Below, piece by piece: positions 1-64,000 of a DNA stretch of 64,000 nt (the first letter of the stretch is position 1; every line of letters begins with the position of its first letter). The translations under genes and the position numbers were made by a program. The DNA is taken from positions 1 to 64,000 of the forward strand of contig JAUWLW010000001.1 of NCBI GenBank assembly GCA_030613505.1, given 5' to 3'. The notes under the pieces are model-generated. The model was not told the origin of the DNA, ran no database searches, and saw only the letters and a program-made list of their open reading frames with translations. The DNA comes from Candidatus Zixiibacteriota bacterium (GTDB taxonomy: Bacteria; RBG-13-66-14; B26-G2; WVWN01).

Positions 1-300
1 CTGCTGGAGGCGGTGCTGGACGCCGGCGCCGAGGACATCCGCCCGGGCGACGACGTCTTCGAGGTCTACTGCCCGCCGGAGCGGCTGGCCGACGTCACCG
101 ACGCGCTGGGCGCCGCGGACGTCGAGTTCGCCACCGCCGAGGTCTCGCTCGTCCCCCAGCGCGTCCTCCTGCTGGAGGGCAAGACCGCGGCCAAGTTCGT
201 GAAGCTGTTGGAGGCGTTGGAGGAGCACGCCGACGTCCAGACGGTTTACGCCAACTTCGACATCCCGACGACGGTAATGGAGAAGCTGGCCGCGGCCTGA
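1..300 (+). CDS. yebC: YebC/PmpR (TACO1) family protein, C-terminal part
   Basis: The reading frame is open from the first base and ends at the TGA at 298-300, giving the last 99 residues; the start lies outside the window. The segments DAGAEDI, FEVYCPPERL and the closing DVQTVYANFDIP are characteristic of the third domain of YebC proteins. The family has been described as DNA-binding regulators and, for some members, as factors relieving ribosome stalling; which applies here cannot be seen. The last 49 bases of the gene lie in a direct repeat whose second copy, 1.1 kb downstream, brackets an AT-rich insert. Despite the insert, this copy is intact. Confidence 0.9.
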   Translation: MLEAVLDAGAEDIRPGDDVFEVYCPPERLADVTDALGAADVEFATAEVSLVPQRVLLLEGKTAAKFVKLLEALEEHADVQTVYANFDIPTTVMEKLAAA

Positions 301-374
301 CGTCATGGGGAGGTCTACGCGCGAATGGGCGGGGGTGGACGGCTCGAGCCGTCGCCGCCCCGCCTGCCTGGCCG
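252..374. repeat. Direct repeat A, left copy (yebC 3' end plus comEC 5' remnant)
   Basis: These 123 bases match 1350-1472 with 9 substitutions and no gaps (about 93% identity). The copy holds the last codons and stop of yebC, then a remnant of the comEC start (from the ATG at 305) that keeps about 23 comEC-like codons before entering unrelated AT-rich DNA. Together with the right copy it brackets the insert at 375-1349, so each host gene has one complete copy and one stub. Confidence 0.93.
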
Positions 375-391
375 GAAGCGGTTTTTTTCCC

Positions 392-420
392 TTGACAAAA
401 CTCGATAGGTATTTTACAAA
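392..420 (+). promoter_or_regulatory. Sigma70-like promoter, probably leaderless
   Basis: TTGACA at 392-397 is followed after 17 bases by TACAAA at 415-420. The ATG of the next gene is at 429, eight bases after the -10 box, and no Shine-Dalgarno sequence precedes it, so the transcript would begin at or very near the start codon. Confidence 0.55.
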
Positions 421-428
421 TAAGCGTT

Positions 429-875
429 ATGGTAAAAAATAAAAAAGTTGCGGATGAACAAATAGAGAGAATTCACAGCACCCTAAGAAGGGTGCCCAAG
501 GAAATATTAAGTAGAGCCTCGGAGCAATTAGACGAGGACAAAAAAATCGCACACAGGAAGAAAATCTCCCTTATACGTAATATTTTAAGTCTCTTAACTT
601 CAACTATCGCCGCTCTAATTGCTACCGTATCGTCCACGGCTTTGATTTCCTTTTTACTTTCTTCGTGGCCTGAAACCCCTGTAGAACAATATATTTTAAT
701 AGGGACTTCAACGGTCGTAGGTATTGCGGTTTTAGTGGTTATTTTAATATCGTTGTATTATAGGCAAAAGGCGAAAAGGCACTTATTAATAAAAAGAATA
801 AAAGAAAGCGAGCGGTTGTTATTCGAAAGGATAGAAGAAAATATATTAACAGTTGCCGCAGGGGAGGCGGACTAA
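429..875 (+). CDS. Unknown two-helix membrane protein of insert A
   Basis: A 148-residue protein I do not recognise. Residues 1-48 are charged and probably helical; two hydrophobic segments follow at about 50-78 and 88-112, joined by a short loop with two prolines, and the last 35 residues are again highly charged, rich in Lys, Arg and Glu. It would be an inner-membrane protein with both soluble ends on the same side. Codon use is AT-rich, unlike all neighbours outside the insert. The stop codon abuts the next ATG (TAAATG), so the two genes are surely co-transcribed. A defence or toxin-type role can be guessed only because a similar insert in this window carries a restriction-modification system. 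Confidence 0.75.
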   Translation: MVKNKKVADEQIERIHSTLRRVPKEILSRASEQLDEDKKIAHRKKISLIRNILSLLTSTIAALIATVSSTALISFLLSSWPETPVEQYILIGTSTVVGIAVLVVILISLYYRQKAKRHLLIKRIKESERLLFERIEENILTVAAGEAD

Positions 876-1244
876 ATGCCAATACCCCCAGATGAAGCAC
901 TTTCCACTAATCTCCACGAACAAGCTAGTGATTTAGCTTTCCAAACTGTAGACGAGTTCGCAACGTCGCTAGTTTTACAAGCCAAATTAATAGCTTTTGC
1001 CGAAAAGGCAGAGGTAGTTCTAACCAATCATATAAAAATGGCTTTAGACATTATTAAGAAAGAACCAAGACGACCTTTATTACGCCAAATACTTACAATA
1101 ATCGGGGGTGCTTTTTTCGGAGCTTTCGTACCGGGGTTCGCTACGACCCTTGCGGCAATTCCTATAAATATTTTCGGGTTAGTTATTTATACCGTTTCCG
1201 GGTTCTTGGGCCTAGTATTAGTTTTTATCGGCCTTAAACGTTAA
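876..1244 (+). CDS. Unknown small membrane protein of insert A
   Basis: A 122-residue protein with no family I recognise. The first 65 residues look like amphipathic helices (acidic, with few aromatic residues). A basic patch (KKEPRRP) precedes two glycine- and alanine-containing hydrophobic segments at about 70-95 and 98-119, and the protein ends in KR. It begins directly after the stop of the upstream membrane gene without a separate ribosome-binding site, so translational coupling is likely. AT-rich composition marks it as part of the insert. It may form a complex with the upstream protein. Confidence 0.75.
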   Translation: MPIPPDEALSTNLHEQASDLAFQTVDEFATSLVLQAKLIAFAEKAEVVLTNHIKMALDIIKKEPRRPLLRQILTIIGGAFFGAFVPGFATTLAAIPINIFGLVIYTVSGFLGLVLVFIGLKR

Positions 1245-1349
1245 TATATTAAATTACCGCGAAGTTCGAAGCCTTCGTCTCGTAAATTTTCCTTTAATAT
1301 TAATTAAATACTTGGCAATGTCGCCGGGTTAAAAACTTTTTATCGTGGG

Positions 1350-1472
1350 CAACTTCGACATCCCGACGTCGGTGATGGAAAAGCTGGCCGCGGCCTGACG
1401 TTATGCGGAGGTCTACGCGCGAAGGGGGGGGAGTGGACGGCTCGAGCCGTCGCCGCCCCGCCTGTCTGGCCG
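1350..1472. repeat. Direct repeat A, right copy (yebC remnant plus true comEC start)
   Basis: This copy begins with a 15-codon stub of yebC, still ending in its TGA and differing from the intact gene by one conservative residue (Thr to Ser). It continues into the start of the complete comEC. The 9 differences from the left copy suggest that the duplication is old, or that the insert arrived with flanks from a related strain. Confidence 0.93.
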
Positions 1473-3832
1473 CCGCGCCCTTCGCCGGCGGCCTTGTCTT
1501 TGCGGCGCTGTTCTCGCCGCCGCCCTGGCCGCTGATAGCCGGCGCCGCGGCCTTCGCCGTCGCCGGCGTCATATTTATCAAGCGGCGCGTCTCGAGCTGG
1601 CTCGTATTGGCGGCGTTGGCGCTGGGGGGCGCCGGCTGGTACGCGGCCCGCGCCGACTACCTACCCCCGGACAATATATCTTTCAAATTAGACCCGCGCT
1701 TCAGGCCGGCCGAGGCCGTGGTAACCGGCGTCGTCGCCGGCGACCCGGAGCAAAGGTCGTACGGTACCGTCTTCACCCTTAAAATCGAAAACGTCGCGCG
1801 TGACGGCGACGCCGAACCGGCGAGCGGCCGGGCGCGGGTTTCCGTCTACGAGAACGTCGCCCTCCGCTACGGCGACGAGATCGCTATAAAGGGTAAGATA
1901 GCCGCGCCCAAGCCGGCGCGCAATCCGGGGGGATTCGATTACCGCTCGTACCTGAAGCGGCGCGGCGTAACCGCGCTCGTTACCGCCGCCGACGCCGAAG
2001 ACGTGACGCTGCTCGCGCGCGGCCGCGGCAATCCTGTACTGCGGGCCTCGTTCGCGGCCCGGCGCAAGGCCGCGTCGGTATTGGACCGGGCCGTCGGTGG
2101 CGACGAGGCCGCGGTGCTGAAGGGCCTTACGCTGGGCAAGCGGGCCGAGATAGACCCCGCCATCGTCGAGGACTTCCGCGGCGCCGGCGCCATGCACCTG
2201 CTCGCTATATCCGGCCTGCACGTCGGCTTCGTCGCGTTTATGTTGTTCCTGGTCCTGGCCGGGACGCGCGTGCCGAAGGTCGCCGCTAACCTGACGGTGA
2301 TGGCGTTCCTCCCGGCGTACGCCCTCCTGACGGGATTCAACCCGCCGGTCGTCCGCGCGAGCCTGATGGGGATTTTGGCGCTGGCCGCGGCGCTGCTGGA
2401 CCGCGCCGTCGACCTGTATAACGTCCTCGCCGCCGCGGCCTTGGTCATCCTGATCGCCAACCCGCTGTACGTGAGCGACGTATCGTTCCTTCTCTCCTTC
2501 GCCGCGGTATTCGCCATCGCGGCCTTGTATCGCCCCATCAAGAATTTCCTGAGACCCGTCCCGGGGCTGGTGCGGGAATCGCTGGCGGTGACCTGCGCCG
2601 CGCAGCTGGGCGTGCTGCCGCTGCAGCTTTACTTCTTCAACCGCTTCACGCCGACGGCGCTGGTATCCAACCTGGTGATGGTACCGCTCGCCGGGTGCGC
2701 CGTCGCGCTGGCGCTGATTACGGTCCTTACCGGCGCGGTTTGGCCCGCCCTCGGCGAGCTCTTCGGCGGCGCGGCCTGGCTCGGCGCCAAGGTGCTTATG
2801 GCCGCGGGCCGTTACTTCTCGCTGGGACTCGCGCCGCTGGCCGGCCTCTGGCCGGCGCTCGCCGGCGTACCCGTCTTGGGGCCGCGGTGGGATTTACAGT
2901 TCTGGGTCGCCAGGCCTTCGCCTTTCCTAATATTACTCTTAGTCTTCATTATTGCAGCCGCCGCCTTTCGGCGACGGCGGACCAGGTTCGCGTTCGCGGC
3001 CGCGGCGGCCGGCTGCCTGGGCCTGTGGCTCGCGCCCAGGCTCGCCGCGCCCGCGCTGCCGCTCCGCATAACCTTCCTGGACGTGGGGCAGGCGGACAGC
3101 GCGCTGGTGGAGTTCCCGGGCGGCAAGACGATGGTGGTAGACGCCGGGTACGCCGGCCGCGGATACGACGCCGGCGAGAGGGTGGTTGCACCGGTCCTCC
3201 ACGCCAAGGGTATAACGAGAATCGACTACCTGTGCGTGACCCACGGCGACGCCGACCACGCCGGCGGCGCGGCCTACCTCGTAAACAACTTCGACGTGGG
3301 CGAACTGTGGTTCCCGGCCGACGCGGAGCCGAGCCGGGCGCTCGAGAAATTGGCCGCGGCGGCTCGAGCCAGGGGCGTCCGCACCGTGGACGTCGCCCCG
3401 GAGCGGGCGAACGTCGGCGGCGTTAGCGTCGCGCGCGTTTGGCCTCCCACCCGCGGCGCCCCGGCAAGTTTTTCGTCCAACGACTCGTCCACGGTATTAC
3501 GGCTTACGTACGGCGACTTCGGCGCCCTCTTAACGGGAGACATAGAAGTCCCGGCGCAAGAGCGTATTGTAAGGGACGGAAAGGAGTTGGGGGCGGACGT
3601 GCTGAAGGTCCCGCACCACGGCTCGAGGGGCGCCGCGGTGCCGGCCTTCGTCGCCGCGGCCAACCCGCGCGCGGCCTTCTTCCCCGCCAAGGCCGGCTCG
3701 CCCAAATTCCCCGCCGCGGAGACGCTGGCCTTGTACCGAAAAGCCGGCGCGCTCCTCCTCGCCGCCGGCGAAAACGGCGCCGCCGTCGTTCAAACCGACG
3801 GCCGGCGCCTTCGCGTGAAGACTATGTTTTAA
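1403..3832 (+). CDS. comEC: ComEC/Rec2 DNA-uptake channel
   Basis: An 809-residue multi-pass membrane protein. An N-terminal hydrophobic segment is followed by an OB-like DUF4131 region (about 80-200), then the Competence domain with its signature around DFRGAGAMHLLAISGLHVGF, a block of transmembrane helices to about residue 530, and a C-terminal metallo-beta-lactamase-like domain with LDVGQADSALVEFPGG and the metal motif THGDADHAGG. The family moves single-stranded DNA through the inner membrane during transformation; the C-terminal domain may act as a nuclease. The start lies inside direct repeat A, so the insert upstream must have separated the gene from its former promoter or from read-through out of yebC. 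No clear Shine-Dalgarno sequence precedes the ATG. Confidence 0.93.
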   Translation: MRRSTREGGGVDGSSRRRPACLAAAPFAGGLVFAALFSPPPWPLIAGAAAFAVAGVIFIKRRVSSWLVLAALALGGAGWYAARADYLPPDNISFKLDPRFRPAEAVVTGVVAGDPEQRSYGTVFTLKIENVARDGDAEPASGRARVSVYENVALRYGDEIAIKGKIAAPKPARNPGGFDYRSYLKRRGVTALVTAADAEDVTLLARGRGNPVLRASFAARRKAASVLDRAVGGDEAAVLKGLTLGKRAEIDPAIVEDFRGAGAMHLLAISGLHVGFVAFMLFLVLAGTRVPKVAANLTVMAFLPAYALLTGFNPPVVRASLMGILALAAALLDRAVDLYNVLAAAALVILIANPLYVSDVSFLLSFAAVFAIAALYRPIKNFLRPVPGLVRESLAVTCAAQLGVLPLQLYFFNRFTPTALVSNLVMVPLAGCAVALALITVLTGAVWPALGELFGGAAWLGAKVLMAAGRYFSLGLAPLAGLWPALAGVPVLGPRWDLQFWVARPSPFLILLLVFIIAAAAFRRRRTRFAFAAAAAGCLGLWLAPRLAAPALPLRITFLDVGQADSALVEFPGGKTMVVDAGYAGRGYDAGERVVAPVLHAKGITRIDYLCVTHGDADHAGGAAYLVNNFDVGELWFPADAEPSRALEKLAAAARARGVRTVDVAPERANVGGVSVARVWPPTRGAPASFSSNDSSTVLRLTYGDFGALLTGDIEVPAQERIVRDGKELGADVLKVPHHGSRGAAVPAFVAAANPRAAFFPAKAGSPKFPAAETLALYRKAGALLLAAGENGAAVVQTDGRRLRVKTMF

Positions 3833-3866
3833 AGGCCCAAACCGACCTAAGGGTAGGGGTTTGCTA

Positions 3867-4400
3867 TCACGTGCGCGGCGGCTCGAGCAGCGGCGCTATC
3901 TTGGCCTCGAGCTGGTCCTTTCCGATATACCCGGGCCGTTTCATTATCTCGTTGCCGTCGCGGTCGTAAATGATTATGGTGGGCAGGCCGATAATGGCGT
4001 ACTTGCGCTTCAACTCGTCGTCGGCGCGGACGTTGACGTAGTTCATGCCGACCTCGGCTGCGTACGGCGGCACGTCCTTATCCGCGTTGTCGTCGTACGT
4101 GATGCCGATGACCGTCAGGCCCTGGTCGCGGTACTTCTCCTGCAGCTCTATGAGGTGAGGGATCGCCATCTTGCACGGGCCGCACCACGTCGCCCAAAAG
4201 TCGAGGACGAGGACCCGACCCTTATAATCGCTCACGTTAAAAGCGGAGGCGTCTATTAACGCGAAACCCTCGGGGGCCCCGGCCGGGGCGGCGGTCTCTT
4301 CGCCCGGCGGCGCGGGCTCTTCTCGCTTCGCCTTGCACGCCGAGAGTGATAATATACACAGCGCGAATATTACAGGCCAAATCAGGTGTTGACGCGGCAT
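3867..4400 (-). CDS. TlpA/ResA-like thioredoxin lipoprotein
   Basis: A 177-residue protein with a signal peptide ending in the lipobox LSAC, so a membrane-anchored lipoprotein facing the periplasm. A Pro/Ala-rich linker follows, then an AhpC/TSA-type thioredoxin fold with DFWATWCGPC (the redox pair CGPC), a cis-proline region GLPT, and a C-terminal helix. Family members reduce disulfides in exported proteins, often during cytochrome c maturation. No partner gene is adjacent: comEC converges on it from the other side. Confidence 0.9.
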   Translation of the reverse strand: MPRQHLIWPVIFALCILSLSACKAKREEPAPPGEETAAPAGAPEGFALIDASAFNVSDYKGRVLVLDFWATWCGPCKMAIPHLIELQEKYRDQGLTVIGITYDDNADKDVPPYAAEVGMNYVNVRADDELKRKYAIIGLPTIIIYDRDGNEIMKRPGYIGKDQLEAKIAPLLEPPRT

Positions 4401-4457
4401 AGGAAAACCTCCTTATTAATGTTATATTAACACAAAGCGCCGCGGCCGGTAAACGTT

Positions 4458-4486
4458 TAAAAAAGGGAACGGCCGAAGCCGTTCCC
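4458..4486 (-). terminator. Rho-independent terminator
   Basis: A 9-bp perfect stem (GGGAACGGC with GCCGTTCCC) closes a four-base loop. On the minus strand it is followed by a run of T. It lies directly after the small gene at 4510-4734. Confidence 0.85.
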
Positions 4487-4509
4487 GAACGCGGAAAATT
4501 GGGCCCGCG

Positions 4510-4734
4510 CTATTTTCTTACCGCTTCTCTTGCGCGCTTCAGAATACTCGCCGCTCTTTCGGGAGGAAGCGCCGTTCTCGAGGCGAGGCGCCCCAGAAAT
4601 CGGCCCAAACGGGTTTGAAGTTCGTCAATCCTTTCGTCCTGTCCTACGTCTTGAGCTCGAGCGGTCGAAACGTTTTCTTTATTAACGTCCTCCTCGGCTA
4701 ACCTTTTAACCGCGGGGAAAACTTTCGTCTCCAT
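4510..4734 (-). CDS. Small hypothetical protein
   Basis: A 74-residue charged, helical protein that I do not recognise. It has no membrane segment and no cysteine. The ATG is preceded by a good GGAGG sequence seven bases upstream and the gene is followed by a strong terminator, which together support a real single-gene unit. The C-terminal half (ERIDELQTRLGRFLGRL) looks amphipathic and could dimerise. Confidence 0.6.
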   Translation of the reverse strand: METKVFPAVKRLAEEDVNKENVSTARAQDVGQDERIDELQTRLGRFLGRLASRTALPPERAASILKRAREAVRK

Positions 4735-4876
4735 GTCATACCTCCGATTAAAATACTGTCACCTCCTGCGACCAGAAATTACGAATTATATATGATTGCC
4801 GTCCTTGATATTGGTGCGGCGGCCGGGTAAAGCGTTACAGTCTTTATAAGGATTAGCACGGTCTAGGAGCACGGAA

Positions 4877-6196
4877 ATGACTTACGAAGAATTAATCGAC
4901 AAAATTCGAAGCCGCGACGCGAGCGCCGCCGTCGTGGGCCTGGGTTACGTCGGCCTACCGCTGGCCCTGGCCTACGTCGACGCCGGCTACCGCGTTATAG
5001 GTTACGACGTAGACGGCGACAAAATCGCGAACCTCCAGGCCGGCAGCTCGTACATCGGCGACGTAGCCGACGAACAGGTGGCCGCGGCCGTCGCCCGTGG
5101 CGCGTTCGCCCCGACTACCGACCCCGCACGCCTCGGCGAGGCCGACGTCGTCGCCATATGCGTCCCGACGCCTCTCACGGCCGACAAAGAGCCCGACCTG
5201 TCGTTTCTCGCCGATACCGCGGAAACGCTCTCGGCCCGGCTGCGCCCGGGCCAGCTGGTCGTAGTGGAATCGACCGTCTACCCGGGCGCCACGCGCGAGC
5301 TGGTCCTGCCCATCCTCGAAAAAAGCGGCCTCGCCGCCGGCCGCGACTTCTGGCTCGCCTTCTCGCCCGAGCGCGTCGACCCCGGCAACAAGGCGTTCCC
5401 GCTCAAGGAGATACCGACCGTGGTGGGCGGCTTGGACGCCGCCGCCGCGGAGCTCACCGCCGCATTCTACGAACCGGTGGTCAGCGAGGTAATAAAAGTA
5501 TCCTCCGCCGAGGCGGCGGAAATGTCCAAGCTCTTGGAAAATACTTACCGGGCGGTAAACATCGCCCTCGTGAACGAGCTCAAAGTTATTTGCGATAAGA
5601 TGGGACTCGACGCGTTCGAGGTAATCGAGGCCGCGGCCTCGAAGCCGTACGGCTTCCAGAAATTCGCGCCGGGCCCGGGCGTCGGCGGCCACTGCATCCC
5701 CCTCGACCCGTACTACCTGGCGTGGCGGGCGAGGCAGCTCGGCCACGAGAGCCGCTTCGTCGAGCTCGCCGGCCGCGTCAACGACGAGATGCCGGAATAC
5801 GTCGTCTCGCGTTTGGAGGGTGCGTTGGGCGAGCGCGGCCTGAAGCTCTCCGGCGCCCGGGTGCTGGTGCTGGGCGTAGCGTACAAGGCCAACGTCGACG
5901 ACCTGCGCGAATCGCCCGCCCTGGTCGTCATCGACCTCCTGCGGAAGCGCGGCGCCGACGTCGCCTACCACGACCCGTACGCGCCGGCGCTGCCCAAGAC
6001 GCGCAAGTACGACTTCGGCCTGGCGTCAACTCCGCTCGATGCCGAGACGTTGAAGGATTATGACGCCGTCGTCGTTACTACCGACCACACCGGCGTCGAC
6101 TACGACATGGTGTTCCGCGAAGCGCGGCTCGTCGTCGACGCCCGCGGCGTCGCGCGGCGCCACGGATACGCCGGCGACAACGTCGTAACGGCTTGA
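4877..6196 (+). CDS. UDP-N-acetyl-hexosamine 6-dehydrogenase family (WecC/WbpA/TviB type)
   Basis: A 439-residue nucleotide-sugar dehydrogenase that oxidises C6 of a UDP-sugar twice with NAD. The N-terminal Rossmann motif is VVGLGYVGLPLALAY (about residues 16-30), the middle domain carries SPERVDPG and the conserved Lys region, and the active site is GPGVGGHCIPLDP with its catalytic Cys at about residue 275. The last third is the UDP-binding domain. The GGHCIP-x-DP form is typical of enzymes acting on UDP-GlcNAc or UDP-ManNAc rather than UDP-glucose. AGGAG lies nine bases before the ATG. It stands alone, so the pathway (surface polysaccharide) is inferred from the family; membrane glycosyltransferases lie 33 kb away. 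Confidence 0.88.
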   Translation: MTYEELIDKIRSRDASAAVVGLGYVGLPLALAYVDAGYRVIGYDVDGDKIANLQAGSSYIGDVADEQVAAAVARGAFAPTTDPARLGEADVVAICVPTPLTADKEPDLSFLADTAETLSARLRPGQLVVVESTVYPGATRELVLPILEKSGLAAGRDFWLAFSPERVDPGNKAFPLKEIPTVVGGLDAAAAELTAAFYEPVVSEVIKVSSAEAAEMSKLLENTYRAVNIALVNELKVICDKMGLDAFEVIEAAASKPYGFQKFAPGPGVGGHCIPLDPYYLAWRARQLGHESRFVELAGRVNDEMPEYVVSRLEGALGERGLKLSGARVLVLGVAYKANVDDLRESPALVVIDLLRKRGADVAYHDPYAPALPKTRKYDFGLASTPLDAETLKDYDAVVVTTDHTGVDYDMVFREARLVVDARGVARRHGYAGDNVVTA

Positions 6197-6218
6197 ATTG
6201 TCCACAAAAACCGCCCCT

Positions 6219-6249
6219 AAAAAAGCCGGCTCGGGAGCCGGCTTTGTAA
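6219..6249. terminator. Bidirectional terminator
   Basis: AAAGCCGGCT at 6222-6231 pairs perfectly with AGCCGGCTTT at 6236-6245 around a CGGG loop. There is a T-run on the minus side and TTTGTAATT on the plus side. It separates the converging dehydrogenase gene and the end of the hyp operon. Confidence 0.88.
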
Positions 6250-6266
6250 TTAGTATTTACCAATCT

Positions 6267-6776
6267 TTACCCGCCCGGAAAAGTAAACGACTCGAAGCGG
6301 TCCTTGGCGGCCTTGCAAATCGGGCATTCCTCCGGCGGCGCGTCGCGGGCGGCGAGATAGCCGCACACGCGGCACCGCCACACCTTTATTCCCACGGCCG
6401 CCGTCTGCACCTTCCGCTTATATTGCGGCCTGTCCTCTTTTTTCGGCGGCCTGCGTTCCGGAATGGCCCCGGCTTCCCTCTTGCCGGCGACGACGTCCTT
6501 CGAGACGTAGAGCGCGCAATAACACGCGCCGTATTCGCCCAGGTCGGCGTCGCGATAGTCGCACGGGCAGATTACGTCGAGGTCGTCTTCGCGGGTGCCC
6601 GTCGCGCGGCGGCAGGGACAGGCCATATAACCGTAGCGGTTGACGTTCGTGACGAGCCCCTCCACCAACGCGCGGGTGAACTCGCGGTCCGGGTTCAGGT
6701 GGTACCCGCCCGCCTCCGCCTCGCGCTCGAGCTTTTCGTACAGCGCGTTTACCTCTTTCGCGTCGAGCTCGGCCAT
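6267..6776 (-). CDS. Ferredoxin:thioredoxin reductase catalytic subunit fused to a rubredoxin-like domain
   Basis: A 169-residue fusion. Residues 1-115 are the FTR beta chain, with the cluster and active-site cysteines in CPCRR, ICPC and ACYCALYVS. Residues 125-169 form a small rubredoxin-like domain with two CxxC knuckles (CRVCGY and CPICKA). FTR uses a [4Fe-4S] cluster to pass single electrons from ferredoxin to a disulfide. The fused rubredoxin domain would bind one iron and could act as the direct electron donor. It is the last gene of the hyp operon, just behind a glutaredoxin, which may be its disulfide substrate. No separate FTR alpha chain is visible. Confidence 0.9.
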   Translation of the reverse strand: MAELDAKEVNALYEKLEREAEAGGYHLNPDREFTRALVEGLVTNVNRYGYMACPCRRATGTREDDLDVICPCDYRDADLGEYGACYCALYVSKDVVAGKREAGAIPERRPPKKEDRPQYKRKVQTAAVGIKVWRCRVCGYLAARDAPPEECPICKAAKDRFESFTFPGG

Positions 6777-6788
6777 GACGCACCCCCT

Positions 6789-7064
6789 TTAAAGATTCAA
6801 CAATTTTTTAATATCGTCCGGCCGGTAGCCGACGACGCAGCCTTCATTCGCGATCAGCGCGGGATAACTGGCGCGCCCGGCGAAGGCCGCGATCTCCGCC
6901 TCTATCTCGTCCTGGCGCGCCGGCGCCGCCAAATCCACGTACTCGTAGTCGTACGCCACGCCCAACTCCTCCAGCAAGGCGCGCGTCTTCTTGCACCACA
7001 CGCAGGTCGACAACGCGTAGAGCTTGACGTCGCCGCGGTCCACGGTCCCTTCCACGCGTTCCAT
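6789..7064 (-). CDS. Glutaredoxin-like protein
   Basis: A 91-residue thioredoxin-fold protein with the redox motif STCVWCKK at about residue 20, a cis-proline in SYPAL and a final GYRPDDIKKLL helix, all as in glutaredoxins of the NrdH or Grx-like group. It lies 12 bases upstream of the FTR-rubredoxin gene in the same direction, so a ferredoxin-to-FTR-to-glutaredoxin relay is plausible. Its CVWC active site differs from the CPYC of classical glutaredoxins. Confidence 0.85.
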   Translation of the reverse strand: MERVEGTVDRGDVKLYALSTCVWCKKTRALLEELGVAYDYEYVDLAAPARQDEIEAEIAAFAGRASYPALIANEGCVVGYRPDDIKKLLNL

Positions 7065-7094
7065 AATCGCGCCTTCTCTCGGCTCAGCGCCGAT

Positions 7095-7760
7095 TTAGTT
7101 TCGCCCGGCCGCGAGCCGGCCTTTCACGTAATCCACCCACGCCGCGACGCCCGTACCGGTCTTCGCGGATACCTCGAAGACGTCCAGGCCGGCGTTCACG
7201 GCCGCGACGTTTCTCTTTAAAACGTCCAAGTCCAAGTCGAGATGGGGAAGGAGGTCGACCTTATTTATTATCACCGCTTTCGCCTCGCGGAAGGCGAGCG
7301 GGTACTTGAGCGGCTTGTCCTCGCCCTCCGCGACCGAGAGCACGACAACCTTCTCGTTCTCGCCGACGTAGAACTCCGCCGGGCAAACGAGGTTGCCGAC
7401 GTTCTCGACGAAGACGACGCTGAGTTCGTCGAGCGGCAGGTCCTCCAGCGCCGCCCGTATGAGGTTGGGCGCGAGGTGGCAGTCACCGCCGAAGGGACCG
7501 GTGTTTATCTGGACGATGGGGACGCCGAAGCGCTGCAGCCGCTCGGCGTCGGCGGTGGTCGCGATGTCGCCCTCGATTACGCCGGGTTTGATTTCTGCGG
7601 CCGCGGCCTCGAACGTTCGCTCCAGCAGAAGTGTCTTGCCCGAGCCCGGCGAGCCGATGAGGTTGAAGGCGTATACGCCCTTGCCGGCGAGCAGCTGTTG
7701 GTTTTCGTCGGCCAGCTTCTCGTAGGCCTCGAGTACCTTCTTTACGATCTTTATCTCCAT
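7095..7760 (-). CDS. hypB: Hydrogenase nickel-insertion GTPase HypB
   Basis: A 221-residue SIMIBI-class GTPase. The P-loop GSPGSGKT is near residue 38, followed by EGDIATTADAERL, the metal site region TGPFGGDCHLAPN with its conserved Cys-His, and the base-recognition motif NKVD. The protein lacks the N-terminal histidine-rich nickel store found in some HypB. With HypA it loads nickel into the hydrogenase large subunit after Fe(CN)2CO has been inserted. It is the sixth hyp gene in the operon, seven bases behind hypA. Confidence 0.95.
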   Translation of the reverse strand: MEIKIVKKVLEAYEKLADENQQLLAGKGVYAFNLIGSPGSGKTLLLERTFEAAAAEIKPGVIEGDIATTADAERLQRFGVPIVQINTGPFGGDCHLAPNLIRAALEDLPLDELSVVFVENVGNLVCPAEFYVGENEKVVVLSVAEGEDKPLKYPLAFREAKAVIINKVDLLPHLDLDLDVLKRNVAAVNAGLDVFEVSAKTGTGVAAWVDYVKGRLAAGRN

Positions 7761-7766
7761 ACAAAC

Positions 7767-8126
7767 CTATCCCGCGCCGTCGTCCTTCACCTCGAGCGAA
7801 TCTATCACCAGCTCGCGCCCGGACGTTATCTCGAGGTCGGGCGAGCCGCACGCCGCGCAAACGAACGGGAGCCCCTCGAGCGTTATCGCCTCGCCGCAGC
7901 GGCGGCACGTCCCCGCCACCGGGACTTCCTCGACGTCGAGGCGTGCCGATTCCAAATCGGTCCCCTTCGTCAACACCTCGAAGTAAAAGGTCATCGCCTC
8001 CGGCACGAACGTCGTCAGCGCGCCGAGCTTGAGGTGGACGACGGCGACCTTGCCGTCGACACCCAGCCGTTCCGCCTCCGCGCGGAGCTGCTCTACCAGA
8101 CTGTGGACCACCGGCAGCTCGTGCAT
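7767..8126 (-). CDS. hypA: Hydrogenase nickel metallochaperone HypA
   Basis: A 119-residue protein starting MHELPVV, which supplies the N-terminal His2 nickel ligand of the family. The zinc-finger loop has two CxxC pairs (CRRC and CAAC). HypA brings nickel to HypB and to the apo large subunit. It sits directly between hypE (one-base gap) and hypB in one operon with the hydrogenase protease upstream. Confidence 0.95.
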   Translation of the reverse strand: MHELPVVHSLVEQLRAEAERLGVDGKVAVVHLKLGALTTFVPEAMTFYFEVLTKGTDLESARLDVEEVPVAGTCRRCGEAITLEGLPFVCAACGSPDLEITSGRELVIDSLEVKDDGAG

Positions 8127-8127
8127 T

Positions 8128-9132
8128 TTAGCATATCCTCGGCAGCTGGTCGGCGAGCGGCATCTCCAGGATACGCGTTCCGCCCACGGCGGTCCGGACG
8201 AAGACGCGCTTGGGCTCGGCCACGACTTCGCCGATGACCGCAGCGCGCGCGCCCAGCGGGTGGCCGCGCATCGCGGCTACGAGCGCCTCCGCCTCGGCAG
8301 CCGGCGCCACCGCGACCACCTTCCCCTCGTTGGCTACCAGGAGGGGGTCGAGCCCCAATATCTCGCACACCGCGACGACGTCTTCGTCGAGCGGTATTTT
8401 CTCCTCGGAAATTTCGACGCCGACGCCGTGCGCCGCCGCGACTTCGTTGAGGGCCGCGGCCAGGCCGCCGCGCGTCGGGTCCCGCATGAACTTCAGGCCG
8501 GGGGCGGCTTCGCGCATCGCGGCGCACAGGCCGCCCAGCGGCGCGCAGTCGCTCTCTATAGTCGACTCGAGCTTGAACTGCTCGCGCGCTACCATGACGG
8601 CGACGCCGTGGTCGCCGAGGGTGCCGCTTAACAACACCGCGTCGCCGGCCTCGAGCGGGGCTCGCGCCGGCCCGCCGCCTTCGAACACGCCCACGCCGGA
8701 GGTGGTGATGAAGATGCCGTCCGCCTCGCCTCGAGCAACGACCTTGGTATCGCCGCAGACTATTTCCACCCCCGCTTCCCGCGCCGCCGCGGCCATCGAC
8801 GCCACGACGCGCTCGAGCGTCGCGAGCGGCAGCCCCTCCTCCAACGTGAAGCTCGCCGACAGATACCGCGGGGCGGCGCCCATCACCGCCAGGTCGTTGA
8901 CGGTGCCGCACACCGCGAGCTTACCCATGTCGCCGCCGGGGAAGAACAGCGGCTTGACGACGTACGCGTCGGTGGTGAACGCTATCTGCCCGGACGCCAG
9001 CTCGACCGCGGCGGCGTCGTCGAGCTCTCGCAGCGCCGGGTTGTCGAAGTGGCGCGCGAAGACGTCCGCGACGAGCCGCCGCATCAGCAGGCCGCCGGCG
9101 CCATGGCCCATTTGTATCAACTCTTCACTCAT
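8128..9132 (-). CDS. hypE: Hydrogenase cyanide-ligand synthase HypE
   Basis: A 334-residue PurM-like ATP-dependent dehydratase. It opens with the GHGAGG motif, has the ATP-binding core TTDAYVVKPLFFPGGD, and ends in LPRIC. The C-terminal Cys receives the carbamoyl group from HypF and is dehydrated to thiocyanate for the Fe(CN) ligands. The start overlaps the end of hypD by eight bases, which suggests translational coupling. Confidence 0.95.
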   Translation of the reverse strand: MSEELIQMGHGAGGLLMRRLVADVFARHFDNPALRELDDAAAVELASGQIAFTTDAYVVKPLFFPGGDMGKLAVCGTVNDLAVMGAAPRYLSASFTLEEGLPLATLERVVASMAAAAREAGVEIVCGDTKVVARGEADGIFITTSGVGVFEGGGPARAPLEAGDAVLLSGTLGDHGVAVMVAREQFKLESTIESDCAPLGGLCAAMREAAPGLKFMRDPTRGGLAAALNEVAAAHGVGVEISEEKIPLDEDVVAVCEILGLDPLLVANEGKVVAVAPAAEAEALVAAMRGHPLGARAAVIGEVVAEPKRVFVRTAVGGTRILEMPLADQLPRIC

Positions 9133-10216
9133 ATTCGTATTTTAACGCCGCGGCGCAGCTCCCCTCGGATGAGACCATGCACGGCCCCACCGGCCTGGCC
9201 GGCGTGCACTCGTCGCCGATGAGCGAACACTCGGCCGGAACCTTGGCGCCGGTGAGGACTTCGCCGCAAATGCAGCCCCGGTCCGGGACCGTCTCCTCCG
9301 GCTCGACCTCGAACGTCCGGGCCGCGTCGAGGGCGGCGTATTCCTCGCGCAGCGCCAGGCCGCTGGCCGGCAGGTCCCCCAGGCCGCGCCAACGCGAGTC
9401 GCAAACGTCGAACACCTCGGCCTGGATTTCCTGCGCCCGCGGGTTCCCCTCCTCCTTTACGACGCGGGAATATTGGTTGTCGACGCGCCGCTCGCCGTCG
9501 ACGTATTGCTTCAATAAAAGATAGATACCTTGAAGGATGTCGACCGGCTCGAAGCCCGCCACGGCGCACGCCAGGCCGTAGTCGCGCGGGATGAACTCGT
9601 AGGCGCGCGCGCCGATTATCGCGCTCACGTGGGCCGGGCACAGGAAGCCGTCGAGAGCGACGGCGCCGCCGTCGCACAAAACCCGCATCGCCGGCGGTAT
9701 CAACTTGTGCGCGGCAAATATGAAATAATTTCGGATGCCCGCGGCCGCGGCCTCCTTCGCGGTGGCCGCGACGGTGGGCGCGGTGGTCTCGAAGCCGACC
9801 GCCAGGAATACTACGGCCCGTTCCGGCCCGGCCCGGGCGAAGGCCAGCGCGTCCCTCGCCGAATAGACGACGCGCACGTCGGCGCCCTCCGCCTGCAACC
9901 GCAAGAGATCCGTCGAGCTGCCGGGGACGCGCATCATGTCGCCGAACGTCGCCACCGTGACGCCCGGTTCGCGCGCGAGCGCGACGGCGTAATCGACGTA
10001 CTCCTTGGGCGTCACGCACACCGGGCAGCCGGGCCCGGATATCAACCGGACGTTGGAGGGAAGGAGCTCCTTTAAGCCGTAGTGCGCTACCGCCATGGTA
10101 TGCGTCCCGCAGACCTCCATGAACGTGAAGTCGCGGTCGTCCGGCGCGACGGCCGCTACGGCGGCCGCAACCTTGCGGACCCGTTCGGCGTCGCGAAACT
10201 CGTCTAAATATTTCAA
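9125..10216 (-). CDS. hypD: Hydrogenase iron-site assembly protein HypD
   Basis: A 363-residue HypD. I place the start at a TTG at 10214-10216 that overlaps the hypC stop in a TTGA. This gives the family's usual start KYLDEFRD and length; the frame stays open upstream but only in a non-homologous arginine-rich stretch. Conserved parts are FMEVCGTHT, GPGCPVCVTP and the [4Fe-4S]-binding C-terminal Cys region (GCICGEVLTG). HypD with HypC is the scaffold on which Fe(CN)2CO is built. Confidence 0.94.
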   Translation of the reverse strand: MKYLDEFRDAERVRKVAAAVAAVAPDDRDFTFMEVCGTHTMAVAHYGLKELLPSNVRLISGPGCPVCVTPKEYVDYAVALAREPGVTVATFGDMMRVPGSSTDLLRLQAEGADVRVVYSARDALAFARAGPERAVVFLAVGFETTAPTVAATAKEAAAAGIRNYFIFAAHKLIPPAMRVLCDGGAVALDGFLCPAHVSAIIGARAYEFIPRDYGLACAVAGFEPVDILQGIYLLLKQYVDGERRVDNQYSRVVKEEGNPRAQEIQAEVFDVCDSRWRGLGDLPASGLALREEYAALDAARTFEVEPEETVPDRGCICGEVLTGAKVPAECSLIGDECTPARPVGPCMVSSEGSCAAALKYEYE

Positions 10217-10443
10217 CTCCCGCGCCCCGTATCGAATCCTATCTGGTCGAGGAGCTCGAGCGTCTCCCGCGCGTCCTCCTCGTCGAGAATTTCGATGGCG
10301 AATCCGGCGTGGACTATTACGTAGTCGCCCACCTTCGCCCCGGGCGAGAGCGAGAGGTCGCACTCCTGGCGCACGTTCGCCATCTCAACCGTCGCGGTCG
10401 TCCCGTCGACCGTTATTATCTTCATCGGTACGCCTAAACACAT
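10213..10443 (-). CDS. hypC: Hydrogenase assembly chaperone HypC
   Basis: A 76-residue HypC starting MCLGVPMK; the N-terminal Cys2 binds the iron precursor shared with HypD. The beta-barrel core (VGDYVIVHAGFAIEILD) matches the family. It overlaps hypD by four bases and starts eight bases after the hypF stop. Confidence 0.95.
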   Translation of the reverse strand: MCLGVPMKIITVDGTTATVEMANVRQECDLSLSPGAKVGDYVIVHAGFAIEILDEEDARETLELLDQIGFDTGRGS

Positions 10444-10451
10444 AAGACCGA

Positions 10452-12740
10452 TCAGTCCTTCTCGAGCCGGGCCAACGCCACCGCGGCCTGGCCCAGCGAT
10501 AGGCCGCCGTCGTTCGTCGGCACTCGTTCGTGGATTAAAACCTTGAAGCCGGCGCCCTCGAGCGTCGGCACCAGTTTATTCAACAAGGTAATATTCTGAA
10601 AGCAGCCGCCCCCCAGCGCCACCGTTTCCAGGCCGTACTCGTCGCGGAGCGCCGCGGCGACGTCGGCCACGATGGCGGCGACGCCGTTGTGGAAACGCGT
10701 CGCTATTACGCCGGGCGCCACGCCGGCCCGCACGTCCGCTACGACCGCCTCGACTACCGGCGCGGCGTCGATTATTGAAGGTTTCCCTTTCTCGTACGAG
10801 AACTCGTACGCTCCTTCTTCGTCGGGCGCGGCCAGCTGCTCGAGCTCGAGCGCGGCCTGGCCCTCGTAATTGATGAAATTGCGGAGCCCCGCCAGCGCCG
10901 CGACGGCGTCGAAGAGGCGGCCCATCGAGCTGGTGGGCGGCGCGTTCACGCCCTTCGCCGCGGCCTCCAGCACCATCTCGCGCCGGCCTTCGGGGATATC
11001 GTCCAGAAAGGGCAGCGGCCTTTTGAGGGCGTCGTCGCCGTGGAGTGCGCGGAGCCAGCTCAGCGCCATCCGCCACGGCTCGCGCGCCGCGGCGTCGCCC
11101 CCCGGCAGGGGGACGTACTTCAAGTGCGCCGCGCGCTCGTAACCCGCGAGGTCGGCGACCAAGAACTCGCCACCCCACACGGCGCCGTCGTCGCCCAGGC
11201 CCGCGCCGTCGAAGACGACGCCGATTACCTTTCCCTCATAATAGCCGGCGTCCGCGAGGACCGAGGCGACGTGCGCGTGGTGGTGTTGGACGACGACCTC
11301 GGGCAGGCCCGTGGCCAGCGCGTACCGCGACGCTAGGTAATCCGGGTGGAGGTCGCGGGCGACCGCGGCCGGTTCGACGTCGAACACGTCCCGGAAGTGC
11401 GCGACCCCCTCCTCGAACGCTTCCAAGGTCGCGACGTTCTCCATGTCGCCGACGTGGTGGGAGACGAATGCCTGCGAGCCTTTGGTAAAGCAGAACGTGT
11501 TCTTGAGCTCGGCGCCGACGGCCAGCACGCTCGTCTTATAAGCGCGGCCCAGCTCGAGCGGCAGCGGCACGTAGCCGCGCGAGCGCCGGATGGGGTACTC
11601 GCGGCCGCGGAAGACCCGCGTCACGCTGTCGTCGACGCGGCGCGCTATGGCGCGGTCGTGCGCCAGGTAATAGTCGGCGATGCCGGCGAGGTGCTCAACC
11701 ACTTTATCGTCGCGGTAGGCGATAGGCTCGTCGGCGCGGTTGCCGGAGGTCATGACCAATATCTCGACGTCGTCGTCGAAGAGCAAGTGGTGCAGCGGCG
11801 CATAAGGGAGCATGACGCCGAGGTAGCGGTTGCGGGGCGCGATCGCCTCCGGCAGGTGGCACGGCTCGAGCTTGCGGAGAAGGACGATGGGCCTCTTCTC
11901 GGAGGTCAAGAGCGCCAGCTCGTCGTCGTTGAAGTCGCAGTAGCGCCGCACGACGGCGACGTCCCGAGCCATAACGGCGAACGGCTTGTCCTCGCGGTAC
12001 TTGCGCGAGCGCAGCTTCTCGACCGCCTCGGCCGACGTAGCGTCGCACGCGAGGTGATAGCCGCCCAGGCCCTTGACGGCGACGACTAGGCCGTCGAAGA
12101 GGAACTGCTTCGCGTCGCCGAGCGCGTCGTCCGTCTCGAGCGGCTTCCCCGCGCCGTCCCAGAGGGCGAGGGACGGGCCGCACGCCGGGCAGGCGTTCGG
12201 TTGGGCGTGGAAGCGGCGGTTGCCGGGGTCGTCGTACTCGGCCCGGCAGGCCGGGCACATCGCGAAGGAGGACATCGTCGTCTTGGGCCGGTCGTAGGGT
12301 ACGCCTTGGATAATAGTGAAGCGCGGGCCGCAGTTGGTACAGTTGATGAAGGGGTACCGGTACCGGCGGTCGGCAGCCTCCAGGAGCTCGTCGAGGCAGT
12401 CGCCGCAGGTGGCCAGGTCCGGCGAGACCAGCGTCGCCGCCGCGCCGGGAACGCTTTCTTTTATTACAAACGCATCCTCGCCGGCGGGGGCTACCTCTTC
12501 CTCCTCCACCGCGTCCAGCCGCGCGCGGGGCGGAGGCGCGGCCTGAAGCTGCGTCACGAACTCAGCAACAACCTCCGGCGGCCCCTCCAACTCGACGACG
12601 ACGCCGGCGCCGTCGTTGAGGACGAAGCCGGCCAGACCCAGGCGCGAGGCGAGGTTGTAAACGTGCGGCCTGAAGCCGACGCCCTGGACGACGCCGGTCA
12701 CGCGCAGCCTTTTCCTAACTATCGTCGTTGCCGTTTTCAC
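10452..12740 (-). CDS. hypF: Carbamoyltransferase HypF
   Basis: A 762-residue protein with the full domain set: an acylphosphatase domain (about 8-95, GVVQGVGFRPHVY), two zinc-finger-like CxxC pairs (CGDCLDE, NCTNCGP; CPACRAEY, CPACGP), a YrdC-like domain (about 200-385) and a Kae1/TobZ-like carbamoyltransferase domain (about 390-762) with HHHAHVASVLAD and GLGDDGAVWGGE. It makes carbamoyl-adenylate from carbamoyl phosphate and loads HypE. Its start overlaps the end of the maturation protease gene by four bases. Confidence 0.96.
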   Translation of the reverse strand: MKTATTIVRKRLRVTGVVQGVGFRPHVYNLASRLGLAGFVLNDGAGVVVELEGPPEVVAEFVTQLQAAPPPRARLDAVEEEEVAPAGEDAFVIKESVPGAAATLVSPDLATCGDCLDELLEAADRRYRYPFINCTNCGPRFTIIQGVPYDRPKTTMSSFAMCPACRAEYDDPGNRRFHAQPNACPACGPSLALWDGAGKPLETDDALGDAKQFLFDGLVVAVKGLGGYHLACDATSAEAVEKLRSRKYREDKPFAVMARDVAVVRRYCDFNDDELALLTSEKRPIVLLRKLEPCHLPEAIAPRNRYLGVMLPYAPLHHLLFDDDVEILVMTSGNRADEPIAYRDDKVVEHLAGIADYYLAHDRAIARRVDDSVTRVFRGREYPIRRSRGYVPLPLELGRAYKTSVLAVGAELKNTFCFTKGSQAFVSHHVGDMENVATLEAFEEGVAHFRDVFDVEPAAVARDLHPDYLASRYALATGLPEVVVQHHHAHVASVLADAGYYEGKVIGVVFDGAGLGDDGAVWGGEFLVADLAGYERAAHLKYVPLPGGDAAAREPWRMALSWLRALHGDDALKRPLPFLDDIPEGRREMVLEAAAKGVNAPPTSSMGRLFDAVAALAGLRNFINYEGQAALELEQLAAPDEEGAYEFSYEKGKPSIIDAAPVVEAVVADVRAGVAPGVIATRFHNGVAAIVADVAAALRDEYGLETVALGGGCFQNITLLNKLVPTLEGAGFKVLIHERVPTNDGGLSLGQAAVALARLEKD

Positions 12741-13255
12741 GCCGGGGGATTCTTCAACGCCTCGAGTACGGCCGCGGCCGCCTCCTCCACCGCGGCGGCG
12801 ACGCGAGGCGACAGCTCTTCTTTAAATTCGTACAGCCACTCCGCCTCGACGGCGACGACCGTCACCTCACGCGGCGCGCCGAGCTCGAGCCCCGAGAGGA
12901 CCGCCAACGCCGAGGCGAGGTTGACGCCGTGGCTGTGGCCGAGGTGGGCCGTCGGCTTGAGCGCGTCCGCGGAGAACTTGTACACCGTCCCCGGCTCGCC
13001 GCCCTCGGTCTTGATGGCGTCGGCCACGACGGCCCGCTCGTATCCGCGGAGGTAGTCCACCAGGTCGAAGCCGCCGGTGCACGCCTCGTCGACGTCGACG
13101 GTGGCGGCGAGCTCGGCGGGCAACAACTCGGCCACGCGGCGGGCGACGTGTATGCCGACGCCGTCGTCGCCGCGGATGACGTTGCCGATGCCCAATACCA
13201 ACGTTTTGCCCCGTCTGGCCTCGAGCTCGGCGGACATGGACTGAAATTGTAACAT
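12737..13255 (-). CDS. Hydrogenase maturation endopeptidase
   Basis: A protein of 166-172 residues of the HycI/HyaD/FrcD protease family. GIGNVIRGDDGVG is the characteristic N-terminal motif with the first metal-binding acid; DADE-type acids and the HSHG region supply the remaining nickel ligands. The protease removes the C-terminal extension of a [NiFe] large subunit after nickel insertion. The large subunit in this window ends only about 27 residues after its DPCxxC motif, so a short peptide could still be removed. The start may be ATG 13255 or ATG 13237; the latter is closer to homologue starts. It is the first gene of the hyp operon. Confidence 0.9.
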   Translation of the reverse strand: MLQFQSMSAELEARRGKTLVLGIGNVIRGDDGVGIHVARRVAELLPAELAATVDVDEACTGGFDLVDYLRGYERAVVADAIKTEGGEPGTVYKFSADALKPTAHLGHSHGVNLASALAVLSGLELGAPREVTVVAVEAEWLYEFKEELSPRVAAAVEEAAAAVLEALKNPPA

Positions 13256-13291
13256 AAAAAATTAGTAGCTGCGACCGGACACTACGATATA

Positions 13292-13326
13292 AGTTACAAA
13301 ATTAAAAGGCGGCCCTTAGAGCCGCC
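13292..13326 (-). terminator. Terminator between the hydrogenase array and the hyp operon
   Basis: GGCGGC at 13308-13313 pairs with GCCGCC at 13321-13326. On the minus strand the stem is followed by TTTTAATTTT. It lies just beyond the large-subunit stop, so the hydrogenase array can end here and the hyp genes may have their own promoter in 13256-13300. Confidence 0.8.
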
Positions 13327-13349
13327 CTTCGCTTTCGCTTTGTTAGTCG

Positions 13350-14816
13350 TCAGCAGTTCCTTTTGACCGTACGGCGGAGCTTGCGGTCGGCGTCGTAGAT
13401 CTCGATTTCGAGGGGCATCTTGCCGGGGAGGCTGTGCGTCGCGCATGCCATGCAGGGGTCGTAAGCGCGGAACGCCATCTCCACCATGTTGAGCTTGCCC
13501 TCGTCCACCTCGCCGCCCTTGATGACGCCCTTGGCGGCGCTGGCGACGGAGAGGTTGATGCCGGCGTAGTTGTGGGTCGTCGCGACGATGAGGTTCATCT
13601 CGGTCACGATGCCGTTCTCGTCGGTGTCGTAGTCGTGGATGAGGTGGCCGCGCGCGGCCTCGATGGTCCCCACGCCCCGGCTCGGCGTCTCGGTCGGGAT
13701 GTTGCGGATGTGCTCGTCGAGGATGTCGTCGTCCTGCATATATTTCAGCCACAGCTCGGCGCCCTGCGCGCCCTCGATGATGCGGGCCCAATGGTAGGCG
13801 AGCGTGGCGTGGACCGGCTTGCCGCCCAGCGTCTCGTACATCTTCTCGAACTCGGCCTGCGCCACCGGCGTCTGCATCCCCTCGGAGGCGTTGAGCCGGC
13901 CCAGCGGGCCGCCGCGGTAGATGCCGGAGTCCTTGCCCGTAACCCAACCCGTCCAGCCGACGTTCTTGAGGTACGTCACCTTGAGGTAGGTCCAGGGCTC
14001 GACGCGCTCGGCGATGTGGTCGAGGTAGTCGCTGCCCTCGTACTTCACGAACTCGTTGCCCTCCGGGTCGACGATGCGCGTCATGCCGTCGTAGAATTCG
14101 ACTTTGTTGTCGTCGTCGACGAGGCCGATGTAGTACGTCTGCTGGCCGCCGTAGATCTCGGAGAGGACAAGGTCGACGTACTCCTTGTTCTTGAGGACTA
14201 CGTCCTCGAAGAGCTGGAAGGTGAACTTGGAGAACTCGACCGCCTCCTCGGCGTGCTTGCGCATCTCGTCGCGGGTCTCGGCGTCCAGCGGCCGCGTGAG
14301 GCCGCCGGGGAGGGCGATGATGGGGTGGGTGCGCTTGCCGCCGAAGTATTTCATGACGTCGATGGCCTTGGCGCGCATGTCGATGACCTTCTTGCCGGTC
14401 TCCAGGCCCACCTTGTCTATGAGGCCGAGGATGTTGCGCGCGGCCGGGTCGGCCGTGGGCCCCACGACGAAGTCCGGCGCGGCGAGGTAGTAGAAGTGCA
14501 GCAGGTGGTCGTAGAACATGTAGGAGTTATATATCATCCGCCGGAGTCTCTCGCCGTTGGGCGGCAGCTCCACCTTGTAAACCGCGTCACATGCCTTCGC
14601 GCCTGCGAAGTGGTGGACGAGCGGTCAAACGCCGCAGATGCGGGGCGTGATCCGGGGGACTTCCTCCACCGGCCGGCCCACGCAGAACTGCTCGAAGCCG
14701 CGCAGCTCCGGGATCTGGAGGTACGCGTTCGCGACGTCGCCAGCGTCGTCCAGGAAGATGGCTATTTTGCCGTGCCCTTCCAGGCGAGAGATGGGGTCGA
14801 TCTCGATTTTCCGCAT
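13350..14816 (-). CDS. vhuA: [NiFe(Se)]-hydrogenase large subunit, Mvh/Vhu type, with UGA read as selenocysteine
   Basis: A 488-residue protein if the in-frame TGA at 14625-14627 is read as Sec64. The N-terminal nickel motif then reads RICGVU-PLVHH where homologues have RxCGxCxxxH, and both sides continue the family without any gap (KACDAVY follows). The C-terminal motif DPCMACATH keeps both cysteines. A 6-bp hairpin with loop AGGC begins 14 bases after the TGA. Read as a stop, the TGA would leave a useless 63-residue peptide. The known [NiFeSe] enzymes I am aware of carry Sec in the C-terminal motif, so the L1 position is unusual. The partner small subunit lies just upstream. A true stop follows KRNC, leaving little to be cut by the protease. 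Confidence 0.92.
14595..14610 (-). promoter_or_regulatory. Putative bacterial SECIS hairpin of the large subunit
   Basis: On the minus strand CTTCGC pairs with GCGAAG around the loop AGGC. The loop begins 20 bases after the UGA, inside the 16-37 base window of the bacterial SECIS consensus, and contains the expected guanines. Outer CAC/GTG bases could extend the stem. Confidence 0.6.
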
Positions 14817-14881
14817 AACGTTACTCCGTAAGGACTGGTTCCGTTACGAGCTAATATAACCGAGCGGCGCGTGGCGTGCCG

Positions 14882-15862
14882 CTATTCGTCGTCGTCTTTG
14901 CGTTCGCCGCGTTGGACGCCCAGCATCGACTTCGCCAGGCCGAAGCGGTAGAAGTAGCCGGCGGGGTCGTCCAATTGGCCGAGGACCCTGTCGGCCTCCT
15001 CCTGCGTGTCGGCAATAACTAACGAGGCGATGGCCGAGGCGAGTTTGGCGCCCATGTCGTTGACGTTGTCGGTGGGGCCGAAGCAGCCGCGGCATCCCTG
15101 CCCCGCGACGACACACGCCGCCTCGCAGCCGTCGCGCGTCGCCGGTCCGCAGCACATTATCCCCTGCTCCAGCAGGCACTTCTCCGGGTCGTTCTCGACG
15201 AGGTGGATGCGCTTGAACTCGGTGATCTGTTTCTCCTCCGACCGCTCGCGCGGGCACTCGTCGCACACGGCCTTGGTCCCGGCGATGACGGTACCCTTGG
15301 GCGGGAGCTCGCCCGAGGCCACGGCCTCCACCGCGGCCACGATCCACTTCACCTGCGGCGGACAACCCGGGAGGTAGTAGTCGACGTCCACTACCTGGTC
15401 GAGGGCGTAGGAGCGCTCCATCGCGCGCGGCAGCGTCAGCTCGCCCTCGGGGGCGTCGAACGTCGTCTGGGGCCGCGTCCCCTCCGGGTTGACCACCGAG
15501 GGGACGGTGTCGTACATCCGGTGCGCGATCTCCTCAGTCGTCCAGAAGTTGCCCAGCGAGGGTATGCCGCCCATTTGCGCGCAGGCGCCGAAGGCGACGA
15601 GGACCTGGCTCTTTTGCCGCATCAGCTTGGCGTGGTAGACGTCGTGCGTATTGCGGACGGCGCCGTTGTAAAAGCCCACCGTTACGCCGCCGTCGGGGAT
15701 GGCCTCCAGGTCTTTGTCCTTGAAGTCAAGCACGGTAGGCCAGTAGACGATGTCGGCCAGCTCCGCAACCTTCAAAATAACTTCGTCGATGTCGACGATG
15801 GCGATCTCGCAGCCACCGCAGCTCGCGGAGGGCATGAAGGCGAACTTGAATTTCTCAGGCAT
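14882..15862 (-). CDS. vhuG: [NiFe]-hydrogenase small subunit, MvhG/VhuG type
   Basis: A 326-residue cytoplasmic small subunit. SASCGGCEIAI holds the proximal-cluster CxxC, with further ligands at GACAQMGG and LPGCPP. A ferredoxin-like C-terminal part follows with CDECPRER, CLLEQGIMCCGP and CRGCFGPTDNV. It passes electrons from the nickel site to MvhD and HdrA. There is no Tat signal, as expected for a soluble Mvh-type enzyme. Its start overlaps the stop of the selenocysteine MvhD gene by eight bases. Confidence 0.94.
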   Translation of the reverse strand: MPEKFKFAFMPSASCGGCEIAIVDIDEVILKVAELADIVYWPTVLDFKDKDLEAIPDGGVTVGFYNGAVRNTHDVYHAKLMRQKSQVLVAFGACAQMGGIPSLGNFWTTEEIAHRMYDTVPSVVNPEGTRPQTTFDAPEGELTLPRAMERSYALDQVVDVDYYLPGCPPQVKWIVAAVEAVASGELPPKGTVIAGTKAVCDECPRERSEEKQITEFKRIHLVENDPEKCLLEQGIMCCGPATRDGCEAACVVAGQGCRGCFGPTDNVNDMGAKLASAIASLVIADTQEEADRVLGQLDDPAGYFYRFGLAKSMLGVQRGERKDDDE

Positions 15863-16304
15863 GGACTTCCTCCTGGGCCACGGCGGGGTCCTCGACGCCC
15901 TCGGGCATCGGCCCGAGCTCCTTTATCCGCTCGGTAAATTCCGCAACCATCTCGGCGAACAGCTGGGCTTCCGAGGCGCTGACCCACTCGAGCCGGAGCC
16001 TTTCGGGGTTGACGCCCATCTGCTGCAGCACCTTCTTGAGAAGCGTTACGCGACGGAGAGCCTTGTAATTACCTTCCTGGTAATGGCAGTCGCCGGGGTG
16101 TCAACCGCCCACCAGGACGCCGTCGGCGCCGTGGGCGAAGGCGTCCAGCACGAACTGCGGGTCCACCCGGCCCGAACACATTATGCGGATGGAGCGCACG
16201 TTGGGCGGGTACTTTATGCGCGACGTACCGGCCAGGTCAGCGCCGGCGTAGGCGCACCAGGTGCAGAGCAGGCCGACGATCTTGGGTTCGAAAGCTTCCG
16301 CCAT
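15855..16304 (-). CDS. vhuD: MvhD/VhuD-type iron-sulfur protein with UGA read as selenocysteine
   Basis: A 149-residue protein with Sec68 from the TGA at 16101-16103. The sequence runs [17 protein letters not shown] and continues through the family ([12 protein letters not shown]) to a stop that overlaps the small-subunit start by eight bases. The start ATG at 16304 has GGAAGG upstream; the longer open frame is not homologous. N-terminal Cys ligands are in [10 protein letters not shown] and IMCSG. MvhD carries a [2Fe-2S] cluster and joins hydrogenase to HdrA. The same Cys-to-Sec swap is known in archaeal VhuD. A hairpin with loop AGGAA lies at SECIS distance after the UGA. Confidence 0.93.
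16068..16084 (-). promoter_or_regulatory. Putative bacterial SECIS hairpin of vhuD
   Basis: On the minus strand ATTACC pairs with GGTAAT around the loop AGGAA. The loop starts 22 bases after the UGA. A GG in the apical loop is shared with the two other UGA-linked hairpins in this window. Confidence 0.6.
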
Positions 16305-16354
16305 ATTCACACCTTCCTCGCGCGAAGGAGCCGTAAAATGAAGAGCGGCAAAGC

Positions 16355-16780
16355 CTAAATAAACATCTCCGCGCGGGTGGGATTCGGGCCGGCCTCCTGC
16401 AGCGACTCGGTCATCGCCGTAACGACGCGCTTTACTTTCGCGCCCTCCGAGGCCGGGATCCATACGAGCTTCAAGCGCCGGTTATCCAATCCCAACGTGT
16501 CGAAAATCTTTTCCACCAGGGCGTACCGACGCCGCGTTTGGTAGTTGCCCGTTTTATAGTGGCAGTCGCCCGGCGCGCAGCCGGCCACCAGTACGCCGTC
16601 GGCGCCGATGAGAAGGGCCCCGAGGGCGAAGACCGGGTCGGCCCGGCTCGAGCACATAACGCGGACGACCTTGGTAGTCGGCGGCATCTTCATGCGGCTC
16701 ACGCCGGCCAGGTCGGCCGCTGAATAGGAACACCACCGGCAGAAGATACCCAGGATATCGGGTCTAAATTCTTCGCTCAC
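16355..16780 (-). CDS. MvhD-like iron-sulfur protein (cysteine form, second copy)
   Basis: A 141-residue MvhD paralogue. I choose the GTG at 16780, which overlaps the upstream stop in a GTGA and has GGAGAGG upstream. Cys ligands are in [14 protein letters not shown] and [17 protein letters not shown]; the position that is Sec in the next gene is Cys here. It probably docks one of the FrhB-like or HdrA-like proteins encoded directly upstream, while the Sec copy serves the hydrogenase. Confidence 0.9.
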
Positions 16781-17901
16781 GATCCGAACCTCTCCTCGCC
16801 GACCTCCGCGAGTTCCTCCTCCTCGAAGCGTTGGAGGGGCACCTCTTCCTCCGGGTCTTTGCCGGGCACATATTCGAATAGCGCCTGCGTCTCCGCCCCC
16901 ACCTTCGCGAACAGCGTGGCGACGGGTACGTATACGGGGCAGGCGTCGGCACACATACCGCACCCCACGCACGAGGCGCTCATGTGCGTCAGCCGGCCTA
17001 GGTGGAAGAGCAGCGTATCGGGCGGTACGCGCGTCCCCTCTTTGCGTTTCAAATGAACGTCGAAGGTCCGAGGCGTCGGCTCGGTCGCGGCCGCGTCGAA
17101 GTAGCAGATCTCACAGCAACATATCGGGCATACGCTGCGACAGCTGCGACAGCCGACACAACGTCCGAAGAAAGCGACCAATCCCTCCAACCCGGGCGCC
17201 GGCAGCGGCTCCGTCTCGAAGAGCTCCGCCCGCGCCGCCCCCCGTTTTTCGCGCAAAGACTTGACGCCGGCGGTCTCTACCTCGGCCTCGCCGGCGGCGC
17301 CTTCCAATCCCTCCAGCGCCTCGTCGCCTCGCGGCGTGCGCGCCACGACGGCCAGCCGCCCGGCCCCGCCGGAGCCCACCGCCGCCAACACTAAGTCGGC
17401 ACCGAAGGGCACGAAATGTTCGCAAGCGGAGCAGGTAGGCCGCAGGCCCTCGGCGGCCTCGCCGTTCGCGACGGCCTCCCAATAGGCGGGGAGGCCGTCG
17501 GCCAGGCCCCCGTTCAAACTCGCCCGGAGCGGATACACGCCGCCGCAGGTGGCGCTTATAAGCAGTATATTTTCGGCGTTGACCTGGTGCAATTTGCCCA
17601 ATTCCACGAACGCGCGCAGCTCGCACGGCCGGAGGAACGCGGCCACCGGTTCCTCGAAGCCCTCCAAGACGGTGAGGCGGGACAATAGGCCGCCGGCGTT
17701 CGCGGGCATCAACGGGTACAGCGGCGTGGCGTTCTCGAGAGCGGCGACGTCGGCGACCAGTTCGTAGTTCACCTCGCCCGCCGGCCCGGTCTCGACGAGC
17801 GTCATCACGCCGCGCACCTTGCCGCTCGAGAGGAGGGACTTCAGCAAGTCCCGGGCGGCGAGGTCGGCGTTGCTTCCTTCCATCAACGCGGCCTTAGCCA
17901 T
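16777..17901 (-). CDS. FrhB/FdhB-family iron-sulfur protein with HdrC-like tail (copy 2)
   Basis: A 374-residue protein; the start is the ATG at 17901, overlapping the upstream stop by eight bases, and the longer frame is non-homologous. The middle part (FLRPCELRAFVELGKLHQ) matches the coenzyme-F420 hydrogenase/dehydrogenase beta-subunit family. Then come RCVGCRSCRSVCPICCC and a second cysteine group CVGCGMCADACP. The C-terminus resembles HdrC. In bacteria these act as electron-transfer flavo/Fe-S subunits rather than true F420 enzymes. It is paralogous to the next gene upstream. Confidence 0.82.
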   Translation of the reverse strand: MAKAALMEGSNADLAARDLLKSLLSSGKVRGVMTLVETGPAGEVNYELVADVAALENATPLYPLMPANAGGLLSRLTVLEGFEEPVAAFLRPCELRAFVELGKLHQVNAENILLISATCGGVYPLRASLNGGLADGLPAYWEAVANGEAAEGLRPTCSACEHFVPFGADLVLAAVGSGGAGRLAVVARTPRGDEALEGLEGAAGEAEVETAGVKSLREKRGAARAELFETEPLPAPGLEGLVAFFGRCVGCRSCRSVCPICCCEICYFDAAATEPTPRTFDVHLKRKEGTRVPPDTLLFHLGRLTHMSASCVGCGMCADACPVYVPVATLFAKVGAETQALFEYVPGKDPEEEVPLQRFEEEELAEVGEERFGS

Positions 17902-19033
17902 CCGCCCCCACCCCCTCCGGCGCGCGCGCCTCGACGTAGGGCTCCGAAAGGTAGGCGAGCTCTTCCTCACGGTAATACGTCGTAGGCACCGCCTCGGCCC
18001 GGTCTCGCCCCGCCTCGTAGTCGAAGAGACTTTGCGTATTCGCGGCCACGAGGCCGAAGAGTTGGGCCACCGGGATCTGCACCGGGCAGGCGTCCTCGCA
18101 GGCGCCGCACGACACGCACGACAGCGAAATGTGGGCCATCCGACCGAGGTGGAACAGGAACGTATCCGCGGGAAGCCGCGCCGCGCCCTTTCGTTCGGCA
18201 CGCGCGAAAACGTTCGCGGCCGGGACCTTCAACGCCTCCGATTCGAAATAGCACTGCCGGCAAAAGCATATCGGGCACACGCTGCGACAGCCGTGGCAGC
18301 CGATACAGCGGCCCAGCGTGGCCGCGAGGCGCTCGGGCCCCGCCGCCTCCTCGCGCAGCGCGCGGTGCGCCTCTTCCTTGGCCTCCCGCCGGCTCGCGTT
18401 TCGCTTCTCCACTTCCGCTTCCCATTCGGCGACCGGGCCAGCGTCGCCGAGGCCCAGTTTCTCGGCCGCGGCTTCCCCCGCGGCGCTCGCAGGCACGACC
18501 ACGACGTTCCCCTCCGGCACCCCCAGCGTACCAAGGTGCAGGTCGGAGGCGGTGTGGGAGAAATGGTCGCAGCTCCTGCAAATTTCCCGCCCGGGTTCCT
18601 CTACCCCCGCCAGCATCTTGCCGAAAAGTTCCTCCCCCGCTTCCGGGTCTTCAACGTAGTCCTTGAGCGGCACCGCGCCGGGGCAATCCATACTTATCAG
18701 GAAAATATCATCCAAGGGCAGCTGTTCGCGCTTATACAACTCCACGGCGGCTCTTACCTCGCAGGGCCTCAATACCGCAACCACCCGGCGAGCCGTCCCG
18801 TGCCGCGCCAACTTGTAGAGCGCCCGCGCGCCGGAGACCGACATCACCGGCGGCAGCGGCGTCGTCCTCTCCAGCGCCGCGGCGTCGCGCAACAGAAGCC
18901 AGGCGTACGAATCGCCCGCCGGGACGCGCGCCGGAACGAGGGCGGCGTCCCACAGGCCGGCCTCCATACCCCGCGCGAGCAGCCCGCGGGCCGCGGCGTT
19001 GGCGTCGTCGCTCTTTAAATTTATACCCTTCAC
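17894..19033 (-). CDS. FrhB/FdhB-family iron-sulfur protein with HdrC-like tail (copy 1)
   Basis: A 379-residue paralogue of the preceding entry with the same order: FrhB-like region (VLRPCEVRAAVELYK, SMDCPG), cysteine cluster RCIGCHGCRSVCPICFC, then CVSCGACEDACP and a C-terminal stretch on a hydrophobic LFGLVAANTQSLFDYE helix. It starts with GTG overlapping the mvhD stop in a GTGA. The two copies probably form a heterodimer or serve two docking sites. The electron partner (ferredoxin, formate or NAD(P)H side) cannot be told from sequence. Confidence 0.82.
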   Translation of the reverse strand: MKGINLKSDDANAAARGLLARGMEAGLWDAALVPARVPAGDSYAWLLLRDAAALERTTPLPPVMSVSGARALYKLARHGTARRVVAVLRPCEVRAAVELYKREQLPLDDIFLISMDCPGAVPLKDYVEDPEAGEELFGKMLAGVEEPGREICRSCDHFSHTASDLHLGTLGVPEGNVVVVPASAAGEAAAEKLGLGDAGPVAEWEAEVEKRNASRREAKEEAHRALREEAAGPERLAATLGRCIGCHGCRSVCPICFCRQCYFESEALKVPAANVFARAERKGAARLPADTFLFHLGRMAHISLSCVSCGACEDACPVQIPVAQLFGLVAANTQSLFDYEAGRDRAEAVPTTYYREEELAYLSEPYVEARAPEGVGADG

Positions 19034-19455
19034 GTCGTAGTTATCTCATTCAACGGGTTCGGGCCCAGCTCTTTGAGGTGGTCGTTGAACTCGGCGGCCG
19101 TATCCACGAACCTGCGGCCTTCGCCGTGCGCCACGAATCGGAACCACAGCCGGTCCTCGCCCAAATCGAGAGCCTCCAGGATCGCCTTCGTCAGCGCCAC
19201 GCGCCGGCGCGCGTGGTAGTTCCCCCCCTCGTAGTGGCAGTCGCCCGGGTAGCACCCGCTCACCGCGACGCCGTCGGCCCCCTCCAGCAACGCCCGGAGG
19301 ATGTGGACCGGGGGAAGCGAGCCGGTACAGTTCACGCGGTAGGGTAGAACGTTGGCGGGATACTTGAGGCCGTGGGCCCGGGCGCTCTCGGAGCCGCCGC
19401 TTCCGCACCAGCTGCATAGAATGTATAGTAACTTGGGTTCGAATTCCTCGTCCAT
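19030..19455 (-). CDS. MvhD-like iron-sulfur protein (cysteine form, first copy)
   Basis: A 141-residue MvhD paralogue. The start is the ATG at 19455, eight bases after the hdrA2 stop; the frame upstream is only a shadow of hdrA2. Ligands are in ILCSWCGSGG, VNCTGS and GADGVAVSGCYPGDCHY. Position directly behind hdrA2 suggests that it is the adaptor for that flavoprotein. Confidence 0.9.
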   Translation of the reverse strand: MDEEFEPKLLYILCSWCGSGGSESARAHGLKYPANVLPYRVNCTGSLPPVHILRALLEGADGVAVSGCYPGDCHYEGGNYHARRRVALTKAILEALDLGEDRLWFRFVAHGEGRRFVDTAAEFNDHLKELGPNPLNEITTT

Positions 19456-19463
19456 AAAGTCCC

Positions 19464-22400
19464 TTACGCCAGGACGGCGTCGAGCGCCGCTATACTCTGG
19501 ATCCCCGTAAAATCGCGCAGGAAAGAGGCGTCGTTCGGGCAGGCGGCCACGCACGTGCCGCACGAGTCGCACAGGAACGGCCTCACCGTGGCCACTTTCT
19601 TTCGGGCGTCGATGACGCGGGCGCCGTACGGACAGACGTCGACGCACACGCCGCAGCCCATGCAAAGCGAATCCTTGACGCCGGCCACGAACACGGCGTT
19701 GGGCGGCGGCATCTTCTTCTTTCCGAGCATCACCATCGCCCGCCCCGCGGCGTCGCGCGCCGTGAGGAGCACTCCCTCGAAAGGCCGCGGCGAGTGGGCG
19801 AGGCCGGCCGCGTAAATGCCGTTAGTGGCCAGCTCGAAAGGTTTGGTCAACCGCTTTATGGCCTCCTCGAAGGGGTAGGCGTTCGCGTCGCTGTCGAAGA
19901 AGCCATCGGCGTCCAAACGGAGGCCGAACGCCGCCGAGAGCGCCTCGTTGTTCTCCCGTTCCGGAACGACCCCGACGCTCAGCACCACGGCCTCCGCCGC
20001 CAACGTCTCGCCGTCCGCGAGCTTCACGGCCAGCCCTTTCTCGCCGGCCTCGACCGTCGGATAAGCATCTTCGTCGAAGCGGCGGAACTGAACGCCGGCC
20101 TCTTGGGCGCTGCGGTAGAGGTCCTCTTCCGCGCCGTAAGTCACCATGTCGCGGTACAAAACCGTAACCTCGGCGCCGCGCTCGCGCAACGCCAGCGCGT
20201 TCTCTAGCGCCTGCGCGCAGCATACGCGGGAGCAATACGGCCTTTCGGGAGTGCGGGAGCCGACGCACTGGACCATCACGACGCCTCCCGTCACCTCTTC
20301 GCCGGCGGCGAGTTTCTCGGCCAGCTCGCGCTGCGTCATAACGCGGCCGTCGTCGCCGTACAGAAATCCCTCCGGCTTATAATCGCCCGCGCCGGTAGCC
20401 AGGATCACCACGCCGAAGCGCTCGACGACCTCCCCCTCCGCCGTATCGAGCTTAACGGCGTAGTTACCGGCGTATCCCTCCGCCGACCGGGGGGAGGCGC
20501 TCTTGTAGACCTTTACGCGCTCGTTCTCCTCGAGGCGCTTTACGAGCTCGGCCAAATAGGCCCGCTGCCCCTCGTCAAGGCCGGCCGCGTTGCCGCCAAG
20601 GTGGTCGTTCCTCTCCACGAGCGCTACTTCGAAGCCGCCGGCGGCGATGCCCTGAGCGGCCTCGAGGCCGGCCAGGCCCCCGCCGACCACGAGCGCCCGG
20701 GACGTAAAGGCGTCGGTCTCCAGCGGCTCTTGGGAGGCGCGCTTGGCCGCCTCCGCGGCGCTCCTTATGAGCGCGAGGGCTTTGGTCCGCATCTTTTCCG
20801 GGTCGTCGTGGACGTCGACTACGTCCTCGCGGAGGGAAACCAGCCGCAGCAGAAGCGGGCTCAGGCCGCCCATCATCACCGTCTTACGATATTTTAAAAG
20901 TTTCTGCAGAGGCGTGCACACCGCGAGGACGACGCGGTTCACACCGGACGCTTTAATTCTCTCGGCCGTCGCCTTCATCGTGGGCGGCGTGCAGCATCCC
21001 TCGACGACCTCCGCGCGGCCCACGCCGGCCAGGACCGCCACGTCCTCGCGCAAGCCATCCAAATCCATCCGCTCGGCGAAGGTCCCGTGGCAGGAGCAGA
21101 TGAATACGCCGACGTTCGGGACCTCGCCGTTCACGTTTCTCAACTCGGGAGGCGGCGCCGGCTTGAAGTTCTTCTCGCCCAGGTATTCCGATACTTCGGG
21201 CAGGAGGGCGCAGCCCTCCCACACCGTTTCGGGGTTGCCCTTGACGCCGGAGCACTCGCCGACGCAGAACACCCCCGGAACCTCCGTTTCAGTCGAGGAG
21301 AACTCGCGCAGGCGGCAGAAACCGCGGCCGTCCGGTTCCACGCCCGTTACCGCGGTTATCTTCTCCATGGTCGCCGGCGCCTTCTGGCCCGTAACCAGTA
21401 CGACGAGCTCGGCCTCCCGGCTTTCGCTCTCGCCGCCGCGTTTGTATTTGACGACGGCGACTCCTTCGGCGGGCGCGACCTCGACGCTTTCGGCCCGGAC
21501 GAAATCGACGCCGGCCTCGCGGGCCTTCAGATACTGGCGGTAGTGCCCCTTGCCGAAGCCGCGGTAATCGGACAGGAAGACCGCGACGTCGGCCTCCGGC
21601 ATTAACTCCTTTATCTTGGCGGCGCGGTACGCGGCCGTCACCGACAGATTGTAATTTTCGTACTCCACGCCGGGCCGGTTGAAATGCGGCGTCACGATAA
21701 CGGCGAAGGTCGCCGGGACTTTTCCCGAGGGTAGGCGAACGGAGTCCTTCACGAAGTTGGTGAGCAGCGAACGGCCGGCGACGTCGGCGTTCCGCACTAC
21801 CGCCGGCGACCGGCCCGCGCCGAAATCCGCCAGGTCCTCGTCGGTGGGGTCCTCGAACTCGCACGCGATGACGATGGCGCCGACGTCGGCCTCGACGGTT
21901 TCCTCCGGCCGCTCGACCTTTATGCAGGCGGTCGGGCAAACCTCCTCGCACTTGCCGCACTTCGTGCAATTCTCCTCGTCGACGACGTAAATATTCTCCC
22001 ACCCGGCCTCCGGTACGACCACGATCGCCTTGCGGCCGTCGACCTCTACCGGGCAGACGTCGACGCATTTGTCACACTCTATGCACGCGAAGTTATTGAC
22101 GTACTGGTCCTTCTTTTTAAATTTTACCTTGAAGTTGCCGGCCTCCCCCTCCACGGACAACAACTCCGCGTTGTAATAGTCGGTAAGGCAGCCCAGCGCT
22201 TTGAAGAGACGTTGCGGCATATGGCCGCAAATCCAGCAGAAATCGAGGGGGAGCTGGGCGAGCGCCTGGTATTTGATCTCGTCGACGTAGCGACCGCGGT
22301 TGAGGAGAATGACTTTGTGGCCGTCCTTACAAAGGGCGTAGGCCGCCCGGTAGCCGGCCAAATTCGTGCCGTAGATTAATACGCTGCTCTCTTTGGCCAC
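19464..22400 (-). CDS. Long HdrA-like flavoprotein with four [4Fe-4S] motifs
   Basis: A 978-residue protein. Residues 1-100 form a degenerate nucleotide-binding domain (VLIYGTNLAGYRAAYALC). Then come CIECDKCVDVCP and CTKCGKCEEVCP (about 105-160), an oxidoreductase domain to about 420, an HdrA-type insertion (FICSCHGTF, EGCCTPPTM), a canonical FAD motif VVGGGLAGLEAAQG at about 580, the HdrA marker CVGSRTPERPYCSRVCC, and a C-terminal ferredoxin with CMGCGVCVDVCP and CDSCGTCVAACP. HdrA flavins perform electron bifurcation in Hdr-Mvh complexes. Its length and N-terminal extension exceed ordinary HdrA (about 650). A second, split hdrA lies upstream. Confidence 0.88.
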   Translation of the reverse strand: MAKESSVLIYGTNLAGYRAAYALCKDGHKVILLNRGRYVDEIKYQALAQLPLDFCWICGHMPQRLFKALGCLTDYYNAELLSVEGEAGNFKVKFKKKDQYVNNFACIECDKCVDVCPVEVDGRKAIVVVPEAGWENIYVVDEENCTKCGKCEEVCPTACIKVERPEETVEADVGAIVIACEFEDPTDEDLADFGAGRSPAVVRNADVAGRSLLTNFVKDSVRLPSGKVPATFAVIVTPHFNRPGVEYENYNLSVTAAYRAAKIKELMPEADVAVFLSDYRGFGKGHYRQYLKAREAGVDFVRAESVEVAPAEGVAVVKYKRGGESESREAELVVLVTGQKAPATMEKITAVTGVEPDGRGFCRLREFSSTETEVPGVFCVGECSGVKGNPETVWEGCALLPEVSEYLGEKNFKPAPPPELRNVNGEVPNVGVFICSCHGTFAERMDLDGLREDVAVLAGVGRAEVVEGCCTPPTMKATAERIKASGVNRVVLAVCTPLQKLLKYRKTVMMGGLSPLLLRLVSLREDVVDVHDDPEKMRTKALALIRSAAEAAKRASQEPLETDAFTSRALVVGGGLAGLEAAQGIAAGGFEVALVERNDHLGGNAAGLDEGQRAYLAELVKRLEENERVKVYKSASPRSAEGYAGNYAVKLDTAEGEVVERFGVVILATGAGDYKPEGFLYGDDGRVMTQRELAEKLAAGEEVTGGVVMVQCVGSRTPERPYCSRVCCAQALENALALRERGAEVTVLYRDMVTYGAEEDLYRSAQEAGVQFRRFDEDAYPTVEAGEKGLAVKLADGETLAAEAVVLSVGVVPERENNEALSAAFGLRLDADGFFDSDANAYPFEEAIKRLTKPFELATNGIYAAGLAHSPRPFEGVLLTARDAAGRAMVMLGKKKMPPPNAVFVAGVKDSLCMGCGVCVDVCPYGARVIDARKKVATVRPFLCDSCGTCVAACPNDASFLRDFTGIQSIAALDAVLA

Positions 22401-22418
22401 CGTACTATCCTATCCGGC

Positions 22419-24242
22419 TCAGGAAAGAACCCCTTCGATCTCCGCCAGGATCTGTTCGTTTTTGAAGTGGCGCTGGTTGGCCGCGCCGGTGGTGCAGGCC
22501 GCGACGCAGGTGCCGCAACCTTTACACAACGCCTCGTTCACCTCGGAAACCTTGTCCTCCTCGTTGAACGAAATCGCGGTGTAGGGACACAGGCCTATGC
22601 AGATCTTGCAGCCGCAACAGACATCCCCGTTAATTACGGCGGTAATGGGCTCTATCTCGACGATGCCCCTGTCCATCAGCGACAACGCCTGGGCCGCGGC
22701 GGCCGAACCCTGGGCCACCGCGTCCGGGATATCCTTCGGGCCCTGGCAGGCGCCGGCCAAGAAGACGCCGTCGGTGGTCGTCGAGACCGGGGCGAGCTTG
22801 GCGTGCTTCTCGGTGAAGAACCCCTCGGCGCCGCAGCTGATGCCGAAGGTGCGCCGGACCGCCTCGGCGTCCTCGCGCGCCTCGAGGCCCGTGGCCAGCA
22901 CCACCATGTCGACCGGGACCCGTCGGTACGCGCCGATGAGCGTATCCTCGCAGCACACGACGAGCTTGCCTTCCTCCTCCGGCCGCTCGGCGACGTCGGT
23001 AATTTCGGCGCCGCGGCCGCGGACGAAGAGGACGCCCTCCTCCAGCAGCCGATCATAGAACTCCTCGTAACCTTTTCCGAACGAGCGCATGTCTATGTAG
23101 AACTGGAATACCTCGGCGTCGGTCTTCTCCTTGAGGAGGTGGGCGAACTTGAGCGAGTACATGCAGCATACCCGCGAACAGTACCTGTTATAGTTTTTAT
23201 CGCGCGAGCCGACGCAGTGGAGGATGGCGATGGACTTGGGTCTCTCGCCGTTCTCCATGAGGGTTTCGCCTTCGGTGTAGCCGTCGGCCCGGTTCATCAA
23301 CTCGAACTCCGAGGCCGAGATGACGTTGGGCAGCATCCCGTAGCCCAACTCCCGGATGCGGCGCGGGTCGAAGGTCTTGAAGCCGGTGGCGAGGATTATC
23401 GTCCCGACGTCGAGCTCGAGCTCCTCCTCGGCGGCGTCGAGGTCGATGGCCTCCTTGGGGCAGATGTCCTCGCAAATGCGACACGCGTCCAATCCGTTTT
23501 CTTCCTGCGTGAAGTGGATGCACTGCGTCTTGTCGACATAGGGGACGTTGGGAACGGCCTGCTTAATCGGGACATTTATCGCCGAGTTCGACGCGAGCGT
23601 CAGCTCGTCGTGGACTATTTCGCGGCCCAGCCGGTCGACGGCCGTAATGGCGCCGGTGGGACATACCGAGGCGCAGGCGCCGCAGGCGAAGCAATTGTCG
23701 GAGGGGCGACCGAAGGGCGGCGCGATCTCGGCGTCGGCGCCGCGCTCGACCAGGCCTATCGCGAACGCCTGTACGCGCTGCTCGCAGATGCGGTAACAGA
23801 GGCCGCACAGGATGCATTTCTTCGGCTTGGCCTCGACTTCGAACTCCTCGGCCCCCTCCGCCTCGGCCGCCGCGGGTTCCTCCGGTTCGACGGCGAAACG
23901 CGATTTCTCAAGGCCGTACTCCTTCGCCATCTCCTGCAGGACTTCGGCGTCGGGCGCGCGGGCCAACAAGAGCTCCAGGACGATCTTGCGAGCCGCGCGG
24001 ACGTCGTCGTCGTCCGTAACGACTTTCATCCCGTCCGTCGACTGTAGCGTACACGAGGTAGTCAGGCGGGGGGCGCCGTTCTCGGACACTTTTACGGTGC
24101 ACATCCGGCACGCGCCGTAGGGCTCGAGAAACGGCACGTAACACAACGTCGGGACGTCGACCCCGACCTCCTTACACGCCTCCAGGACGGTAGTGCCCTC
24201 TTCTACCTCGGCCACCTGATCGTTAATCGTTAACCTGACCAT
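22419..24242 (-). CDS. NuoG-like 2Fe-2S ferredoxin fused to the C-terminal half of HdrA
   Basis: A 607-residue fusion. Residues 1-85 are a plant-type 2Fe-2S ferredoxin as in NuoG or HydA (CYVPFLEPYGACRMCTV, then SC). Residues 140-210 are a [4Fe-4S] ferredoxin (CILCGLCYRIC, CFACGACASVCP). From about 225 the sequence is the second half of HdrA: the IHFTQEENGLDACRICEDIC region, ATGFKTFDP, CVGSRDKNYNRYCSRVCC, and a C-terminal ferredoxin CCGCKICIGLCP and CKGCGTCVAACTTG. The missing FAD-binding first half of HdrA is a separate gene at 28044-28949, so the complex reassembles HdrA from two polypeptides. NuoF/NuoE-like genes lie between the halves. Confidence 0.9.
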   Translation of the reverse strand: MVRLTINDQVAEVEEGTTVLEACKEVGVDVPTLCYVPFLEPYGACRMCTVKVSENGAPRLTTSCTLQSTDGMKVVTDDDDVRAARKIVLELLLARAPDAEVLQEMAKEYGLEKSRFAVEPEEPAAAEAEGAEEFEVEAKPKKCILCGLCYRICEQRVQAFAIGLVERGADAEIAPPFGRPSDNCFACGACASVCPTGAITAVDRLGREIVHDELTLASNSAINVPIKQAVPNVPYVDKTQCIHFTQEENGLDACRICEDICPKEAIDLDAAEEELELDVGTIILATGFKTFDPRRIRELGYGMLPNVISASEFELMNRADGYTEGETLMENGERPKSIAILHCVGSRDKNYNRYCSRVCCMYSLKFAHLLKEKTDAEVFQFYIDMRSFGKGYEEFYDRLLEEGVLFVRGRGAEITDVAERPEEEGKLVVCCEDTLIGAYRRVPVDMVVLATGLEAREDAEAVRRTFGISCGAEGFFTEKHAKLAPVSTTTDGVFLAGACQGPKDIPDAVAQGSAAAAQALSLMDRGIVEIEPITAVINGDVCCGCKICIGLCPYTAISFNEEDKVSEVNEALCKGCGTCVAACTTGAANQRHFKNEQILAEIEGVLS

Positions 24243-24281
24243 CTTGCCTCCTAAGGGGCAGGATATGTGTTGCTTCCGCTT

Positions 24282-27200
24282 CTACGCCGAAGTGGCGTCG
24301 CACCGCAGGCAACGCTTGGCTTCGTCGACCGCTTGTTCGTCCGAGAGGCGAAGGTCGACTTCGTCGAAGTTTTTCACGCGGTCGGGCGCCGATTGACAGG
24401 GGACGCCGGGCCGGTGGACGATGGTCGCCAGTTCCTCCTCGGTCATCTGGTAGGTCGGCACCTCGACCGTCGGCCGGGTGGGCTCGTACGTCGGCTGGAG
24501 CGGCTCCCCGCGTAGGTACTTATGGATTACTTCCGCGGCGAGCTTACCGTGGCCCATCGCTCCCGTCACGGTCCACGGCCCGGTTACGACGTCGCCCCCC
24601 GCGAAGACGTCCGGCACCGTCGTCTGCAGCGTCTCCTCGTTCGCCACGATCGTCTTCCACTTGGAAACCTCGACCGTATCGGCGCCCTCCAGGCAGGTGA
24701 GGTCCGGCTCCTGGCTGATGGCCGGTATCAGCGCGTCGAGCTCGAGGATGAACTCCGAACCGTCGATCGGAACGGGGCGCCGCCTGCCGCTGGCGTCGAC
24801 GTCGCCCAGTTCCATCTTCAAACACTCCACCGCCGTTACGCGGCCGTCTTCCGTGATGACTCTCTTGGGCGCCACGAGCAAGTGAAGCTTTATGCCCTCG
24901 TCGAGCGCGGCCTCGATCTCCTCGTCCTGAGCCGGCATCTCCTTGCGCGTACGGCGGTACAAGATGTGGACGTCGGAGGACCCCATCCGTAGCGCGGTGC
25001 GCGCGGCGTCGACGGCCGCGTTGCCGCCGCCCACCACGCCGACCATTTCGCCCGGCTTGTCGCCCCGCCCCAGGTTGACCTCCCGCAGGAACGCGACGGC
25101 GTCCACCACGCCCTCCGCCTCCTCGCCCTCGACGCCGAGCTTGAGGCCGGCGTGGGCGCCGGTGGCCACGAAGAACGCTTTGTACCCTCGGGCGCGGAGT
25201 TCGTCCAGCGTGACGTCCTTGCCGACGGCGACGTTGGTCTCGATCTTCACGCCCGCCCGCTTCACGTTCTCTATCTCGAATTCCAGGATATCGCGCGGGA
25301 GGCGGTACTCCGGGATGCCCACGGCCAACATGCCGCCGGGCACGGGCAAGGCCTCGAACGCCGTCACCTCGTAACCCTGCAGCGCGAGCTGGTACGCGCA
25401 CGTAAGGCCCGCCGGGCCGGAGCCGACCACGGCCACCTTCTCGTCGTATTTCACCGCCGCCGCCTTCTTGGGGCGGCCGTTCTTATTGCGGGCGTAATCG
25501 GCCACGAAACGCTTCAGCGCCCGAATCGCGATCGGGTCGGCGGAGTCGCCGGAGGTGCATTTGAACTCGCACGGGTAGTGGCAGACGCGGCCGCACACCC
25601 CCGGGAACGGCGAGGCGTTCGTTATAACCTCGTACGCCTTGTCGAATCGCCCCTGGGCGATAAAGCCGATGTACGATGCCGGGTCCATGCCGACCGGGCA
25701 CACGTGATGGCACGGCGCCGAGACCAGCGCCTTACATATCGCGCCGGGACATTTCTTCTGTTTGATATGAGCTTCGTACTCGTCGCGGAAATAGCGGAGA
25801 GTGGTGAGAAGCGGGTTGGCGGCGGTCTGGCCCAGGCCGCACAGCGAGAGCTCCTTGACGGCCTGGCCCAGCTCCTCGAGCGTCTCGAGGTCGCCGTCCC
25901 GACCCTCGCCTTTGGTGATGCGCTCCAATATCTCCAGCATGGCCGGTATACCGTCGCGGCAGGGCGTGCACTTGCCGCACGACTCGTCCTTACAGAAAGA
26001 GAGGAAGTACCGCGCCATTTCCACCGGGCAGGTGTGCTCGTCCATGACGATCATGCCGCCGGAGCCCATCATGGACCCGGCCTCGGTAAGCGCGTCGAAG
26101 TCTATGTGGAGGCCGAGCATCGTCGCCGGCAGGCAGCCGCCGGAGGGGCCGCCGGTCTGGATCGCCTTCAACGCGCGGTTGCGCGGAATGCCGCCGCCTA
26201 CGTCGAAGACGACGTCGTACATCGAGGCGCCCATCGGGACCTCGACCAGGCCGGTATTGTTCACGTTGCCGACGAGCGAGAAGACCTTCGTCCCCTTGCT
26301 GCCCTCGGTGCCGATGCCGGCGAACCATTCGGCGCCCCTGTTGACGATTACCGGGACGTTGGCCCAGGTCTCGACGTTGTTGATGACGGTGGGTTTGCCG
26401 AAGAGGCCCTTCTCCGCCGGGTACGGCGGCCGCGGCCGCGGCATGCCGCGCGACCCCTCGATGGACTGCAACAGCGCCGTCTCCTCGCCGCACACGAAGG
26501 CGCCGGCGCCCCGCGCGAGCTCTACGTCGAAGTCCAATCCCGAGCCGAGGATGTTCTCGCCCAACAGGCCCGCATCGCGGAGCTTCTCGATGGCGATAGT
26601 CAGCACGTCGATCGCGTGGGGGTACTCCCGCCGGACGTATATGTAGCCCCTTCGCGCGTTACCGACGGCGTAAGCGCCGACGATCATACCTTCCAATACG
26701 GAGAACGGGTCGCTTTCCAAAACGCTCCGGTCCATGTAGGCGCCCGGGTCGCCCTCGTCGGCGTTGCAAATGATGTACTTCTCGTCGCCCTCCGCCGCCC
26801 GGCAGAAAGCCCACTTCCTTCCGGTGGGGAACCCGCCGCCGCCCCGGCCGCGCAGGCCCGACTTCGTTACGGCGTCCACGACGTCTTCGGGGGATTTATT
26901 GCGGAGGACCTCGTATAGGCCGAACAAGCCGCCGCGAGCGACATATTCGTCGAGCTCGGTGGGCCGGATAAAACCGCAATTGCGCAGCGCGACCTTTACC
27001 TGGCGGCGAAAGAAGGACGTATCGGCGTAAACCGGGACGTCGCGGAGGTCGCCGTCGCCCCGGGATACGTCGTACTCCTTGGTCGACCCGTCTAATATAT
27101 ACTCCTCCGCCTCCATCCGGCACAACGCCCATTCGGGCTTATCTTCGCCTTTGGCCAAAGCGGCAACCAAAACCCCCGCTTTTTCCGGCGTAATCTCGCG

Positions 27201-27470
27201 GTAAATTACCCGGGGGTGACCGGGGCGCCACACGTCAACCAACGGCTCCGCCGCGCAGAAACCTATACACCCGACCGCGACGATCTCGGCGTCGTAACCT
27301 TCCCGCTCGGCCGCGTTCAGCAACTCGAGGGTTACCTCCGACGCGCCGTTAGCTTGGCCGCAGGTCGCGGCCCCTACCGCGATGCGGGGTTTATCAGGAT
27401 AAAGCGCGGCCAAACCCCTATTCCTGGCCTCTTGTAAATCGCCCAATTCGTTAAAGCTCATATTACTCAC
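24282..27470 (-). CDS. NuoF-like NADH:acceptor subunit fused to a GltD/NfnB-like flavoprotein
   Basis: A 1062-residue fusion. Residues 20-120 are a thioredoxin-like 2Fe-2S domain (ATCGQANGA, VAVGCIGFC). Residues 150-570 are NuoF: the FMN/NADH motif GLRGRGGGGFPTGRKW, NADEGDPGAYMDR, and the cluster motif CGKCTPCRDG. Residues 575-1062 are a GltD-like subunit: Cys-rich N-terminal helices (CHHVCPVGMD, CGRVCHYPCEFKC), FAD motif VVGSGPAGLTCAYQLA and NAD(P) motif VGVVGGGNAAVDAART. Such a protein can accept NADH at one site and NADPH at the other, linking the Hdr-Mvh complex to both pools. It is followed at once by the ferredoxin-HdrA fusion. Confidence 0.92.
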   Translation of the reverse strand: MSNMSFNELGDLQEARNRGLAALYPDKPRIAVGAATCGQANGASEVTLELLNAAEREGYDAEIVAVGCIGFCAAEPLVDVWRPGHPRVIYREITPEKAGVLVAALAKGEDKPEWALCRMEAEEYILDGSTKEYDVSRGDGDLRDVPVYADTSFFRRQVKVALRNCGFIRPTELDEYVARGGLFGLYEVLRNKSPEDVVDAVTKSGLRGRGGGGFPTGRKWAFCRAAEGDEKYIICNADEGDPGAYMDRSVLESDPFSVLEGMIVGAYAVGNARRGYIYVRREYPHAIDVLTIAIEKLRDAGLLGENILGSGLDFDVELARGAGAFVCGEETALLQSIEGSRGMPRPRPPYPAEKGLFGKPTVINNVETWANVPVIVNRGAEWFAGIGTEGSKGTKVFSLVGNVNNTGLVEVPMGASMYDVVFDVGGGIPRNRALKAIQTGGPSGGCLPATMLGLHIDFDALTEAGSMMGSGGMIVMDEHTCPVEMARYFLSFCKDESCGKCTPCRDGIPAMLEILERITKGEGRDGDLETLEELGQAVKELSLCGLGQTAANPLLTTLRYFRDEYEAHIKQKKCPGAICKALVSAPCHHVCPVGMDPASYIGFIAQGRFDKAYEVITNASPFPGVCGRVCHYPCEFKCTSGDSADPIAIRALKRFVADYARNKNGRPKKAAAVKYDEKVAVVGSGPAGLTCAYQLALQGYEVTAFEALPVPGGMLAVGIPEYRLPRDILEFEIENVKRAGVKIETNVAVGKDVTLDELRARGYKAFFVATGAHAGLKLGVEGEEAEGVVDAVAFLREVNLGRGDKPGEMVGVVGGGNAAVDAARTALRMGSSDVHILYRRTRKEMPAQDEEIEAALDEGIKLHLLVAPKRVITEDGRVTAVECLKMELGDVDASGRRRPVPIDGSEFILELDALIPAISQEPDLTCLEGADTVEVSKWKTIVANEETLQTTVPDVFAGGDVVTGPWTVTGAMGHGKLAAEVIHKYLRGEPLQPTYEPTRPTVEVPTYQMTEEELATIVHRPGVPCQSAPDRVKNFDEVDLRLSDEQAVDEAKRCLRCDATSA

Positions 27471-27508
27471 CTTCGCCGTCGGTGTTCAGGGGTGAGCGCG
27501 CAGGGTTA

Positions 27509-28003
27509 TTACGCTACCGCTTCCACTTCTTCTTCGGCGGCCTTCGCCTTTACTTTGCCGATTAACTCCGACGTCTTTTTCGTCGTCATGTGGCCGTGAT
27601 ATTCGTCGTTCACCATCACTATCGGCCCCAGCGCGCAAGCGCCGAGGCAGTGAACGTTCTCGAGCGAGAGAGCGCCGTCGTCGGTGGTTTCGCCCGGCTC
27701 GACGCCGAGCTCCTCGATAACGGTCTCGAATATGCTCCTCGAGCCACGGACGATGCAGGCCGTTCCGGTACAGACCTTGACGTGGTTGCGCCCTTTCGGC
27801 GTCGCCGTGAAGGCATTGTAGAACGTCGCGGCGCCGAGCAATCGCTCCAACGGGACGTCCAATTCCTCGGAGGCCAGGATCAAAACCTTTTCGGGAACGA
27901 AGTTGAATTCGTCCTGGATGTCCAATAAGAGCTCGACCAGACCCGCCTCTCGTTGGCGGAAGTTCTCCACCAGCGTCTCGGCCCTTTCCATATCAACTGC
28001 CAT
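27509..28003 (-). CDS. NuoE/HydC-like 2Fe-2S subunit
   Basis: A 164-residue thioredoxin-like [2Fe-2S] protein with four ligands in CTGTACIVRG and CLGACALGP, as in NuoE and in the small subunit of bifurcating hydrogenases. It partners the NuoF-like protein encoded 38 bases downstream. The N-terminal helical half (QDEFNFVPEKVLILASEEL) is also typical. Confidence 0.94.
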   Translation of the reverse strand: MAVDMERAETLVENFRQREAGLVELLLDIQDEFNFVPEKVLILASEELDVPLERLLGAATFYNAFTATPKGRNHVKVCTGTACIVRGSRSIFETVIEELGVEPGETTDDGALSLENVHCLGACALGPIVMVNDEYHGHMTTKKTSELIGKVKAKAAEEEVEAVA

Positions 28004-28043
28004 ATCTTATCCTCCCGCGACCGCGGTATCGGCCGGCCGGGGA

Positions 28044-28949
28044 CTATTCGCCCGCCGCGGCCCGGATTTTTTCTTTTTCCTCCAGCTTCTTGGCTTTGAT
28101 CGTAGTCCCCTCCACCGCCACGATGAGCTTGGACGGGTAGGGGATGCGCGGACAGTTCTCCCAACAATCGCCGCAGCTGTTGCATTTTTCGAGGTCGACG
28201 CACCGCGCCTTCTTCTTGACCGTAACTTTGAAGTTGCCGACGAAGCCGTCCACGTTCGTAACTTCGGAGTACGTGAGGAGCTCAATGTTGGGGTGTACGC
28301 CTACGTCGACCATTTTGGGCGTTAGGATGCAGGCGGCGCAGTCGAGCGTGGGGAAGGTCTTGTCGAACGTCGCCATGTGGCCGCCGATGCTCGCCTCGCG
28401 CTCGACGAGGTAGACCTTCTTGCCGGAGTCGGCGATGTCGAGCGCGGCCTGGATGCCGGCGATGCCGCCGCCCACGACGAGCGCCTCGGGCAGAACCTCG
28501 ACCAGCGTGGGCGTCAACGGCTCCTGCAGCGCCACCCGCCGCACCTCGCCGTGCACGAGCTGCTTCGCTTTATCGGTGGCCAGGTCTCGGTCTTCCGAAA
28601 CCCACGAGACGTGTTCGCGGATATTGGCCATAGCGAACAGGTACGGGTTGAGGCCGGCGTCGGCGCAGGTCCGCCGGAACGTCCGCTCGTGCATCAGCGG
28701 CGAACAGGAGGCGACGACGACGCGGTTAAGGCCCAGCTCCCGGATGTCCTTCTTGATGAGCTCCTGGCCGGGGTCGGAACACATAAACTGGTATTCCCGC
28801 GCCACCGCTACGCCCGGCAGGCTGGCGGCATCCGCCACCACCGCCGGCACGTCCACCATACCCAGGATGTTGTGGCCGCAGTGGCATATGTAGACGCCGA
28901 TTTTCGGCTCTTCCTCTTCGCCGGTTTTGGGTTCCTCTTCCGCCACCAT
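28044..28949 (-). CDS. N-terminal half of HdrA (split)
   Basis: A 301-residue protein equal to the first half of HdrA: the cysteine motif YICHCGHNI, MCSDPGQELIKKDI, ASCSPLMHERTFRRTC, the FAD motif VVGGGIAGIQAALDIA, GGHMATFDKTFPTLDC, and a first ferredoxin motif CVDLEKCNSCGDCWENCP. It ends in a charged tail at the point where intact HdrA would continue. The matching second half is fused to a NuoG-like ferredoxin at 22419-24242. It lies directly downstream of hdrB and hdrC. Confidence 0.93.
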   Translation of the reverse strand: MVAEEEPKTGEEEEPKIGVYICHCGHNILGMVDVPAVVADAASLPGVAVAREYQFMCSDPGQELIKKDIRELGLNRVVVASCSPLMHERTFRRTCADAGLNPYLFAMANIREHVSWVSEDRDLATDKAKQLVHGEVRRVALQEPLTPTLVEVLPEALVVGGGIAGIQAALDIADSGKKVYLVEREASIGGHMATFDKTFPTLDCAACILTPKMVDVGVHPNIELLTYSEVTNVDGFVGNFKVTVKKKARCVDLEKCNSCGDCWENCPRIPYPSKLIVAVEGTTIKAKKLEEKEKIRAAAGE

Positions 28950-28962
28950 AATTATCTCCGCC

Positions 28963-29844
28963 TCAGACTATCTTCGCCAACAAGGCGTCGGCGGACACCC
29001 TGTGGTCGTCGATCTCGAGGTCGCCGGGCGGGATGCCCATGGCGAGCCCCACGACTTGCGTGAAGTATAATATCGGGATATTAAATTCCTGGTTCCAGTA
29101 CTCGCCCGCTTCCTTCTGGAAGTTATCGAGGTTGAACTGGCAGAGCGGGCAACAGGTCACGACGGCGTCGGCGCCTCTATCCTTGGCGGATTTGAGCAAT
29201 AGGCCGATCATACGCGCCGCGATCTCGGGCTGCGTAGTAATAAAAGTCCCGGCGCAGCACTTCGTCTTCACCGGGTAATAAACGACCTGGGCGCCCAGTA
29301 GCTCCAAGTAGTCGTCGAACTTGGTGGGCATGTCGTAGTGGTCGAACTCGTTCTTGGGCCGCACGATTTGGCAGCCGTAGTACGGCGCCAACCTCACCAT
29401 CTCTAAATTCTTTGTGATCTTGGATTTAAGTAATTCTTCCGGAACGTCGTTGATGTACACGTCGAGGAGGTGACGAACTTTGACGTTGCCCTCGTAGCGG
29501 AGGCCGGCGGCGGAGAGCGCGTCGTTGACGCGATCGAACAACTTCGGGTCCTCGGCCATGTAGTGTACGGCGTTGTTGAGGACCGCGAAGCACGCGCTGC
29601 ACGGCGCGACGACCTGGGCGCCCCCGTCCTCCGCGGTTTTCTCCGCGATCGCGAGGTTGCGGCTCGCGATGGAGAACGCCTCGACGTGGTCGTACGACAT
29701 GTAGGCCGTGGCGCCGCAGCAGTTCCAGTCCTCGATCTCCCTCAATTCTATCCCCAGCGGTAGCGCCGTCGCGGCTATCGAAGCGGCGTACGGCTTCGCG
29801 GTAGCGCCAAGCGAACATCCCGGATAATACGTATACCTCGTCAT
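28963..29844 (-). CDS. hdrB: Heterodisulfide reductase subunit B-like protein
   Basis: A 293-residue HdrB with two CCG domains. YYPGCSLGAT and the pattern C...CCG (DWNCCGATAYM, APCSACF) form the first, and PYYGCQIVRP with TKCCAGTF and TCCPLCQFN the second. These bind the non-cubane [4Fe-4S] clusters that split a disulfide in methanogens. Bacteria lack CoM-S-S-CoB, so the substrate here is unknown. It overlaps hdrC by four bases. Confidence 0.94.
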   Translation of the reverse strand: MTRYTYYPGCSLGATAKPYAASIAATALPLGIELREIEDWNCCGATAYMSYDHVEAFSIASRNLAIAEKTAEDGGAQVVAPCSACFAVLNNAVHYMAEDPKLFDRVNDALSAAGLRYEGNVKVRHLLDVYINDVPEELLKSKITKNLEMVRLAPYYGCQIVRPKNEFDHYDMPTKFDDYLELLGAQVVYYPVKTKCCAGTFITTQPEIAARMIGLLLKSAKDRGADAVVTCCPLCQFNLDNFQKEAGEYWNQEFNIPILYFTQVVGLAMGIPPGDLEIDDHRVSADALLAKIV

Positions 29845-30431
29845 GGCCGCATCGCCGCCTCTTCGCGCGATTTCGCGATGATTTTTCTTACGTCGCTCAC
29901 GCTCTTAGATTTCTTGGGAAATATCTCGAGCCGGCCGGTTCTGAGGAGGCTCAAACCCATACCGGTATACTTCAGCGCGGAGAAAATACCGGTGGATAGG
30001 AAATACTTTAAAAGCAACCACATCTCGTTATTGCGGCCGAGAGACTTGACGTTGTCCGCGAATTCCTTTGACAATATCCGAGCACGTTTGGCGTCCGGGT
30101 TCTTGTAGCCTTCCCGCATCGCGATCTGTTTGAGCTTATACATGAAATCCGTTATCTTGATCTCTTTCGGACACCGGACGTAACACGAGTAACACGACGC
30201 GCACATCCAAATCGTGTTGGAATTAAGTACGCGGTCGCGATAACCGGCTCGGACAAAAGCCATAATTTCCCGCGGGCTCGAGTCCATAAAACGGACCGTC
30301 GGACAAGCGCCCGAACAAGTACCGCATTGAATACACGCCGCCGCGGCCTCGCCGCCCGGCATAGCGAGTATTTCGTCTAGAAAATGTGAGTCGGGCTGGT
30401 CCAGCCACAAGCCTATTCTTATATCTGCCAT
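29841..30431 (-). CDS. hdrC: Heterodisulfide reductase subunit C-like protein
   Basis: A 196-residue HdrC starting at the ATG at 30431, which has GAGGAGG just upstream. Two [4Fe-4S] motifs are clear: CIQCGTCSGACP and CASCYSCYVRCP. HdrC carries electrons between HdrA and HdrB. It is the first gene of the electron-transfer block and follows a 302-base gap that probably holds a promoter. Confidence 0.94.
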   Translation of the reverse strand: MADIRIGLWLDQPDSHFLDEILAMPGGEAAAACIQCGTCSGACPTVRFMDSSPREIMAFVRAGYRDRVLNSNTIWMCASCYSCYVRCPKEIKITDFMYKLKQIAMREGYKNPDAKRARILSKEFADNVKSLGRNNEMWLLLKYFLSTGIFSALKYTGMGLSLLRTGRLEIFPKKSKSVSDVRKIIAKSREEAAMRP

Positions 30432-30733
30432 CGGTCCTCCTCGTGGCGCCCGCACTTTCAATACAACGTTTTTTACAGGTAGTCCGGACGCCCGACTACG
30501 CCGCGGGCAATTTCCTTCTATGCCGTATCTCCGCCGTCCGCTACTCCGGTTTAATTATGACGAAATAAGTTATATAACGTTACTTTTTTCACAAATTAAA
30601 ACCCCACTATATTGCCGAAGCGCTTTCCCTTGGCGAAGCTTCGAAACCGGTAATCTCGGCCCCAGCTATCTAATTGAAAGGAATATTAAAACGCCGGAGA
30701 ATACTTCGAAACGACACACTCGTCGGCTTTTCC
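30432..30733 (-). promoter_or_regulatory. AT-rich leader or promoter region before hdrC
   Basis: This 302-base stretch has no credible gene. It is richer in AT than its surroundings (for example TATATAAC around 30570), consistent with a promoter for hdrC and downstream genes, though no clean -35/-10 pair with 16-18 spacing was found. A hairpin with GTAGTC at 30479-30484 and GACTAC at 30494-30499 lies in what would be the 5' leader, about 50 bases before the start codon. Confidence 0.4.
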
Positions 30734-31240
30734 TCAAGTTCGATTCAATAAAATCGCGAATTCTACGACGGTACCCTCGCCCGCCGTCGACGTGATCTTT
30801 AAAAAATCGACGTTGCCCCGTATGTTGGGAAGGCCGAGGCCGGCGCCGAACCCCATCTCGCGAACCTCCGGGGTGGCGGTGCTCCAACCGGGTTGCATGG
30901 CTTGCTCGATGTCCGGTATCCCGGGGCCGCGGTCCTCGACGACGACGTAAATACACAGCGGCGAAACGCGCGCTTTTATAGACCCCTCTTGGGCGTAAAC
31001 CGTGACGTTTACTTCGGCCTCGAAGCAGGCTATCGCCGTCCGCCGCACCACCTGGGGCGATATGGCCAGCTTCTTAATAAGACGTTTAATCTGGCTCGCG
31101 CCCGCGCCGGCGTTCGCGAAGTCGCCCCCCGCTATCTCCTTTTCAGTCTCGATCGTCTCCGCCGGGGCGACGTTCCCGCAACCCTTTATCTCTTCGGCGT
31201 CGACTCCGTCCCTGGTCCAGATAAACTCGGCGGCACCCAT
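30734..31240 (-). CDS. HATPase-type (RsbT/anti-sigma-like) ATP-binding protein
   Basis: A 168-residue protein with a GHKL ATPase fold. The N-box region is around RRTAIACFEAEVN, G1 is VVVEDRGPGIPD, and a later glycine motif is GFGAGLGLPNIRGNVD. There is no histidine-kinase phosphoacceptor domain, so it resembles switch proteins of the RsbT or SpoIIAB kind. Related stand-alone ATPases occur beside DRTGG proteins in operons of bifurcating NADH-linked hydrogenases, where their role is unclear. It follows the DRTGG gene by nine bases. Confidence 0.8.
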   Translation of the reverse strand: MGAAEFIWTRDGVDAEEIKGCGNVAPAETIETEKEIAGGDFANAGAGASQIKRLIKKLAISPQVVRRTAIACFEAEVNVTVYAQEGSIKARVSPLCIYVVVEDRGPGIPDIEQAMQPGWSTATPEVREMGFGAGLGLPNIRGNVDFLKITSTAGEGTVVEFAILLNRT

Positions 31241-31249
31241 CCCACGCCG

Positions 31250-31624
31250 CTACTCCGGTGCGCCGGGGGGCGTGTACACGCCGCTCTTAGCCCCGAGCTG
31301 GTAGACCCGGCCGCACGTCTCGTACATCGTCTTGGGCGTGAGTATTACCGGGAGGCCCATCTCACGCGCGTACTCCACGACACCCTCTTCAGGTATCTTT
31401 CCGCGCACGAAACAAATGCCTATTAGGTCTATCATGTCCGCCGCGCGCAATATCTGTATCTTCGCCAGGCCCGTAATTAGAAACGCCCCCACGTCTCGAC
31501 AACACAGGATGTCGCTGACGAGGTCGGACGCTATCACGACGCCGACGTCGCGGTCCAAACCGTCTTCGCCGGCCAAAACTTCGGCGCCCAACGCTTCAGC
31601 GACGTCGCGGATTTTTACAGCCAA
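31250..31624 (-). CDS. DRTGG-domain protein
   Basis: A 124-residue protein of the DRTGG family (VIASDLVSDILCCRDVGAFLITGL is the core, seen here as consecutive segments around residues 29-55). The start is a TTG with GAGGAG upstream. DRTGG domains are associated with CBS domains and phosphotransacetylase regulation and are found at the head of HydABC-like operons. Here it begins the whole hydrogenase array, which suggests a regulatory role with the HATPase. Confidence 0.8.
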   Translation of the reverse strand: MAVKIRDVAEALGAEVLAGEDGLDRDVGVVIASDLVSDILCCRDVGAFLITGLAKIQILRAADMIDLIGICFVRGKIPEEGVVEYAREMGLPVILTPKTMYETCGRVYQLGAKSGVYTPPGAPE

Positions 31625-31692
31625 CGGTGGGAACTCCTCGCCGGTGGGGGAAAACGCTTTGCTACTAATTTCACAAATACGTAAAAATTCTT

Positions 31693-31754
31693 TTCATTCA
31701 AAAGAACCAAAGACCCTCTAAAGAGCGAAATGAGGGTTCATTCTAAAAGAACCG
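31693..31754. repeat. Pair of 16-17 bp direct repeats with an inverted repeat between
   Basis: TTCATTCAAAAGAACC at 31693-31708 recurs as TTCATTCTAAAAGAACC at 31738-31754, 45 bases apart. ACCCTC and GAGGGT form an inverted pair between them (about 31712-31737). The whole block lies 69-130 bases upstream of the TTG start of the first gene of the hydrogenase array, in AT-rich DNA, so it is a good candidate operator. Confidence 0.5.
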
Positions 31755-31858
31755 ATTTCGAATGTCAAGGTTTTTTTCGGCGTCGGGCCGGAAAAATTTC
31801 ACGCCGCCGCCACCAGTTTTTGGCGACGTCTTTTGAAACGCGGCTCTCCGGCGCGGCG

Positions 31859-33316
31859 CTACCCTTTTATAACCCCCAGCGGCTCGAGGCGCGCCACCGC
31901 CTTCGATATGCCGGCGTTAGTCACGACGTTCACCACGTCGCTCACGTCCTTGTAGGCTTCGCTCATCTCCTCGGCCAGCGTCTTGGGCGAGCGGCACACG
32001 ATCTCGATGCCGCGGTCCTCGAGCTCGCGGGATATGGACCGCCCCTTGGCCTTACGCGTCGCCTCCTTGCGGCTCATGACGCGGCCCGCGCCGTGGCAGG
32101 TCGAGCCCCACGTCTCGGCCATCGCGCGCTCGGTGCCCAGCAGCACGTACGACTCGGTCCCCATATCGCCGGGTATGATGACCGGCTGGCCCAGGTTCCG
32201 GTACACGTCGGCCAGCTCGGCCTGGCCCGGGCCGAAGGCGCGGGTGGCGCCCTTGCGGTGGACGAGCAACTTCTCGCGCCGGCCGTCGACTTCGTGGGTT
32301 TCGAACTTGGCGATGTTGTGGGCTACGTCGTATATGAGGTTCATACCCAGGTGGCGGGGGGAGGCGCCCAGCGACTTGGCGAAGACCTCCTCCGCCCAGT
32401 GCATCATTACCTGCCGGTTGGCCCAGGCGTAGTTGGCCGCGGCGTTCATCGCGCCCAGGTAACCCCGACCCTCGTCCGACTTTATGGGCGCGCAGGCGAG
32501 CTGCTGGTCGGGGACCGTTATCTTGTAGCGGTCCATCGCCCGCCGCATTACCTTCACCCAATCGTCGCACACCTGGTAGCCGAGGCCGCGGGAGCCGGAG
32601 TGAATCATGAGCGTGACGCCGTCGACGTCGAGGCCGAAGACTCGCGCCGCGGCCTCGTCGAAGACCTCTACCACCCGGCCTATCTCGATGAAGTGGTTGC
32701 CGGCGCCCAGCGTCCCGAGCTGCGGCCGGCCGCGCTCCAGCGCCCGCGCCGACAGCGCGTCCGGGTCCGCGCCCGGCAGCGAGCCGCCGGCCTCCGTGCG
32801 CTCGAGGTCGCCGGCGTCGCCGAAGCCCTGCCCCACCGCCCACCGCGCGCCGTCCCGCAGCGCCTTCTTCAGCTCGGCCTCGCTCAGCCGCAGCTTGCTC
32901 TTGGTGCCGATGCCGCACGGTATGGCGTCGTACAGTCCTTGCAGCAACCCGCGGACCTTGCCGCGTACGTCGTCGACGGTGAGCGACGTGCTCATAAGGC
33001 GGACGCCGCAGTTGATGTCGTAGCCCACGCCCCCCGGCGAGACGACGCCGTCGTCCTCGCGCGTCGCCGCCACGCCGCCGATGGGGAAGCCGTATCCCCA
33101 GTGGATGTCCGGCATGGCGAGCGAGTGACCCACGATACCCGGCAGCGTGGCGACGTTCGCCACCTGCTGGGGCGTCTTATCCATACGGACGCGCTTGAGC
33201 ATCTTCTCGTCGGCGTATATCAAGCCGTCGACGCGCATACGGCCGTCGTACGACTTCGGCAGCCGCCAGCGCCACGGGTCAACCTTCTCAAGCGGTCCTT
33301 GCCATTCCTCGGCCAA
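31859..33316 (-). CDS. rtcB: RNA-splicing ligase RtcB
   Basis: A 485-residue RtcB, the GTP- and Mn-dependent ligase joining 2',3'-cyclic phosphate and 5'-OH RNA ends. Seen motifs are GGVGYDINCGVRL (metal Asp/Cys), HSGSRGLGYQ, NYAWANRQ, and CHGAGRVMSR carrying the guanylylated His of the family. The present start is a TTG with GGAGG nine bases upstream, supplied by the adjacent insert. An 88-base copy of the 5' end with what looks like the original ATG and ribosome-binding site survives 1.7 kb away at 35016-35103. The insert has thus replaced the gene's start codon and upstream region. Confidence 0.95.
   Translation of the reverse strand: MAEEWQGPLEKVDPWRWRLPKSYDGRMRVDGLIYADEKMLKRVRMDKTPQQVANVATLPGIVGHSLAMPDIHWGYGFPIGGVAATREDDGVVSPGGVGYDINCGVRLMSTSLTVDDVRGKVRGLLQGLYDAIPCGIGTKSKLRLSEAELKKALRDGARWAVGQGFGDAGDLERTEAGGSLPGADPDALSARALERGRPQLGTLGAGNHFIEIGRVVEVFDEAAARVFGLDVDGVTLMIHSGSRGLGYQVCDDWVKVMRRAMDRYKITVPDQQLACAPIKSDEGRGYLGAMNAAANYAWANRQVMMHWAEEVFAKSLGASPRHLGMNLIYDVAHNIAKFETHEVDGRREKLLVHRKGATRAFGPGQAELADVYRNLGQPVIIPGDMGTESYVLLGTERAMAETWGSTCHGAGRVMSRKEATRKAKGRSISRELEDRGIEIVCRSPKTLAEEMSEAYKDVSDVVNVVTNAGISKAVARLEPLGVIKG
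33228..33315. repeat. Direct repeat B, copy inside the intact rtcB
   Basis: These 88 bases match 35016-35103 with one substitution (a at 33239 against g). They span the first 29 codons of rtcB. Near identity shows that this duplication is much younger than repeat A. Confidence 0.95.
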
Positions 33317-33346
33317 AGTGTCTAAACCTCCGCATAATTTAACGAG

Positions 33347-33916
33347 CTATTCATCTACGCCTAGTATCAAAACCGGGATATCGATGTCCGCGATTCCACG
33401 ATGTTCTAAATCCCAAACGAACTGCTCGAAATATGAAACCCCCGAAGACATTTCATTGACGAATTTTTTAACCGGCACGATCTCTATACCTGCATTAATA
33501 AAACCCAAATTATGGAAAACGGTCATTTTAGCGCAAACGTTGTATACCATGAAAGCGTACTTACCGAACTGGACCTCTACCCCCGCATTCCCTTTTACGT
33601 AATCCATATCCCTAAAAGCACCGCGACTAGGCTCCGGTGGTGTATAACCCTTTTTATAATAATCCCTCGTATACTCACAACGCACCTTTTGGTTTTCCCA
33701 ACCCCTCTTATTAAAACCCCCTTTGAATGCAGTATTTAAAGCAACCGGCGAATATAGTATTTTCCCAACCATAGTTTTTTCCTTACTTTTTTTAATTTTA
33801 CATTTTTTCGCATTTACTTCTTTAATAATACTCTCCACCTCGCTCAATAAACGTTTCCGGCGCCGTTTAAAAAATTCTTTTCCTCTGTTAAACGAAAACT
33901 CGGCAGCGATTATCAT
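33347..33916 (-). CDS. Type II restriction endonuclease, BglII/BstYI-like
   Basis: A 189-residue protein. The segment VEVQFGKYAFMVYNVCAKM with its E-x-Q pair and the downstream GIEIVPVKKF and MSSG elements match my recollection of the BglII/BstYI family, whose active site uses Asp, Glu and Gln. A basic N-terminal helix region (KRRRKRLLSE) precedes it. It overlaps the methyltransferase by four bases (ATGA), the usual arrangement that lets the protective enzyme be made first. Recognition sequence cannot be told; the family cuts GATC-centred sites. Confidence 0.75.
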   Translation of the reverse strand: MIIAAEFSFNRGKEFFKRRRKRLLSEVESIIKEVNAKKCKIKKSKEKTMVGKILYSPVALNTAFKGGFNKRGWENQKVRCEYTRDYYKKGYTPPEPSRGAFRDMDYVKGNAGVEVQFGKYAFMVYNVCAKMTVFHNLGFINAGIEIVPVKKFVNEMSSGVSYFEQFVWDLEHRGIADIDIPVLILGVDE

Positions 33917-34887
33917 AGTAATTTGTTATCCCCTTCCTCGTCGTTCCACTCGTCGGGCAACTTCGAAACCCTCTCACTACCAGTCGGCTTAAAAATTGGT
34001 TTCCCTAAGGGCCTTCTCTTTAAAGTACCTCCGAAAAGAGCCTTTATCCTTTTTTTAGCCACCTCTACATATTCGTGTTCTTTATCGCAACCTATTCCTT
34101 TCCTCTCGTGGACTAACCCGGCAATCAGCGCAGAACCAACCCCGCAGTAAGGGTCCAATACCCAGTCGTCCTTATCGGTTAACGCAAGAACACACCTCTC
34201 TACCAATTCTACGGGGAACTGGCACGGGTGCTGGGTTTTTTCGGGATGATTCGCTTTTACGTTCGGTATCTCCCAAATACCTTTTTCCCAATCGCTGGCA
34301 ACTACTTCCCAAACGTCGGAGGGGTTCTTGCCTAATGGATTTCCAGAAGGTTTGCCCTTATTAGGGCCTTTAAAATGCCTCTTCCCGGGGTATTTCGCCG
34401 GAATTCGTACCGGGTCGAGGTTGAATTTATAATCGTCGCTTTTCGTGAACCATAATATCGTCTCATACCTCCCTGAAAACCTAAGAGATGCGTGTAAGCC
34501 ATGCCCGAAACGCCAAATAATCCTATTCCTAAGTTTTAAACCGCGCTTTTTGAACATGTCGTAGAAAAATATATCCAGGGGAAACACCTCCCTTTTTTCG
34601 ACGTAATTCCCGACTTCCCAGCAAATACTCCCGTCGTCACTCAATATCCTTACGACCTCATTTATTACCTCTTCCTGCTCCTCAAGGTATTGCTCGATAC
34701 TCCTTTTATTTTCGTATATCTTACCTATATTATAAGGGGGTGAGGTAACGATTAAAGTAATTTCGTTATCGGGTATCGTCTTTAGGAATTCGCCCGCATA
34801 ACCTTCGTGTAATACGATAGAATAGGACGTATCGAATTCGCTCGATATTTCCGGTGGCCCATCAAAATATAAGCGTTTTGAAACCAT
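33913..34887 (-). CDS. DNA (N4-cytosine or N6-adenine) methyltransferase
   Basis: A 324-residue amino-methyltransferase. Catalytic motif TSPPYN is near residue 52 and the AdoMet-binding motif DPYCGVGSALIAG near 243, an order typical of the beta class. SPPY with the neighbouring features is common in N4-cytosine enzymes but does not exclude N6-adenine. AGGAAAAAG precedes the ATG. It protects sites of the endonuclease encoded by the overlapping gene. Codon use is AT-rich like the rest of the insert. Confidence 0.9.
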   Translation of the reverse strand: MVSKRLYFDGPPEISSEFDTSYSIVLHEGYAGEFLKTIPDNEITLIVTSPPYNIGKIYENKRSIEQYLEEQEEVINEVVRILSDDGSICWEVGNYVEKREVFPLDIFFYDMFKKRGLKLRNRIIWRFGHGLHASLRFSGRYETILWFTKSDDYKFNLDPVRIPAKYPGKRHFKGPNKGKPSGNPLGKNPSDVWEVVASDWEKGIWEIPNVKANHPEKTQHPCQFPVELVERCVLALTDKDDWVLDPYCGVGSALIAGLVHERKGIGCDKEHEYVEVAKKRIKALFGGTLKRRPLGKPIFKPTGSERVSKLPDEWNDEEGDNKLL

Positions 34888-34999
34888 AACTTTTTCCTAT
34901 TCTCTCACATAATAACATAAACGACGGACGCCTTCAGGCGTAATTACGAATACGAGCACGTTGACACGCCGTTTGTAACTTAACGTGGCGTAATTCCTA

Positions 35000-35104
35000 T
35001 TATCGTACCATACCTTCGACGCGCATGCGGCCGTCGTACGACTTCGGCAGCCGCCAGCGCCACGGGTCAACCTTCTCAAGCGGTCCTTGCCATTCCTCGG
35101 CCAT
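35000..35104 (-). pseudogene. rtcB 5' stub left by insert B
   Basis: ATG at 35102-35104 is preceded by a strong AGGGGG site and is followed by 29 codons identical in protein sequence to rtcB except at the last, then by five new codons and a stop. This appears to be the original rtcB start. It could still be translated as a 34-residue peptide. Confidence 0.85.
35016..35103. repeat. Direct repeat B, stub copy
   Basis: Second copy of the 88-base duplication, at the promoter-proximal side of the restriction-modification insert. 87 of 88 bases match 33228-33315. Confidence 0.95.
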
Positions 35105-35116
35105 ATCTATCCCCCT

Positions 35117-35773
35117 TTACAGCACGTAAACCTTTATTCCCATCGTCAGCAGTTTTTCCGTCAGGTAGAATTCCAATTCGAAGGGGCCCTTACTTCCCGA
35201 CGTCGGAGGCTGCCGCCACTCCTGCTTCGTTACGGCGTAGCGGTAATCCAAGGCCAAAGAGAAGCCGCTCGCCGGGTCCGGGAAGAATTCCAAACCGCCA
35301 AGCGCCGCCCAGCCGGTGCCGAAGCTCCCCTTATCCGAAAGCACGTTGGAATTGTCCATCACGATGCGATTGTAATTCGTCCACGCCACGCCGGCGCCGG
35401 CATATGGCCGAAGCTTCATCCGCCACAACGGGACCCGCACGCGGCCGCCCATTATAAAGGTATCCCCTTCGCCCTTAATTTCGGTAGGGCGGGCGGGATA
35501 CCCCTCCGATTCCCAGGGCGGCACGTCGCCGGAGGCGTAGGTATAACCCCACTGTATCAGGGGCGCGACGAGCCAGCTCGTCGACTCGTACGCTACTTCG
35601 CCGAAGTACGTGTACCCGGCCCCGCTCGCCGACCAGCGGCTGTGGTCGTTCCCGCTGTGACAGCCGCCGACGTTGAACCCGAAAGAAATGCGGCCGGGGA
35701 GGTCAACGTCCGCGGACGCCGCCCCGCCGGCCAAACCCGTTATTATCAGGAACGTTAACGTTAAACGCCGCAT
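35117..35773 (-). CDS. Outer-membrane beta-barrel protein
   Basis: A 218-residue protein with a signal peptide (cleavage near GGAASA-DV) and alternating amphipathic strands rich in Gly and aromatics (LRPYAGAGVAWTNY, FSLALDYRYAV), ending KVYVL. Small barrels of this kind (OmpW/OmpA-barrel-like) sit in the outer membrane; no ligand can be inferred. A broken relative lies just upstream at 35790-35940, so the two were probably tandem duplicates. Confidence 0.75.
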   Translation of the reverse strand: MRRLTLTFLIITGLAGGAASADVDLPGRISFGFNVGGCHSGNDHSRWSASGAGYTYFGEVAYESTSWLVAPLIQWGYTYASGDVPPWESEGYPARPTEIKGEGDTFIMGGRVRVPLWRMKLRPYAGAGVAWTNYNRIVMDNSNVLSDKGSFGTGWAALGGLEFFPDPASGFSLALDYRYAVTKQEWRQPPTSGSKGPFELEFYLTEKLLTMGIKVYVL

Positions 35774-35789
35774 TACGGCCTCCTATCCT

Positions 35790-35940
35790 TTATATCAAAA
35801 AGAAGCGGAACACGCCGCCTATCTGCAGCTGCTCGAAGGTGAACTCCTCGTCCGCGCCGGCTCGGGATAGCCCTCGACCTCCCACTCGGGGGCGTCGCCG
35901 TTAGCGCTGTTATCGCGAACGTAGTTATTGTAATATTACG
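35790..35940 (-). pseudogene. Relic of a second outer-membrane barrel gene
   Basis: On the minus strand one frame reads NGDAPEWEVEGYP, close to the SGDVPPWESEGYP of the neighbouring barrel. After a frameshift near 35850 another frame reads EFTFEQLQIGGVFRFFLI and stops at 35790, a typical last barrel strand. The 5' part of the gene is gone. The first entry start is not visible. Confidence 0.65.
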
Positions 35941-36020
35941 CACTAACCATCCGCCTCGGGACCTTGTATATTATATTGTATCGCCGCCCCGAGGCAACCG
36001 TTTTTTAGCGCGACCTATTA

Positions 36021-37274
36021 ATGGCCTCCGGACAAAGAGAAGCCCTCATCGAAGGCTGGCGGGAAAACCTCGCCCGGTGCCTCCGCTGCGGCCTGTGCCG
36101 CGAGGTGTGCCCCGCCTTCCGCGCGACCGCCTCCGAGCGCTTCTCGCCGCGGGGCCGCCTAGCCCTGCTGGAGGCCAGCCTGGAGGGCGAGCCGCCCGCC
36201 GACGAGTTCGGCGACGCGTTCCTCGAGTCGCTGGCGTACTGCCTGAGCTGCCGCGCCTGCGCCGAGCGCTGCCCCTCCGGCGTGGCCGCGGACGTGTTGG
36301 TCCTCGCCGCGCGGGAGGCGGGCCTGTGCCGCGGCGGCCTACCCTTCTTCAAATCCTGGGCCTACCGCCTGGCGCTGGGCCGGCCCCGGCTCCTGGCGCA
36401 GTTGACGCGGCTGCTGCACCTCGCGCAGGAGTTCCACGTCCTGCCGTTCGCGTTGTGGTTCTTCGGCCTGCCGCCCCGGCTGGCGCTGCCGCACCTCGAG
36501 GCGGAGCCGTTCGACGCCGGGCGGGAGCAGTACTTCACGCCGGCGGAGGGGACGGAATACCTCGGCCAGGTCACATACTTCGCCGGCTGCGGCACGACGT
36601 ACCTTTACCCCGCCACCGCTCGAGCGGTGGTCGACCTCCTCACCCGCGCCGGGTACCTGGTCTTCGTCCCCGCGGCGCGCCGGTGCTGCGGCATCCCGGC
36701 GCTCGCGAACGGCGACGTGGAGCTCGCCCGCGAGCTCGCCGCGCGGAACGTGGAAGCCCTTGCCGGCGACGAGCCGATAGCCGTCGACTGCGGCTCCTGC
36801 GGCACGATGCTCACCTATTATTACAACGACGTGCTGGAGGTCCCGGGCGCGGCGTCGTTTAAGGACCGCGTCAAGGACGTCACCGAGCTGTTGCCCGCCG
36901 ATAGCATCGAGCCCCGCGCGGCCGGCAAAATAACGTACCACGACCCCTGCCACCTGGCGCGGGGGTTGGGCGTCACCGCGGCGCCGCGCGCGCTGTTAAA
37001 TAAAGTCGGCGAGCTCGTCGAGCTGGAAGCGCCGGGGGCGGTGACGTGCTGCGGCGGCGCCGGCGCCTACGGCCTGACGTACGACGACGTCTTCGCGAAG
37101 ATAGGGGGCGAGAAGGCCGACGCGGTCGCGGCCTCGGGGGCCGATGTCGTCGCGACCGGCTGCCCGGCGTGCGTCCTATACATCAACGAGGCGCTACGGC
37201 GACGGGGCGTTAAGGCCGAGGCGCGGCACACCGCAGAGGTTTTGCGCGAAAGCGCGGGCCAACCCGATAGATAA
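36021..37274 (+). CDS. GlcF/LutA-like iron-sulfur oxidoreductase with CCG domains
   Basis: A 417-residue protein. Two N-terminal [4Fe-4S] motifs (CLRCGLCREVCP and CLSCRACAERCP) precede two CCG domains (FAGCGTTYLYP with RRCCGIPALANGD, and HDPCHLARG with CCGGAGAYGL and TGCPACVLYI). This matches the glycolate-oxidase Fe-S subunit and HdrD-like proteins, which pass electrons from a flavin dehydrogenase to a membrane or disulfide acceptor. The usual FAD-linked GlcD partner is not adjacent, so the donor is unknown. Confidence 0.88.
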   Translation: MASGQREALIEGWRENLARCLRCGLCREVCPAFRATASERFSPRGRLALLEASLEGEPPADEFGDAFLESLAYCLSCRACAERCPSGVAADVLVLAAREAGLCRGGLPFFKSWAYRLALGRPRLLAQLTRLLHLAQEFHVLPFALWFFGLPPRLALPHLEAEPFDAGREQYFTPAEGTEYLGQVTYFAGCGTTYLYPATARAVVDLLTRAGYLVFVPAARRCCGIPALANGDVELARELAARNVEALAGDEPIAVDCGSCGTMLTYYYNDVLEVPGAASFKDRVKDVTELLPADSIEPRAAGKITYHDPCHLARGLGVTAAPRALLNKVGELVELEAPGAVTCCGGAGAYGLTYDDVFAKIGGEKADAVAASGADVVATGCPACVLYINEALRRRGVKAEARHTAEVLRESAGQPDR

Positions 37275-37351
37275 CCCGGTTGACACGGCCGCGGCTAACG
37301 CTTAGAATTCCAAAGAGAGCGCGAACCCTTTCACCAACGGGAGGTAGTGCG

Positions 37352-38005
37352 ATGCGCAGCGTATTCGGCCTTGTACTGATATTGACCTGCCTCGCGCCGG
37401 CCGCGGCGGACCAGTTCCTCGTCGGCGAGCGCGGGACGAACGGCGACTACCCGTTCCGCGGCTGTTGAGGGAGCGAGGCCTGCAGGATGCAGGACCTCGT
37501 GCTCCAGTCGGACGCCCTTCCCGCCGGCCGCGTCACCAGGTGGGAGTGGTTCGGCGTCGGCAAGGAGGTCAAGGCCGGGAAATACTTCAAGTTCCGCCTC
37601 AAGCTGTGCCACACCTCGCGGCGCGCGCTGACCGAGAAGTACGCCGACAACTACGACGGCAACACGCCGGCGCAGGTCTTCTACCGCGACCCCGTACAGT
37701 TCGACCCCAAACTTAACGACTGGTTCGGCTTCACCTTCGACACGCCGTTCGTATACGACGGCCGCCGCAACCTGGTGGTCGAGGTGTGGTGGGCGGGCCA
37801 GGAGAACGAGGCCAACGCCTACACCGACTGGGGCCGGGACTTCATGGGGCGATGCGTGGTGTCCTTCGTCACGAAAGGCATACCGGAATGCGGCTACCCC
37901 GACGCCGGCCGCGTCCAAGACTATATCCACTACATGCGCATCACAATAACGGCCATCGCCGTCTCCCCCACGTCGCTGGGGCGCGTGAAGGCGTTGTTCG
38001 AATAG
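37352..38005 (+). CDS. Exported beta-sandwich protein with in-frame UGA; candidate selenoprotein
   Basis: 217 residues if the TGA at 37466-37468 is read through (residue 39). GGGAGG precedes the ATG and a clear signal peptide ends near PAAA-DQ. The UGA falls in RGC-U-GSEACRM, between two cysteines, and the same frame continues as one domain (LCHTS, NYDGNTP, PFVYDGRRNLVVEVWW) to SLGRVKALFE. A strong imperfect hairpin (GAGC, GAGG, CCTGCA; loop GGA) starts two bases after the UGA. The same domain is common in secreted proteins of unnamed function. The alternative is a recent nonsense mutation (for example from TGG). The C-terminal motif resembles that of the beta-propellers at 48-50 kb. Confidence 0.7.
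37471..37504 (+). promoter_or_regulatory. Putative bacterial SECIS hairpin of the exported protein
   Basis: GAGC 37471-37474 pairs with GCTC 37501-37504, GAGG 37475-37478 with CCTC 37495-37498 and CCTGCA 37479-37484 with TGCAGG 37488-37493, around the loop GGA. The loop begins 16 bases after the UGA, the lower limit of the consensus spacing. It is the longest of the three UGA-linked stems in the window. Confidence 0.5.
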
Positions 38006-38017
38006 GCGGCGGGCCCC

Positions 38018-38045
38018 GTAGGGGCGTAACGCGTTACGCCCCTAC
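38018..38045. repeat. REP-like palindrome 1
   Basis: A perfect 28-bp palindrome: GTAGGGGCGTAACG followed by its reverse complement. It lies upstream of the RAYT gene and differs from the other two copies at one symmetric pair (T/A for C/G). Confidence 0.9.
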
Positions 38046-38089
38046 CAGGGGTCCCCAGCCGGCCCCCCCCCGCGACGACGGCCGCTATA

Positions 38090-38638
38090 ATGTTCGACCG
38101 CCACAAACACCACCGCCGGTCCATCCGCCTCCGCGGCTACGATTACACGTCGGGCGGGGCGTATTTCGTCACGATTTGCACCTACGACCGGGAATGTCTG
38201 TTCGGAGCCGTCGAAGGCGATACGGTCCGTTTGAACCAATTCGGCCTCGTCGCCGGCGAGGAATGGTCGCGTTCCGCCGCCCACCGGCCCGAAATCGAAT
38301 TGGACGCGTTCGTCGTCATGCCCAACCACGTCCACGGCATCGTGATCATAACGGACGACGCCGTAGGGGCGCAACGCGTTGCGCCCCTACTACACGGCCC
38401 GCCCGCGCAACGGCCGTTGTTATACAGGCCGCCGGGGTCGTTGGGGTCGTTCATCGCCGGTTTCAAAATGGCCGTAACGAAACGCATCAACCTATTGCGC
38501 GGGACGCCGGCCGGGCGGGTGTGGCAACGTAATTATTACGAACGGATTATCCGCGACGACGACGAGGCGGCGCGCACCCGCGCGTATATTTACGACAACG
38601 CCGGCCGTTGGCCCGAGGACGATTATTACCGCCCGTAG
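38090..38638 (+). CDS. REP-associated tyrosine transposase (RAYT, Y1/IS200-like)
   Basis: A 182-residue single-strand transposase. The N-terminal segment RRSIRLRGYDYTSGGAYFVT and the HUH-like motif MPNHVHGIV identify the RAYT group; the catalytic Tyr region lies near NYYERIIRDD. RAYTs cut and move REP palindromes as single-stranded DNA. Three REP-like palindromes surround it, and one lies inside its own coding sequence, where it encodes VGAQRVAPL in frame. The stop codon TAG is itself part of the third palindrome. Confidence 0.93.
   Translation: MFDRHKHHRRSIRLRGYDYTSGGAYFVTICTYDRECLFGAVEGDTVRLNQFGLVAGEEWSRSAAHRPEIELDAFVVMPNHVHGIVIITDDAVGAQRVAPLLHGPPAQRPLLYRPPGSLGSFIAGFKMAVTKRINLLRGTPAGRVWQRNYYERIIRDDDEAARTRAYIYDNAGRWPEDDYYRP
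38363..38390. repeat. REP-like palindrome 2, inside the RAYT gene
   Basis: A perfect 28-bp palindrome (GTAGGGGCGCAACG and its complement) in frame within the transposase, about 90 codons from its start. Confidence 0.9.
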
Positions 38639-38662
38639 GGGCGCAACGCGTTGCGCCCCTAC
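38635..38662. repeat. REP-like palindrome 3, overlapping the RAYT stop
   Basis: Identical 28-bp palindrome to copy 2. Bases 38636-38638 (TAG) form the RAYT stop codon. Confidence 0.9.
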
Positions 38663-38712
38663 CGGCGCACCGCACCCCATTATCATTTAAATAAATATCG
38701 GCCTCCCCGCCC

Positions 38713-40947
38713 TCACCACCCCATCGCCTCCAGGCGGGCGAGGTTGGCGCGGATCTCGGTTGAGTAGGGCGCGATACGGGCCGCGCGCGCAAGCTCCGCC
38801 TTGGCCTCCACGTACCGCCCCCGCGCGATGAGCGCCAGCGCATACGCGTTCATCAGCCGCACGTCGTTGTACTGGTGGACGTTCTCGGCCAGCAGCGCGA
38901 ACGCCTCGTCGCCGCGGCCCTCCGCCCGGTATATTTTCGCCAGCATCATCACGGCGTCGGGGTCGTTGTAGCCGCGGTCGAGCGTCTTCTCCAGCTCGCG
39001 CTTGGCGTTCTCGCGGTCCCCCCGCTCGAGGTAAATCCCCGCCGCCAGGCGGTGCGTCTTGCCGTCGTGGGGTTTGAGCGCCACGGCCACGCGGGCGTGC
39101 TTCAGCGCCGCGTCGAGGTCGCCCTCGGCCTGAGCCGCCATCGCCAGGTACGCGTACGCCATATATTTCATATGGCCGCCGTCCGCCGCGACGATCGCGG
39201 CCCGGGCCGCGCGGCGCGCTTTCTCGTACTCCCCCTCGTCGATATAACACCGCGCCAGGTTAATCTGGGGCATCGCCGTCCCCGGCGCCAGCTCGGCGGC
39301 CCGCACGAAGTAGTACTTCGCCCGCGCCGGCTCGTCGCGATATTCGTAGTAAAAGGCGCGGTATTCCCACACGCTCAGGGCGAGGGCCAGGCCGTCGGTG
39401 GGGCGGCCCGGTTCGTCGCGCCTGGCCCGCAACAGCTCCCGGGCTCGAGCCAGGACCTCCGCGTCCAGCGGCCGCGCGTCCCCCGCCGCGACGTCGCGGT
39501 CGGTTACCTCCAGTACGAAACCCGCGGGCCGGCCCCGCCGGCAAAAGGTTCGCCGCTGGTGGGTCTGGTATACGAAAAAGTAGTCCGCGAATACGCGCCT
39601 CGCCCCCGCCTCGCGCCAGGCCAGCGCCGCCAGTTTGTCGATGTCGAAGCGGTCGTCGTTGATGTTGTAGAGCTCGACGTCGGGCCGCTGCCCCAGCGTA
39701 TACTGGCGGAACCAGTAGAGGAAGTTCGACGTCGTCGTGCCCGATATGTAAACCGCCCGGTACCCCACCGGCAAGACTATTTGACGGCCGTAATAGGAGA
39801 GGAATTCCGGGTCGCGCCGTTGCCGCGGCCACTCGCCGACGAGCGAAAGGGCGACGGCCGCGGCCGCCACCACGCCCACGACGGCGCGCAACTTCGGCCC
39901 CGCGGCGCCGAAGAGGGCCACCGCCGCCGCCGCGGCGCACGCGAAGACGAACGCGACGAACGGCAGCTGATACCTCGCCAGGTCGGGGATGTCGTAGAAG
40001 AGGAGGAACGCCGCGTTCAGCGCCAATACGGCGACGACGGCCGCCGCGGCCGCGCGCGACCGGCGCCATAGGAGCCACAAGCCCAGGGGCGCGAGGAATA
40101 CGAACGGCCCGCCGCTTCGCCATACCGCGGCGAAAAGCTCCCGCAGCCGCAAGGCCGCGAGCATCTCCGTCGGCACCCGGAAGTTATAGGAGAACTGCCG
40201 CCCGGTGGCGTGGACGACGAACGTGCGCAGGTCGCTGATGCCGGTCCAGGTCCAGGTGAGGGGCGGCGCCGCCACCGCTCGCAAAGGGAGGAAGAGCGCC
40301 GCCGACAACCCCAGCGCCCAGGCGCCCGCGGCCAGGCACACGATGCGAAGGGGCGGCCGACGGGCCGCGCCCCATACGACGAGCAATACGAAGACGTACG
40401 CGAACGCGGTAAGGTGAACGCCGGCGGCCAGGCCGCCCACGAGGGCCGCCGCCACGAAGGGCCGGCCGTCGCCGCCCCGGCGCGCCGGCTCGAGCAATAG
40501 AAGCGCGCCCAGCAACAAGGCGAGAGCCGCGCCGTACACCTCGACCGACGTGGCCTCCAGCCATACCGACGCCGCGCCGGCGAAGAAAACGCCCGCCGCG
40601 ACGGCGAACACGGCTACGGCGACGTCGTCACGGCCGTCGCCCCGCGCGAGCCTATACGCCCACAACGCGAGCAGCGCCGGCGCCAGCGCTACGACGAGCG
40701 CGTTCGTGACGTCGGCGGCGGCCGCGGCCCACGCCGCGGGCAGTATCAAAAGGGGAAGGGCGAGTATTTGCAGATAAACGGCGTAGCCGGTGGGGTGGGC
40801 GATGCCGAGGACCGAGGCCGCGGCCACGAAGTCGCCCCAGTCGCCGCTGCCCGGCGCCCGGGCCGCGGAGGCGACGTACAACGCCGCGGCGGCGACGTAC
40901 GTCGCGGCGAAGACGAGCCATCCGAATCTTCCGGAAACGCGCTTCAT
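38713..40947 (-). CDS. DUF2723-type membrane glycosyltransferase-like protein with C-terminal TPRs
   Basis: A 744-residue protein. About 12 hydrophobic segments span residues 10-370; SGDWGDFVAAASVLGIAHP near residue 33 is the DUF2723 signature, with an acidic residue expected to bind a polyprenyl-linked sugar. A periplasmic linker follows and residues 530-744 are tetratricopeptide repeats (INLARCYIDEGEYEKA, LAAGIYLERGDRENA). The family is related to protein O-mannosyltransferases; acceptor and sugar are unknown. It overlaps the next gene upstream by four bases. Confidence 0.85.
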   Translation of the reverse strand: MKRVSGRFGWLVFAATYVAAAALYVASAARAPGSGDWGDFVAAASVLGIAHPTGYAVYLQILALPLLILPAAWAAAAADVTNALVVALAPALLALWAYRLARGDGRDDVAVAVFAVAAGVFFAGAASVWLEATSVEVYGAALALLLGALLLLEPARRGGDGRPFVAAALVGGLAAGVHLTAFAYVFVLLVVWGAARRPPLRIVCLAAGAWALGLSAALFLPLRAVAAPPLTWTWTGISDLRTFVVHATGRQFSYNFRVPTEMLAALRLRELFAAVWRSGGPFVFLAPLGLWLLWRRSRAAAAAVVAVLALNAAFLLFYDIPDLARYQLPFVAFVFACAAAAAVALFGAAGPKLRAVVGVVAAAAVALSLVGEWPRQRRDPEFLSYYGRQIVLPVGYRAVYISGTTTSNFLYWFRQYTLGQRPDVELYNINDDRFDIDKLAALAWREAGARRVFADYFFVYQTHQRRTFCRRGRPAGFVLEVTDRDVAAGDARPLDAEVLARARELLRARRDEPGRPTDGLALALSVWEYRAFYYEYRDEPARAKYYFVRAAELAPGTAMPQINLARCYIDEGEYEKARRAARAAIVAADGGHMKYMAYAYLAMAAQAEGDLDAALKHARVAVALKPHDGKTHRLAAGIYLERGDRENAKRELEKTLDRGYNDPDAVMMLAKIYRAEGRGDEAFALLAENVHQYNDVRLMNAYALALIARGRYVEAKAELARAARIAPYSTEIRANLARLEAMGW

Positions 40948-43499
40948 CTCCCGGGCTCCGATTCGGCCGGCGGGTATCGCTCGAGCAGCGCTCGGAACCG
41001 CGGCAGCTCGCGACAGCTCGCGAGGTCCGCGTCCCGCCCCGCCATCGCCCCGTAGCGGTCCGGCTTAAGCTCGAGGGCGAGCGCCAGGTGTTCCAACGCG
41101 GCGTCGGTCCGGCCTTCCCGCGCCCGCGAGCAGGCGAGGTTATAGTGAGCCTGGGCGTCGCCCGGGTTGAGCTCGAGCGCGGCCTCGAAATCTTCCGCCG
41201 CCGACGCCGCGTCCCCCAGCTTCAAGAAGTTCACGCCGCGCGCGGTGTACACCCGCGACGCGTAGGCGTTGAGCTCGAGCGACCTGTCGAAGGCCGCCAC
41301 CGCGGCGCGGCTGTCGCCGGCGGCGTCGTGCGTCAGCCCCAACTCCCACCAGAACTCGGCGTCGTCGGCGCAGCGCGGCCTCGCCGCCTCGAACGCCGCC
41401 AGCGCCTTATCCAGGTCGCCCTGCTCGCGGAAGATGATGGCGCCGACGTACCCGCCGTCGCCGGTTTCGTCCGCCGCCAGCGTTTCGGCTACTTCCGCGG
41501 CCTCGTCGGCCCGGCCGGCGGCGAAAAGCGCGCGCGCCAGCTTGGCGCGCACCGGGGCGCTCTCGGGAGCGAGCTCCAGCGCCCGCCGGTAATACGCCAC
41601 AGCTTCGTCGGCGCGCCCGACGACCATGTAAACGCTCGCCAAATTCTGATAGCCGTCGGGGTCGTCCGGAAGGAGACGGATGTACGACTTCAGCAACTCC
41701 TCCTGGGGCTGGACGATGCCGCGGTCGGCGAGGTGGTTGCTCAGGCGGGAATAATATACCGCGACCAGGCGCTTGAAGAACGGGTCGCGGAGCTCGCCCG
41801 GGCCTTTTTGCTCGATTTCGGCCATCAACGCCGTGAAGGCCCTAATCGACGCCGCGCCGCGACGGCGCACCTCCGCGGGAGGGGGCTCCTCCGTCACTAC
41901 CTCCAGGGCGAGGTCGTACGGGACAAAGTATTCCTGCAACCTCTTGCTCCGGTCGCCCAAACCCCAGAACAGCCGCCGGCGGTCGGCGTTCTCGGCGATT
42001 ATAGCCGCGATGACCTCCGGCAAGATGAAGTCGTCGCTGGAGCGGAAGACGATGCCGGATTCTTCGTAGTCGCCGCGCGCGACGGCGCGCTCGGCGAGAA
42101 CGCGCACCTCCGCCTCCTCCGGGACGACCAGGTCGGGGTTCCGCCGCGCCAGGGCCGTTAAATATCCGCGGCTCGCGAGCCGGATCTGGTCTACGACGAC
42201 GACGTCCGGCCTGAAGCGCCGCGCGTAGACGTTGTACCAGGTAATAAAAGTGTTCGTGTCGCCGCTGGGGAAGAAGAGGGCGTCGGCGGGCAGCACCGCC
42301 AGAAGACGACGGCCGTACGTCTCCGCGAAGATGAAGCCGCGCCTGTGGCCGTACGGGTAATTCGAGGCGAACGCCCAACCGGCCGCCGCAAGGATCGCCG
42401 CCGCCCCGCACGCCGCGACCGGCAAACGCGCCGCCGTAAACCTCTCCGCTATAACGCGCGCGACTACGCCGACACCCACCGCGGCGACGAACGCCGCCGT
42501 CAGGTGGAGGGGGATGAAGTAATAGTAGATGTCCGGGATAGAATAAACGGCGCAATAGGCGAGGTAACCCGCGTAATACAGCACGAGCGCCGACGCGACG
42601 GCCCGGCGACGCTTAGCGAAAAGCCACGCCAGGCCCGCGGCCGCGAACGCCGCCAGCGGCGTGACGTTGTACAGCGCCCCGCCGCGGTACTGCGCTAAAG
42701 CGTCCCTCACGCCCGCCGCGCCCTCCTCGAGGAAATTTCCCCGATACTGAAAACCCGCTAAATGGGCGTAGAGGGAACCAAGGGTGGAGGGGTCGTTCCA
42801 ATTGAAGAGCGGCTGCTGCGCCGCCCGCAGCGCCGTGTAGAGGTTTACCGAGACGCCCCCTAATAAGAGGGCCGCCGCCAACGGCAGCGCCCGAGCCAGC
42901 GTCTTCGCTCTCTCCCGCCCGGGCCAACCGATAAAAACCAGCGCCGGGAAAAACAACGCGATCGTCGCGTGGTTGGCCAACGAAAGACCCGCCACCAACG
43001 CTAACACGTACAGCTCCCGCGCCCCGCCCGTCCGCCGCAGCCGGCGCACCGCCCACAATAAAGCTCCCCAGAAGAGCGCGTTCAGCGCGTACACCTCCGC
43101 CATCGTCGCCACCGACCATAGCGTCCGCCCCGCCAGTACCAATAACCCCGCCGTCGTTATCGCCAACGCCTTGCTCATATCCCCCCAACCCAACTGCCCG
43201 GCTAACTCCGCCGCCGCCAGCGCCACGAAGAACGCCGCACCCGCCGCCGCGGCCGCGGATATTAAATTTATTAAAAACGCGCCGTCGCCCCACGGGAAGA
43301 ACGTCGCCAGCTGCCCCAACAACGCGTACAGCGGATACCCCGTCGGGTGCGCCACCCCCAGCGTCGCCGCCACGCCAAGGAACTCCCCCGAGTCCAATAT
43401 CGAAAGGCCGCGCGCCGCGCCCAAACCGTACAGCGCGAAGCCGCCCAACAAAAAGGCCCACGGGAGGAATCGCAACCACGTCTTCTTCGTATACGGCAT
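40944..43499 (-). CDS. DUF2723-type membrane protein with TPRs (tandem paralogue 1)
   Basis: An 851-residue protein from the ATG at 43499, five bases after the preceding stop; the frame upstream is a shadow of the neighbour. The signature ILDSGEFLGVAATLGVAHPTG is near residue 35; about a dozen membrane segments reach residue 440, and at least six TPRs fill residues 600-840 (YQNLASVYMVVGRADEA and similar). The first 240 residues are almost identical, also in DNA, to the next gene, while the C-terminal two thirds have diverged. The role is probably glycosylation of surface or exported molecules. Confidence 0.85.
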   Translation of the reverse strand: MPYTKKTWLRFLPWAFLLGGFALYGLGAARGLSILDSGEFLGVAATLGVAHPTGYPLYALLGQLATFFPWGDGAFLINLISAAAAAGAAFFVALAAAELAGQLGWGDMSKALAITTAGLLVLAGRTLWSVATMAEVYALNALFWGALLWAVRRLRRTGGARELYVLALVAGLSLANHATIALFFPALVFIGWPGRERAKTLARALPLAAALLLGGVSVNLYTALRAAQQPLFNWNDPSTLGSLYAHLAGFQYRGNFLEEGAAGVRDALAQYRGGALYNVTPLAAFAAAGLAWLFAKRRRAVASALVLYYAGYLAYCAVYSIPDIYYYFIPLHLTAAFVAAVGVGVVARVIAERFTAARLPVAACGAAAILAAAGWAFASNYPYGHRRGFIFAETYGRRLLAVLPADALFFPSGDTNTFITWYNVYARRFRPDVVVVDQIRLASRGYLTALARRNPDLVVPEEAEVRVLAERAVARGDYEESGIVFRSSDDFILPEVIAAIIAENADRRRLFWGLGDRSKRLQEYFVPYDLALEVVTEEPPPAEVRRRGAASIRAFTALMAEIEQKGPGELRDPFFKRLVAVYYSRLSNHLADRGIVQPQEELLKSYIRLLPDDPDGYQNLASVYMVVGRADEAVAYYRRALELAPESAPVRAKLARALFAAGRADEAAEVAETLAADETGDGGYVGAIIFREQGDLDKALAAFEAARPRCADDAEFWWELGLTHDAAGDSRAAVAAFDRSLELNAYASRVYTARGVNFLKLGDAASAAEDFEAALELNPGDAQAHYNLACSRAREGRTDAALEHLALALELKPDRYGAMAGRDADLASCRELPRFRALLERYPPAESEPGR
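42768..43474. repeat. Near-identical 0.7-kb tract shared with 45311-46009
   Basis: The 5' coding parts of the two tandem DUF2723 genes are nearly identical over about 700 bp, including third codon positions. Similarity drops abruptly on both sides. This is best explained by recent gene conversion. Confidence 0.8.
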
Positions 43500-43504
43500 A
43501 TCGG

Positions 43505-46048
43505 TTACGGCGCCGGGGTACCTTCGCCGTACTCGGCCATGAGTCGTTCGAACGCCGGCACGCCGCGGCAACTCGCGAGGTCTTCGTCGTCGCGCGCGAT
43601 CGCGACGTAATGCTGGGGGTCCATCTTTACGGCGGCCTCCAGTTCCTCGAGCGCCGCCGCCGTACGACCGCGCTTGGCGTAAATACACGCCAGGTTGTAG
43701 TGCGCCTGCGCGTCGGCCGCGTTTAGTTTAACCGCGGCCTCGAAGTCGGCGGCCGCCGCGTCGAGGTTCCCCAACTTAAACTCCTCTACGCCGCGCGCGG
43801 TGTATAGCCACGAGCGACCGGAGTCCAACTCCAGCGCCCGGCTGAACGCGCGGGCCGACGCGTTATAATCGCCGGCCGCGTCGTGCGTCAAACCCCACTC
43901 CAACCAAAAATCGGCGTCGTCGTCGAAATAAGGCGCCGCCGCTTCGAACGCCGCAAGGGCTCTCTCCACCTCTCCCTCTTCGCGGTACGCGATGCCGCGA
44001 AGGTAATCGGCCTCGCCGGTCTCACCCGCTCCCGCTTCGGCCGCAACGGCGGCGGCTTCGTCGGCGCGCCCCGCGACGGAGAGCGACTTGACCAGTCGGG
44101 CGCGGAGGTCCGCTTTCTCCGGCGCCAACGCCAACGCCCGCCGGTAATTCTCCGCGGCTTTCTCGTGCCGCCCGACGACGGCATAAACGCGAGCCAGGTT
44201 TTCGTAACCGTCGGCGTCGGCCGGGAAAAGGCACACGTAAGATTCCAACAACTCTATTTGTGTTTCGTACATACCGCGGCCGGTCAGAAAATCGCTCAGG
44301 CTACCGTAGTATAAGTTCGCGTGCTCCCTAAAGGATTCGTCGCGCAATTCCGCGGGACCGTTCTTTTGAACCAAGGCCGTGACGCCGGTCAAAGCGGCGA
44401 CGGCGTCTCCGGCCCGTCGCGCCAGCTCGGCTCGCGGCGGTTCCTCCAGAACGACCTCCATAGTTACGTCGTACGGTATCAGGTAGGGCTGGAGTTTCGC
44501 CCCCGGGTCTCCCAACCCCCAGAAAATCCGTCGCGCGGAAGCGTTACAAGTAATTATGGGCTCCAGCAACTGCGGCAGAATGAAGTCGTCGCTTTTACGC
44601 ATAACGACGTTTGCCTGGTCGAAAACGCCCCGCGCGAAAGCCTCCGCGGCGAGAAAGCCGATTTCCTCCTCTTCCGGCAGGATTAGGTCCGGGTGGCGTC
44701 GCGCCAGCGCGGTTACGTAACCGCGGTTCGCGAGCCGCACCTGGTCCGCTACCGCGACGTCGGGTCGGGACCGCCGCACGTAAACGTTATACCATGTAAG
44801 GTTGCCGTTAGTGTCGCCGCTCGAAAATACGAGCGCCCCCGCCGGCAGCGACGCCAGCAGGCGCCGGCCGTAGGTCTCGGCGAAGGTGAAATCGCGCCGG
44901 TCGCCGTATGGGTAATTCGAGGCGAACGCCCAAACGCCGGCCGCCAAGACCAGCGCCCCGGCCGCGGCGACGCCGAGCGCCGGGCGCCGTCGCGCGACCC
45001 ACGACGCCGCGACGGCTACGCCGCCGGCGGCCAGAAAGGCGACCGAGAGGTGCAGCGGTATAAAGTAGTACGCCACGTCCGGTATGTAATACGAGGCGCA
45101 GAACGCTAAATAACCCGCGCAATATACTACGAGGGCCGCCGCTACGAGGCGACAACGCCGCGCCCAAAGACCCACGAGCGCCGGCACGACGAACACCGCC
45201 AGCGGCGTAACGTTGACTAAAGCCGCGCCCCCGTACACGTCAAGCGAGGCCTTGACGCCGGCGAAGCCGCGACCTAGCAACCGGCCGTAATATTGCAAGC
45301 CGGCGAGGGGGGCGTAGAGGGAGCCGCCGGTGGACGGGTCGTTCCAGTTGAAGAGCGGCTGCTGCGCCGCCCGCAGCGCCGTGTAGAGGTTTACCGAGAC
45401 GCCCCCTAATAAGAGAGCCGCCGCCAACGGCAGCGCTCGAGCCAACGTCTTCGCTCTCTCCCGCCCGGGCCAACCTATGAAGAACAGCGCCGGTAAAAAC
45501 AACGCGATCGTCACGTGGTTGGCCAAAGAAAGACCCGCCACCAGGGCCAATACGTACAGCTCCCGCGCCGCCCCCGTCCGCCGCAGCCGGAGCGCCGCCC
45601 ACAGCAGCGCACTCCAGAAGAGCGCGTTCAGCGCGTACACCTCCGCCAGCGTCGCCACCGACCACAACGTCCGCCCCGCCAGTACCAATAGCCCCGCCGT
45701 CGCTATCGCCAACGCCTTACTCGTATCCCCCCAACCCAATTGCCCGGCCAACTCCGCCGCCGCCAGCGCCACGAAGAACGCCGCCCCCGCCGCCGCGGCC
45801 GCGGATACTAAATTTATCAAAAACGCGCCGTCGCCCCATGGGAAGAACGTCGCCAGCTGCCCCAACAACGCGTACAGCGGATACCCCGTCGGGTGCGCCA
45901 CCCCCAGCGTCGCCGCCGCGCCCAGGAACTCCCCCGAATCCAATATCGAAAGGCCGCGCGCCGCGCCCAAGCCGTACAGCGCGAAGCCGCCCAACAAAAA
46001 GGCCCACGGGAGGGCCGATACTAACGAGAAGTTCCGGCTTGCCGCCAA
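43505..46048 (-). CDS. DUF2723-type membrane protein with TPRs (tandem paralogue 2)
   Basis: An 847-residue protein. I place the start at the TTG at 46048: AAAGGAG lies eight bases upstream and the stop of the preceding gene is five bases away; the longer frame overlaps that gene and is not homologous. It has the same plan as the neighbour: ILDSGEFLGAAATLGVAHPTG, a membrane block to about residue 440, a periplasmic region and TPRs from about 600. Downstream it is separated from paralogue 1 by five bases. Confidence 0.83.
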   Translation of the reverse strand: MAASRNFSLVSALPWAFLLGGFALYGLGAARGLSILDSGEFLGAAATLGVAHPTGYPLYALLGQLATFFPWGDGAFLINLVSAAAAAGAAFFVALAAAELAGQLGWGDTSKALAIATAGLLVLAGRTLWSVATLAEVYALNALFWSALLWAALRLRRTGAARELYVLALVAGLSLANHVTIALFLPALFFIGWPGRERAKTLARALPLAAALLLGGVSVNLYTALRAAQQPLFNWNDPSTGGSLYAPLAGLQYYGRLLGRGFAGVKASLDVYGGAALVNVTPLAVFVVPALVGLWARRCRLVAAALVVYCAGYLAFCASYYIPDVAYYFIPLHLSVAFLAAGGVAVAASWVARRRPALGVAAAGALVLAAGVWAFASNYPYGDRRDFTFAETYGRRLLASLPAGALVFSSGDTNGNLTWYNVYVRRSRPDVAVADQVRLANRGYVTALARRHPDLILPEEEEIGFLAAEAFARGVFDQANVVMRKSDDFILPQLLEPIITCNASARRIFWGLGDPGAKLQPYLIPYDVTMEVVLEEPPRAELARRAGDAVAALTGVTALVQKNGPAELRDESFREHANLYYGSLSDFLTGRGMYETQIELLESYVCLFPADADGYENLARVYAVVGRHEKAAENYRRALALAPEKADLRARLVKSLSVAGRADEAAAVAAEAGAGETGEADYLRGIAYREEGEVERALAAFEAAAPYFDDDADFWLEWGLTHDAAGDYNASARAFSRALELDSGRSWLYTARGVEEFKLGNLDAAAADFEAAVKLNAADAQAHYNLACIYAKRGRTAAALEELEAAVKMDPQHYVAIARDDEDLASCRGVPAFERLMAEYGEGTPAP
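45311..46009. repeat. Second copy of the 0.7-kb conversion tract
   Basis: Partner of 42768-43474, within the 5' part of paralogue 2. Confidence 0.8.
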
Positions 46049-46053
46049 GCCGA

Positions 46054-48162
46054 CTACTCCTTTCGCGAGTAAAAGTAGTAGTGGACGGGCAAGTTGTACG
46101 TCAGGTCGTCGCTGAGGGTCTCGAGCGCGACGCGCAGCCGCGGGCCCCCGATGAACCGCGCCCGGATGGAGAAATATCCGTCGCGATAAAAGTCGCCCTT
46201 CGCGGGCGGCACGCCCCACTTGCCGGCGAACACGCCGTTGACGCGGACCGAAACGCGGTAGGGGGGCTCGCATCGCACCACGGCCACGACGTCCCGGCCC
46301 GGCGGGACGTCGACCGTAAACTCCTCCCCGCCGCACACGCTCCGCCCCGCCTCGAATATATTTACGCCGGGAGCGCCCCACAACGGATGCGCCGCCGCGT
46401 AGCTCGGGAACATGTTCGCCGCGCGGCGCCGCAGGCGGTAGTCGTGCGCCGCCTCCGATACAAGGTCGGCCACGTCCACCTCGTCCGCCAGCTCGAAGCC
46501 GGCCAGGAAAGACGAATCGGGCAGGGGCGGCTGTTCGAACACCTCCGCCGCGAAGCGCGCCACAGACATCTCGCGGGCGCCCGCCATGGTCGTAGTCAAG
46601 AGCTGCGCGGAGTACGCCGTCGGCTCGAGCGCGCCCGCATCCTCGAGCGGGTATTCGCTAAAGTAGCCGACGAAATAATCGCCGTACCCGCCGCGCCGCC
46701 GAACGAATTCGGCCACAGCGCCCGTGCCCTCGCGGCCGTAGCGCCAGGCGTCGCGCGTGACCAGGCCCTCCAAATCCACAATTTTCCGTCCGCCGTAATA
46801 CGCCAGCGCGCCGACGTCGTGGGTGAAGACGGCGGCCCCCGCCGGCACGTTCTCCCGGATGTAGCGCGCGACGGCGACGTGCTGGTAGCGGATGTCCCGC
46901 GCGGACATGCCGTAGACGACGCAGAAGTACGCCGACGAAATAAGGCCGAAGACCAGGAAATAGGCGGCGCCGGTCCAGAACATCGCCGCGTGGCTTATCT
47001 GCGGCCGGCCGTAGCGGATGAGAAACGCCAGGCCGTCGATGCCGCCCAGGACGCCGATGACGAACAGCGGGAAATAGGGCACGATATGCCGGGCGTAATG
47101 CCGCGGATACGGCAGCGCCAGGCACGCCGCGGCCACGCACGCCAAAAACACGACGCCGGCGGCGAAGCCCGGTAGCGCCCGACCCTCCGACCAGGATTTA
47201 CGTGCCGCCCGGCCCCACCCCACCAGGAAGAACGCCAGCGCCAGCGGCGCGAAGTAGTTAGCCGCGGCCTGTAAAGTGTTCGCGTTGTAAAAAGCCCTCA
47301 GGTATTGGCCGTCCAACCCGGCGAAGACGCTCTTGACGGCGTACACGGTGAAGGAGAGGATGGCCACGGCCCGTTCGGCCCAGGGCCGCGTGCTGGGCGC
47401 CAGGATCGACTTCGACAGGAAGCTCATCGACGACAGGTGGCCGCCGACGAAGTAATTCACCGCGAAATAGACGGGTATCGGCGCGAGGCCGAGGAGGAGC
47501 AGCCACTTCGAACGCCGCCGCAAGCCGCCGCCCTCGTTTCTCGGGCCCCGGCCCAGCAGCGCCAGCGCCGCCAATATCGCCGCGGCGATTATACCCTCCG
47601 GCCGCGCCACCGTGAGCGTGGCCAGCGCCGCGATGAACCACACCCGGCGGCCTTGCTCCTGATATAAAATATATGTGTATAGCGCGAACAGCAGCGCGGC
47701 GACGTACAGGCCGCCGTCCATCCCGCCCAGCGCGTGGAACGTCACCGGCCCCGTCGTCGCGTAGACGAACGTCGAAACGATGACGTAGCGGCCGTCGAAA
47801 AGGTGCGAGACCACCTTCGCGAAGAGCCAGATACTCAGGCCGTACAGCGCGACGTTCAGGACGTACGCGGCCCAAACCAACGCGTTCGGCGCGTGGAATA
47901 CCAGCGCCAGCGGCGTCAACATCAACAAATAGAGGTACGACGTTACGCCGGTGGTGGGCGGGTCGCCGACGTTGTAGGCCAGCGGGTGGCCGGCGGCGAA
48001 GTTGCGCGCGTAGTGGAAGAAGATGTACGCGTCGTCGAGCGGCATCGTAAGGAAGCCGTCGGCGTAGTAAAGGTTGGAATACAGGTAAACCGCGCCGGCG
48101 ACGGCCGCCAGCGCCGCGGCGAGGAGTATTAAAGAAACGTCGCGTTTCCTACGCGCCTCCAT
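46054..48162 (-). CDS. GT39/arabinofuranosyltransferase-like membrane protein
   Basis: About 702 residues from the ATG at 48162. An N-terminal helix is followed by LDDAYIFFHYARNFAAGHPL, the acidic periplasmic loop typical of GT-C glycosyltransferases, and GVTSYLYLL. Eleven or so membrane segments end near residue 470, followed by a soluble C-terminal domain. GT-C enzymes transfer sugars from polyprenyl phosphate donors outside the membrane. The frame is open to a TTG at 48201, but that TTG is the first triplet of a -35 box, so the ATG is preferred. It is the first gene of the glycosyltransferase operon. Confidence 0.85.
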   Translation of the reverse strand: MEARRKRDVSLILLAAALAAVAGAVYLYSNLYYADGFLTMPLDDAYIFFHYARNFAAGHPLAYNVGDPPTTGVTSYLYLLMLTPLALVFHAPNALVWAAYVLNVALYGLSIWLFAKVVSHLFDGRYVIVSTFVYATTGPVTFHALGGMDGGLYVAALLFALYTYILYQEQGRRVWFIAALATLTVARPEGIIAAAILAALALLGRGPRNEGGGLRRRSKWLLLLGLAPIPVYFAVNYFVGGHLSSMSFLSKSILAPSTRPWAERAVAILSFTVYAVKSVFAGLDGQYLRAFYNANTLQAAANYFAPLALAFFLVGWGRAARKSWSEGRALPGFAAGVVFLACVAAACLALPYPRHYARHIVPYFPLFVIGVLGGIDGLAFLIRYGRPQISHAAMFWTGAAYFLVFGLISSAYFCVVYGMSARDIRYQHVAVARYIRENVPAGAAVFTHDVGALAYYGGRKIVDLEGLVTRDAWRYGREGTGAVAEFVRRRGGYGDYFVGYFSEYPLEDAGALEPTAYSAQLLTTTMAGAREMSVARFAAEVFEQPPLPDSSFLAGFELADEVDVADLVSEAAHDYRLRRRAANMFPSYAAAHPLWGAPGVNIFEAGRSVCGGEEFTVDVPPGRDVVAVVRCEPPYRVSVRVNGVFAGKWGVPPAKGDFYRDGYFSIRARFIGGPRLRVALETLSDDLTYNLPVHYYFYSRKE

Positions 48163-48172
48163 AAGCGCGCGA

Positions 48173-48201
48173 ATTCTACCACGCACCCCGGGGGGTGTCA
48201 A
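48173..48201 (-). promoter_or_regulatory. Strong sigma70-like promoter, leaderless
   Basis: On the minus strand TTGACA (48201-48196) is followed after exactly 17 bases by TAGAAT (48178-48173). The ATG begins ten bases later and has no Shine-Dalgarno sequence, so the mRNA probably starts at or within about three bases of the start codon. Confidence 0.75.
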
Positions 48202-48223
48202 CGGCTTAGGGGAGAGGGTATAT

Positions 48224-48251
48224 AAAACAAAAAGCCGCCCGGCGGGGCGGC
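48224..48251 (-). terminator. Rho-independent terminator
   Basis: GCCGCC at 48234-48239 pairs with GGCGGC at 48246-48251. On the minus strand it is followed by TTTTTGTTTT. It ends the beta-propeller transcript. Confidence 0.85.
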
Positions 48252-48270
48252 GCCGCGTCGCAGTATCGCG

Positions 48271-48993
48271 TTACCGGTAAAGCCCTTTAATCTTCCCAAA
48301 CGAGCCGGGGTTCATGCCGACGACGTCGATGTCTACCTGGTAAACGTAATCGGCCGTCGGGTTGACGAGCCAGAGGTAATTGCCGTCGAACGTCATCGCG
48401 CCCGCCGCCGCGCCCCCCGGTACCGGGAAGCTGGCAATTACGGAACCGTGAGTCGAGATTTGGTAAACCCTGTCTTTAGGGCCGCCGTTCCAAAGGTAAT
48501 GGCCGTACCACGCGAGGTCGCTACCTAAATAGAAAGGCGGCTTGAAAGAGCCGACAAACGACCCGGTTGTGGTCACTTTAAAATGGCCGGCCCATAGGTA
48601 GCGCGGCGGTTCCCACGCAAGGCCGGGGTCGTAGCCTGCGATGAACCGGCTTACGTAACTACCCGTCGTCGTCAAACGGTCGTATTCGTAACCCCCTCCT
48701 GGTCCTGGGTATGAATCCGACATCCACAGGTATTCCCCGTCGAAGGTCAAACCTCTGTACGCGGTCGGCGTTTGGCCGTATACGAAAGACGAGACCACGG
48801 AACCCGTAGTCGTCGTTCTTAAGAACTTCGCATAAGGGCCGCCGCAAAACCACAGATAATTACCGTCCCATGCGAGGCCACGCGTTCCCGTTTTAGGCGG
48901 GACCCGGAACGACGAAACGACCTCGCCGAAGGCGCTGAAGGCCGCGGGCGCGTATACCAGCGCAACAAAAACGCTCAGCACTCCCCAAAGCAT
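48271..48993 (-). CDS. Secreted beta-propeller-like protein 3
   Basis: A 240-residue exported protein. After a signal peptide (cleavage near AAFSA) there are five or so repeats of about 45 residues of the form GL(A/T)(W/F)DGxYLW followed by TTTGSVVSSF, which resemble blades of a short propeller. It ends in NPGSFGKIKGLYR, a tail shared with the two paralogues. It overlaps the start of paralogue 2's stop by one base. Function unknown; such proteins are often surface-exposed. Confidence 0.78.
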   Translation of the reverse strand: MLWGVLSVFVALVYAPAAFSAFGEVVSSFRVPPKTGTRGLAWDGNYLWFCGGPYAKFLRTTTTGSVVSSFVYGQTPTAYRGLTFDGEYLWMSDSYPGPGGGYEYDRLTTTGSYVSRFIAGYDPGLAWEPPRYLWAGHFKVTTTGSFVGSFKPPFYLGSDLAWYGHYLWNGGPKDRVYQISTHGSVIASFPVPGGAAAGAMTFDGNYLWLVNPTADYVYQVDIDVVGMNPGSFGKIKGLYR

Positions 48994-49712
48994 TAACGAT
49001 ATAACCCTTTAATCTTACCGAACGAGCCGGGGTTGACGCCGACGACGTCGATATCTATCTGGTAGACCCATTTATTATCCCGGTTTATGAGCCATAAGTA
49101 TTCGCCGTCGAACGTCGTTCCCGCGGCGTAGCCGTCGCCGGGGACGGCGAAGCTCGCTACGATAGAGCCGGTCGTGGTAATGTTGTACATCCGTTTATCG
49201 CCGCCGCCGCCCCATAACTTGTGGCCGTACCACCCTAAGTCTCCTAACCCTACCGGCGCCTCAAAGGTGGCTACTAATGAGCCCGTAGTCGTTAATTTAG
49301 CAGGACCCGCCCATAGATAGGGATCCTCCCAAGTTAACCCGCCGTCTACGAAATACGCTTTATTGAAAGAGCTAACGTGCGACCCGGTAGTAGTTATACG
49401 GTAATAGTGATAAGGCCGCGCTAACCGGTGCCAAGAATACCAGAGGTATTCGCCGTCGCAGGTTAAACCCTCGATATAGGTATATGTAGCGCCGATATTA
49501 AACGAACCTACGGTTGAACCCGCTCTGTTAGTCCTTACGAAAAACGGATGTGGTTCGCCCGCGAACCACAAGTACCCGCCGTCCCACGCAAGGCCGGAAG
49601 TACCAGCAAGCCCCGGATGGTGGAACGACGAAACTACATCGCCTAAAGCCCCGAAAGCACTTGCTGAAATTAGAACTAACGCTATCGACAACGTAATAAA
49701 TATCTTAAACAT
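48993..49712 (-). CDS. Secreted beta-propeller-like protein 2
   Basis: A 239-residue paralogue: signal peptide to about SAFGALG, repeats with GLAWDGGYLWFAG and GLTCDGEYLWYS, and the tail NPGSFGKIKGLYR. It is more diverged from the other two copies than they are from each other. An AGGGGGATACGAG-type site precedes the ATG. Confidence 0.78.
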   Translation of the reverse strand: MFKIFITLSIALVLISASAFGALGDVVSSFHHPGLAGTSGLAWDGGYLWFAGEPHPFFVRTNRAGSTVGSFNIGATYTYIEGLTCDGEYLWYSWHRLARPYHYYRITTTGSHVSSFNKAYFVDGGLTWEDPYLWAGPAKLTTTGSLVATFEAPVGLGDLGWYGHKLWGGGGDKRMYNITTTGSIVASFAVPGDGYAAGTTFDGEYLWLINRDNKWVYQIDIDVVGVNPGSFGKIKGLYR

Positions 49713-49805
49713 CTCGTATCCCCCTTTATTGGACCCGCGCTAGCTTTCGCCGAAACGCGGCGGCGTATACCAACCCAATAAAAACGCTCAGTGCCGCGTA
49801 ACGCA
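49713..49805 (-). pseudogene. Relic of a propeller-gene 5' end
   Basis: Bases 49763-49818 resemble the start of the gene at 48271-48993 (around 48937-48999), including GCGTATACCA and AAAAACGCTCAG. This stub of a signal-peptide region marks the edge of a former tandem duplication unit. Confidence 0.55.
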
Positions 49806-50543
49806 CTAACGATATAGCCCTTTTATCTTCCCGAACGAGCCCGGGTTCATGCCGACGACGTCGATGTCTACCTGGTAAACGTAACCCGCGGTCGGGTTAA
49901 CGAGCCACAAATATTTACCATCGAAAGCCGTACCCCCGGCGTTAGAGGCCCCCGGCGTAGGGAACGAAGCTAAGATCGAGCCCTTAGTAGTTAGTTCGTA
50001 CGTAAAATGTTCGGGGCCCCCGCTGTTTGTCCAAAGGTAATGGCCGTACCAGGCGAGGTCGCCTCCTAAATAGAACGGGGGTTTGAAAGTGGCTACCGTA
50101 GAGCCCGTGGTGGTAACTTTCATAGGCCCAACCCATAAATAACGGGGCGGCTCCCACGCCACGCCCGGGTCGCCGTAGCCCTTGAAGAAGCGGCTTACGT
50201 ACGTACCCGTCGTCGTCAAACGCTGGTATTCGTAACCCCCTCCTGGCTGCGAATCCGAGAACCACAGGTATTCGCCGTCGAAGGTCAAACCGCCGTAATC
50301 GGTCGGCGTTTGGCCGTAAACGAACGACGAGACCACGGAACCCGTAGTAGTCGTTCTTAAGAACTTCGCATAAGGCGCCCCGCAAAACCACAGGTAGCTA
50401 CCGTCCCACGCGAGGCCATGATGTCCCGTCTTGGCCGGGACCGGGAACGACGAAACTACGTCGCCTAAAGCCCCGAAGGCTAAAACGGCGCCCACGGTTC
50501 CTACCAATAGGAACGCGGCGCCGAGCGTTTTCATTATCCTCAT
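49806..50543 (-). CDS. Secreted beta-propeller-like protein 1
   Basis: A 245-residue paralogue from the ATG at 50543, which has GGGAGG five bases upstream. It has a signal peptide, repeats (GLAWDGSYLWFCG, GLTFDGEYLWFSD, DLAWYGHYLW, GTAFDGKYLWLVN) and the tail NPGSFGKIKGLYR. It is very similar to propeller 3. The repeats contain PPFYLGGDLAWYG, shared with copy 3, so these two probably result from a later duplication. Confidence 0.78.
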   Translation of the reverse strand: MRIMKTLGAAFLLVGTVGAVLAFGALGDVVSSFPVPAKTGHHGLAWDGSYLWFCGAPYAKFLRTTTTGSVVSSFVYGQTPTDYGGLTFDGEYLWFSDSQPGGGYEYQRLTTTGTYVSRFFKGYGDPGVAWEPPRYLWVGPMKVTTTGSTVATFKPPFYLGGDLAWYGHYLWTNSGGPEHFTYELTTKGSILASFPTPGASNAGGTAFDGKYLWLVNPTAGYVYQVDIDVVGMNPGSFGKIKGLYR

Positions 50544-50622
50544 GTCGCCTCCCCTCACGATTATTCCTCGCTCACCCCTTAAATTATAACCTCCCGGCCA
50601 CGTTGTCAAGCGTTTTCCAAGA

Positions 50623-50713
50623 AAAAACCCCCCGCCTCCTGCGGCGAGGGGTCTTGGTATCTTATTACCGCGCGGCTTAGATGTTTTCCCAAAGGCCTTC
50701 GAGCTTCTTCTCG
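50623..50713. repeat. Direct repeat C, stub copy (fbp 3' end plus terminator)
   Basis: A terminator with stem CCCCTCGCC/GGCGGGGGG (minus strand, then T6) is identical over 29 bases to 51510-51538. Next to it, 31 of 37 bases match the 3' end of the fbp gene and still encode EKKLEGLWENI-stop on the minus strand. It is an old, degraded duplicate. Confidence 0.75.
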
Positions 50714-51509
50714 TTTAAAACGCTACCGCGGTTCGGGCGTTTAGAAGGTCGCCGCGACGCCGACGCGGAAGCCCAGGTTCCCTATCCAGTAACTATAGTC
50801 TCCGGCCCACGAGACATCCGGTAACACGCCGAGGTAGCCAAACTCCGCGTACCCGCCGTAATTATTATTAAGGCGGTAATCTACGCCGCCGCCGACCCTG
50901 ACCATGACGCCCACGTAGTCGGTAAGGAAATGAGGGCCTACGCCTATGGAGACGCACGGGCTTAAGTTGGACTGCGGCGAAAAGAAGAACCGGCTCTCGT
51001 AGTAAACGGACGCCAGCGACTCGTAATCGTCCAAACCGGCTAGGTATTCGAAACCGGCGCCGAAGAAAGCCTGGCCTATGGAATAGCCGAACGACGAGCC
51101 GATAGGGATGAGACTGCCGGAAAAAGAACCGTAATCGGAGTCAATAGTGTCGTGGATATGGAAATAAAACCCGGTCGTAGAGAAACCGGAGAAACCCTTG
51201 CGCAAATGCCCATCGGCGGCGGGCGTCGCGGCGGGGAGCAAAAACGAGCATAACACGGCGATGATAAATGCGGTCTTCATCGGGCCGTCCTCCTAAGCAA
51301 TAGAAAGGTTACGGTTACCCTAATCCTAACAACGCGGTTAAGATATTTCAAAAGAAAAATAAGCCAGAATTAAAACCGGCCGGTAATATCGGAAGGCCGC
51401 GGCTAAGCCGACGTTGCGCCATGGCGTCTAGCGGTTTTCTGTTGCGCGGGTAGCTAACGCCGTCACGACGCTATAGTAATGTTAAACACGTCCGCGTCAA
51501 CCTAAAAAC
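50714..51509 (-). mobile_element. Possible older insert C with an outer-membrane barrel gene
   Basis: This 0.8-kb segment lies between two copies of the fbp 3' end and terminator, and its cargo gene runs in the same direction as fbp, as in inserts A and B. Its composition is less GC-rich than the fbp gene. Repeat divergence implies an older event. The 230 bases upstream of the barrel gene (51281-51509) contain no gene I can see. Confidence 0.5.
50741..51280 (-). CDS. Outer-membrane beta-barrel protein
   Basis: A 179-residue protein: signal peptide ending near PAATPA-AD, then alternating strands (SIGQAFFGAGFEYLAG, SRFFFSPQSNLSPCVSIG, RVGGGVDYRLNNNYGGYAEF) and a last strand IGNLGFRVGVAATF with terminal Phe, the classic outer-membrane insertion signal. 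AGGAGG precedes the ATG. Ligand unknown. It is the only gene of the possible insert C. Confidence 0.75.
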   Translation of the reverse strand: MKTAFIIAVLCSFLLPAATPAADGHLRKGFSGFSTTGFYFHIHDTIDSDYGSFSGSLIPIGSSFGYSIGQAFFGAGFEYLAGLDDYESLASVYYESRFFFSPQSNLSPCVSIGVGPHFLTDYVGVMVRVGGGVDYRLNNNYGGYAEFGYLGVLPDVSWAGDYSYWIGNLGFRVGVAATF

Positions 51510-51602
51510 AAAAACCCCCCGCCTCCTGCGGCGAGGGGTTTTCTTCGTCGCGGTTTTTCGGCCGATTAGATGTCTTCCCAGCGGCTTTCGAGCTTCTCCT
51601 GG
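51510..51602. repeat. Direct repeat C, copy at the intact fbp end (includes terminator)
   Basis: Contains the last 11 codons and stop of fbp and the same terminator hairpin as 50623-50651, here correctly placed behind fbp on the minus strand. Confidence 0.75.
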
Positions 51603-52666
51603 ACCGCCGGCATCGTCGTGTACTCCATCTCGGCGAAGGGCAGCCGGTGCGGCTCGAACGGGCCGTGGCGGCGCAGGTACTCGCCGACTTGGTTGGCGGT
51701 CCGCCGCGCCTCGTCGTAGCTCGGGTCGTCGAACATGTCGCGCGGGCCGACAAACATGCCGTCCGCCAGCTGGTAGCCCATGCACACTACCCGGGGCGGC
51801 CCGTCGAAGCGCGTGGGGTGCGCCTCCCTGGCCGAGACCGGCATCAACGGCCCCATGTGGGAGCCGCGCATCCAGCCCGAGACGGTTTGCGGGAACGCGA
51901 ACGGCTCGAGCACCTCGCCCACCGCCGGCAGGCCCGACTGGCAGCGCACGATGCACACCGGGTCGTCCTTGCCGACGTAGCGCCCGGCGATGAGCGCGAG
52001 CTTCTGCGTCGACGACGACGCGGCGATGTCGCCGTTATCCTTGCGGTAGACGGCGCGTATTAGGAAGTGGTCCGGCGCGCCGACGAAGACCAGCATGTCG
52101 TAGAGCTCCTCCGGGCAGGAGAAGACGATGTGCTTGCTGCGGTGGATGTCGTAGACGTCGAAGCGGAAGCCGTCGTGCATGTTGGGGTCGATGACCAGGC
52201 CCGCGGTATTGAACGGGTCCGCGAACATCTTATACAGCGGCAGGTTCCAAGCCCCCGGCGCGCATTTATCCGCGGCGAAGACGAGCACCGGCTCGCTCGT
52301 GCGTTCCTCGAACTCCATCTCGGCCACGCCCGGGCCCATCCCCTTGACGTTGCCCGAGAAGGCATCCGCCAACAGGTCCTGGCCCGCGCCGTAGAGGTGA
52401 AGCTTTTTCGCGACCTCGGTGCCGGCGACGAAGGTATCCCACGCCAGCTTGTGGATCTTTTCGGCGTCGGTGCCCTGGGTGTGCGTCATCACGAGCTCGA
52501 GGTCGTCGCCGCAGGTGAAGATGTCGAAGTCGACGAGCAGGCCGCCCTTCTTGGCCTTTTCGAGCTCTTCGCGGGCTTTGGCGATGACGTCGGGGTGGCT
52601 CGCGGAGTGGCCCACGAAGCCGCCGACGTCGGCCTTGATGACGCTCAGCGTGATTTTACCAGCCAT
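51566..52666 (-). CDS. fbp: Fructose-1,6-bisphosphate aldolase/phosphatase (archaeal type)
   Basis: A 366-residue bifunctional FBPA/P. The family makes fructose-6-phosphate directly from triose phosphates in gluconeogenesis, using Mg. Seen are the N-terminal SVIKADVGGFVGH, the metal acids FTCGDDLEL, and RYVGKDDP, in which Tyr230 and Lys233 correspond to the catalytic Tyr and Schiff-base Lys. AAGGAGG precedes the ATG. The gene is usual in archaea and early-branching, often thermophilic bacteria and suggests a gluconeogenic, possibly autotrophic life. It stands alone in the operon. Confidence 0.95.
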   Translation of the reverse strand: MAGKITLSVIKADVGGFVGHSASHPDVIAKAREELEKAKKGGLLVDFDIFTCGDDLELVMTHTQGTDAEKIHKLAWDTFVAGTEVAKKLHLYGAGQDLLADAFSGNVKGMGPGVAEMEFEERTSEPVLVFAADKCAPGAWNLPLYKMFADPFNTAGLVIDPNMHDGFRFDVYDIHRSKHIVFSCPEELYDMLVFVGAPDHFLIRAVYRKDNGDIAASSSTQKLALIAGRYVGKDDPVCIVRCQSGLPAVGEVLEPFAFPQTVSGWMRGSHMGPLMPVSAREAHPTRFDGPPRVVCMGYQLADGMFVGPRDMFDDPSYDEARRTANQVGEYLRRHGPFEPHRLPFAEMEYTTMPAVQEKLESRWEDI

Positions 52667-52869
52667 TTCTTAAAGAGCCTCCTTAATTAATTACATTTAT
52701 AAAGGCTTGCGCAAAAGGTGCCCATTATATCACTACGGGTTACTTAATGCAAACGAAACTTTTCCCACCCCCGCCCTAATCGCCTGATATTCGCGCCTTT
52801 ACGCGCGCAATTGTTTTCTTCGCCCGTCGGGGGACGAGGGCTGCCTCTTATCCCAATCGGTTCGCTTCT

Positions 52870-53328
52870 TTACGTAGTGGAGGGGAGCTTACCTGTGAGC
52901 CACCCGCAGCGCACGCTTCCGCGTTCGCGGTCGAACGCGGGTACGTAGGGCTTGACGTCCAGAAGGGGGGTCCCGTCGAGCATGTCGACGCCGGCCACCG
53001 CCAGGACGTTGCCCCGCCGTTCCAAAAGGCGTACGTTCGTCATACCCAGGTGGTTCGGGCGGCGGGGGTGACGCGTCGCGAAGACGCCGTGCCGCACGTC
53101 GTCGAGATACGGCTTTACCACTAGCTCTTCGCCCGCCGCCTGGTGGAAATAATACAACAACGTTATATGGGAGAAACCTTCGATATCTTGTAATCCGGGC
53201 GCGAACTCGTCGAACACTTCCACAGTGCCCGAGGCCTCGGGTTCGAAACGCCCCTGTACCGGCGCCGCGACGGCCTCGGCGTACGGCGTACGGATGACGC
53301 CGATTTTCTTCAAAGTGAACGTTTCCAT
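52870..53328 (-). CDS. trmO: tRNA (N6-threonylcarbamoyladenosine37-N6) methyltransferase TrmO
   Basis: A 152-residue TsaA/TrmO protein, a beta-barrel AdoMet enzyme that methylates t6A37. It begins with IGVIRTPYAE and carries GLQDIEGFSHITLLYYFH and the signature FATRHPRRPNHLGMT. The length agrees with bacterial versions lacking the C-terminal extension. 203 bases before it (52667-52869) hold the fbp promoter side and no gene. Confidence 0.93.
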   Translation of the reverse strand: METFTLKKIGVIRTPYAEAVAAPVQGRFEPEASGTVEVFDEFAPGLQDIEGFSHITLLYYFHQAAGEELVVKPYLDDVRHGVFATRHPRRPNHLGMTNVRLLERRGNVLAVAGVDMLDGTPLLDVKPYVPAFDRERGSVRCGWLTGKLPSTT

Positions 53329-53355
53329 TTAGGCGTCGTGACCTCCCGGAGGCCG

Positions 53356-55551
53356 TTAGTCGGTGGACTCTTCCGCCGCCGCGACCGCCCTGAGGTATTC
53401 CCGCGGTCGGGGGTCGCCGGGCGTCGCGACCAGGGCGCGGTCGAACGCCCGGCGCGCGTCCTCGTACCGACCGAGAGCGAGTTGGGCCTCGCCCAGCTTT
53501 AGATTGGCGTCCTCGAAGTCGGGGTGGAGGCGGAGAGCGCTGTTGAGCGCCGCCGCCGCCCCCACGTAGTAACCCATTTCGTATTGCGAGCAGCCCAGCT
53601 CGTAGTAGTAATTTACGCGTCGCAAGTCGCGGTAGAATTCTTTCGATTCTTCGTCGGCCGGTACGTCGGGAAACCGCGTCGGGTCGTACAGCGGGTGGTA
53701 GGCCGTCGATGCGTATCCGTCGTACGGCTTGCCCACCTCGAAGACGCGTACGTTGTACGTCTCGAAGACCAGCCGAAAGCGGCGCAACTTCTCGGGGTGG
53801 AATTGCATGAGCGCCGCCGCGGAGCCGGGGCCCGGCGCCCGCGCCGTGGCGTTGTAGAACGAACCGGCGCCGCGCGAGAGGACCTGGGGCGCGACGTGCA
53901 CGACGTACTTTATACCCCACCGCCGACACAGGTCGTAGAACGTCTCTTCGTCCGCTATCGCGGCCTCGGCGTACGTGAGCGCTTTCCGCCGCACCTCCGG
54001 GACCTCGAACATCGGGTTGAGCGCCGTCGGCTGGCCGGCCAGGTAGAGGTACGGCGGGCTTAACGAGAAATCCGCCAACACCGGCGACGGCCACGGTCTA
54101 TCCGCAAGCCAGAAGAGCAGCTGGATGCGCTCGGAGCCGTAGTACCAGGGGAGCTCCGGCTCGTATCGGAAGACCGCGTTCACCGCGCCGCGGTACCATC
54201 GCGGCTGCCTCTTGACGTTGGCGGTGTAAACGTGGAGCGCCAGCAGCAACGCCAGGCCGGCGCCGTAGGCCGCGCGCGCTTTCGCTCTCCCGAGCGCCGC
54301 GACGGGGTATATGCACAGTATCGCCACCCACGGCGCGAGGAATATCGTCAACCTCACCATGAGGAGGTAAAGGACGGCGAAGACGGGAACCGCCAGCGCC
54401 ACGAACGCTCCCCCCGACGGACGCCTCCGAGCGAGGTTGTACCACCACAGGCCGAGGCCGAAGGCGGCGGCGAGGAGGAGCGGGCCGTACTCGAAGAAGA
54501 CGATTATCGGCGCGGGCGACTTATAGGGCCCCACCCAGAAAAAGCGCGCGTCCGGCGAGAGCGCCGCCGGCCCGGGTAACCTCCCGAAATGGGTTATCTT
54601 GGCCCACACCAGCTCGTACACGTGGCCGTAGCCCGGCGAGCGGCCGAAGGCCAACGACAACGCGACGAAGGCCACCGCGGCCGCCGCCACGAACCACCCC
54701 GCCTTATCCGGCTTTTTGAGCGCGCGCGACAACCCCCAAGCCGCGACGGGCGCGGCCGCCAACGCGACGCTGACGTTCCAAAAAGCGCCCTTCGCCCACA
54801 GCGGCTCGTTGAGTACGGCCGCCAGGGACAGGCCCAGCCAGAGGCCCGCGCCGGCCAGGGCCGCCCGCCCCGCGCGGCCCGCGACGCCGTACCCGACGAC
54901 GAACAACCCCAGGACGGCGAGGTAAAATTGGCTCATATGCCAACAGGAGCCGGCCCACAACGTCGCCACCGCCGCCGCGGCCGCCGCCGCCACCAACCAC
55001 CGCCGCCTCCCTCCGCTCGAGGTCAGCAAGTACAGCGTAGCCGCGGTGGCTACGAGGAGCCCCGGCATGGCGAAGTCCTCGCGCAGGAAATTGCTCCAGC
55101 TCCGGGAGTACCCGCCGAAGATCGCGGCGTACAACAACGTCGCGCCGGCCGCGGGCCAAGGCCGCCGCAACGCCGCGAGCGCGAGCGCGACGAAGGCCAC
55201 GACGGCCGCCGCCGAGAGCGCGTTTACCACCGCCCGCGCGGCGAAGTACGTGTCGCCGCGGTGCAACTTATAGAAGAGCGCGGCCGTACGGTCGGGTACC
55301 GTTAGTATCATGCGGTGGGCGGGGAAGCCCTCGGGCCACTGCGCCTGCGGGTCGATTCTCGGCGGCTCCTGGCCCAGCATCCTCATCTCGGCGTAACGGA
55401 ACCGTATGCAGGAGTCGATGAAGTACGAGAACTCGCGCGGCGACAGGTGGTCCATCGCGGCGTAGCGGAACGCGGCCCCCGCGACCGCCGCCAGCGCCAA
55501 AGCGCCCCAGCCGGTATAACGTCTTCCCAGAAATTCCCGCAGTTTTCCCAT
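53356..55551 (-). CDS. STT3-like GT-C membrane protein with C-terminal TPRs
   Basis: A 731-residue protein. After one helix there is a long periplasmic loop (FIDSCIRFRYAEMRMLG) where GT-C enzymes bind the lipid-linked donor. Many hydrophobic segments follow to about residue 440, including SWSNFLREDFAMPGLL, which resembles the STT3 external loop. Residues 440-630 are soluble and residues 640-720 hold two TPRs (YYELGCSQYEMGYYVGAA, LKLGEAQLALGRYEDA). It could be an oligosaccharyl- or glycosyltransferase; the WWDYG-type motif was not found, so this remains open. Confidence 0.65.
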   Translation of the reverse strand: MGKLREFLGRRYTGWGALALAAVAGAAFRYAAMDHLSPREFSYFIDSCIRFRYAEMRMLGQEPPRIDPQAQWPEGFPAHRMILTVPDRTAALFYKLHRGDTYFAARAVVNALSAAAVVAFVALALAALRRPWPAAGATLLYAAIFGGYSRSWSNFLREDFAMPGLLVATAATLYLLTSSGGRRRWLVAAAAAAAVATLWAGSCWHMSQFYLAVLGLFVVGYGVAGRAGRAALAGAGLWLGLSLAAVLNEPLWAKGAFWNVSVALAAAPVAAWGLSRALKKPDKAGWFVAAAAVAFVALSLAFGRSPGYGHVYELVWAKITHFGRLPGPAALSPDARFFWVGPYKSPAPIIVFFEYGPLLLAAAFGLGLWWYNLARRRPSGGAFVALAVPVFAVLYLLMVRLTIFLAPWVAILCIYPVAALGRAKARAAYGAGLALLLALHVYTANVKRQPRWYRGAVNAVFRYEPELPWYYGSERIQLLFWLADRPWPSPVLADFSLSPPYLYLAGQPTALNPMFEVPEVRRKALTYAEAAIADEETFYDLCRRWGIKYVVHVAPQVLSRGAGSFYNATARAPGPGSAAALMQFHPEKLRRFRLVFETYNVRVFEVGKPYDGYASTAYHPLYDPTRFPDVPADEESKEFYRDLRRVNYYYELGCSQYEMGYYVGAAAALNSALRLHPDFEDANLKLGEAQLALGRYEDARRAFDRALVATPGDPRPREYLRAVAAAEESTD

Positions 55552-55689
55552 TTTCTTCGGCTACCCCGCGAATTGTACGGCGTCGCCATCGTATCAAACT
55601 GAGCCGAACCGGTCAACGGCTTTGGAAAGCCGGCCTTGACTTACTTCCGCTGCGGCGTTACTATGGCGCCACGACTCGAGGGACGTCCT

Positions 55690-56565
55690 ATGGATACCGA
55701 AGGGATTTCCATACAGACCGAGCTCAAGATCGCCCGCTCTTACCTGGAGGAGGCGGAGGTCAAGCTTCACGCCAAAGCGGACGTGATATCCGAGCTCGCG
55801 CGCCGCATCTACCGCGACCCGGTTCCGATAAAGAAGACCTTCACGTACGGCGAGTTCTTCCGCAAGCCGATTGCGGCCGAGCGCGAGAAGCCCCCTCTCG
55901 ACATCGGCACCAAGCGCGAATACCGGGAATGGTTGGAGAAGGCGGCGCTGCCGATTTACCGGGACCTTCACGCCGCGGTGGAGCGCTTGCGTAAGACCTG
56001 GCGGAAGCACCGGGGCGCGGCCTTGATAGAGGACGGCAAGCCCAAGTACGCCGTAGCGGCCATGCTCGCCCACGGCTGGCTCTTGTTGGGCGATTACTAT
56101 TTCTATAAGTGCAACTGGACGAACGCCGCCAAGATGTACCGCGCAGCGTTCAAGCAGGAGCCGACTAACCAGGAGCTGCTCTACCGGCTGGGGCTAACTT
56201 TTGTCAACCACGGCGACCCGGGCCGGGCCCAGAACTTCCTCGAGCGCGCCATCGAGCTCGCCCCCGGCTCGGACGTCGCCGTCGAAGCCCACAAACAGCT
56301 AGAGCGTATGGCGACGCTGGGCGAGGCGAAGAAGATCTTCCGCGGCTCGCCGGCGGTGCTCAAAACGCTTATCGGCGTTACGATCGGCGCGTTGGTGGTG
56401 TGCCTGTCGTGCGTATGCTGCGGCCTGGTCGGCGGTTGGGCCGAGATATCCGAAGACCCGGAGCTCGCCGCGGCCTGGACCATCGTACTCGTCTTCGTGG
56501 GTGGGTTGGTGTTCCTGATACCCGCCGTCGCGACGGCGATCTATTATTTCGTCAAAAGGAGATAA
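55690..56565 (+). CDS. TPR protein with C-terminal membrane hairpin
   Basis: A 291-residue protein from the ATG at 55690, seven bases after GAGGGAC. Residues 1-110 are charged and helical, 115-210 are tetratricopeptide-like (AHGWLLLGDYYFYKCNWTNA, LGLTFVNHGDPGRA) and two hydrophobic segments at about 228-250 and 260-285 anchor the C-terminus, ending VKRR. The first segment contains three cysteines (CLSCVCCG) next to the membrane. Function unknown. Confidence 0.7.
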   Translation: MDTEGISIQTELKIARSYLEEAEVKLHAKADVISELARRIYRDPVPIKKTFTYGEFFRKPIAAEREKPPLDIGTKREYREWLEKAALPIYRDLHAAVERLRKTWRKHRGAALIEDGKPKYAVAAMLAHGWLLLGDYYFYKCNWTNAAKMYRAAFKQEPTNQELLYRLGLTFVNHGDPGRAQNFLERAIELAPGSDVAVEAHKQLERMATLGEAKKIFRGSPAVLKTLIGVTIGALVVCLSCVCCGLVGGWAEISEDPELAAAWTIVLVFVGGLVFLIPAVATAIYYFVKRR

Positions 56566-56665
56566 GGCTGTTCCGCCCGTTTACGCGTCGTTGCGGCTAA
56601 CGACGGCCCGGCGGTCCCGCCGGATATTTTATTCAGGTAGACCGGGCCGCCGGAGGCGAGGCTTA

Positions 56666-57055
56666 TTAGTGGTGACCTTCGCCCCGTTCGCAAGACGGGT
56701 CGGCCTCGGCTAGTTCGTCGCGCGCGAACTTGGCCGCGATGTCGTCCAGGCCCGTTTCGCGTGCGAAGACGACGTCGACCCCCATAGTTGCACAGGCCTC
56801 CTCGGCGCGGCGGCCCATGCCTTTACAAATTAGAACGTCGACGCCGGCGAGCGCCTCCTCGAAGTCGGCACCCCCGCCCCGCGCCGCTTGTTGACCCTGG
56901 CCGCGTTGACCCGCGCCGTGGCGGGCGTGCAAATTGGGTCGATATTCGAGCAACCTGGCCTCTTCCTCAGCCGTCTCGTAAATCGCGAATTCGGCGGCCC
57001 GGCCGAAGTGGCCGGCCAGCGTCTTACGGTCGTCGGTCGGCATGGCGACTTTCAT
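56666..57055 (-). CDS. NifX/NifB-C family (dinitrogenase iron-molybdenum cofactor binding) protein
   Basis: A 129-residue protein of the NifX/NafY-like fold: MKVAMPTDD at the start, LAGHFGRAAEFAIYE, DVLICKGMGRRAEEA and a C-terminal Cys-His tail (CERGEGHH). The family binds Fe-S cofactor precursors; many non-nitrogen-fixing anaerobes carry members with unknown roles. AAAGGAG precedes the ATG. The C-terminal histidines and cysteine might bind metal, fitting the nickel and iron themes nearby, but this is inference. Confidence 0.85.
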   Translation of the reverse strand: MKVAMPTDDRKTLAGHFGRAAEFAIYETAEEEARLLEYRPNLHARHGAGQRGQGQQAARGGGADFEEALAGVDVLICKGMGRRAEEACATMGVDVVFARETGLDDIAAKFARDELAEADPSCERGEGHH

Positions 57056-57288
57056 CGCGGTTCTCCTTTGCGGATAAGTTCAGCAAACATCGAAGTTCGC
57101 TCGTCGAAGGTTTTCTCGTCACCAGTACGATAATCCTCTGATTCAATAATATATTTATCCGCGGGCAAAGTCAACGTTGGTCGTCGCCGCCCCGTCGCGT
57201 CGCTTTTCTCGGCGGGTTCTCTTGCGTCCGGTAAAGACAGACGGTTCAATCCATAAAGCGGCTTTGTTATGCAGTTCGGATATGCTAA

Positions 57289-57294
57289 TATAAT
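57289..57294 (+). promoter_or_regulatory. -10 box (TATAAT) with leaderless start
   Basis: A perfect TATAAT ends eight bases before the ATG of the helicase gene. A weak -35 (TTGTTA) lies 19 bases upstream. No Shine-Dalgarno sequence is present. The same spacing is seen at 415-420 and 48173-48178. Confidence 0.5.
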
Positions 57295-57302
57295 TTAGCA
57301 AT

Positions 57303-58994
57303 ATGGATACGGCCGACCGCAAACCGCTGATCGTCCAATCCGACCGCACGCTTTTTTTGGAGGTCGACCACCCGCTGCACGAGGAGGCGCGCGACCGCCT
57401 GTTGCCCTTCGCCGAGCTGGCCAAGAGCCCCGAGCACGTACACACCTACCGCATTACGCCCATATCGTTGTGGAACGCGGCCGCCGCCGGCCTCGACGCC
57501 GACGACATCGTCCGCGCGTTGAAAGACTACAGCCGCTACGAGGTCCCGCCCATAATCGAGCGGCTGGTGCGCGACCAGATAAGCCGGTACGGGAAGGTAA
57601 AACTTTTGCGCGACGGCGCCGGCTACTACCTGGACGTGAGCGAGGACGTCTTGCTGGCCCAGATAATGAACAACCGGAAGGTGACGTCGTACCTCGAGGG
57701 CGGCGTCTTCGACGAGAGGAAAGTGCGACTCAAGGAGTACGCGCGCGGCCACGTCAAGAGCGCGCTGATACGCTTCGGCATCCCGGTGGATGATCTGGCC
57801 GGCTACGTCGCGGGCGCGCCGCTCGGAATAACGCTGCGCGAGACGCAGGCCGGGAGCGGCGAGCCGCTCGTCGTCCGCGACTACCAACGCGCCGCGGCGG
57901 AGGCGTTCTACCGGGCCGGCTCCGCGGCCGGCGGCTCCGGGGTCGTCGTGCTGCCGTGCGGGGCGGGTAAAACCATCGTGGGCATGGTCGCCATGGCCGA
58001 GGTCGGCGCCCAAACCCTTATCCTTGTGACCAACGTCACCGCGGTGCACCAATGGAAGGAAGAGCTCCTGGACAAGACGATGCTCACCGCCGAGGACGTC
58101 GGCGAGTACACCGGCATGGTCAAGGAGCGGCGGCCGGTAACGGTGGCTACCTACCAGATTATGGTCTGGCGACCGTCGAAGAAAGGGCCGTTCCCCCATT
58201 TCAAGCTCTTCGCCGATCGCGACTGGGGGCTGATAATTTACGACGAGGTGCATCTGCTGCCGGCACCCGTCTTCCGCATCACGGCCGAGATACAGGCGCG
58301 CCGCCGCCTCGGCCTTACCGCCACGCTCGTGCGCGAGGACGGCAAGGAAGACGAAGTCTTTTCGCTCATCGGCCCCAAGAGGTACGATACGCCGTGGAAG
58401 GAGCTCGAGCGCAAGAACTGGATCGCGCGGGCGATGTGCCGGGAGCTCCGGGTGGCGATGGCCGCGGAGGACCGGCTGCGCTACGCCGTAGCGTCCAACC
58501 ATCGCCGCTTCCGCGTCGCGGCCGAAAATCCGCGCAAGGTTCCGGTGGTCGAGCACCTGCTCGAGCGTCACCGCGGCCACAGCGTGCTCGTCATAGGCCA
58601 CTACCTGAACCAGCTCGACATAATCGCCGAGACGGTCCGCGCGCCGCTCATCACCGGCAAAACGCCCCAGCCCGAGCGCGACGTTTTATACGAGGAGTTC
58701 CGACAGGGCCGAATCCCGGTCCTGGTAGTATCGAAGGTCGCGAACTTCGCCCTCGATTTGCCGGACGCCAACGTCGCGATACAGGTCTCCGGCACTTTCG
58801 GCTCGAGGCAAGAGGAGGCCCAACGTTTGGGCCGGATCCTGAGGCCCAAATCCGGCGAGAACGTGGCGCACTTCTACACCCTCGTCTCGCGCGACACGGT
58901 GGAGCAGGATTACGCGTTGAAGCGGGAGCTTTTCTTAACCGAGCAGGGCTACCAATATGAGATCGCCGACGCCGACCCCTTTTTCGAGACTTAA
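57303..58994 (+). CDS. XPB/Ssl2-like DNA repair helicase
   Basis: A 563-residue superfamily 2 helicase. Residues 1-180 form the N-terminal domain of bacterial/archaeal XPB; motif I is PCGAGKT, motif II DEVH (YDEVHLLPAP), motif III GLTATL, and motif VI QRLGRILRP. A conserved GSRQEEAQRL precedes motif VI. XPB opens DNA in nucleotide excision repair in archaea and eukaryotes; the bacterial version often pairs with a Bax1 nuclease, which is not adjacent here. It starts next to a -10 box and is followed by an unrelated exported protein. Confidence 0.92.
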   Translation: MDTADRKPLIVQSDRTLFLEVDHPLHEEARDRLLPFAELAKSPEHVHTYRITPISLWNAAAAGLDADDIVRALKDYSRYEVPPIIERLVRDQISRYGKVKLLRDGAGYYLDVSEDVLLAQIMNNRKVTSYLEGGVFDERKVRLKEYARGHVKSALIRFGIPVDDLAGYVAGAPLGITLRETQAGSGEPLVVRDYQRAAAEAFYRAGSAAGGSGVVVLPCGAGKTIVGMVAMAEVGAQTLILVTNVTAVHQWKEELLDKTMLTAEDVGEYTGMVKERRPVTVATYQIMVWRPSKKGPFPHFKLFADRDWGLIIYDEVHLLPAPVFRITAEIQARRRLGLTATLVREDGKEDEVFSLIGPKRYDTPWKELERKNWIARAMCRELRVAMAAEDRLRYAVASNHRRFRVAAENPRKVPVVEHLLERHRGHSVLVIGHYLNQLDIIAETVRAPLITGKTPQPERDVLYEEFRQGRIPVLVVSKVANFALDLPDANVAIQVSGTFGSRQEEAQRLGRILRPKSGENVAHFYTLVSRDTVEQDYALKRELFLTEQGYQYEIADADPFFET

Positions 58995-59022
58995 ACGTAC
59001 GGCCTCCCGAAGGCCCTCAGAG

Positions 59023-60183
59023 ATGAAATTGAAAAAGGTGCGTCACACGACCCTGGCGGCGGCTTGCTTGAGCGCGCTCGCCGTCGCCTCCTGCGGCAAC
59101 ATCTATTATGAGGATTGGGCGCCGAGCTATAGCCACGAGACGATGCGGCTGGGGGAAGTCAGGCACGAAGCCGACGCCCGTTCGACGGGGATGGCGGGCG
59201 CCGGGCGGGCCGCGGTATACGGCGCCGAGGCGGCCGTGACGAACCCGGCGGCTTTAGCCTCCTTGCGGGAGCCCGCCGCGGCGGGCGGCGGCGGCTACCG
59301 GTTCTGGGCTTACACCGTGCAGCCGGACCGGAGCGACCCCGCCGCGGGATCTTTCTTCGGCTCGTTCGCAGGGTCGTACGCGGCCGGCGCCTGGCCCATA
59401 GCGGCTGCGCGTTTCGTCGTGGGCGGCGCGCTCTGGACGCCGAACGATTATACGTACGAGATGGGGGGAGGAGAGGGGGCGAACCGCGAGATCAAAAGCC
59501 GGGGCGCGCTGCGGGCCGTGGGGCCGGCGCTGGGCGTGCGGGCGTTGGGCGTCTCCTTGGGCGTAGCCGGCGACTTCCTCTTTGGCGGCCAAAAGATCAC
59601 TTCCGACGGGGCGGAGGTCGAAAACGTAGACATCCACGGCCGCGGCTACGACGTACGAGCGTCGGCGGCCAAGAGTTTCGACCTCGCGCCCGGGTGGCGG
59701 CTCTCGGCCGCGGCGCTGGGCAAGAAGGGTGGGAACGTGCGCTTCGCCGACGGCGAAGGCTACGACGTGCGTTTTCCCCCCTCGGCGGGGGTCGCGTTCT
59801 CCCTCAAGGCGCAAAGTATCAACGTACACGTCGACTACATCTATACTTTCTACGAGTCGATGGAGTCGAGCGACGACCTCGTGGCAAGCGCCATCGCGGC
59901 CGTGGCGCGGGACGTCGGATGGGCGTCGCTGGGCGGCGAGTACGTGACGGACGGCGGCGCCGTCGTGCGGGGCGGCTTCGGCTACAAACCGTGGTACGTA
60001 CGGGACGCCCAATTACGCGGCGTCGACTCCTACCATTACGCCATGGGCGGCGGGTGGCCGGTAATAGACCGGCACGGCCGGCTCGACGCCGCATTGGCGT
60101 ACGGCCGCCGGGGCGCGCTCGACCGCAACGGCTATTTCGTCGACTTTATGGAGTTCCAGGCCGGCCTGAATTATTTTTGGTAG
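59023..60183 (+). CDS. PorV/UPF0164-like outer-membrane barrel lipoprotein
   Basis: A 386-residue protein from the ATG at 59023 (an upstream frame overlaps the helicase). The signal peptide ends in a lipobox-like AVASC. The early segment RSTGMAGAGRAAVYGAEAAV with TNPAAL is the hallmark of PorV/FadL-like barrels. Many beta strands follow and the chain ends in LNYFW, an outer-membrane insertion signal. Its cargo is unknown; PorV in the type IX system shuttles secreted proteins. Confidence 0.8.
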   Translation: MKLKKVRHTTLAAACLSALAVASCGNIYYEDWAPSYSHETMRLGEVRHEADARSTGMAGAGRAAVYGAEAAVTNPAALASLREPAAAGGGGYRFWAYTVQPDRSDPAAGSFFGSFAGSYAAGAWPIAAARFVVGGALWTPNDYTYEMGGGEGANREIKSRGALRAVGPALGVRALGVSLGVAGDFLFGGQKITSDGAEVENVDIHGRGYDVRASAAKSFDLAPGWRLSAAALGKKGGNVRFADGEGYDVRFPPSAGVAFSLKAQSINVHVDYIYTFYESMESSDDLVASAIAAVARDVGWASLGGEYVTDGGAVVRGGFGYKPWYVRDAQLRGVDSYHYAMGGGWPVIDRHGRLDAALAYGRRGALDRNGYFVDFMEFQAGLNYFW

Positions 60184-60228
60184 CGACCCGGGCCCCCCTT
60201 ATTCGGCGGGCCTCAAGAGAACGGTGAC

Positions 60229-60897
60229 GTGAAAGAGAGAGAGATAACGAAGTGCGCGCGCCACCCGGCGCGGCCGGCGGTGGCGAGGTGCGTCGTCTGC
60301 GGCGAGCCGGTATGCGAGGAATGTGCCCGCCTGGCCGACGGCAAGTATTATTGCGGCCGCGACGTTCCGCCGCCTGAGGAGAAGCCCGCGACCCCTAAAC
60401 TACATACCGGCCGCCTCCGGCCCGGCCTTTTGCTCGCGCTCACGGTCGCGGTGGGCGTCGCGTGGGGCGCGCTGGCGCTGCTCAGGCCGGCGATGGAGTG
60501 GGGCGCCAAGTTCTATCAAGGCGAGCTGACGCGCGCGCGGTTGGAAGACGTGGCCGACGCCGCGGACTATTACAAGCGGGACATGCACCGTTACCCCACG
60601 GCTAAGGAGGGCCTTATAGCGTTGGTGGAGGAACCGACCGGCGACGATTGGCTCGGTCCCTACCTGCCGGAGTCGTACGTCGTGGACGGCGCCGTCGCGG
60701 ACGCCGCCGGGAAGCCGCTGGCTTACAAGTCGTCGGCGAACGAGCACGTCGTCACGGCCGCCGGCAAAGACGGCGAGATGGGCACCGCGGACGACGTAAA
60801 ACTACGTTTCGAAGGGCGCGCCGAGCGCGAACGCCGGACCGCCTTCCCGAGCCTGTGGGGATTTTTGAAAGACGGCGGCCGACGGGGGCCGCTTTAA
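60229..60897 (+). CDS. B-box zinc finger fused to a membrane helix and a GspG-like pseudopilin domain
   Basis: A 222-residue protein starting with GTG. Residues 5-45 form a B-box-like zinc finger (CARHPARPAVARCVVC, CEEC, YYC). A hydrophobic segment at about 68-90 follows, then a T2SSG-like domain: a long helix ending YKRDMHRYPTAKEGL and GKDGEMGTADDVKL, the calcium-binding end of GspG. The zinc finger replaces the usual prepilin leader, so it is not a normal pseudopilin and would sit on the cytoplasmic side. This domain order is unusual. Confidence 0.75.
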   Translation: MKEREITKCARHPARPAVARCVVCGEPVCEECARLADGKYYCGRDVPPPEEKPATPKLHTGRLRPGLLLALTVAVGVAWGALALLRPAMEWGAKFYQGELTRARLEDVADAADYYKRDMHRYPTAKEGLIALVEEPTGDDWLGPYLPESYVVDGAVADAAGKPLAYKSSANEHVVTAAGKDGEMGTADDVKLRFEGRAERERRTAFPSLWGFLKDGGRRGPL

Positions 60898-60908
60898 CGC
60901 CCAACCGG

Positions 60909-62147
60909 TTACGGCGCACCTTGGGGCGGCCGGCCGGTGCCGGCGCCTTTTTTATTACGGCGGCGCGCTTCTTTTTCCAGAGCCGCGGCCTCGAGCGCCC
61001 TGGCCACTTCCCGAACGCCGACGCCGGCTCGAGCCGCCAGCCCTGCCGCGCTATCGTACTCCGCGTGAGCTAATACTTCGCCGCCCGCGCCCGCGGCCAA
61101 CTTCACTTTGCCGGTGCCGTATTCGCTCTCTACCGTTACGACTCGCCTCTCCAGAATCTTGCGGCCCGCGTCGTAAAAACGGACGCCGAGGGTGGAGGTA
61201 TAGCGGAGGGCGAGGTCGCACAGGCGGCCGCGGTCCTCGGGCCGGCCTATTATTTTCAAAATGTGGCCCGGGCGCCCCTTCTTCATAACCGCGGGCGTGA
61301 CGGCGACGTCCAGCGCGCCGGCGTCGAACAACGCCTGGGCCGCGAACGACAGCTCCTCGGCCGTCATGTCGTCCACGTTGGCTTCGAGGACGGCGACCAG
61401 GTCTTCACCGTACGGTATTTCTTCGGCGGCGCCCTCGCCCGCGAACGCGCGGAGTACGTTCGGGAATTCGGCGGGGTCGGCGGCGCCGGGGCCGTAGCCC
61501 ACTCGCTCCACCGCCATCGTCGGCATCGCCCGGAACTCGTCGGCGACGCTCGCTATCAAGGCCGCGCCGGTGGGCGTCGTGAACTCGCCGGGGACGTCGC
61601 CGGCGAAGGCCGGGATGCCGCGCAGGAGCTCGAGCGTGGCCGGCGCGGGAACGGGCAACTTGCCGTGGGCCGCGTCCACGGTACCCGAGCCGAGCCGAAG
61701 CGGCGAGACGACGACGCGGTCGGCCTTTACGAGTTCGAGCAAAATAAAAGTGCCGACCACGTCGACGACGGCGTCGGCGGCGCCCACCTCGTGGAAGCCG
61801 GCGTGGCCCACGGCGACGCGGTGCGCCCGCCGCTCGGCCTCGGCGAGCTTGCGGAAGGTCCTCGTCGCGCCGCTTCGGACGTACGGCGACAAGTCCGCCC
61901 GGTCGAGGAGGCGTTCCACCGCTCGCACGTCGTCGAAGTGCGGCGCCTCGCCCGACGCGACGACCTCGACGCCCGTCGCCTCCACGCCGCCGCGGCGCCG
62001 CGGCGGATACACCAACCTGACGCCGGCGAGCTCCAACCGCGCCAGGCCTTCCTCGAGAGCCGCGCGCCCTCCCGTTAAATCGAGCAGCGCGGCGAGCAAC
62101 ATGTCGCCGCTCGCGCCGGCGTTCCCGTCTATGAAGAGAATTTTCAT
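60909..62147 (-). CDS. larC: Nickel-pincer cofactor nickel insertase LarC
   Basis: A 412-residue LarC that inserts nickel into the pincer nucleotide of lactate racemase and related enzymes. It starts FIDGNAGASGDMLLAALLDL, has FHEVGAADAVVDVVGT and the C-terminal half EANVDDMTAEELSFA. The start is the ATG at 62147, overlapping larB in an ATGA. The gene is contiguous (not split into larC1/C2). larA and larE are not in the window, so the target enzyme is unknown. Confidence 0.94.
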   Translation of the reverse strand: MKILFIDGNAGASGDMLLAALLDLTGGRAALEEGLARLELAGVRLVYPPRRRGGVEATGVEVVASGEAPHFDDVRAVERLLDRADLSPYVRSGATRTFRKLAEAERRAHRVAVGHAGFHEVGAADAVVDVVGTFILLELVKADRVVVSPLRLGSGTVDAAHGKLPVPAPATLELLRGIPAFAGDVPGEFTTPTGAALIASVADEFRAMPTMAVERVGYGPGAADPAEFPNVLRAFAGEGAAEEIPYGEDLVAVLEANVDDMTAEELSFAAQALFDAGALDVAVTPAVMKKGRPGHILKIIGRPEDRGRLCDLALRYTSTLGVRFYDAGRKILERRVVTVESEYGTGKVKLAAGAGGEVLAHAEYDSAAGLAARAGVGVREVARALEAAALEKEARRRNKKGAGTGRPPQGAP

Positions 62148-62905
62148 TTTTCGACCGCCCCGCGGCGGGCGACCAAGGCCGCGGCGTAGCCGGCGCCGAA
62201 GCCGTTGTCGATGTTGACGACGACCACGCCGCCGGCGCAGGAGTTCAACATCGTCAGAAGAGGCGCGATGCCGCCGAAGCTCGCGCCGTAGCCGACGCTT
62301 GTCGGGACCGCGACCACCGGGCCGCCCCCCAGCCCCGCGACTACGCTCGCCAGCGCCCCCTCCATCCCTGCCACGACGATTATGCAATCCGCTTTATAGA
62401 TGGCGTCGAGCTTGTCCAGCAGGCGGTGGAGGCCGGCGACGCCGACGTCGTAGACGCGCTCGACGTGGCACCCTATCGTCTCCGCCACCACCGCGGCCTC
62501 CTCCGCCACCGGTATGTCCGCCGTCCCCGCCGAGAGGACGAGCACCCGGCCGCGCGGCTCCGACGCGGTTTCGCCCGGCACGACGACGACGCGGGCTTCC
62601 TCGTGGTAGCGAGCGCCGGGGCACTCCTCGCGTATGGCCTCGCAGATCTCGCGCGTCGCCCTCGTGGCCAGGACGGCGGCACCCGTTTCGGCGATGCGGG
62701 CGGCGATGGCCGCGGCCTGCGCCGGCTTCTTCCCCTGGCAGAAGATGACTTCCGGGAAGCCGGCGCGAAGCGCCCGGTGGGTGTCGACGCGGGCGAAGCC
62801 CAGGTTGGCGTAAGGCAGGTGCTTCAAGCGCTCGACGGCGTCGTCTACGCTCAGCTCGCCGGCCGCGACGGCGCGCAGCAGCTCCTCTATCTTATTACGG
62901 TCCAT
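62144..62905 (-). CDS. larB: Pyridinium-3,5-biscarboxylate mononucleotide synthase LarB
   Basis: A 253-residue AIR-carboxylase-like protein. N-terminal residues 1-60 form a helical dimerisation region and ARVDTHRALRAGFPEVIFC precedes the catalytic domain with SAGTADIPVAEEA and GMEGALASVVAGL. It carboxylates and hydrolyses nicotinic acid adenine dinucleotide in the first step of nickel-pincer cofactor synthesis. It overlaps the dusB stop by 11 bases and larC by four. Confidence 0.94.
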   Translation of the reverse strand: MDRNKIEELLRAVAAGELSVDDAVERLKHLPYANLGFARVDTHRALRAGFPEVIFCQGKKPAQAAAIAARIAETGAAVLATRATREICEAIREECPGARYHEEARVVVVPGETASEPRGRVLVLSAGTADIPVAEEAAVVAETIGCHVERVYDVGVAGLHRLLDKLDAIYKADCIIVVAGMEGALASVVAGLGGGPVVAVPTSVGYGASFGGIAPLLTMLNSCAGGVVVVNIDNGFGAGYAAALVARRGAVEK

Positions 62906-63896
62906 ACTCGGGCAACCTTTTAAACTCGTCCAGCACGCCGACGACGTCGTCGCAGCACGCTACGACGGCCGCGCGGGAGCACAGCGCTTTCCCGCCCGGC
63001 GCGCTCTTCAAGTATGCGAGCAGGTGCTTACGGAATTGCCGCGCCGCGCGCTCCTCGCCGTCCACCGACGCGGCCTTGTCGAAATGGAACAGGAACGCCT
63101 CCGCCAGCGCCGCCCGGGACGGCGGCGCCGGGGCCTCGCCTTCGGCCAAGTATTTTTCCACCTGGTCAATTAAATAAGGTTTCCCCACCGCGGCGCGGCC
63201 CACCATCACGCCGGCGGCGCCCGTATCCTCGAGCAGCTGCTCGGCGTCCTGCGGCGTCTCTACGCCGCCGTTGGCCCACAACGGCACGGCCGCCGCCGCG
63301 GCGATCTCTTTCACGGCGGCGCAATCCACGGGCCCGCGCAACCCTTGCTCGAGGGTCCGGCCGTGCACCGTCAAAGCCGCCACCCCTTCCTCGCACAGGA
63401 GCTTCGCCGCGGCCAGGGTGCTTTTACCCGCGTCGTCTCCCAACCTCATCTTGGCCGTGACCGGCACGGGAGAAGCGGCGACGACGGCTCGAGCTACCTT
63501 CCGGAGGTTGACGGCGTCGCCGAGTAGGGCCGCGCCGGCCTGTTGCTTGCGGATCTTGGGGGCGGGGCAGCCCAGGTTGACGTCGACGATGGGAAAGCCG
63601 GCACCCGCGGCGATCTTGGCGGCCTCGGCCATAGCGGCGGGGCGCGAGCCGAATATCTGCGCCGCGACCACCGACGCGTCGTCGTCGCCGGTGGCCAGGA
63701 GGCGCGTCGTCTTCTCGTTGCGGCGGATAAGGCCCTCGGCCGAGATGAGCGGCGTTACCGCGAACGCGCAACCGAAGCGCGCAACGGCGGCGCGGAACGG
63801 GTACTCGGTATAGCCGGCCAGCGGCGCCAACGCCGCCCGCCCGGGCACCTCGACGGTCCCCACCTTTATCGTCGCCGGTCCTAAAGGTTCCGTCAT
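62895..63896 (-). CDS. dusB: tRNA-dihydrouridine synthase DusB
   Basis: A 333-residue FMN-dependent enzyme. APLAGYTEYPFR at the start, VDVNLGCPAPK, the catalytic Cys region and GNG-equivalent WANGGVET are the Dus signatures; GVMVGRAA is close to the DusB subgroup. It reduces uridine in the tRNA D-loop using NADPH. It is the first complete gene of the dusB-larB-larC unit. Confidence 0.94.
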   Translation of the reverse strand: MTEPLGPATIKVGTVEVPGRAALAPLAGYTEYPFRAAVARFGCAFAVTPLISAEGLIRRNEKTTRLLATGDDDASVVAAQIFGSRPAAMAEAAKIAAGAGFPIVDVNLGCPAPKIRKQQAGAALLGDAVNLRKVARAVVAASPVPVTAKMRLGDDAGKSTLAAAKLLCEEGVAALTVHGRTLEQGLRGPVDCAAVKEIAAAAAVPLWANGGVETPQDAEQLLEDTGAAGVMVGRAAVGKPYLIDQVEKYLAEGEAPAPPSRAALAEAFLFHFDKAASVDGEERAARQFRKHLLAYLKSAPGGKALCSRAAVVACCDDVVGVLDEFKRLPEYGP

Positions 63897-63898
63897 CG

Positions 63899-64000
63899 CT
63901 AACCTTCGCCGGGCGCGAGCTTGTTCACCAACTCCACGGCGTTGCGCGCCAGCTTCACCGCGACCTCCGCCTGCTCGGGCGTTACGGCGTACGCCGGGAC
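63899..64000 (-). CDS. C-terminal end of an unknown protein
   Basis: An open frame runs from the window edge to a TAG at 63899-63901, two bases before dusB, giving 33 residues: TPEQAEVAVKLARNAVELV then NKLAPGEG. The close spacing to dusB suggests the same operon. The family cannot be told from this fragment. Confidence 0.5.
   Translation of the reverse strand, partial: VPAYAVTPEQAEVAVKLARNAVELVNKLAPGEG

Follow-up and report, generated by a model that had tools for sequence, protein, structure and literature searches.

An in-frame UGA at the Ni-Fe bridging cysteine position of an Mvh/Vhu-type hydrogenase points to a new kind of [NiFeSe] active site in Candidatus Zixiibacteriota

Introduction

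The second cysteine of each of the two nickel-binding motifs of [NiFe] hydrogenases (L1 and L2) bridges nickel and iron. Can selenium take the place of sulfur at such a bridge in nature? This question is raised by a 64,000-nucleotide stretch of DNA from Candidatus Zixiibacteriota (GTDB lineage Bacteria; RBG-13-66-14; B26-G2; WVWN01; assembly GCA_030613505.1, contig JAUWLW010000001.1, positions 1 to 64,000), which we refer to as the window. An earlier note on this DNA had pointed out an in-frame TGA where a hydrogenase large subunit should have its second L1 Cys and proposed a bridging selenolate. It contrasted this position with that of characterised [NiFeSe] hydrogenases, where selenocysteine (Sec) is a terminal nickel ligand at the C-terminal motif, in agreement with the literature (PMC13188914, PMC9961374, PMC11212049). 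The natural Sec position is described as a proton-relaying, non-bridging nickel ligand (PMC9961374, PMC11212049), and ideas on why nature uses selenium in hydrogenases, such as proton transfer and O2 protection, rest on this terminal-ligand position.

Results

A complete large subunit frame is interrupted at one codon

The locus contains the following features, with the basis of each assignment in brackets.

13350..14816, minus strand: mvhA/vhuA-type [NiFe]-hydrogenase large subunit, 488 residues plus TGA stop, residue 64 encoded by UGA (NF041785, PF00374 and PDB matches)
14625..14627, minus strand: in-frame TGA (predicted Sec64) at the second Cys position of L1 motif RxCGxCxxxH (codon read in frame, alignment)
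13434..13460, minus strand: L2 motif DPCMACATH, residues 453-461, both Cys kept (translation and alignment)

The mvhA frame runs uninterrupted from its ATG to its own stop codon, likewise TGA, except at codon 64, which lies inside RICGV-UGA-PLVHH. Its translation reads ...EVPRITPRICGV-TGA-PLVHHFAGAKA..., then ...FRAYDPCMACATHSLPGK...KRNC-TGA at the end. The product matches the VhuA model NF041785 over residues 1-433 with 396 bits (below the equivalog cut-off of 800), exceeds the cut-off for PF00374 and aligns over residues 2-484 with the solved structures 7t2r (E 8e-110) and 5odc (E 2.5e-106). Judged by these matches it is a full-length group 3 Mvh/Vhu-type [NiFe] hydrogenase large subunit whose fold is settled by sequence similarity to solved MvhA. 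With UGA counted as Sec, the nickel ligand set is C61, U64, C455 and C458 (DPCMAC). Both the in-frame TGA in an otherwise continuous large subunit, checked on codon and frame, and the intact C-terminal motif of the earlier note were confirmed. mvhA is the only PF00374 large subunit found in the window's genome (93% complete), so no Cys back-up enzyme is seen there.

Residue 64 aligns with a Ni-Fe bridging ligand

In the alignment with solved MvhA (5odc), which is unbroken through L1, U64 lies opposite the second Cys of RICGIC. Residues 2-117 align with residues 17-132 of E. coli Hyd-1 at a constant offset of 15, so that residue 64 corresponds to Hyd-1 Cys79 and residue 61 to Cys76. Homology to structurally known enzymes thus supports the assignment of this position to the Ni-Fe bridge made in the earlier note. 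As the equivalent of the bridging Cys79, U64 should provide the mature site with one bridging selenium, and we consider a bridging selenolate at the Ni-Fe site of MvhA likely. Alternatively, Sec could be inserted without bridging, either in a remodelled site or in a nickel-free subunit serving as an electron-transfer module. We know of no structure of an enzyme with a natural Sec at the second L1 position, a point in favour of such an arrangement, but MvhA retains its first L1 Cys, both L2 Cys and the RLEGH glutamate, the HycI protease is likewise kept, and the alignment continues unbroken through L1, so that a non-bridging Sec is improbable.

The UGA codon is conserved across one order

The comparison covered all genomes available for the phylum, 14 in number including the window's genome. 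The search among homologues suggested in the earlier note finds, within the phylum, UGA at the same position in five genomes, four of the same genus and one of another family in the same order, each mvhA having exactly one TGA and always at this codon. Protein identity to the window's MvhA is 89-91% for the other three genus members and 74% for the same-order genome from the other family; two of the five assemblies are single contigs. Because the same codon is TGA in five genomes, the in-frame TGA at 14625-14627 is genuine and no isolated sequencing error. Sister families of the class (61% identity) have TGC or TGT at the position of codon 64, and the rest of the phylum (54-58% identity) has Cys there, the Cys forms reading CGVC (L023, L024, L028-L032) or KICGVC (L025-L027). 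The five UGA proteins are monophyletic, set apart by a branch supported at 100/100, and the tree therefore fits a Cys codon having become UGA once, close to the root of the order.

Two further mvhA-related sequences were seen. The same-order genome from the other family (G003) encodes a second, distant large subunit of Cys type (L033, 34% identity). Another genome of the genus has, about 850 bases downstream of mvhA, a degraded repeat of the part encoding the C-terminus (FPFRAYAPGTACGAHSLSGNMPLEFDIYDADGELRRTIKRNC; L037, G006:C11:21527-21655), which is a decayed duplication.

Elsewhere, one strict pattern (R-[IV]-C-G-[VIM]-UGA-xx-H-[HQ], Arg as CGN) gave 37 matches and no hydrogenase in 84,980 species genomes, a set that may omit records very near the window's genome; the pattern does not capture Arg encoded by AGR, Lys instead of Arg (which L025-L027 have) or a changed last His. 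The AGR form, run on viral contigs only, gave one chance match and no hydrogenase. The 84,980-genome scan bounds, without excluding, the occurrence of L1-UGA hydrogenases in other lineages.

The genome has the genes for Sec decoding and uses TGA as a stop codon

The window's genome contains selB (above the curated cut-off), selA, a tRNA-Sec with anticodon TCA (UCA) and a Sec-type selD. Across the phylum, selB exceeds its cut-off in 13 of 14 genomes, and selD, found in 13 of 14, always carries one in-frame TGA in the motif G-UGA-xxK. The earlier note had named TGC or TGT in close relatives, combined with a lack of selB and selC, as evidence against Sec; what we find is TGA in the closest relatives together with selB and tRNA-Sec. 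TGA ends 11 of the 19 genes of the mvhA gene run and is thus not reassigned. The TCA anticodon belongs to tRNA-Sec only among the tRNA loci examined, where tRNA-Cys has GCA.

The formate dehydrogenase alpha subunit FdhA is the commonest bacterial selenoprotein, though in this Sec-decoding phylum fdhA (TIGR01591) was not found in any of the 14 genomes.

A second UGA gene and selD share a hairpin design with mvhA

A second in-frame TGA, absent from the earlier note, is located 1.5 kb upstream of that of mvhA at codon 68 of mvhD. The region contains the following FlpD-family genes and hairpins.

15855..16304, minus strand: mvhD (FlpD family) with in-frame TGA at codon 68 (family match, translation)
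16101..16103, minus strand: in-frame TGA of mvhD, VGG-U-HPGDCHY (codon in frame, relatives)
16355..16774, minus strand: second FlpD/MvhD paralogue, Cys form GCAPGDCHY (family match, sequence)
19030..19461, minus strand: third FlpD/MvhD paralogue, Cys form (family match, sequence)
14595..14610, minus strand: SECIS-like hairpin of mvhA, CUUCGC-AGGC-GCGAAG, loop at +23 from the UGA
16068..16084, minus strand: SECIS-like hairpin of mvhD, AUUACC-AGGAA-GGUAAU, loop at +25 from the UGA

The mvhD TGA is present in the same five genomes as that of mvhA, and the other FlpD paralogues reported in the phylum are all without an internal stop; it seems that a single lineage acquired both predicted Sec replacements.

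In the SECIS of E. coli fdhF the loop is AGGUCU and lies some 20 nt from the UGA. Counted from the U of the UGA, the 6-bp stem of the mvhA hairpin begins at 17 nt and its AGG loop at 23 nt; the stem is identical in all five UGA genomes and absent from Cys homologues. After the UGA of selD, the window's genome has CGGCCA-AGGCGC-UGGCCG with the loop at +22, and G003 has CUCCGG-GGCUC-CUGGAG at +22, quite different in sequence and similar in form. The mvhA, mvhD and selD UGAs share the same design of putative SECIS, an AGG loop at +22 to +25. Hairpins of 6 bp with an AGG loop at 18-28 nt follow 0.20% of window positions, and in a looser test 0.35% (mvhA) and 0.5% (mvhD) of synonymous recodings yield an AGG-loop hairpin of at least 5 bp, chance figures that overstate the surprise since the criterion was framed after the mvhA and mvhD hairpins had been seen. 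The selD hairpin, examined after the criterion was set, is an independent check and agrees. Rfam, whose library may not cover such a type, returned no SECIS match at either the mvhA or the mvhD UGA at gathering or permissive thresholds. Minimum free energies of folding after the UGA are not unusual compared to synonymous reshuffles (z of -1.1 for mvhA and 0.2 for mvhD), so the SECIS argument rests on the AGG-loop hairpin and its spacing instead of on stability. No compensatory changes occur in the mvhA stem among the five sequences, which are nearly identical there. The selD hairpins differ in sequence between families (L113-L125), and these loci would be suited to a covariation study of the SECIS.

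These observations bear on the possibility that a near-cognate or reassigned tRNA reads the mvhA UGA as Cys or another ordinary amino acid, leaving a normal [NiFe] enzyme. Such reading as Cys would restore the standard site, as all homologues outside the order have Cys there. It is nevertheless very unlikely in a genome with a dedicated tRNA-Sec plus selA, selB and selD, no other TCA anticodon among the loci examined, ordinary TGA stops and, after the codon in question, a SECIS-like hairpin as in selD.

Both sides of the UGA are under purifying selection

Codons 59-71 of mvhA hold the most synonymously conserved set of 12 eligible codons of the gene, 11 of them invariant in the five genomes against a gene mean of 46%. 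Downstream of the motif, the UGA clade has HHFAGAKA, while HH[MLT]A[SA] stands in every Cys homologue seen (HHMASAKA, HHMASTKC, HHMASGKA or HHTASTKA; HHLASAKA and the like in solved enzymes). The codons for the altered F and G contribute to the hairpin, as would be expected if the coding sequence had been bent to form it. dN is well below dS both before and after the UGA, indicating that the whole frame is translated and constrained. A pseudogene, an assembly error or termination at the UGA, giving an inactive enzyme or one in two pieces, is accordingly hardly credible: the decayed copy in G006 does show decay in this region, but the TGA is common to genomes from two families, selection acts on both sides of it, a split would leave the first L1 ligand and the L2 ligands on separate pieces, and the gene is the only large subunit found in its genome and adjoins a full hyp set.

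mvhA belongs to an Hdr/Nuo-type gene run

The minus-strand run at 8128-30461 is unusual-looking in bringing together Hdr, NuoEFG-like, three FlpD-paralogue, Mvh and hyp maturation genes. Apart from the genes given above it comprises the following, assigned by domain match unless indicated.

8128..9132, minus strand: hypE-like, AIRS domains and C-terminal RIC (domains and sequence)
9125..10363, minus strand: hypD
10213..10443, minus strand: hypC
10452..12740, minus strand: hypF
12737..13255, minus strand: HycI-type hydrogenase maturation protease
14882..15862, minus strand: mvhG-like small subunit (PF01058)
16777..17913, minus strand: FrhB/FdhB-C and 4Fe-4S protein
17894..19033, minus strand: second 4Fe-4S / FrhB-like protein
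19464..22400, minus strand: long HdrA-like flavoprotein with 4Fe-4S domains
22419..24242, minus strand: Fer2 / multi-4Fe-4S protein (NuoG/HydA-like front part)
24282..27470, minus strand: NuoF-like (Complex1_51K) fused to pyridine-nucleotide oxidoreductase
27509..28003, minus strand: NuoE-like protein (inspection of the translation only)
28044..28949, minus strand: short HdrA-like FAD protein
28963..29844, minus strand: HdrB-like (CCG domains)
29841..30461, minus strand: HdrC-like 4Fe-4S protein

From upstream to downstream the order is HdrC, HdrB, short HdrA, NuoE, NuoF and NuoG (all -like), long HdrA, FlpD, two FrhB-like Fe-S proteins, FlpD, predicted Sec-MvhD, MvhG, predicted Sec-MvhA, HycI, HypF, HypC, HypD and HypE. 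This content suggests a combined NADH/ferredoxin/H2 bifurcating complex, and its natural reading is a predicted NAD- and ferredoxin-linked, H2-dependent electron-bifurcating or confurcating assembly.

Discussion

mvhA combines the features of a bacterial selenoprotein gene: an in-frame UGA at a functional Cys of its homologues, selA, selB, selC and selD in the genome, and a downstream hairpin with a G-containing loop. Because the UGA is conserved in five genomes, the Sec machinery is complete, selD and mvhD have a SECIS-like hairpin of the same kind and purifying selection acts before and after the codon, mvhA is very probably a genuine selenoprotein gene in which UGA-encoded Sec is predicted to replace the second L1 Cys, and the proposal of the earlier note gains support on each of these counts. 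In the proposed mechanism, the hairpin, which begins 17 nt past the U, would act as a bacterial SECIS, SelB would deliver Sec-tRNA(UCA) at codon 64 and translation would run on until the gene's regular TGA stop. Maturation by HypC/D/E/F and the neighbouring HycI protease would follow and give a site with one bridging selenolate and Cys at the other three nickel ligands. Electrons from H2 would probably pass from MvhG to the Sec form of MvhD and on to the Hdr/NuoEF-type electron-bifurcating assembly of the same run. With a probability of roughly 0.8, judged from sequence, the locus encodes a natural bridging-selenolate [NiFeSe] hydrogenase that arose a single time from a Cys form, is fixed across the order as its Mvh-type enzyme and serves to tune the H2 site in a bifurcating complex of Hdr/Nuo type.

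If true, natural selenium on the Ni-Fe bridge would mean that selenium can function, and is favoured by selection, at a second site. A new Sec position would be added to a large, well-studied enzyme family, in a gene that annotation pipelines would call truncated.

Among known systems, the closest relative is MvhA/VhuA of HdrABC-MvhAGD (5odc, 9sw2), which shares the sequence family, the L1 and L2 motifs, the MvhG and MvhD neighbours and the Hdr context but has Cys at L1 position 2, where UGA is found here. The best match among solved structures, the [NiFe] large subunit of 7t2r/7t30, reads RICGICPVSHH and likewise has Cys where U64 sits. FruA/FrhA and VhuU selenoproteins of Methanococcales and Asgard archaea also have Sec in a group 3 large subunit, but as UxxC at L2; in methanococci, the Vhu selenium is on the separate VhuU peptide. 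The archaeal SECIS elements of these genes lie in the 3' UTR, whereas the putative SECIS described here lies in the coding region just after the UGA. In periplasmic [NiFeSe] HysAB (1cc1, 2wpn, 5jsu) one nickel Cys is similarly replaced by Sec, but at the first position of the C-terminal motif, as a terminal ligand and in another subgroup and cellular location than the cytoplasmic-type MvhA. Selenium-containing Vhu enzymes carry it at L2 position 1 in the motif UxxC, and UxxC is the sole form of Sec given for VhuA/VhuU/MvhA and FrhA in a 2026 review of selenoproteins in prokaryotes, which also lists Sec in VhuD and HdrA (PMC13188914). This classical hallmark is absent here, all five genomes having DPC[MF]ACATH with both Cys. 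Targeted searches of the open-licence literature found no natural Sec at L1 in published hydrogenases. The mvhD UGA, by comparison, falls in the known family of Sec-containing MvhD/VhuD, described in Methanococcus and Desulfobacterium autotrophicum (PMC2702500), and, compared at the level of the family, differs in nothing of note but lineage. A bridging selenium has an engineered precedent, as Hyd-1 was given an artificial Sec at each of its four nickel Cys (Evans et al. 2021, as relayed in PMC9961374 and PMC11212049), one of the four at the equivalent Cys79, although in a different hydrogenase group. The earlier note's further suggestion of altered oxygen tolerance or kinetics is a guess: among the Hyd-1 variants it was Sec at the position known from natural [NiFeSe] enzymes that gave the large gain in O2 tolerance, and one should not presume that the bridging position confers a benefit; the enzyme proposed here would be the natural counterpart of the engineered variant and a direct test of the effect of the bridging chalcogen. 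Lacking Sec at the classical position yet belonging to the Mvh/Vhu family, the predicted Sec-MvhA would represent a new variant, and we conclude from the gene and its relatives that the locus probably encodes a new type of [NiFeSe] hydrogenase.
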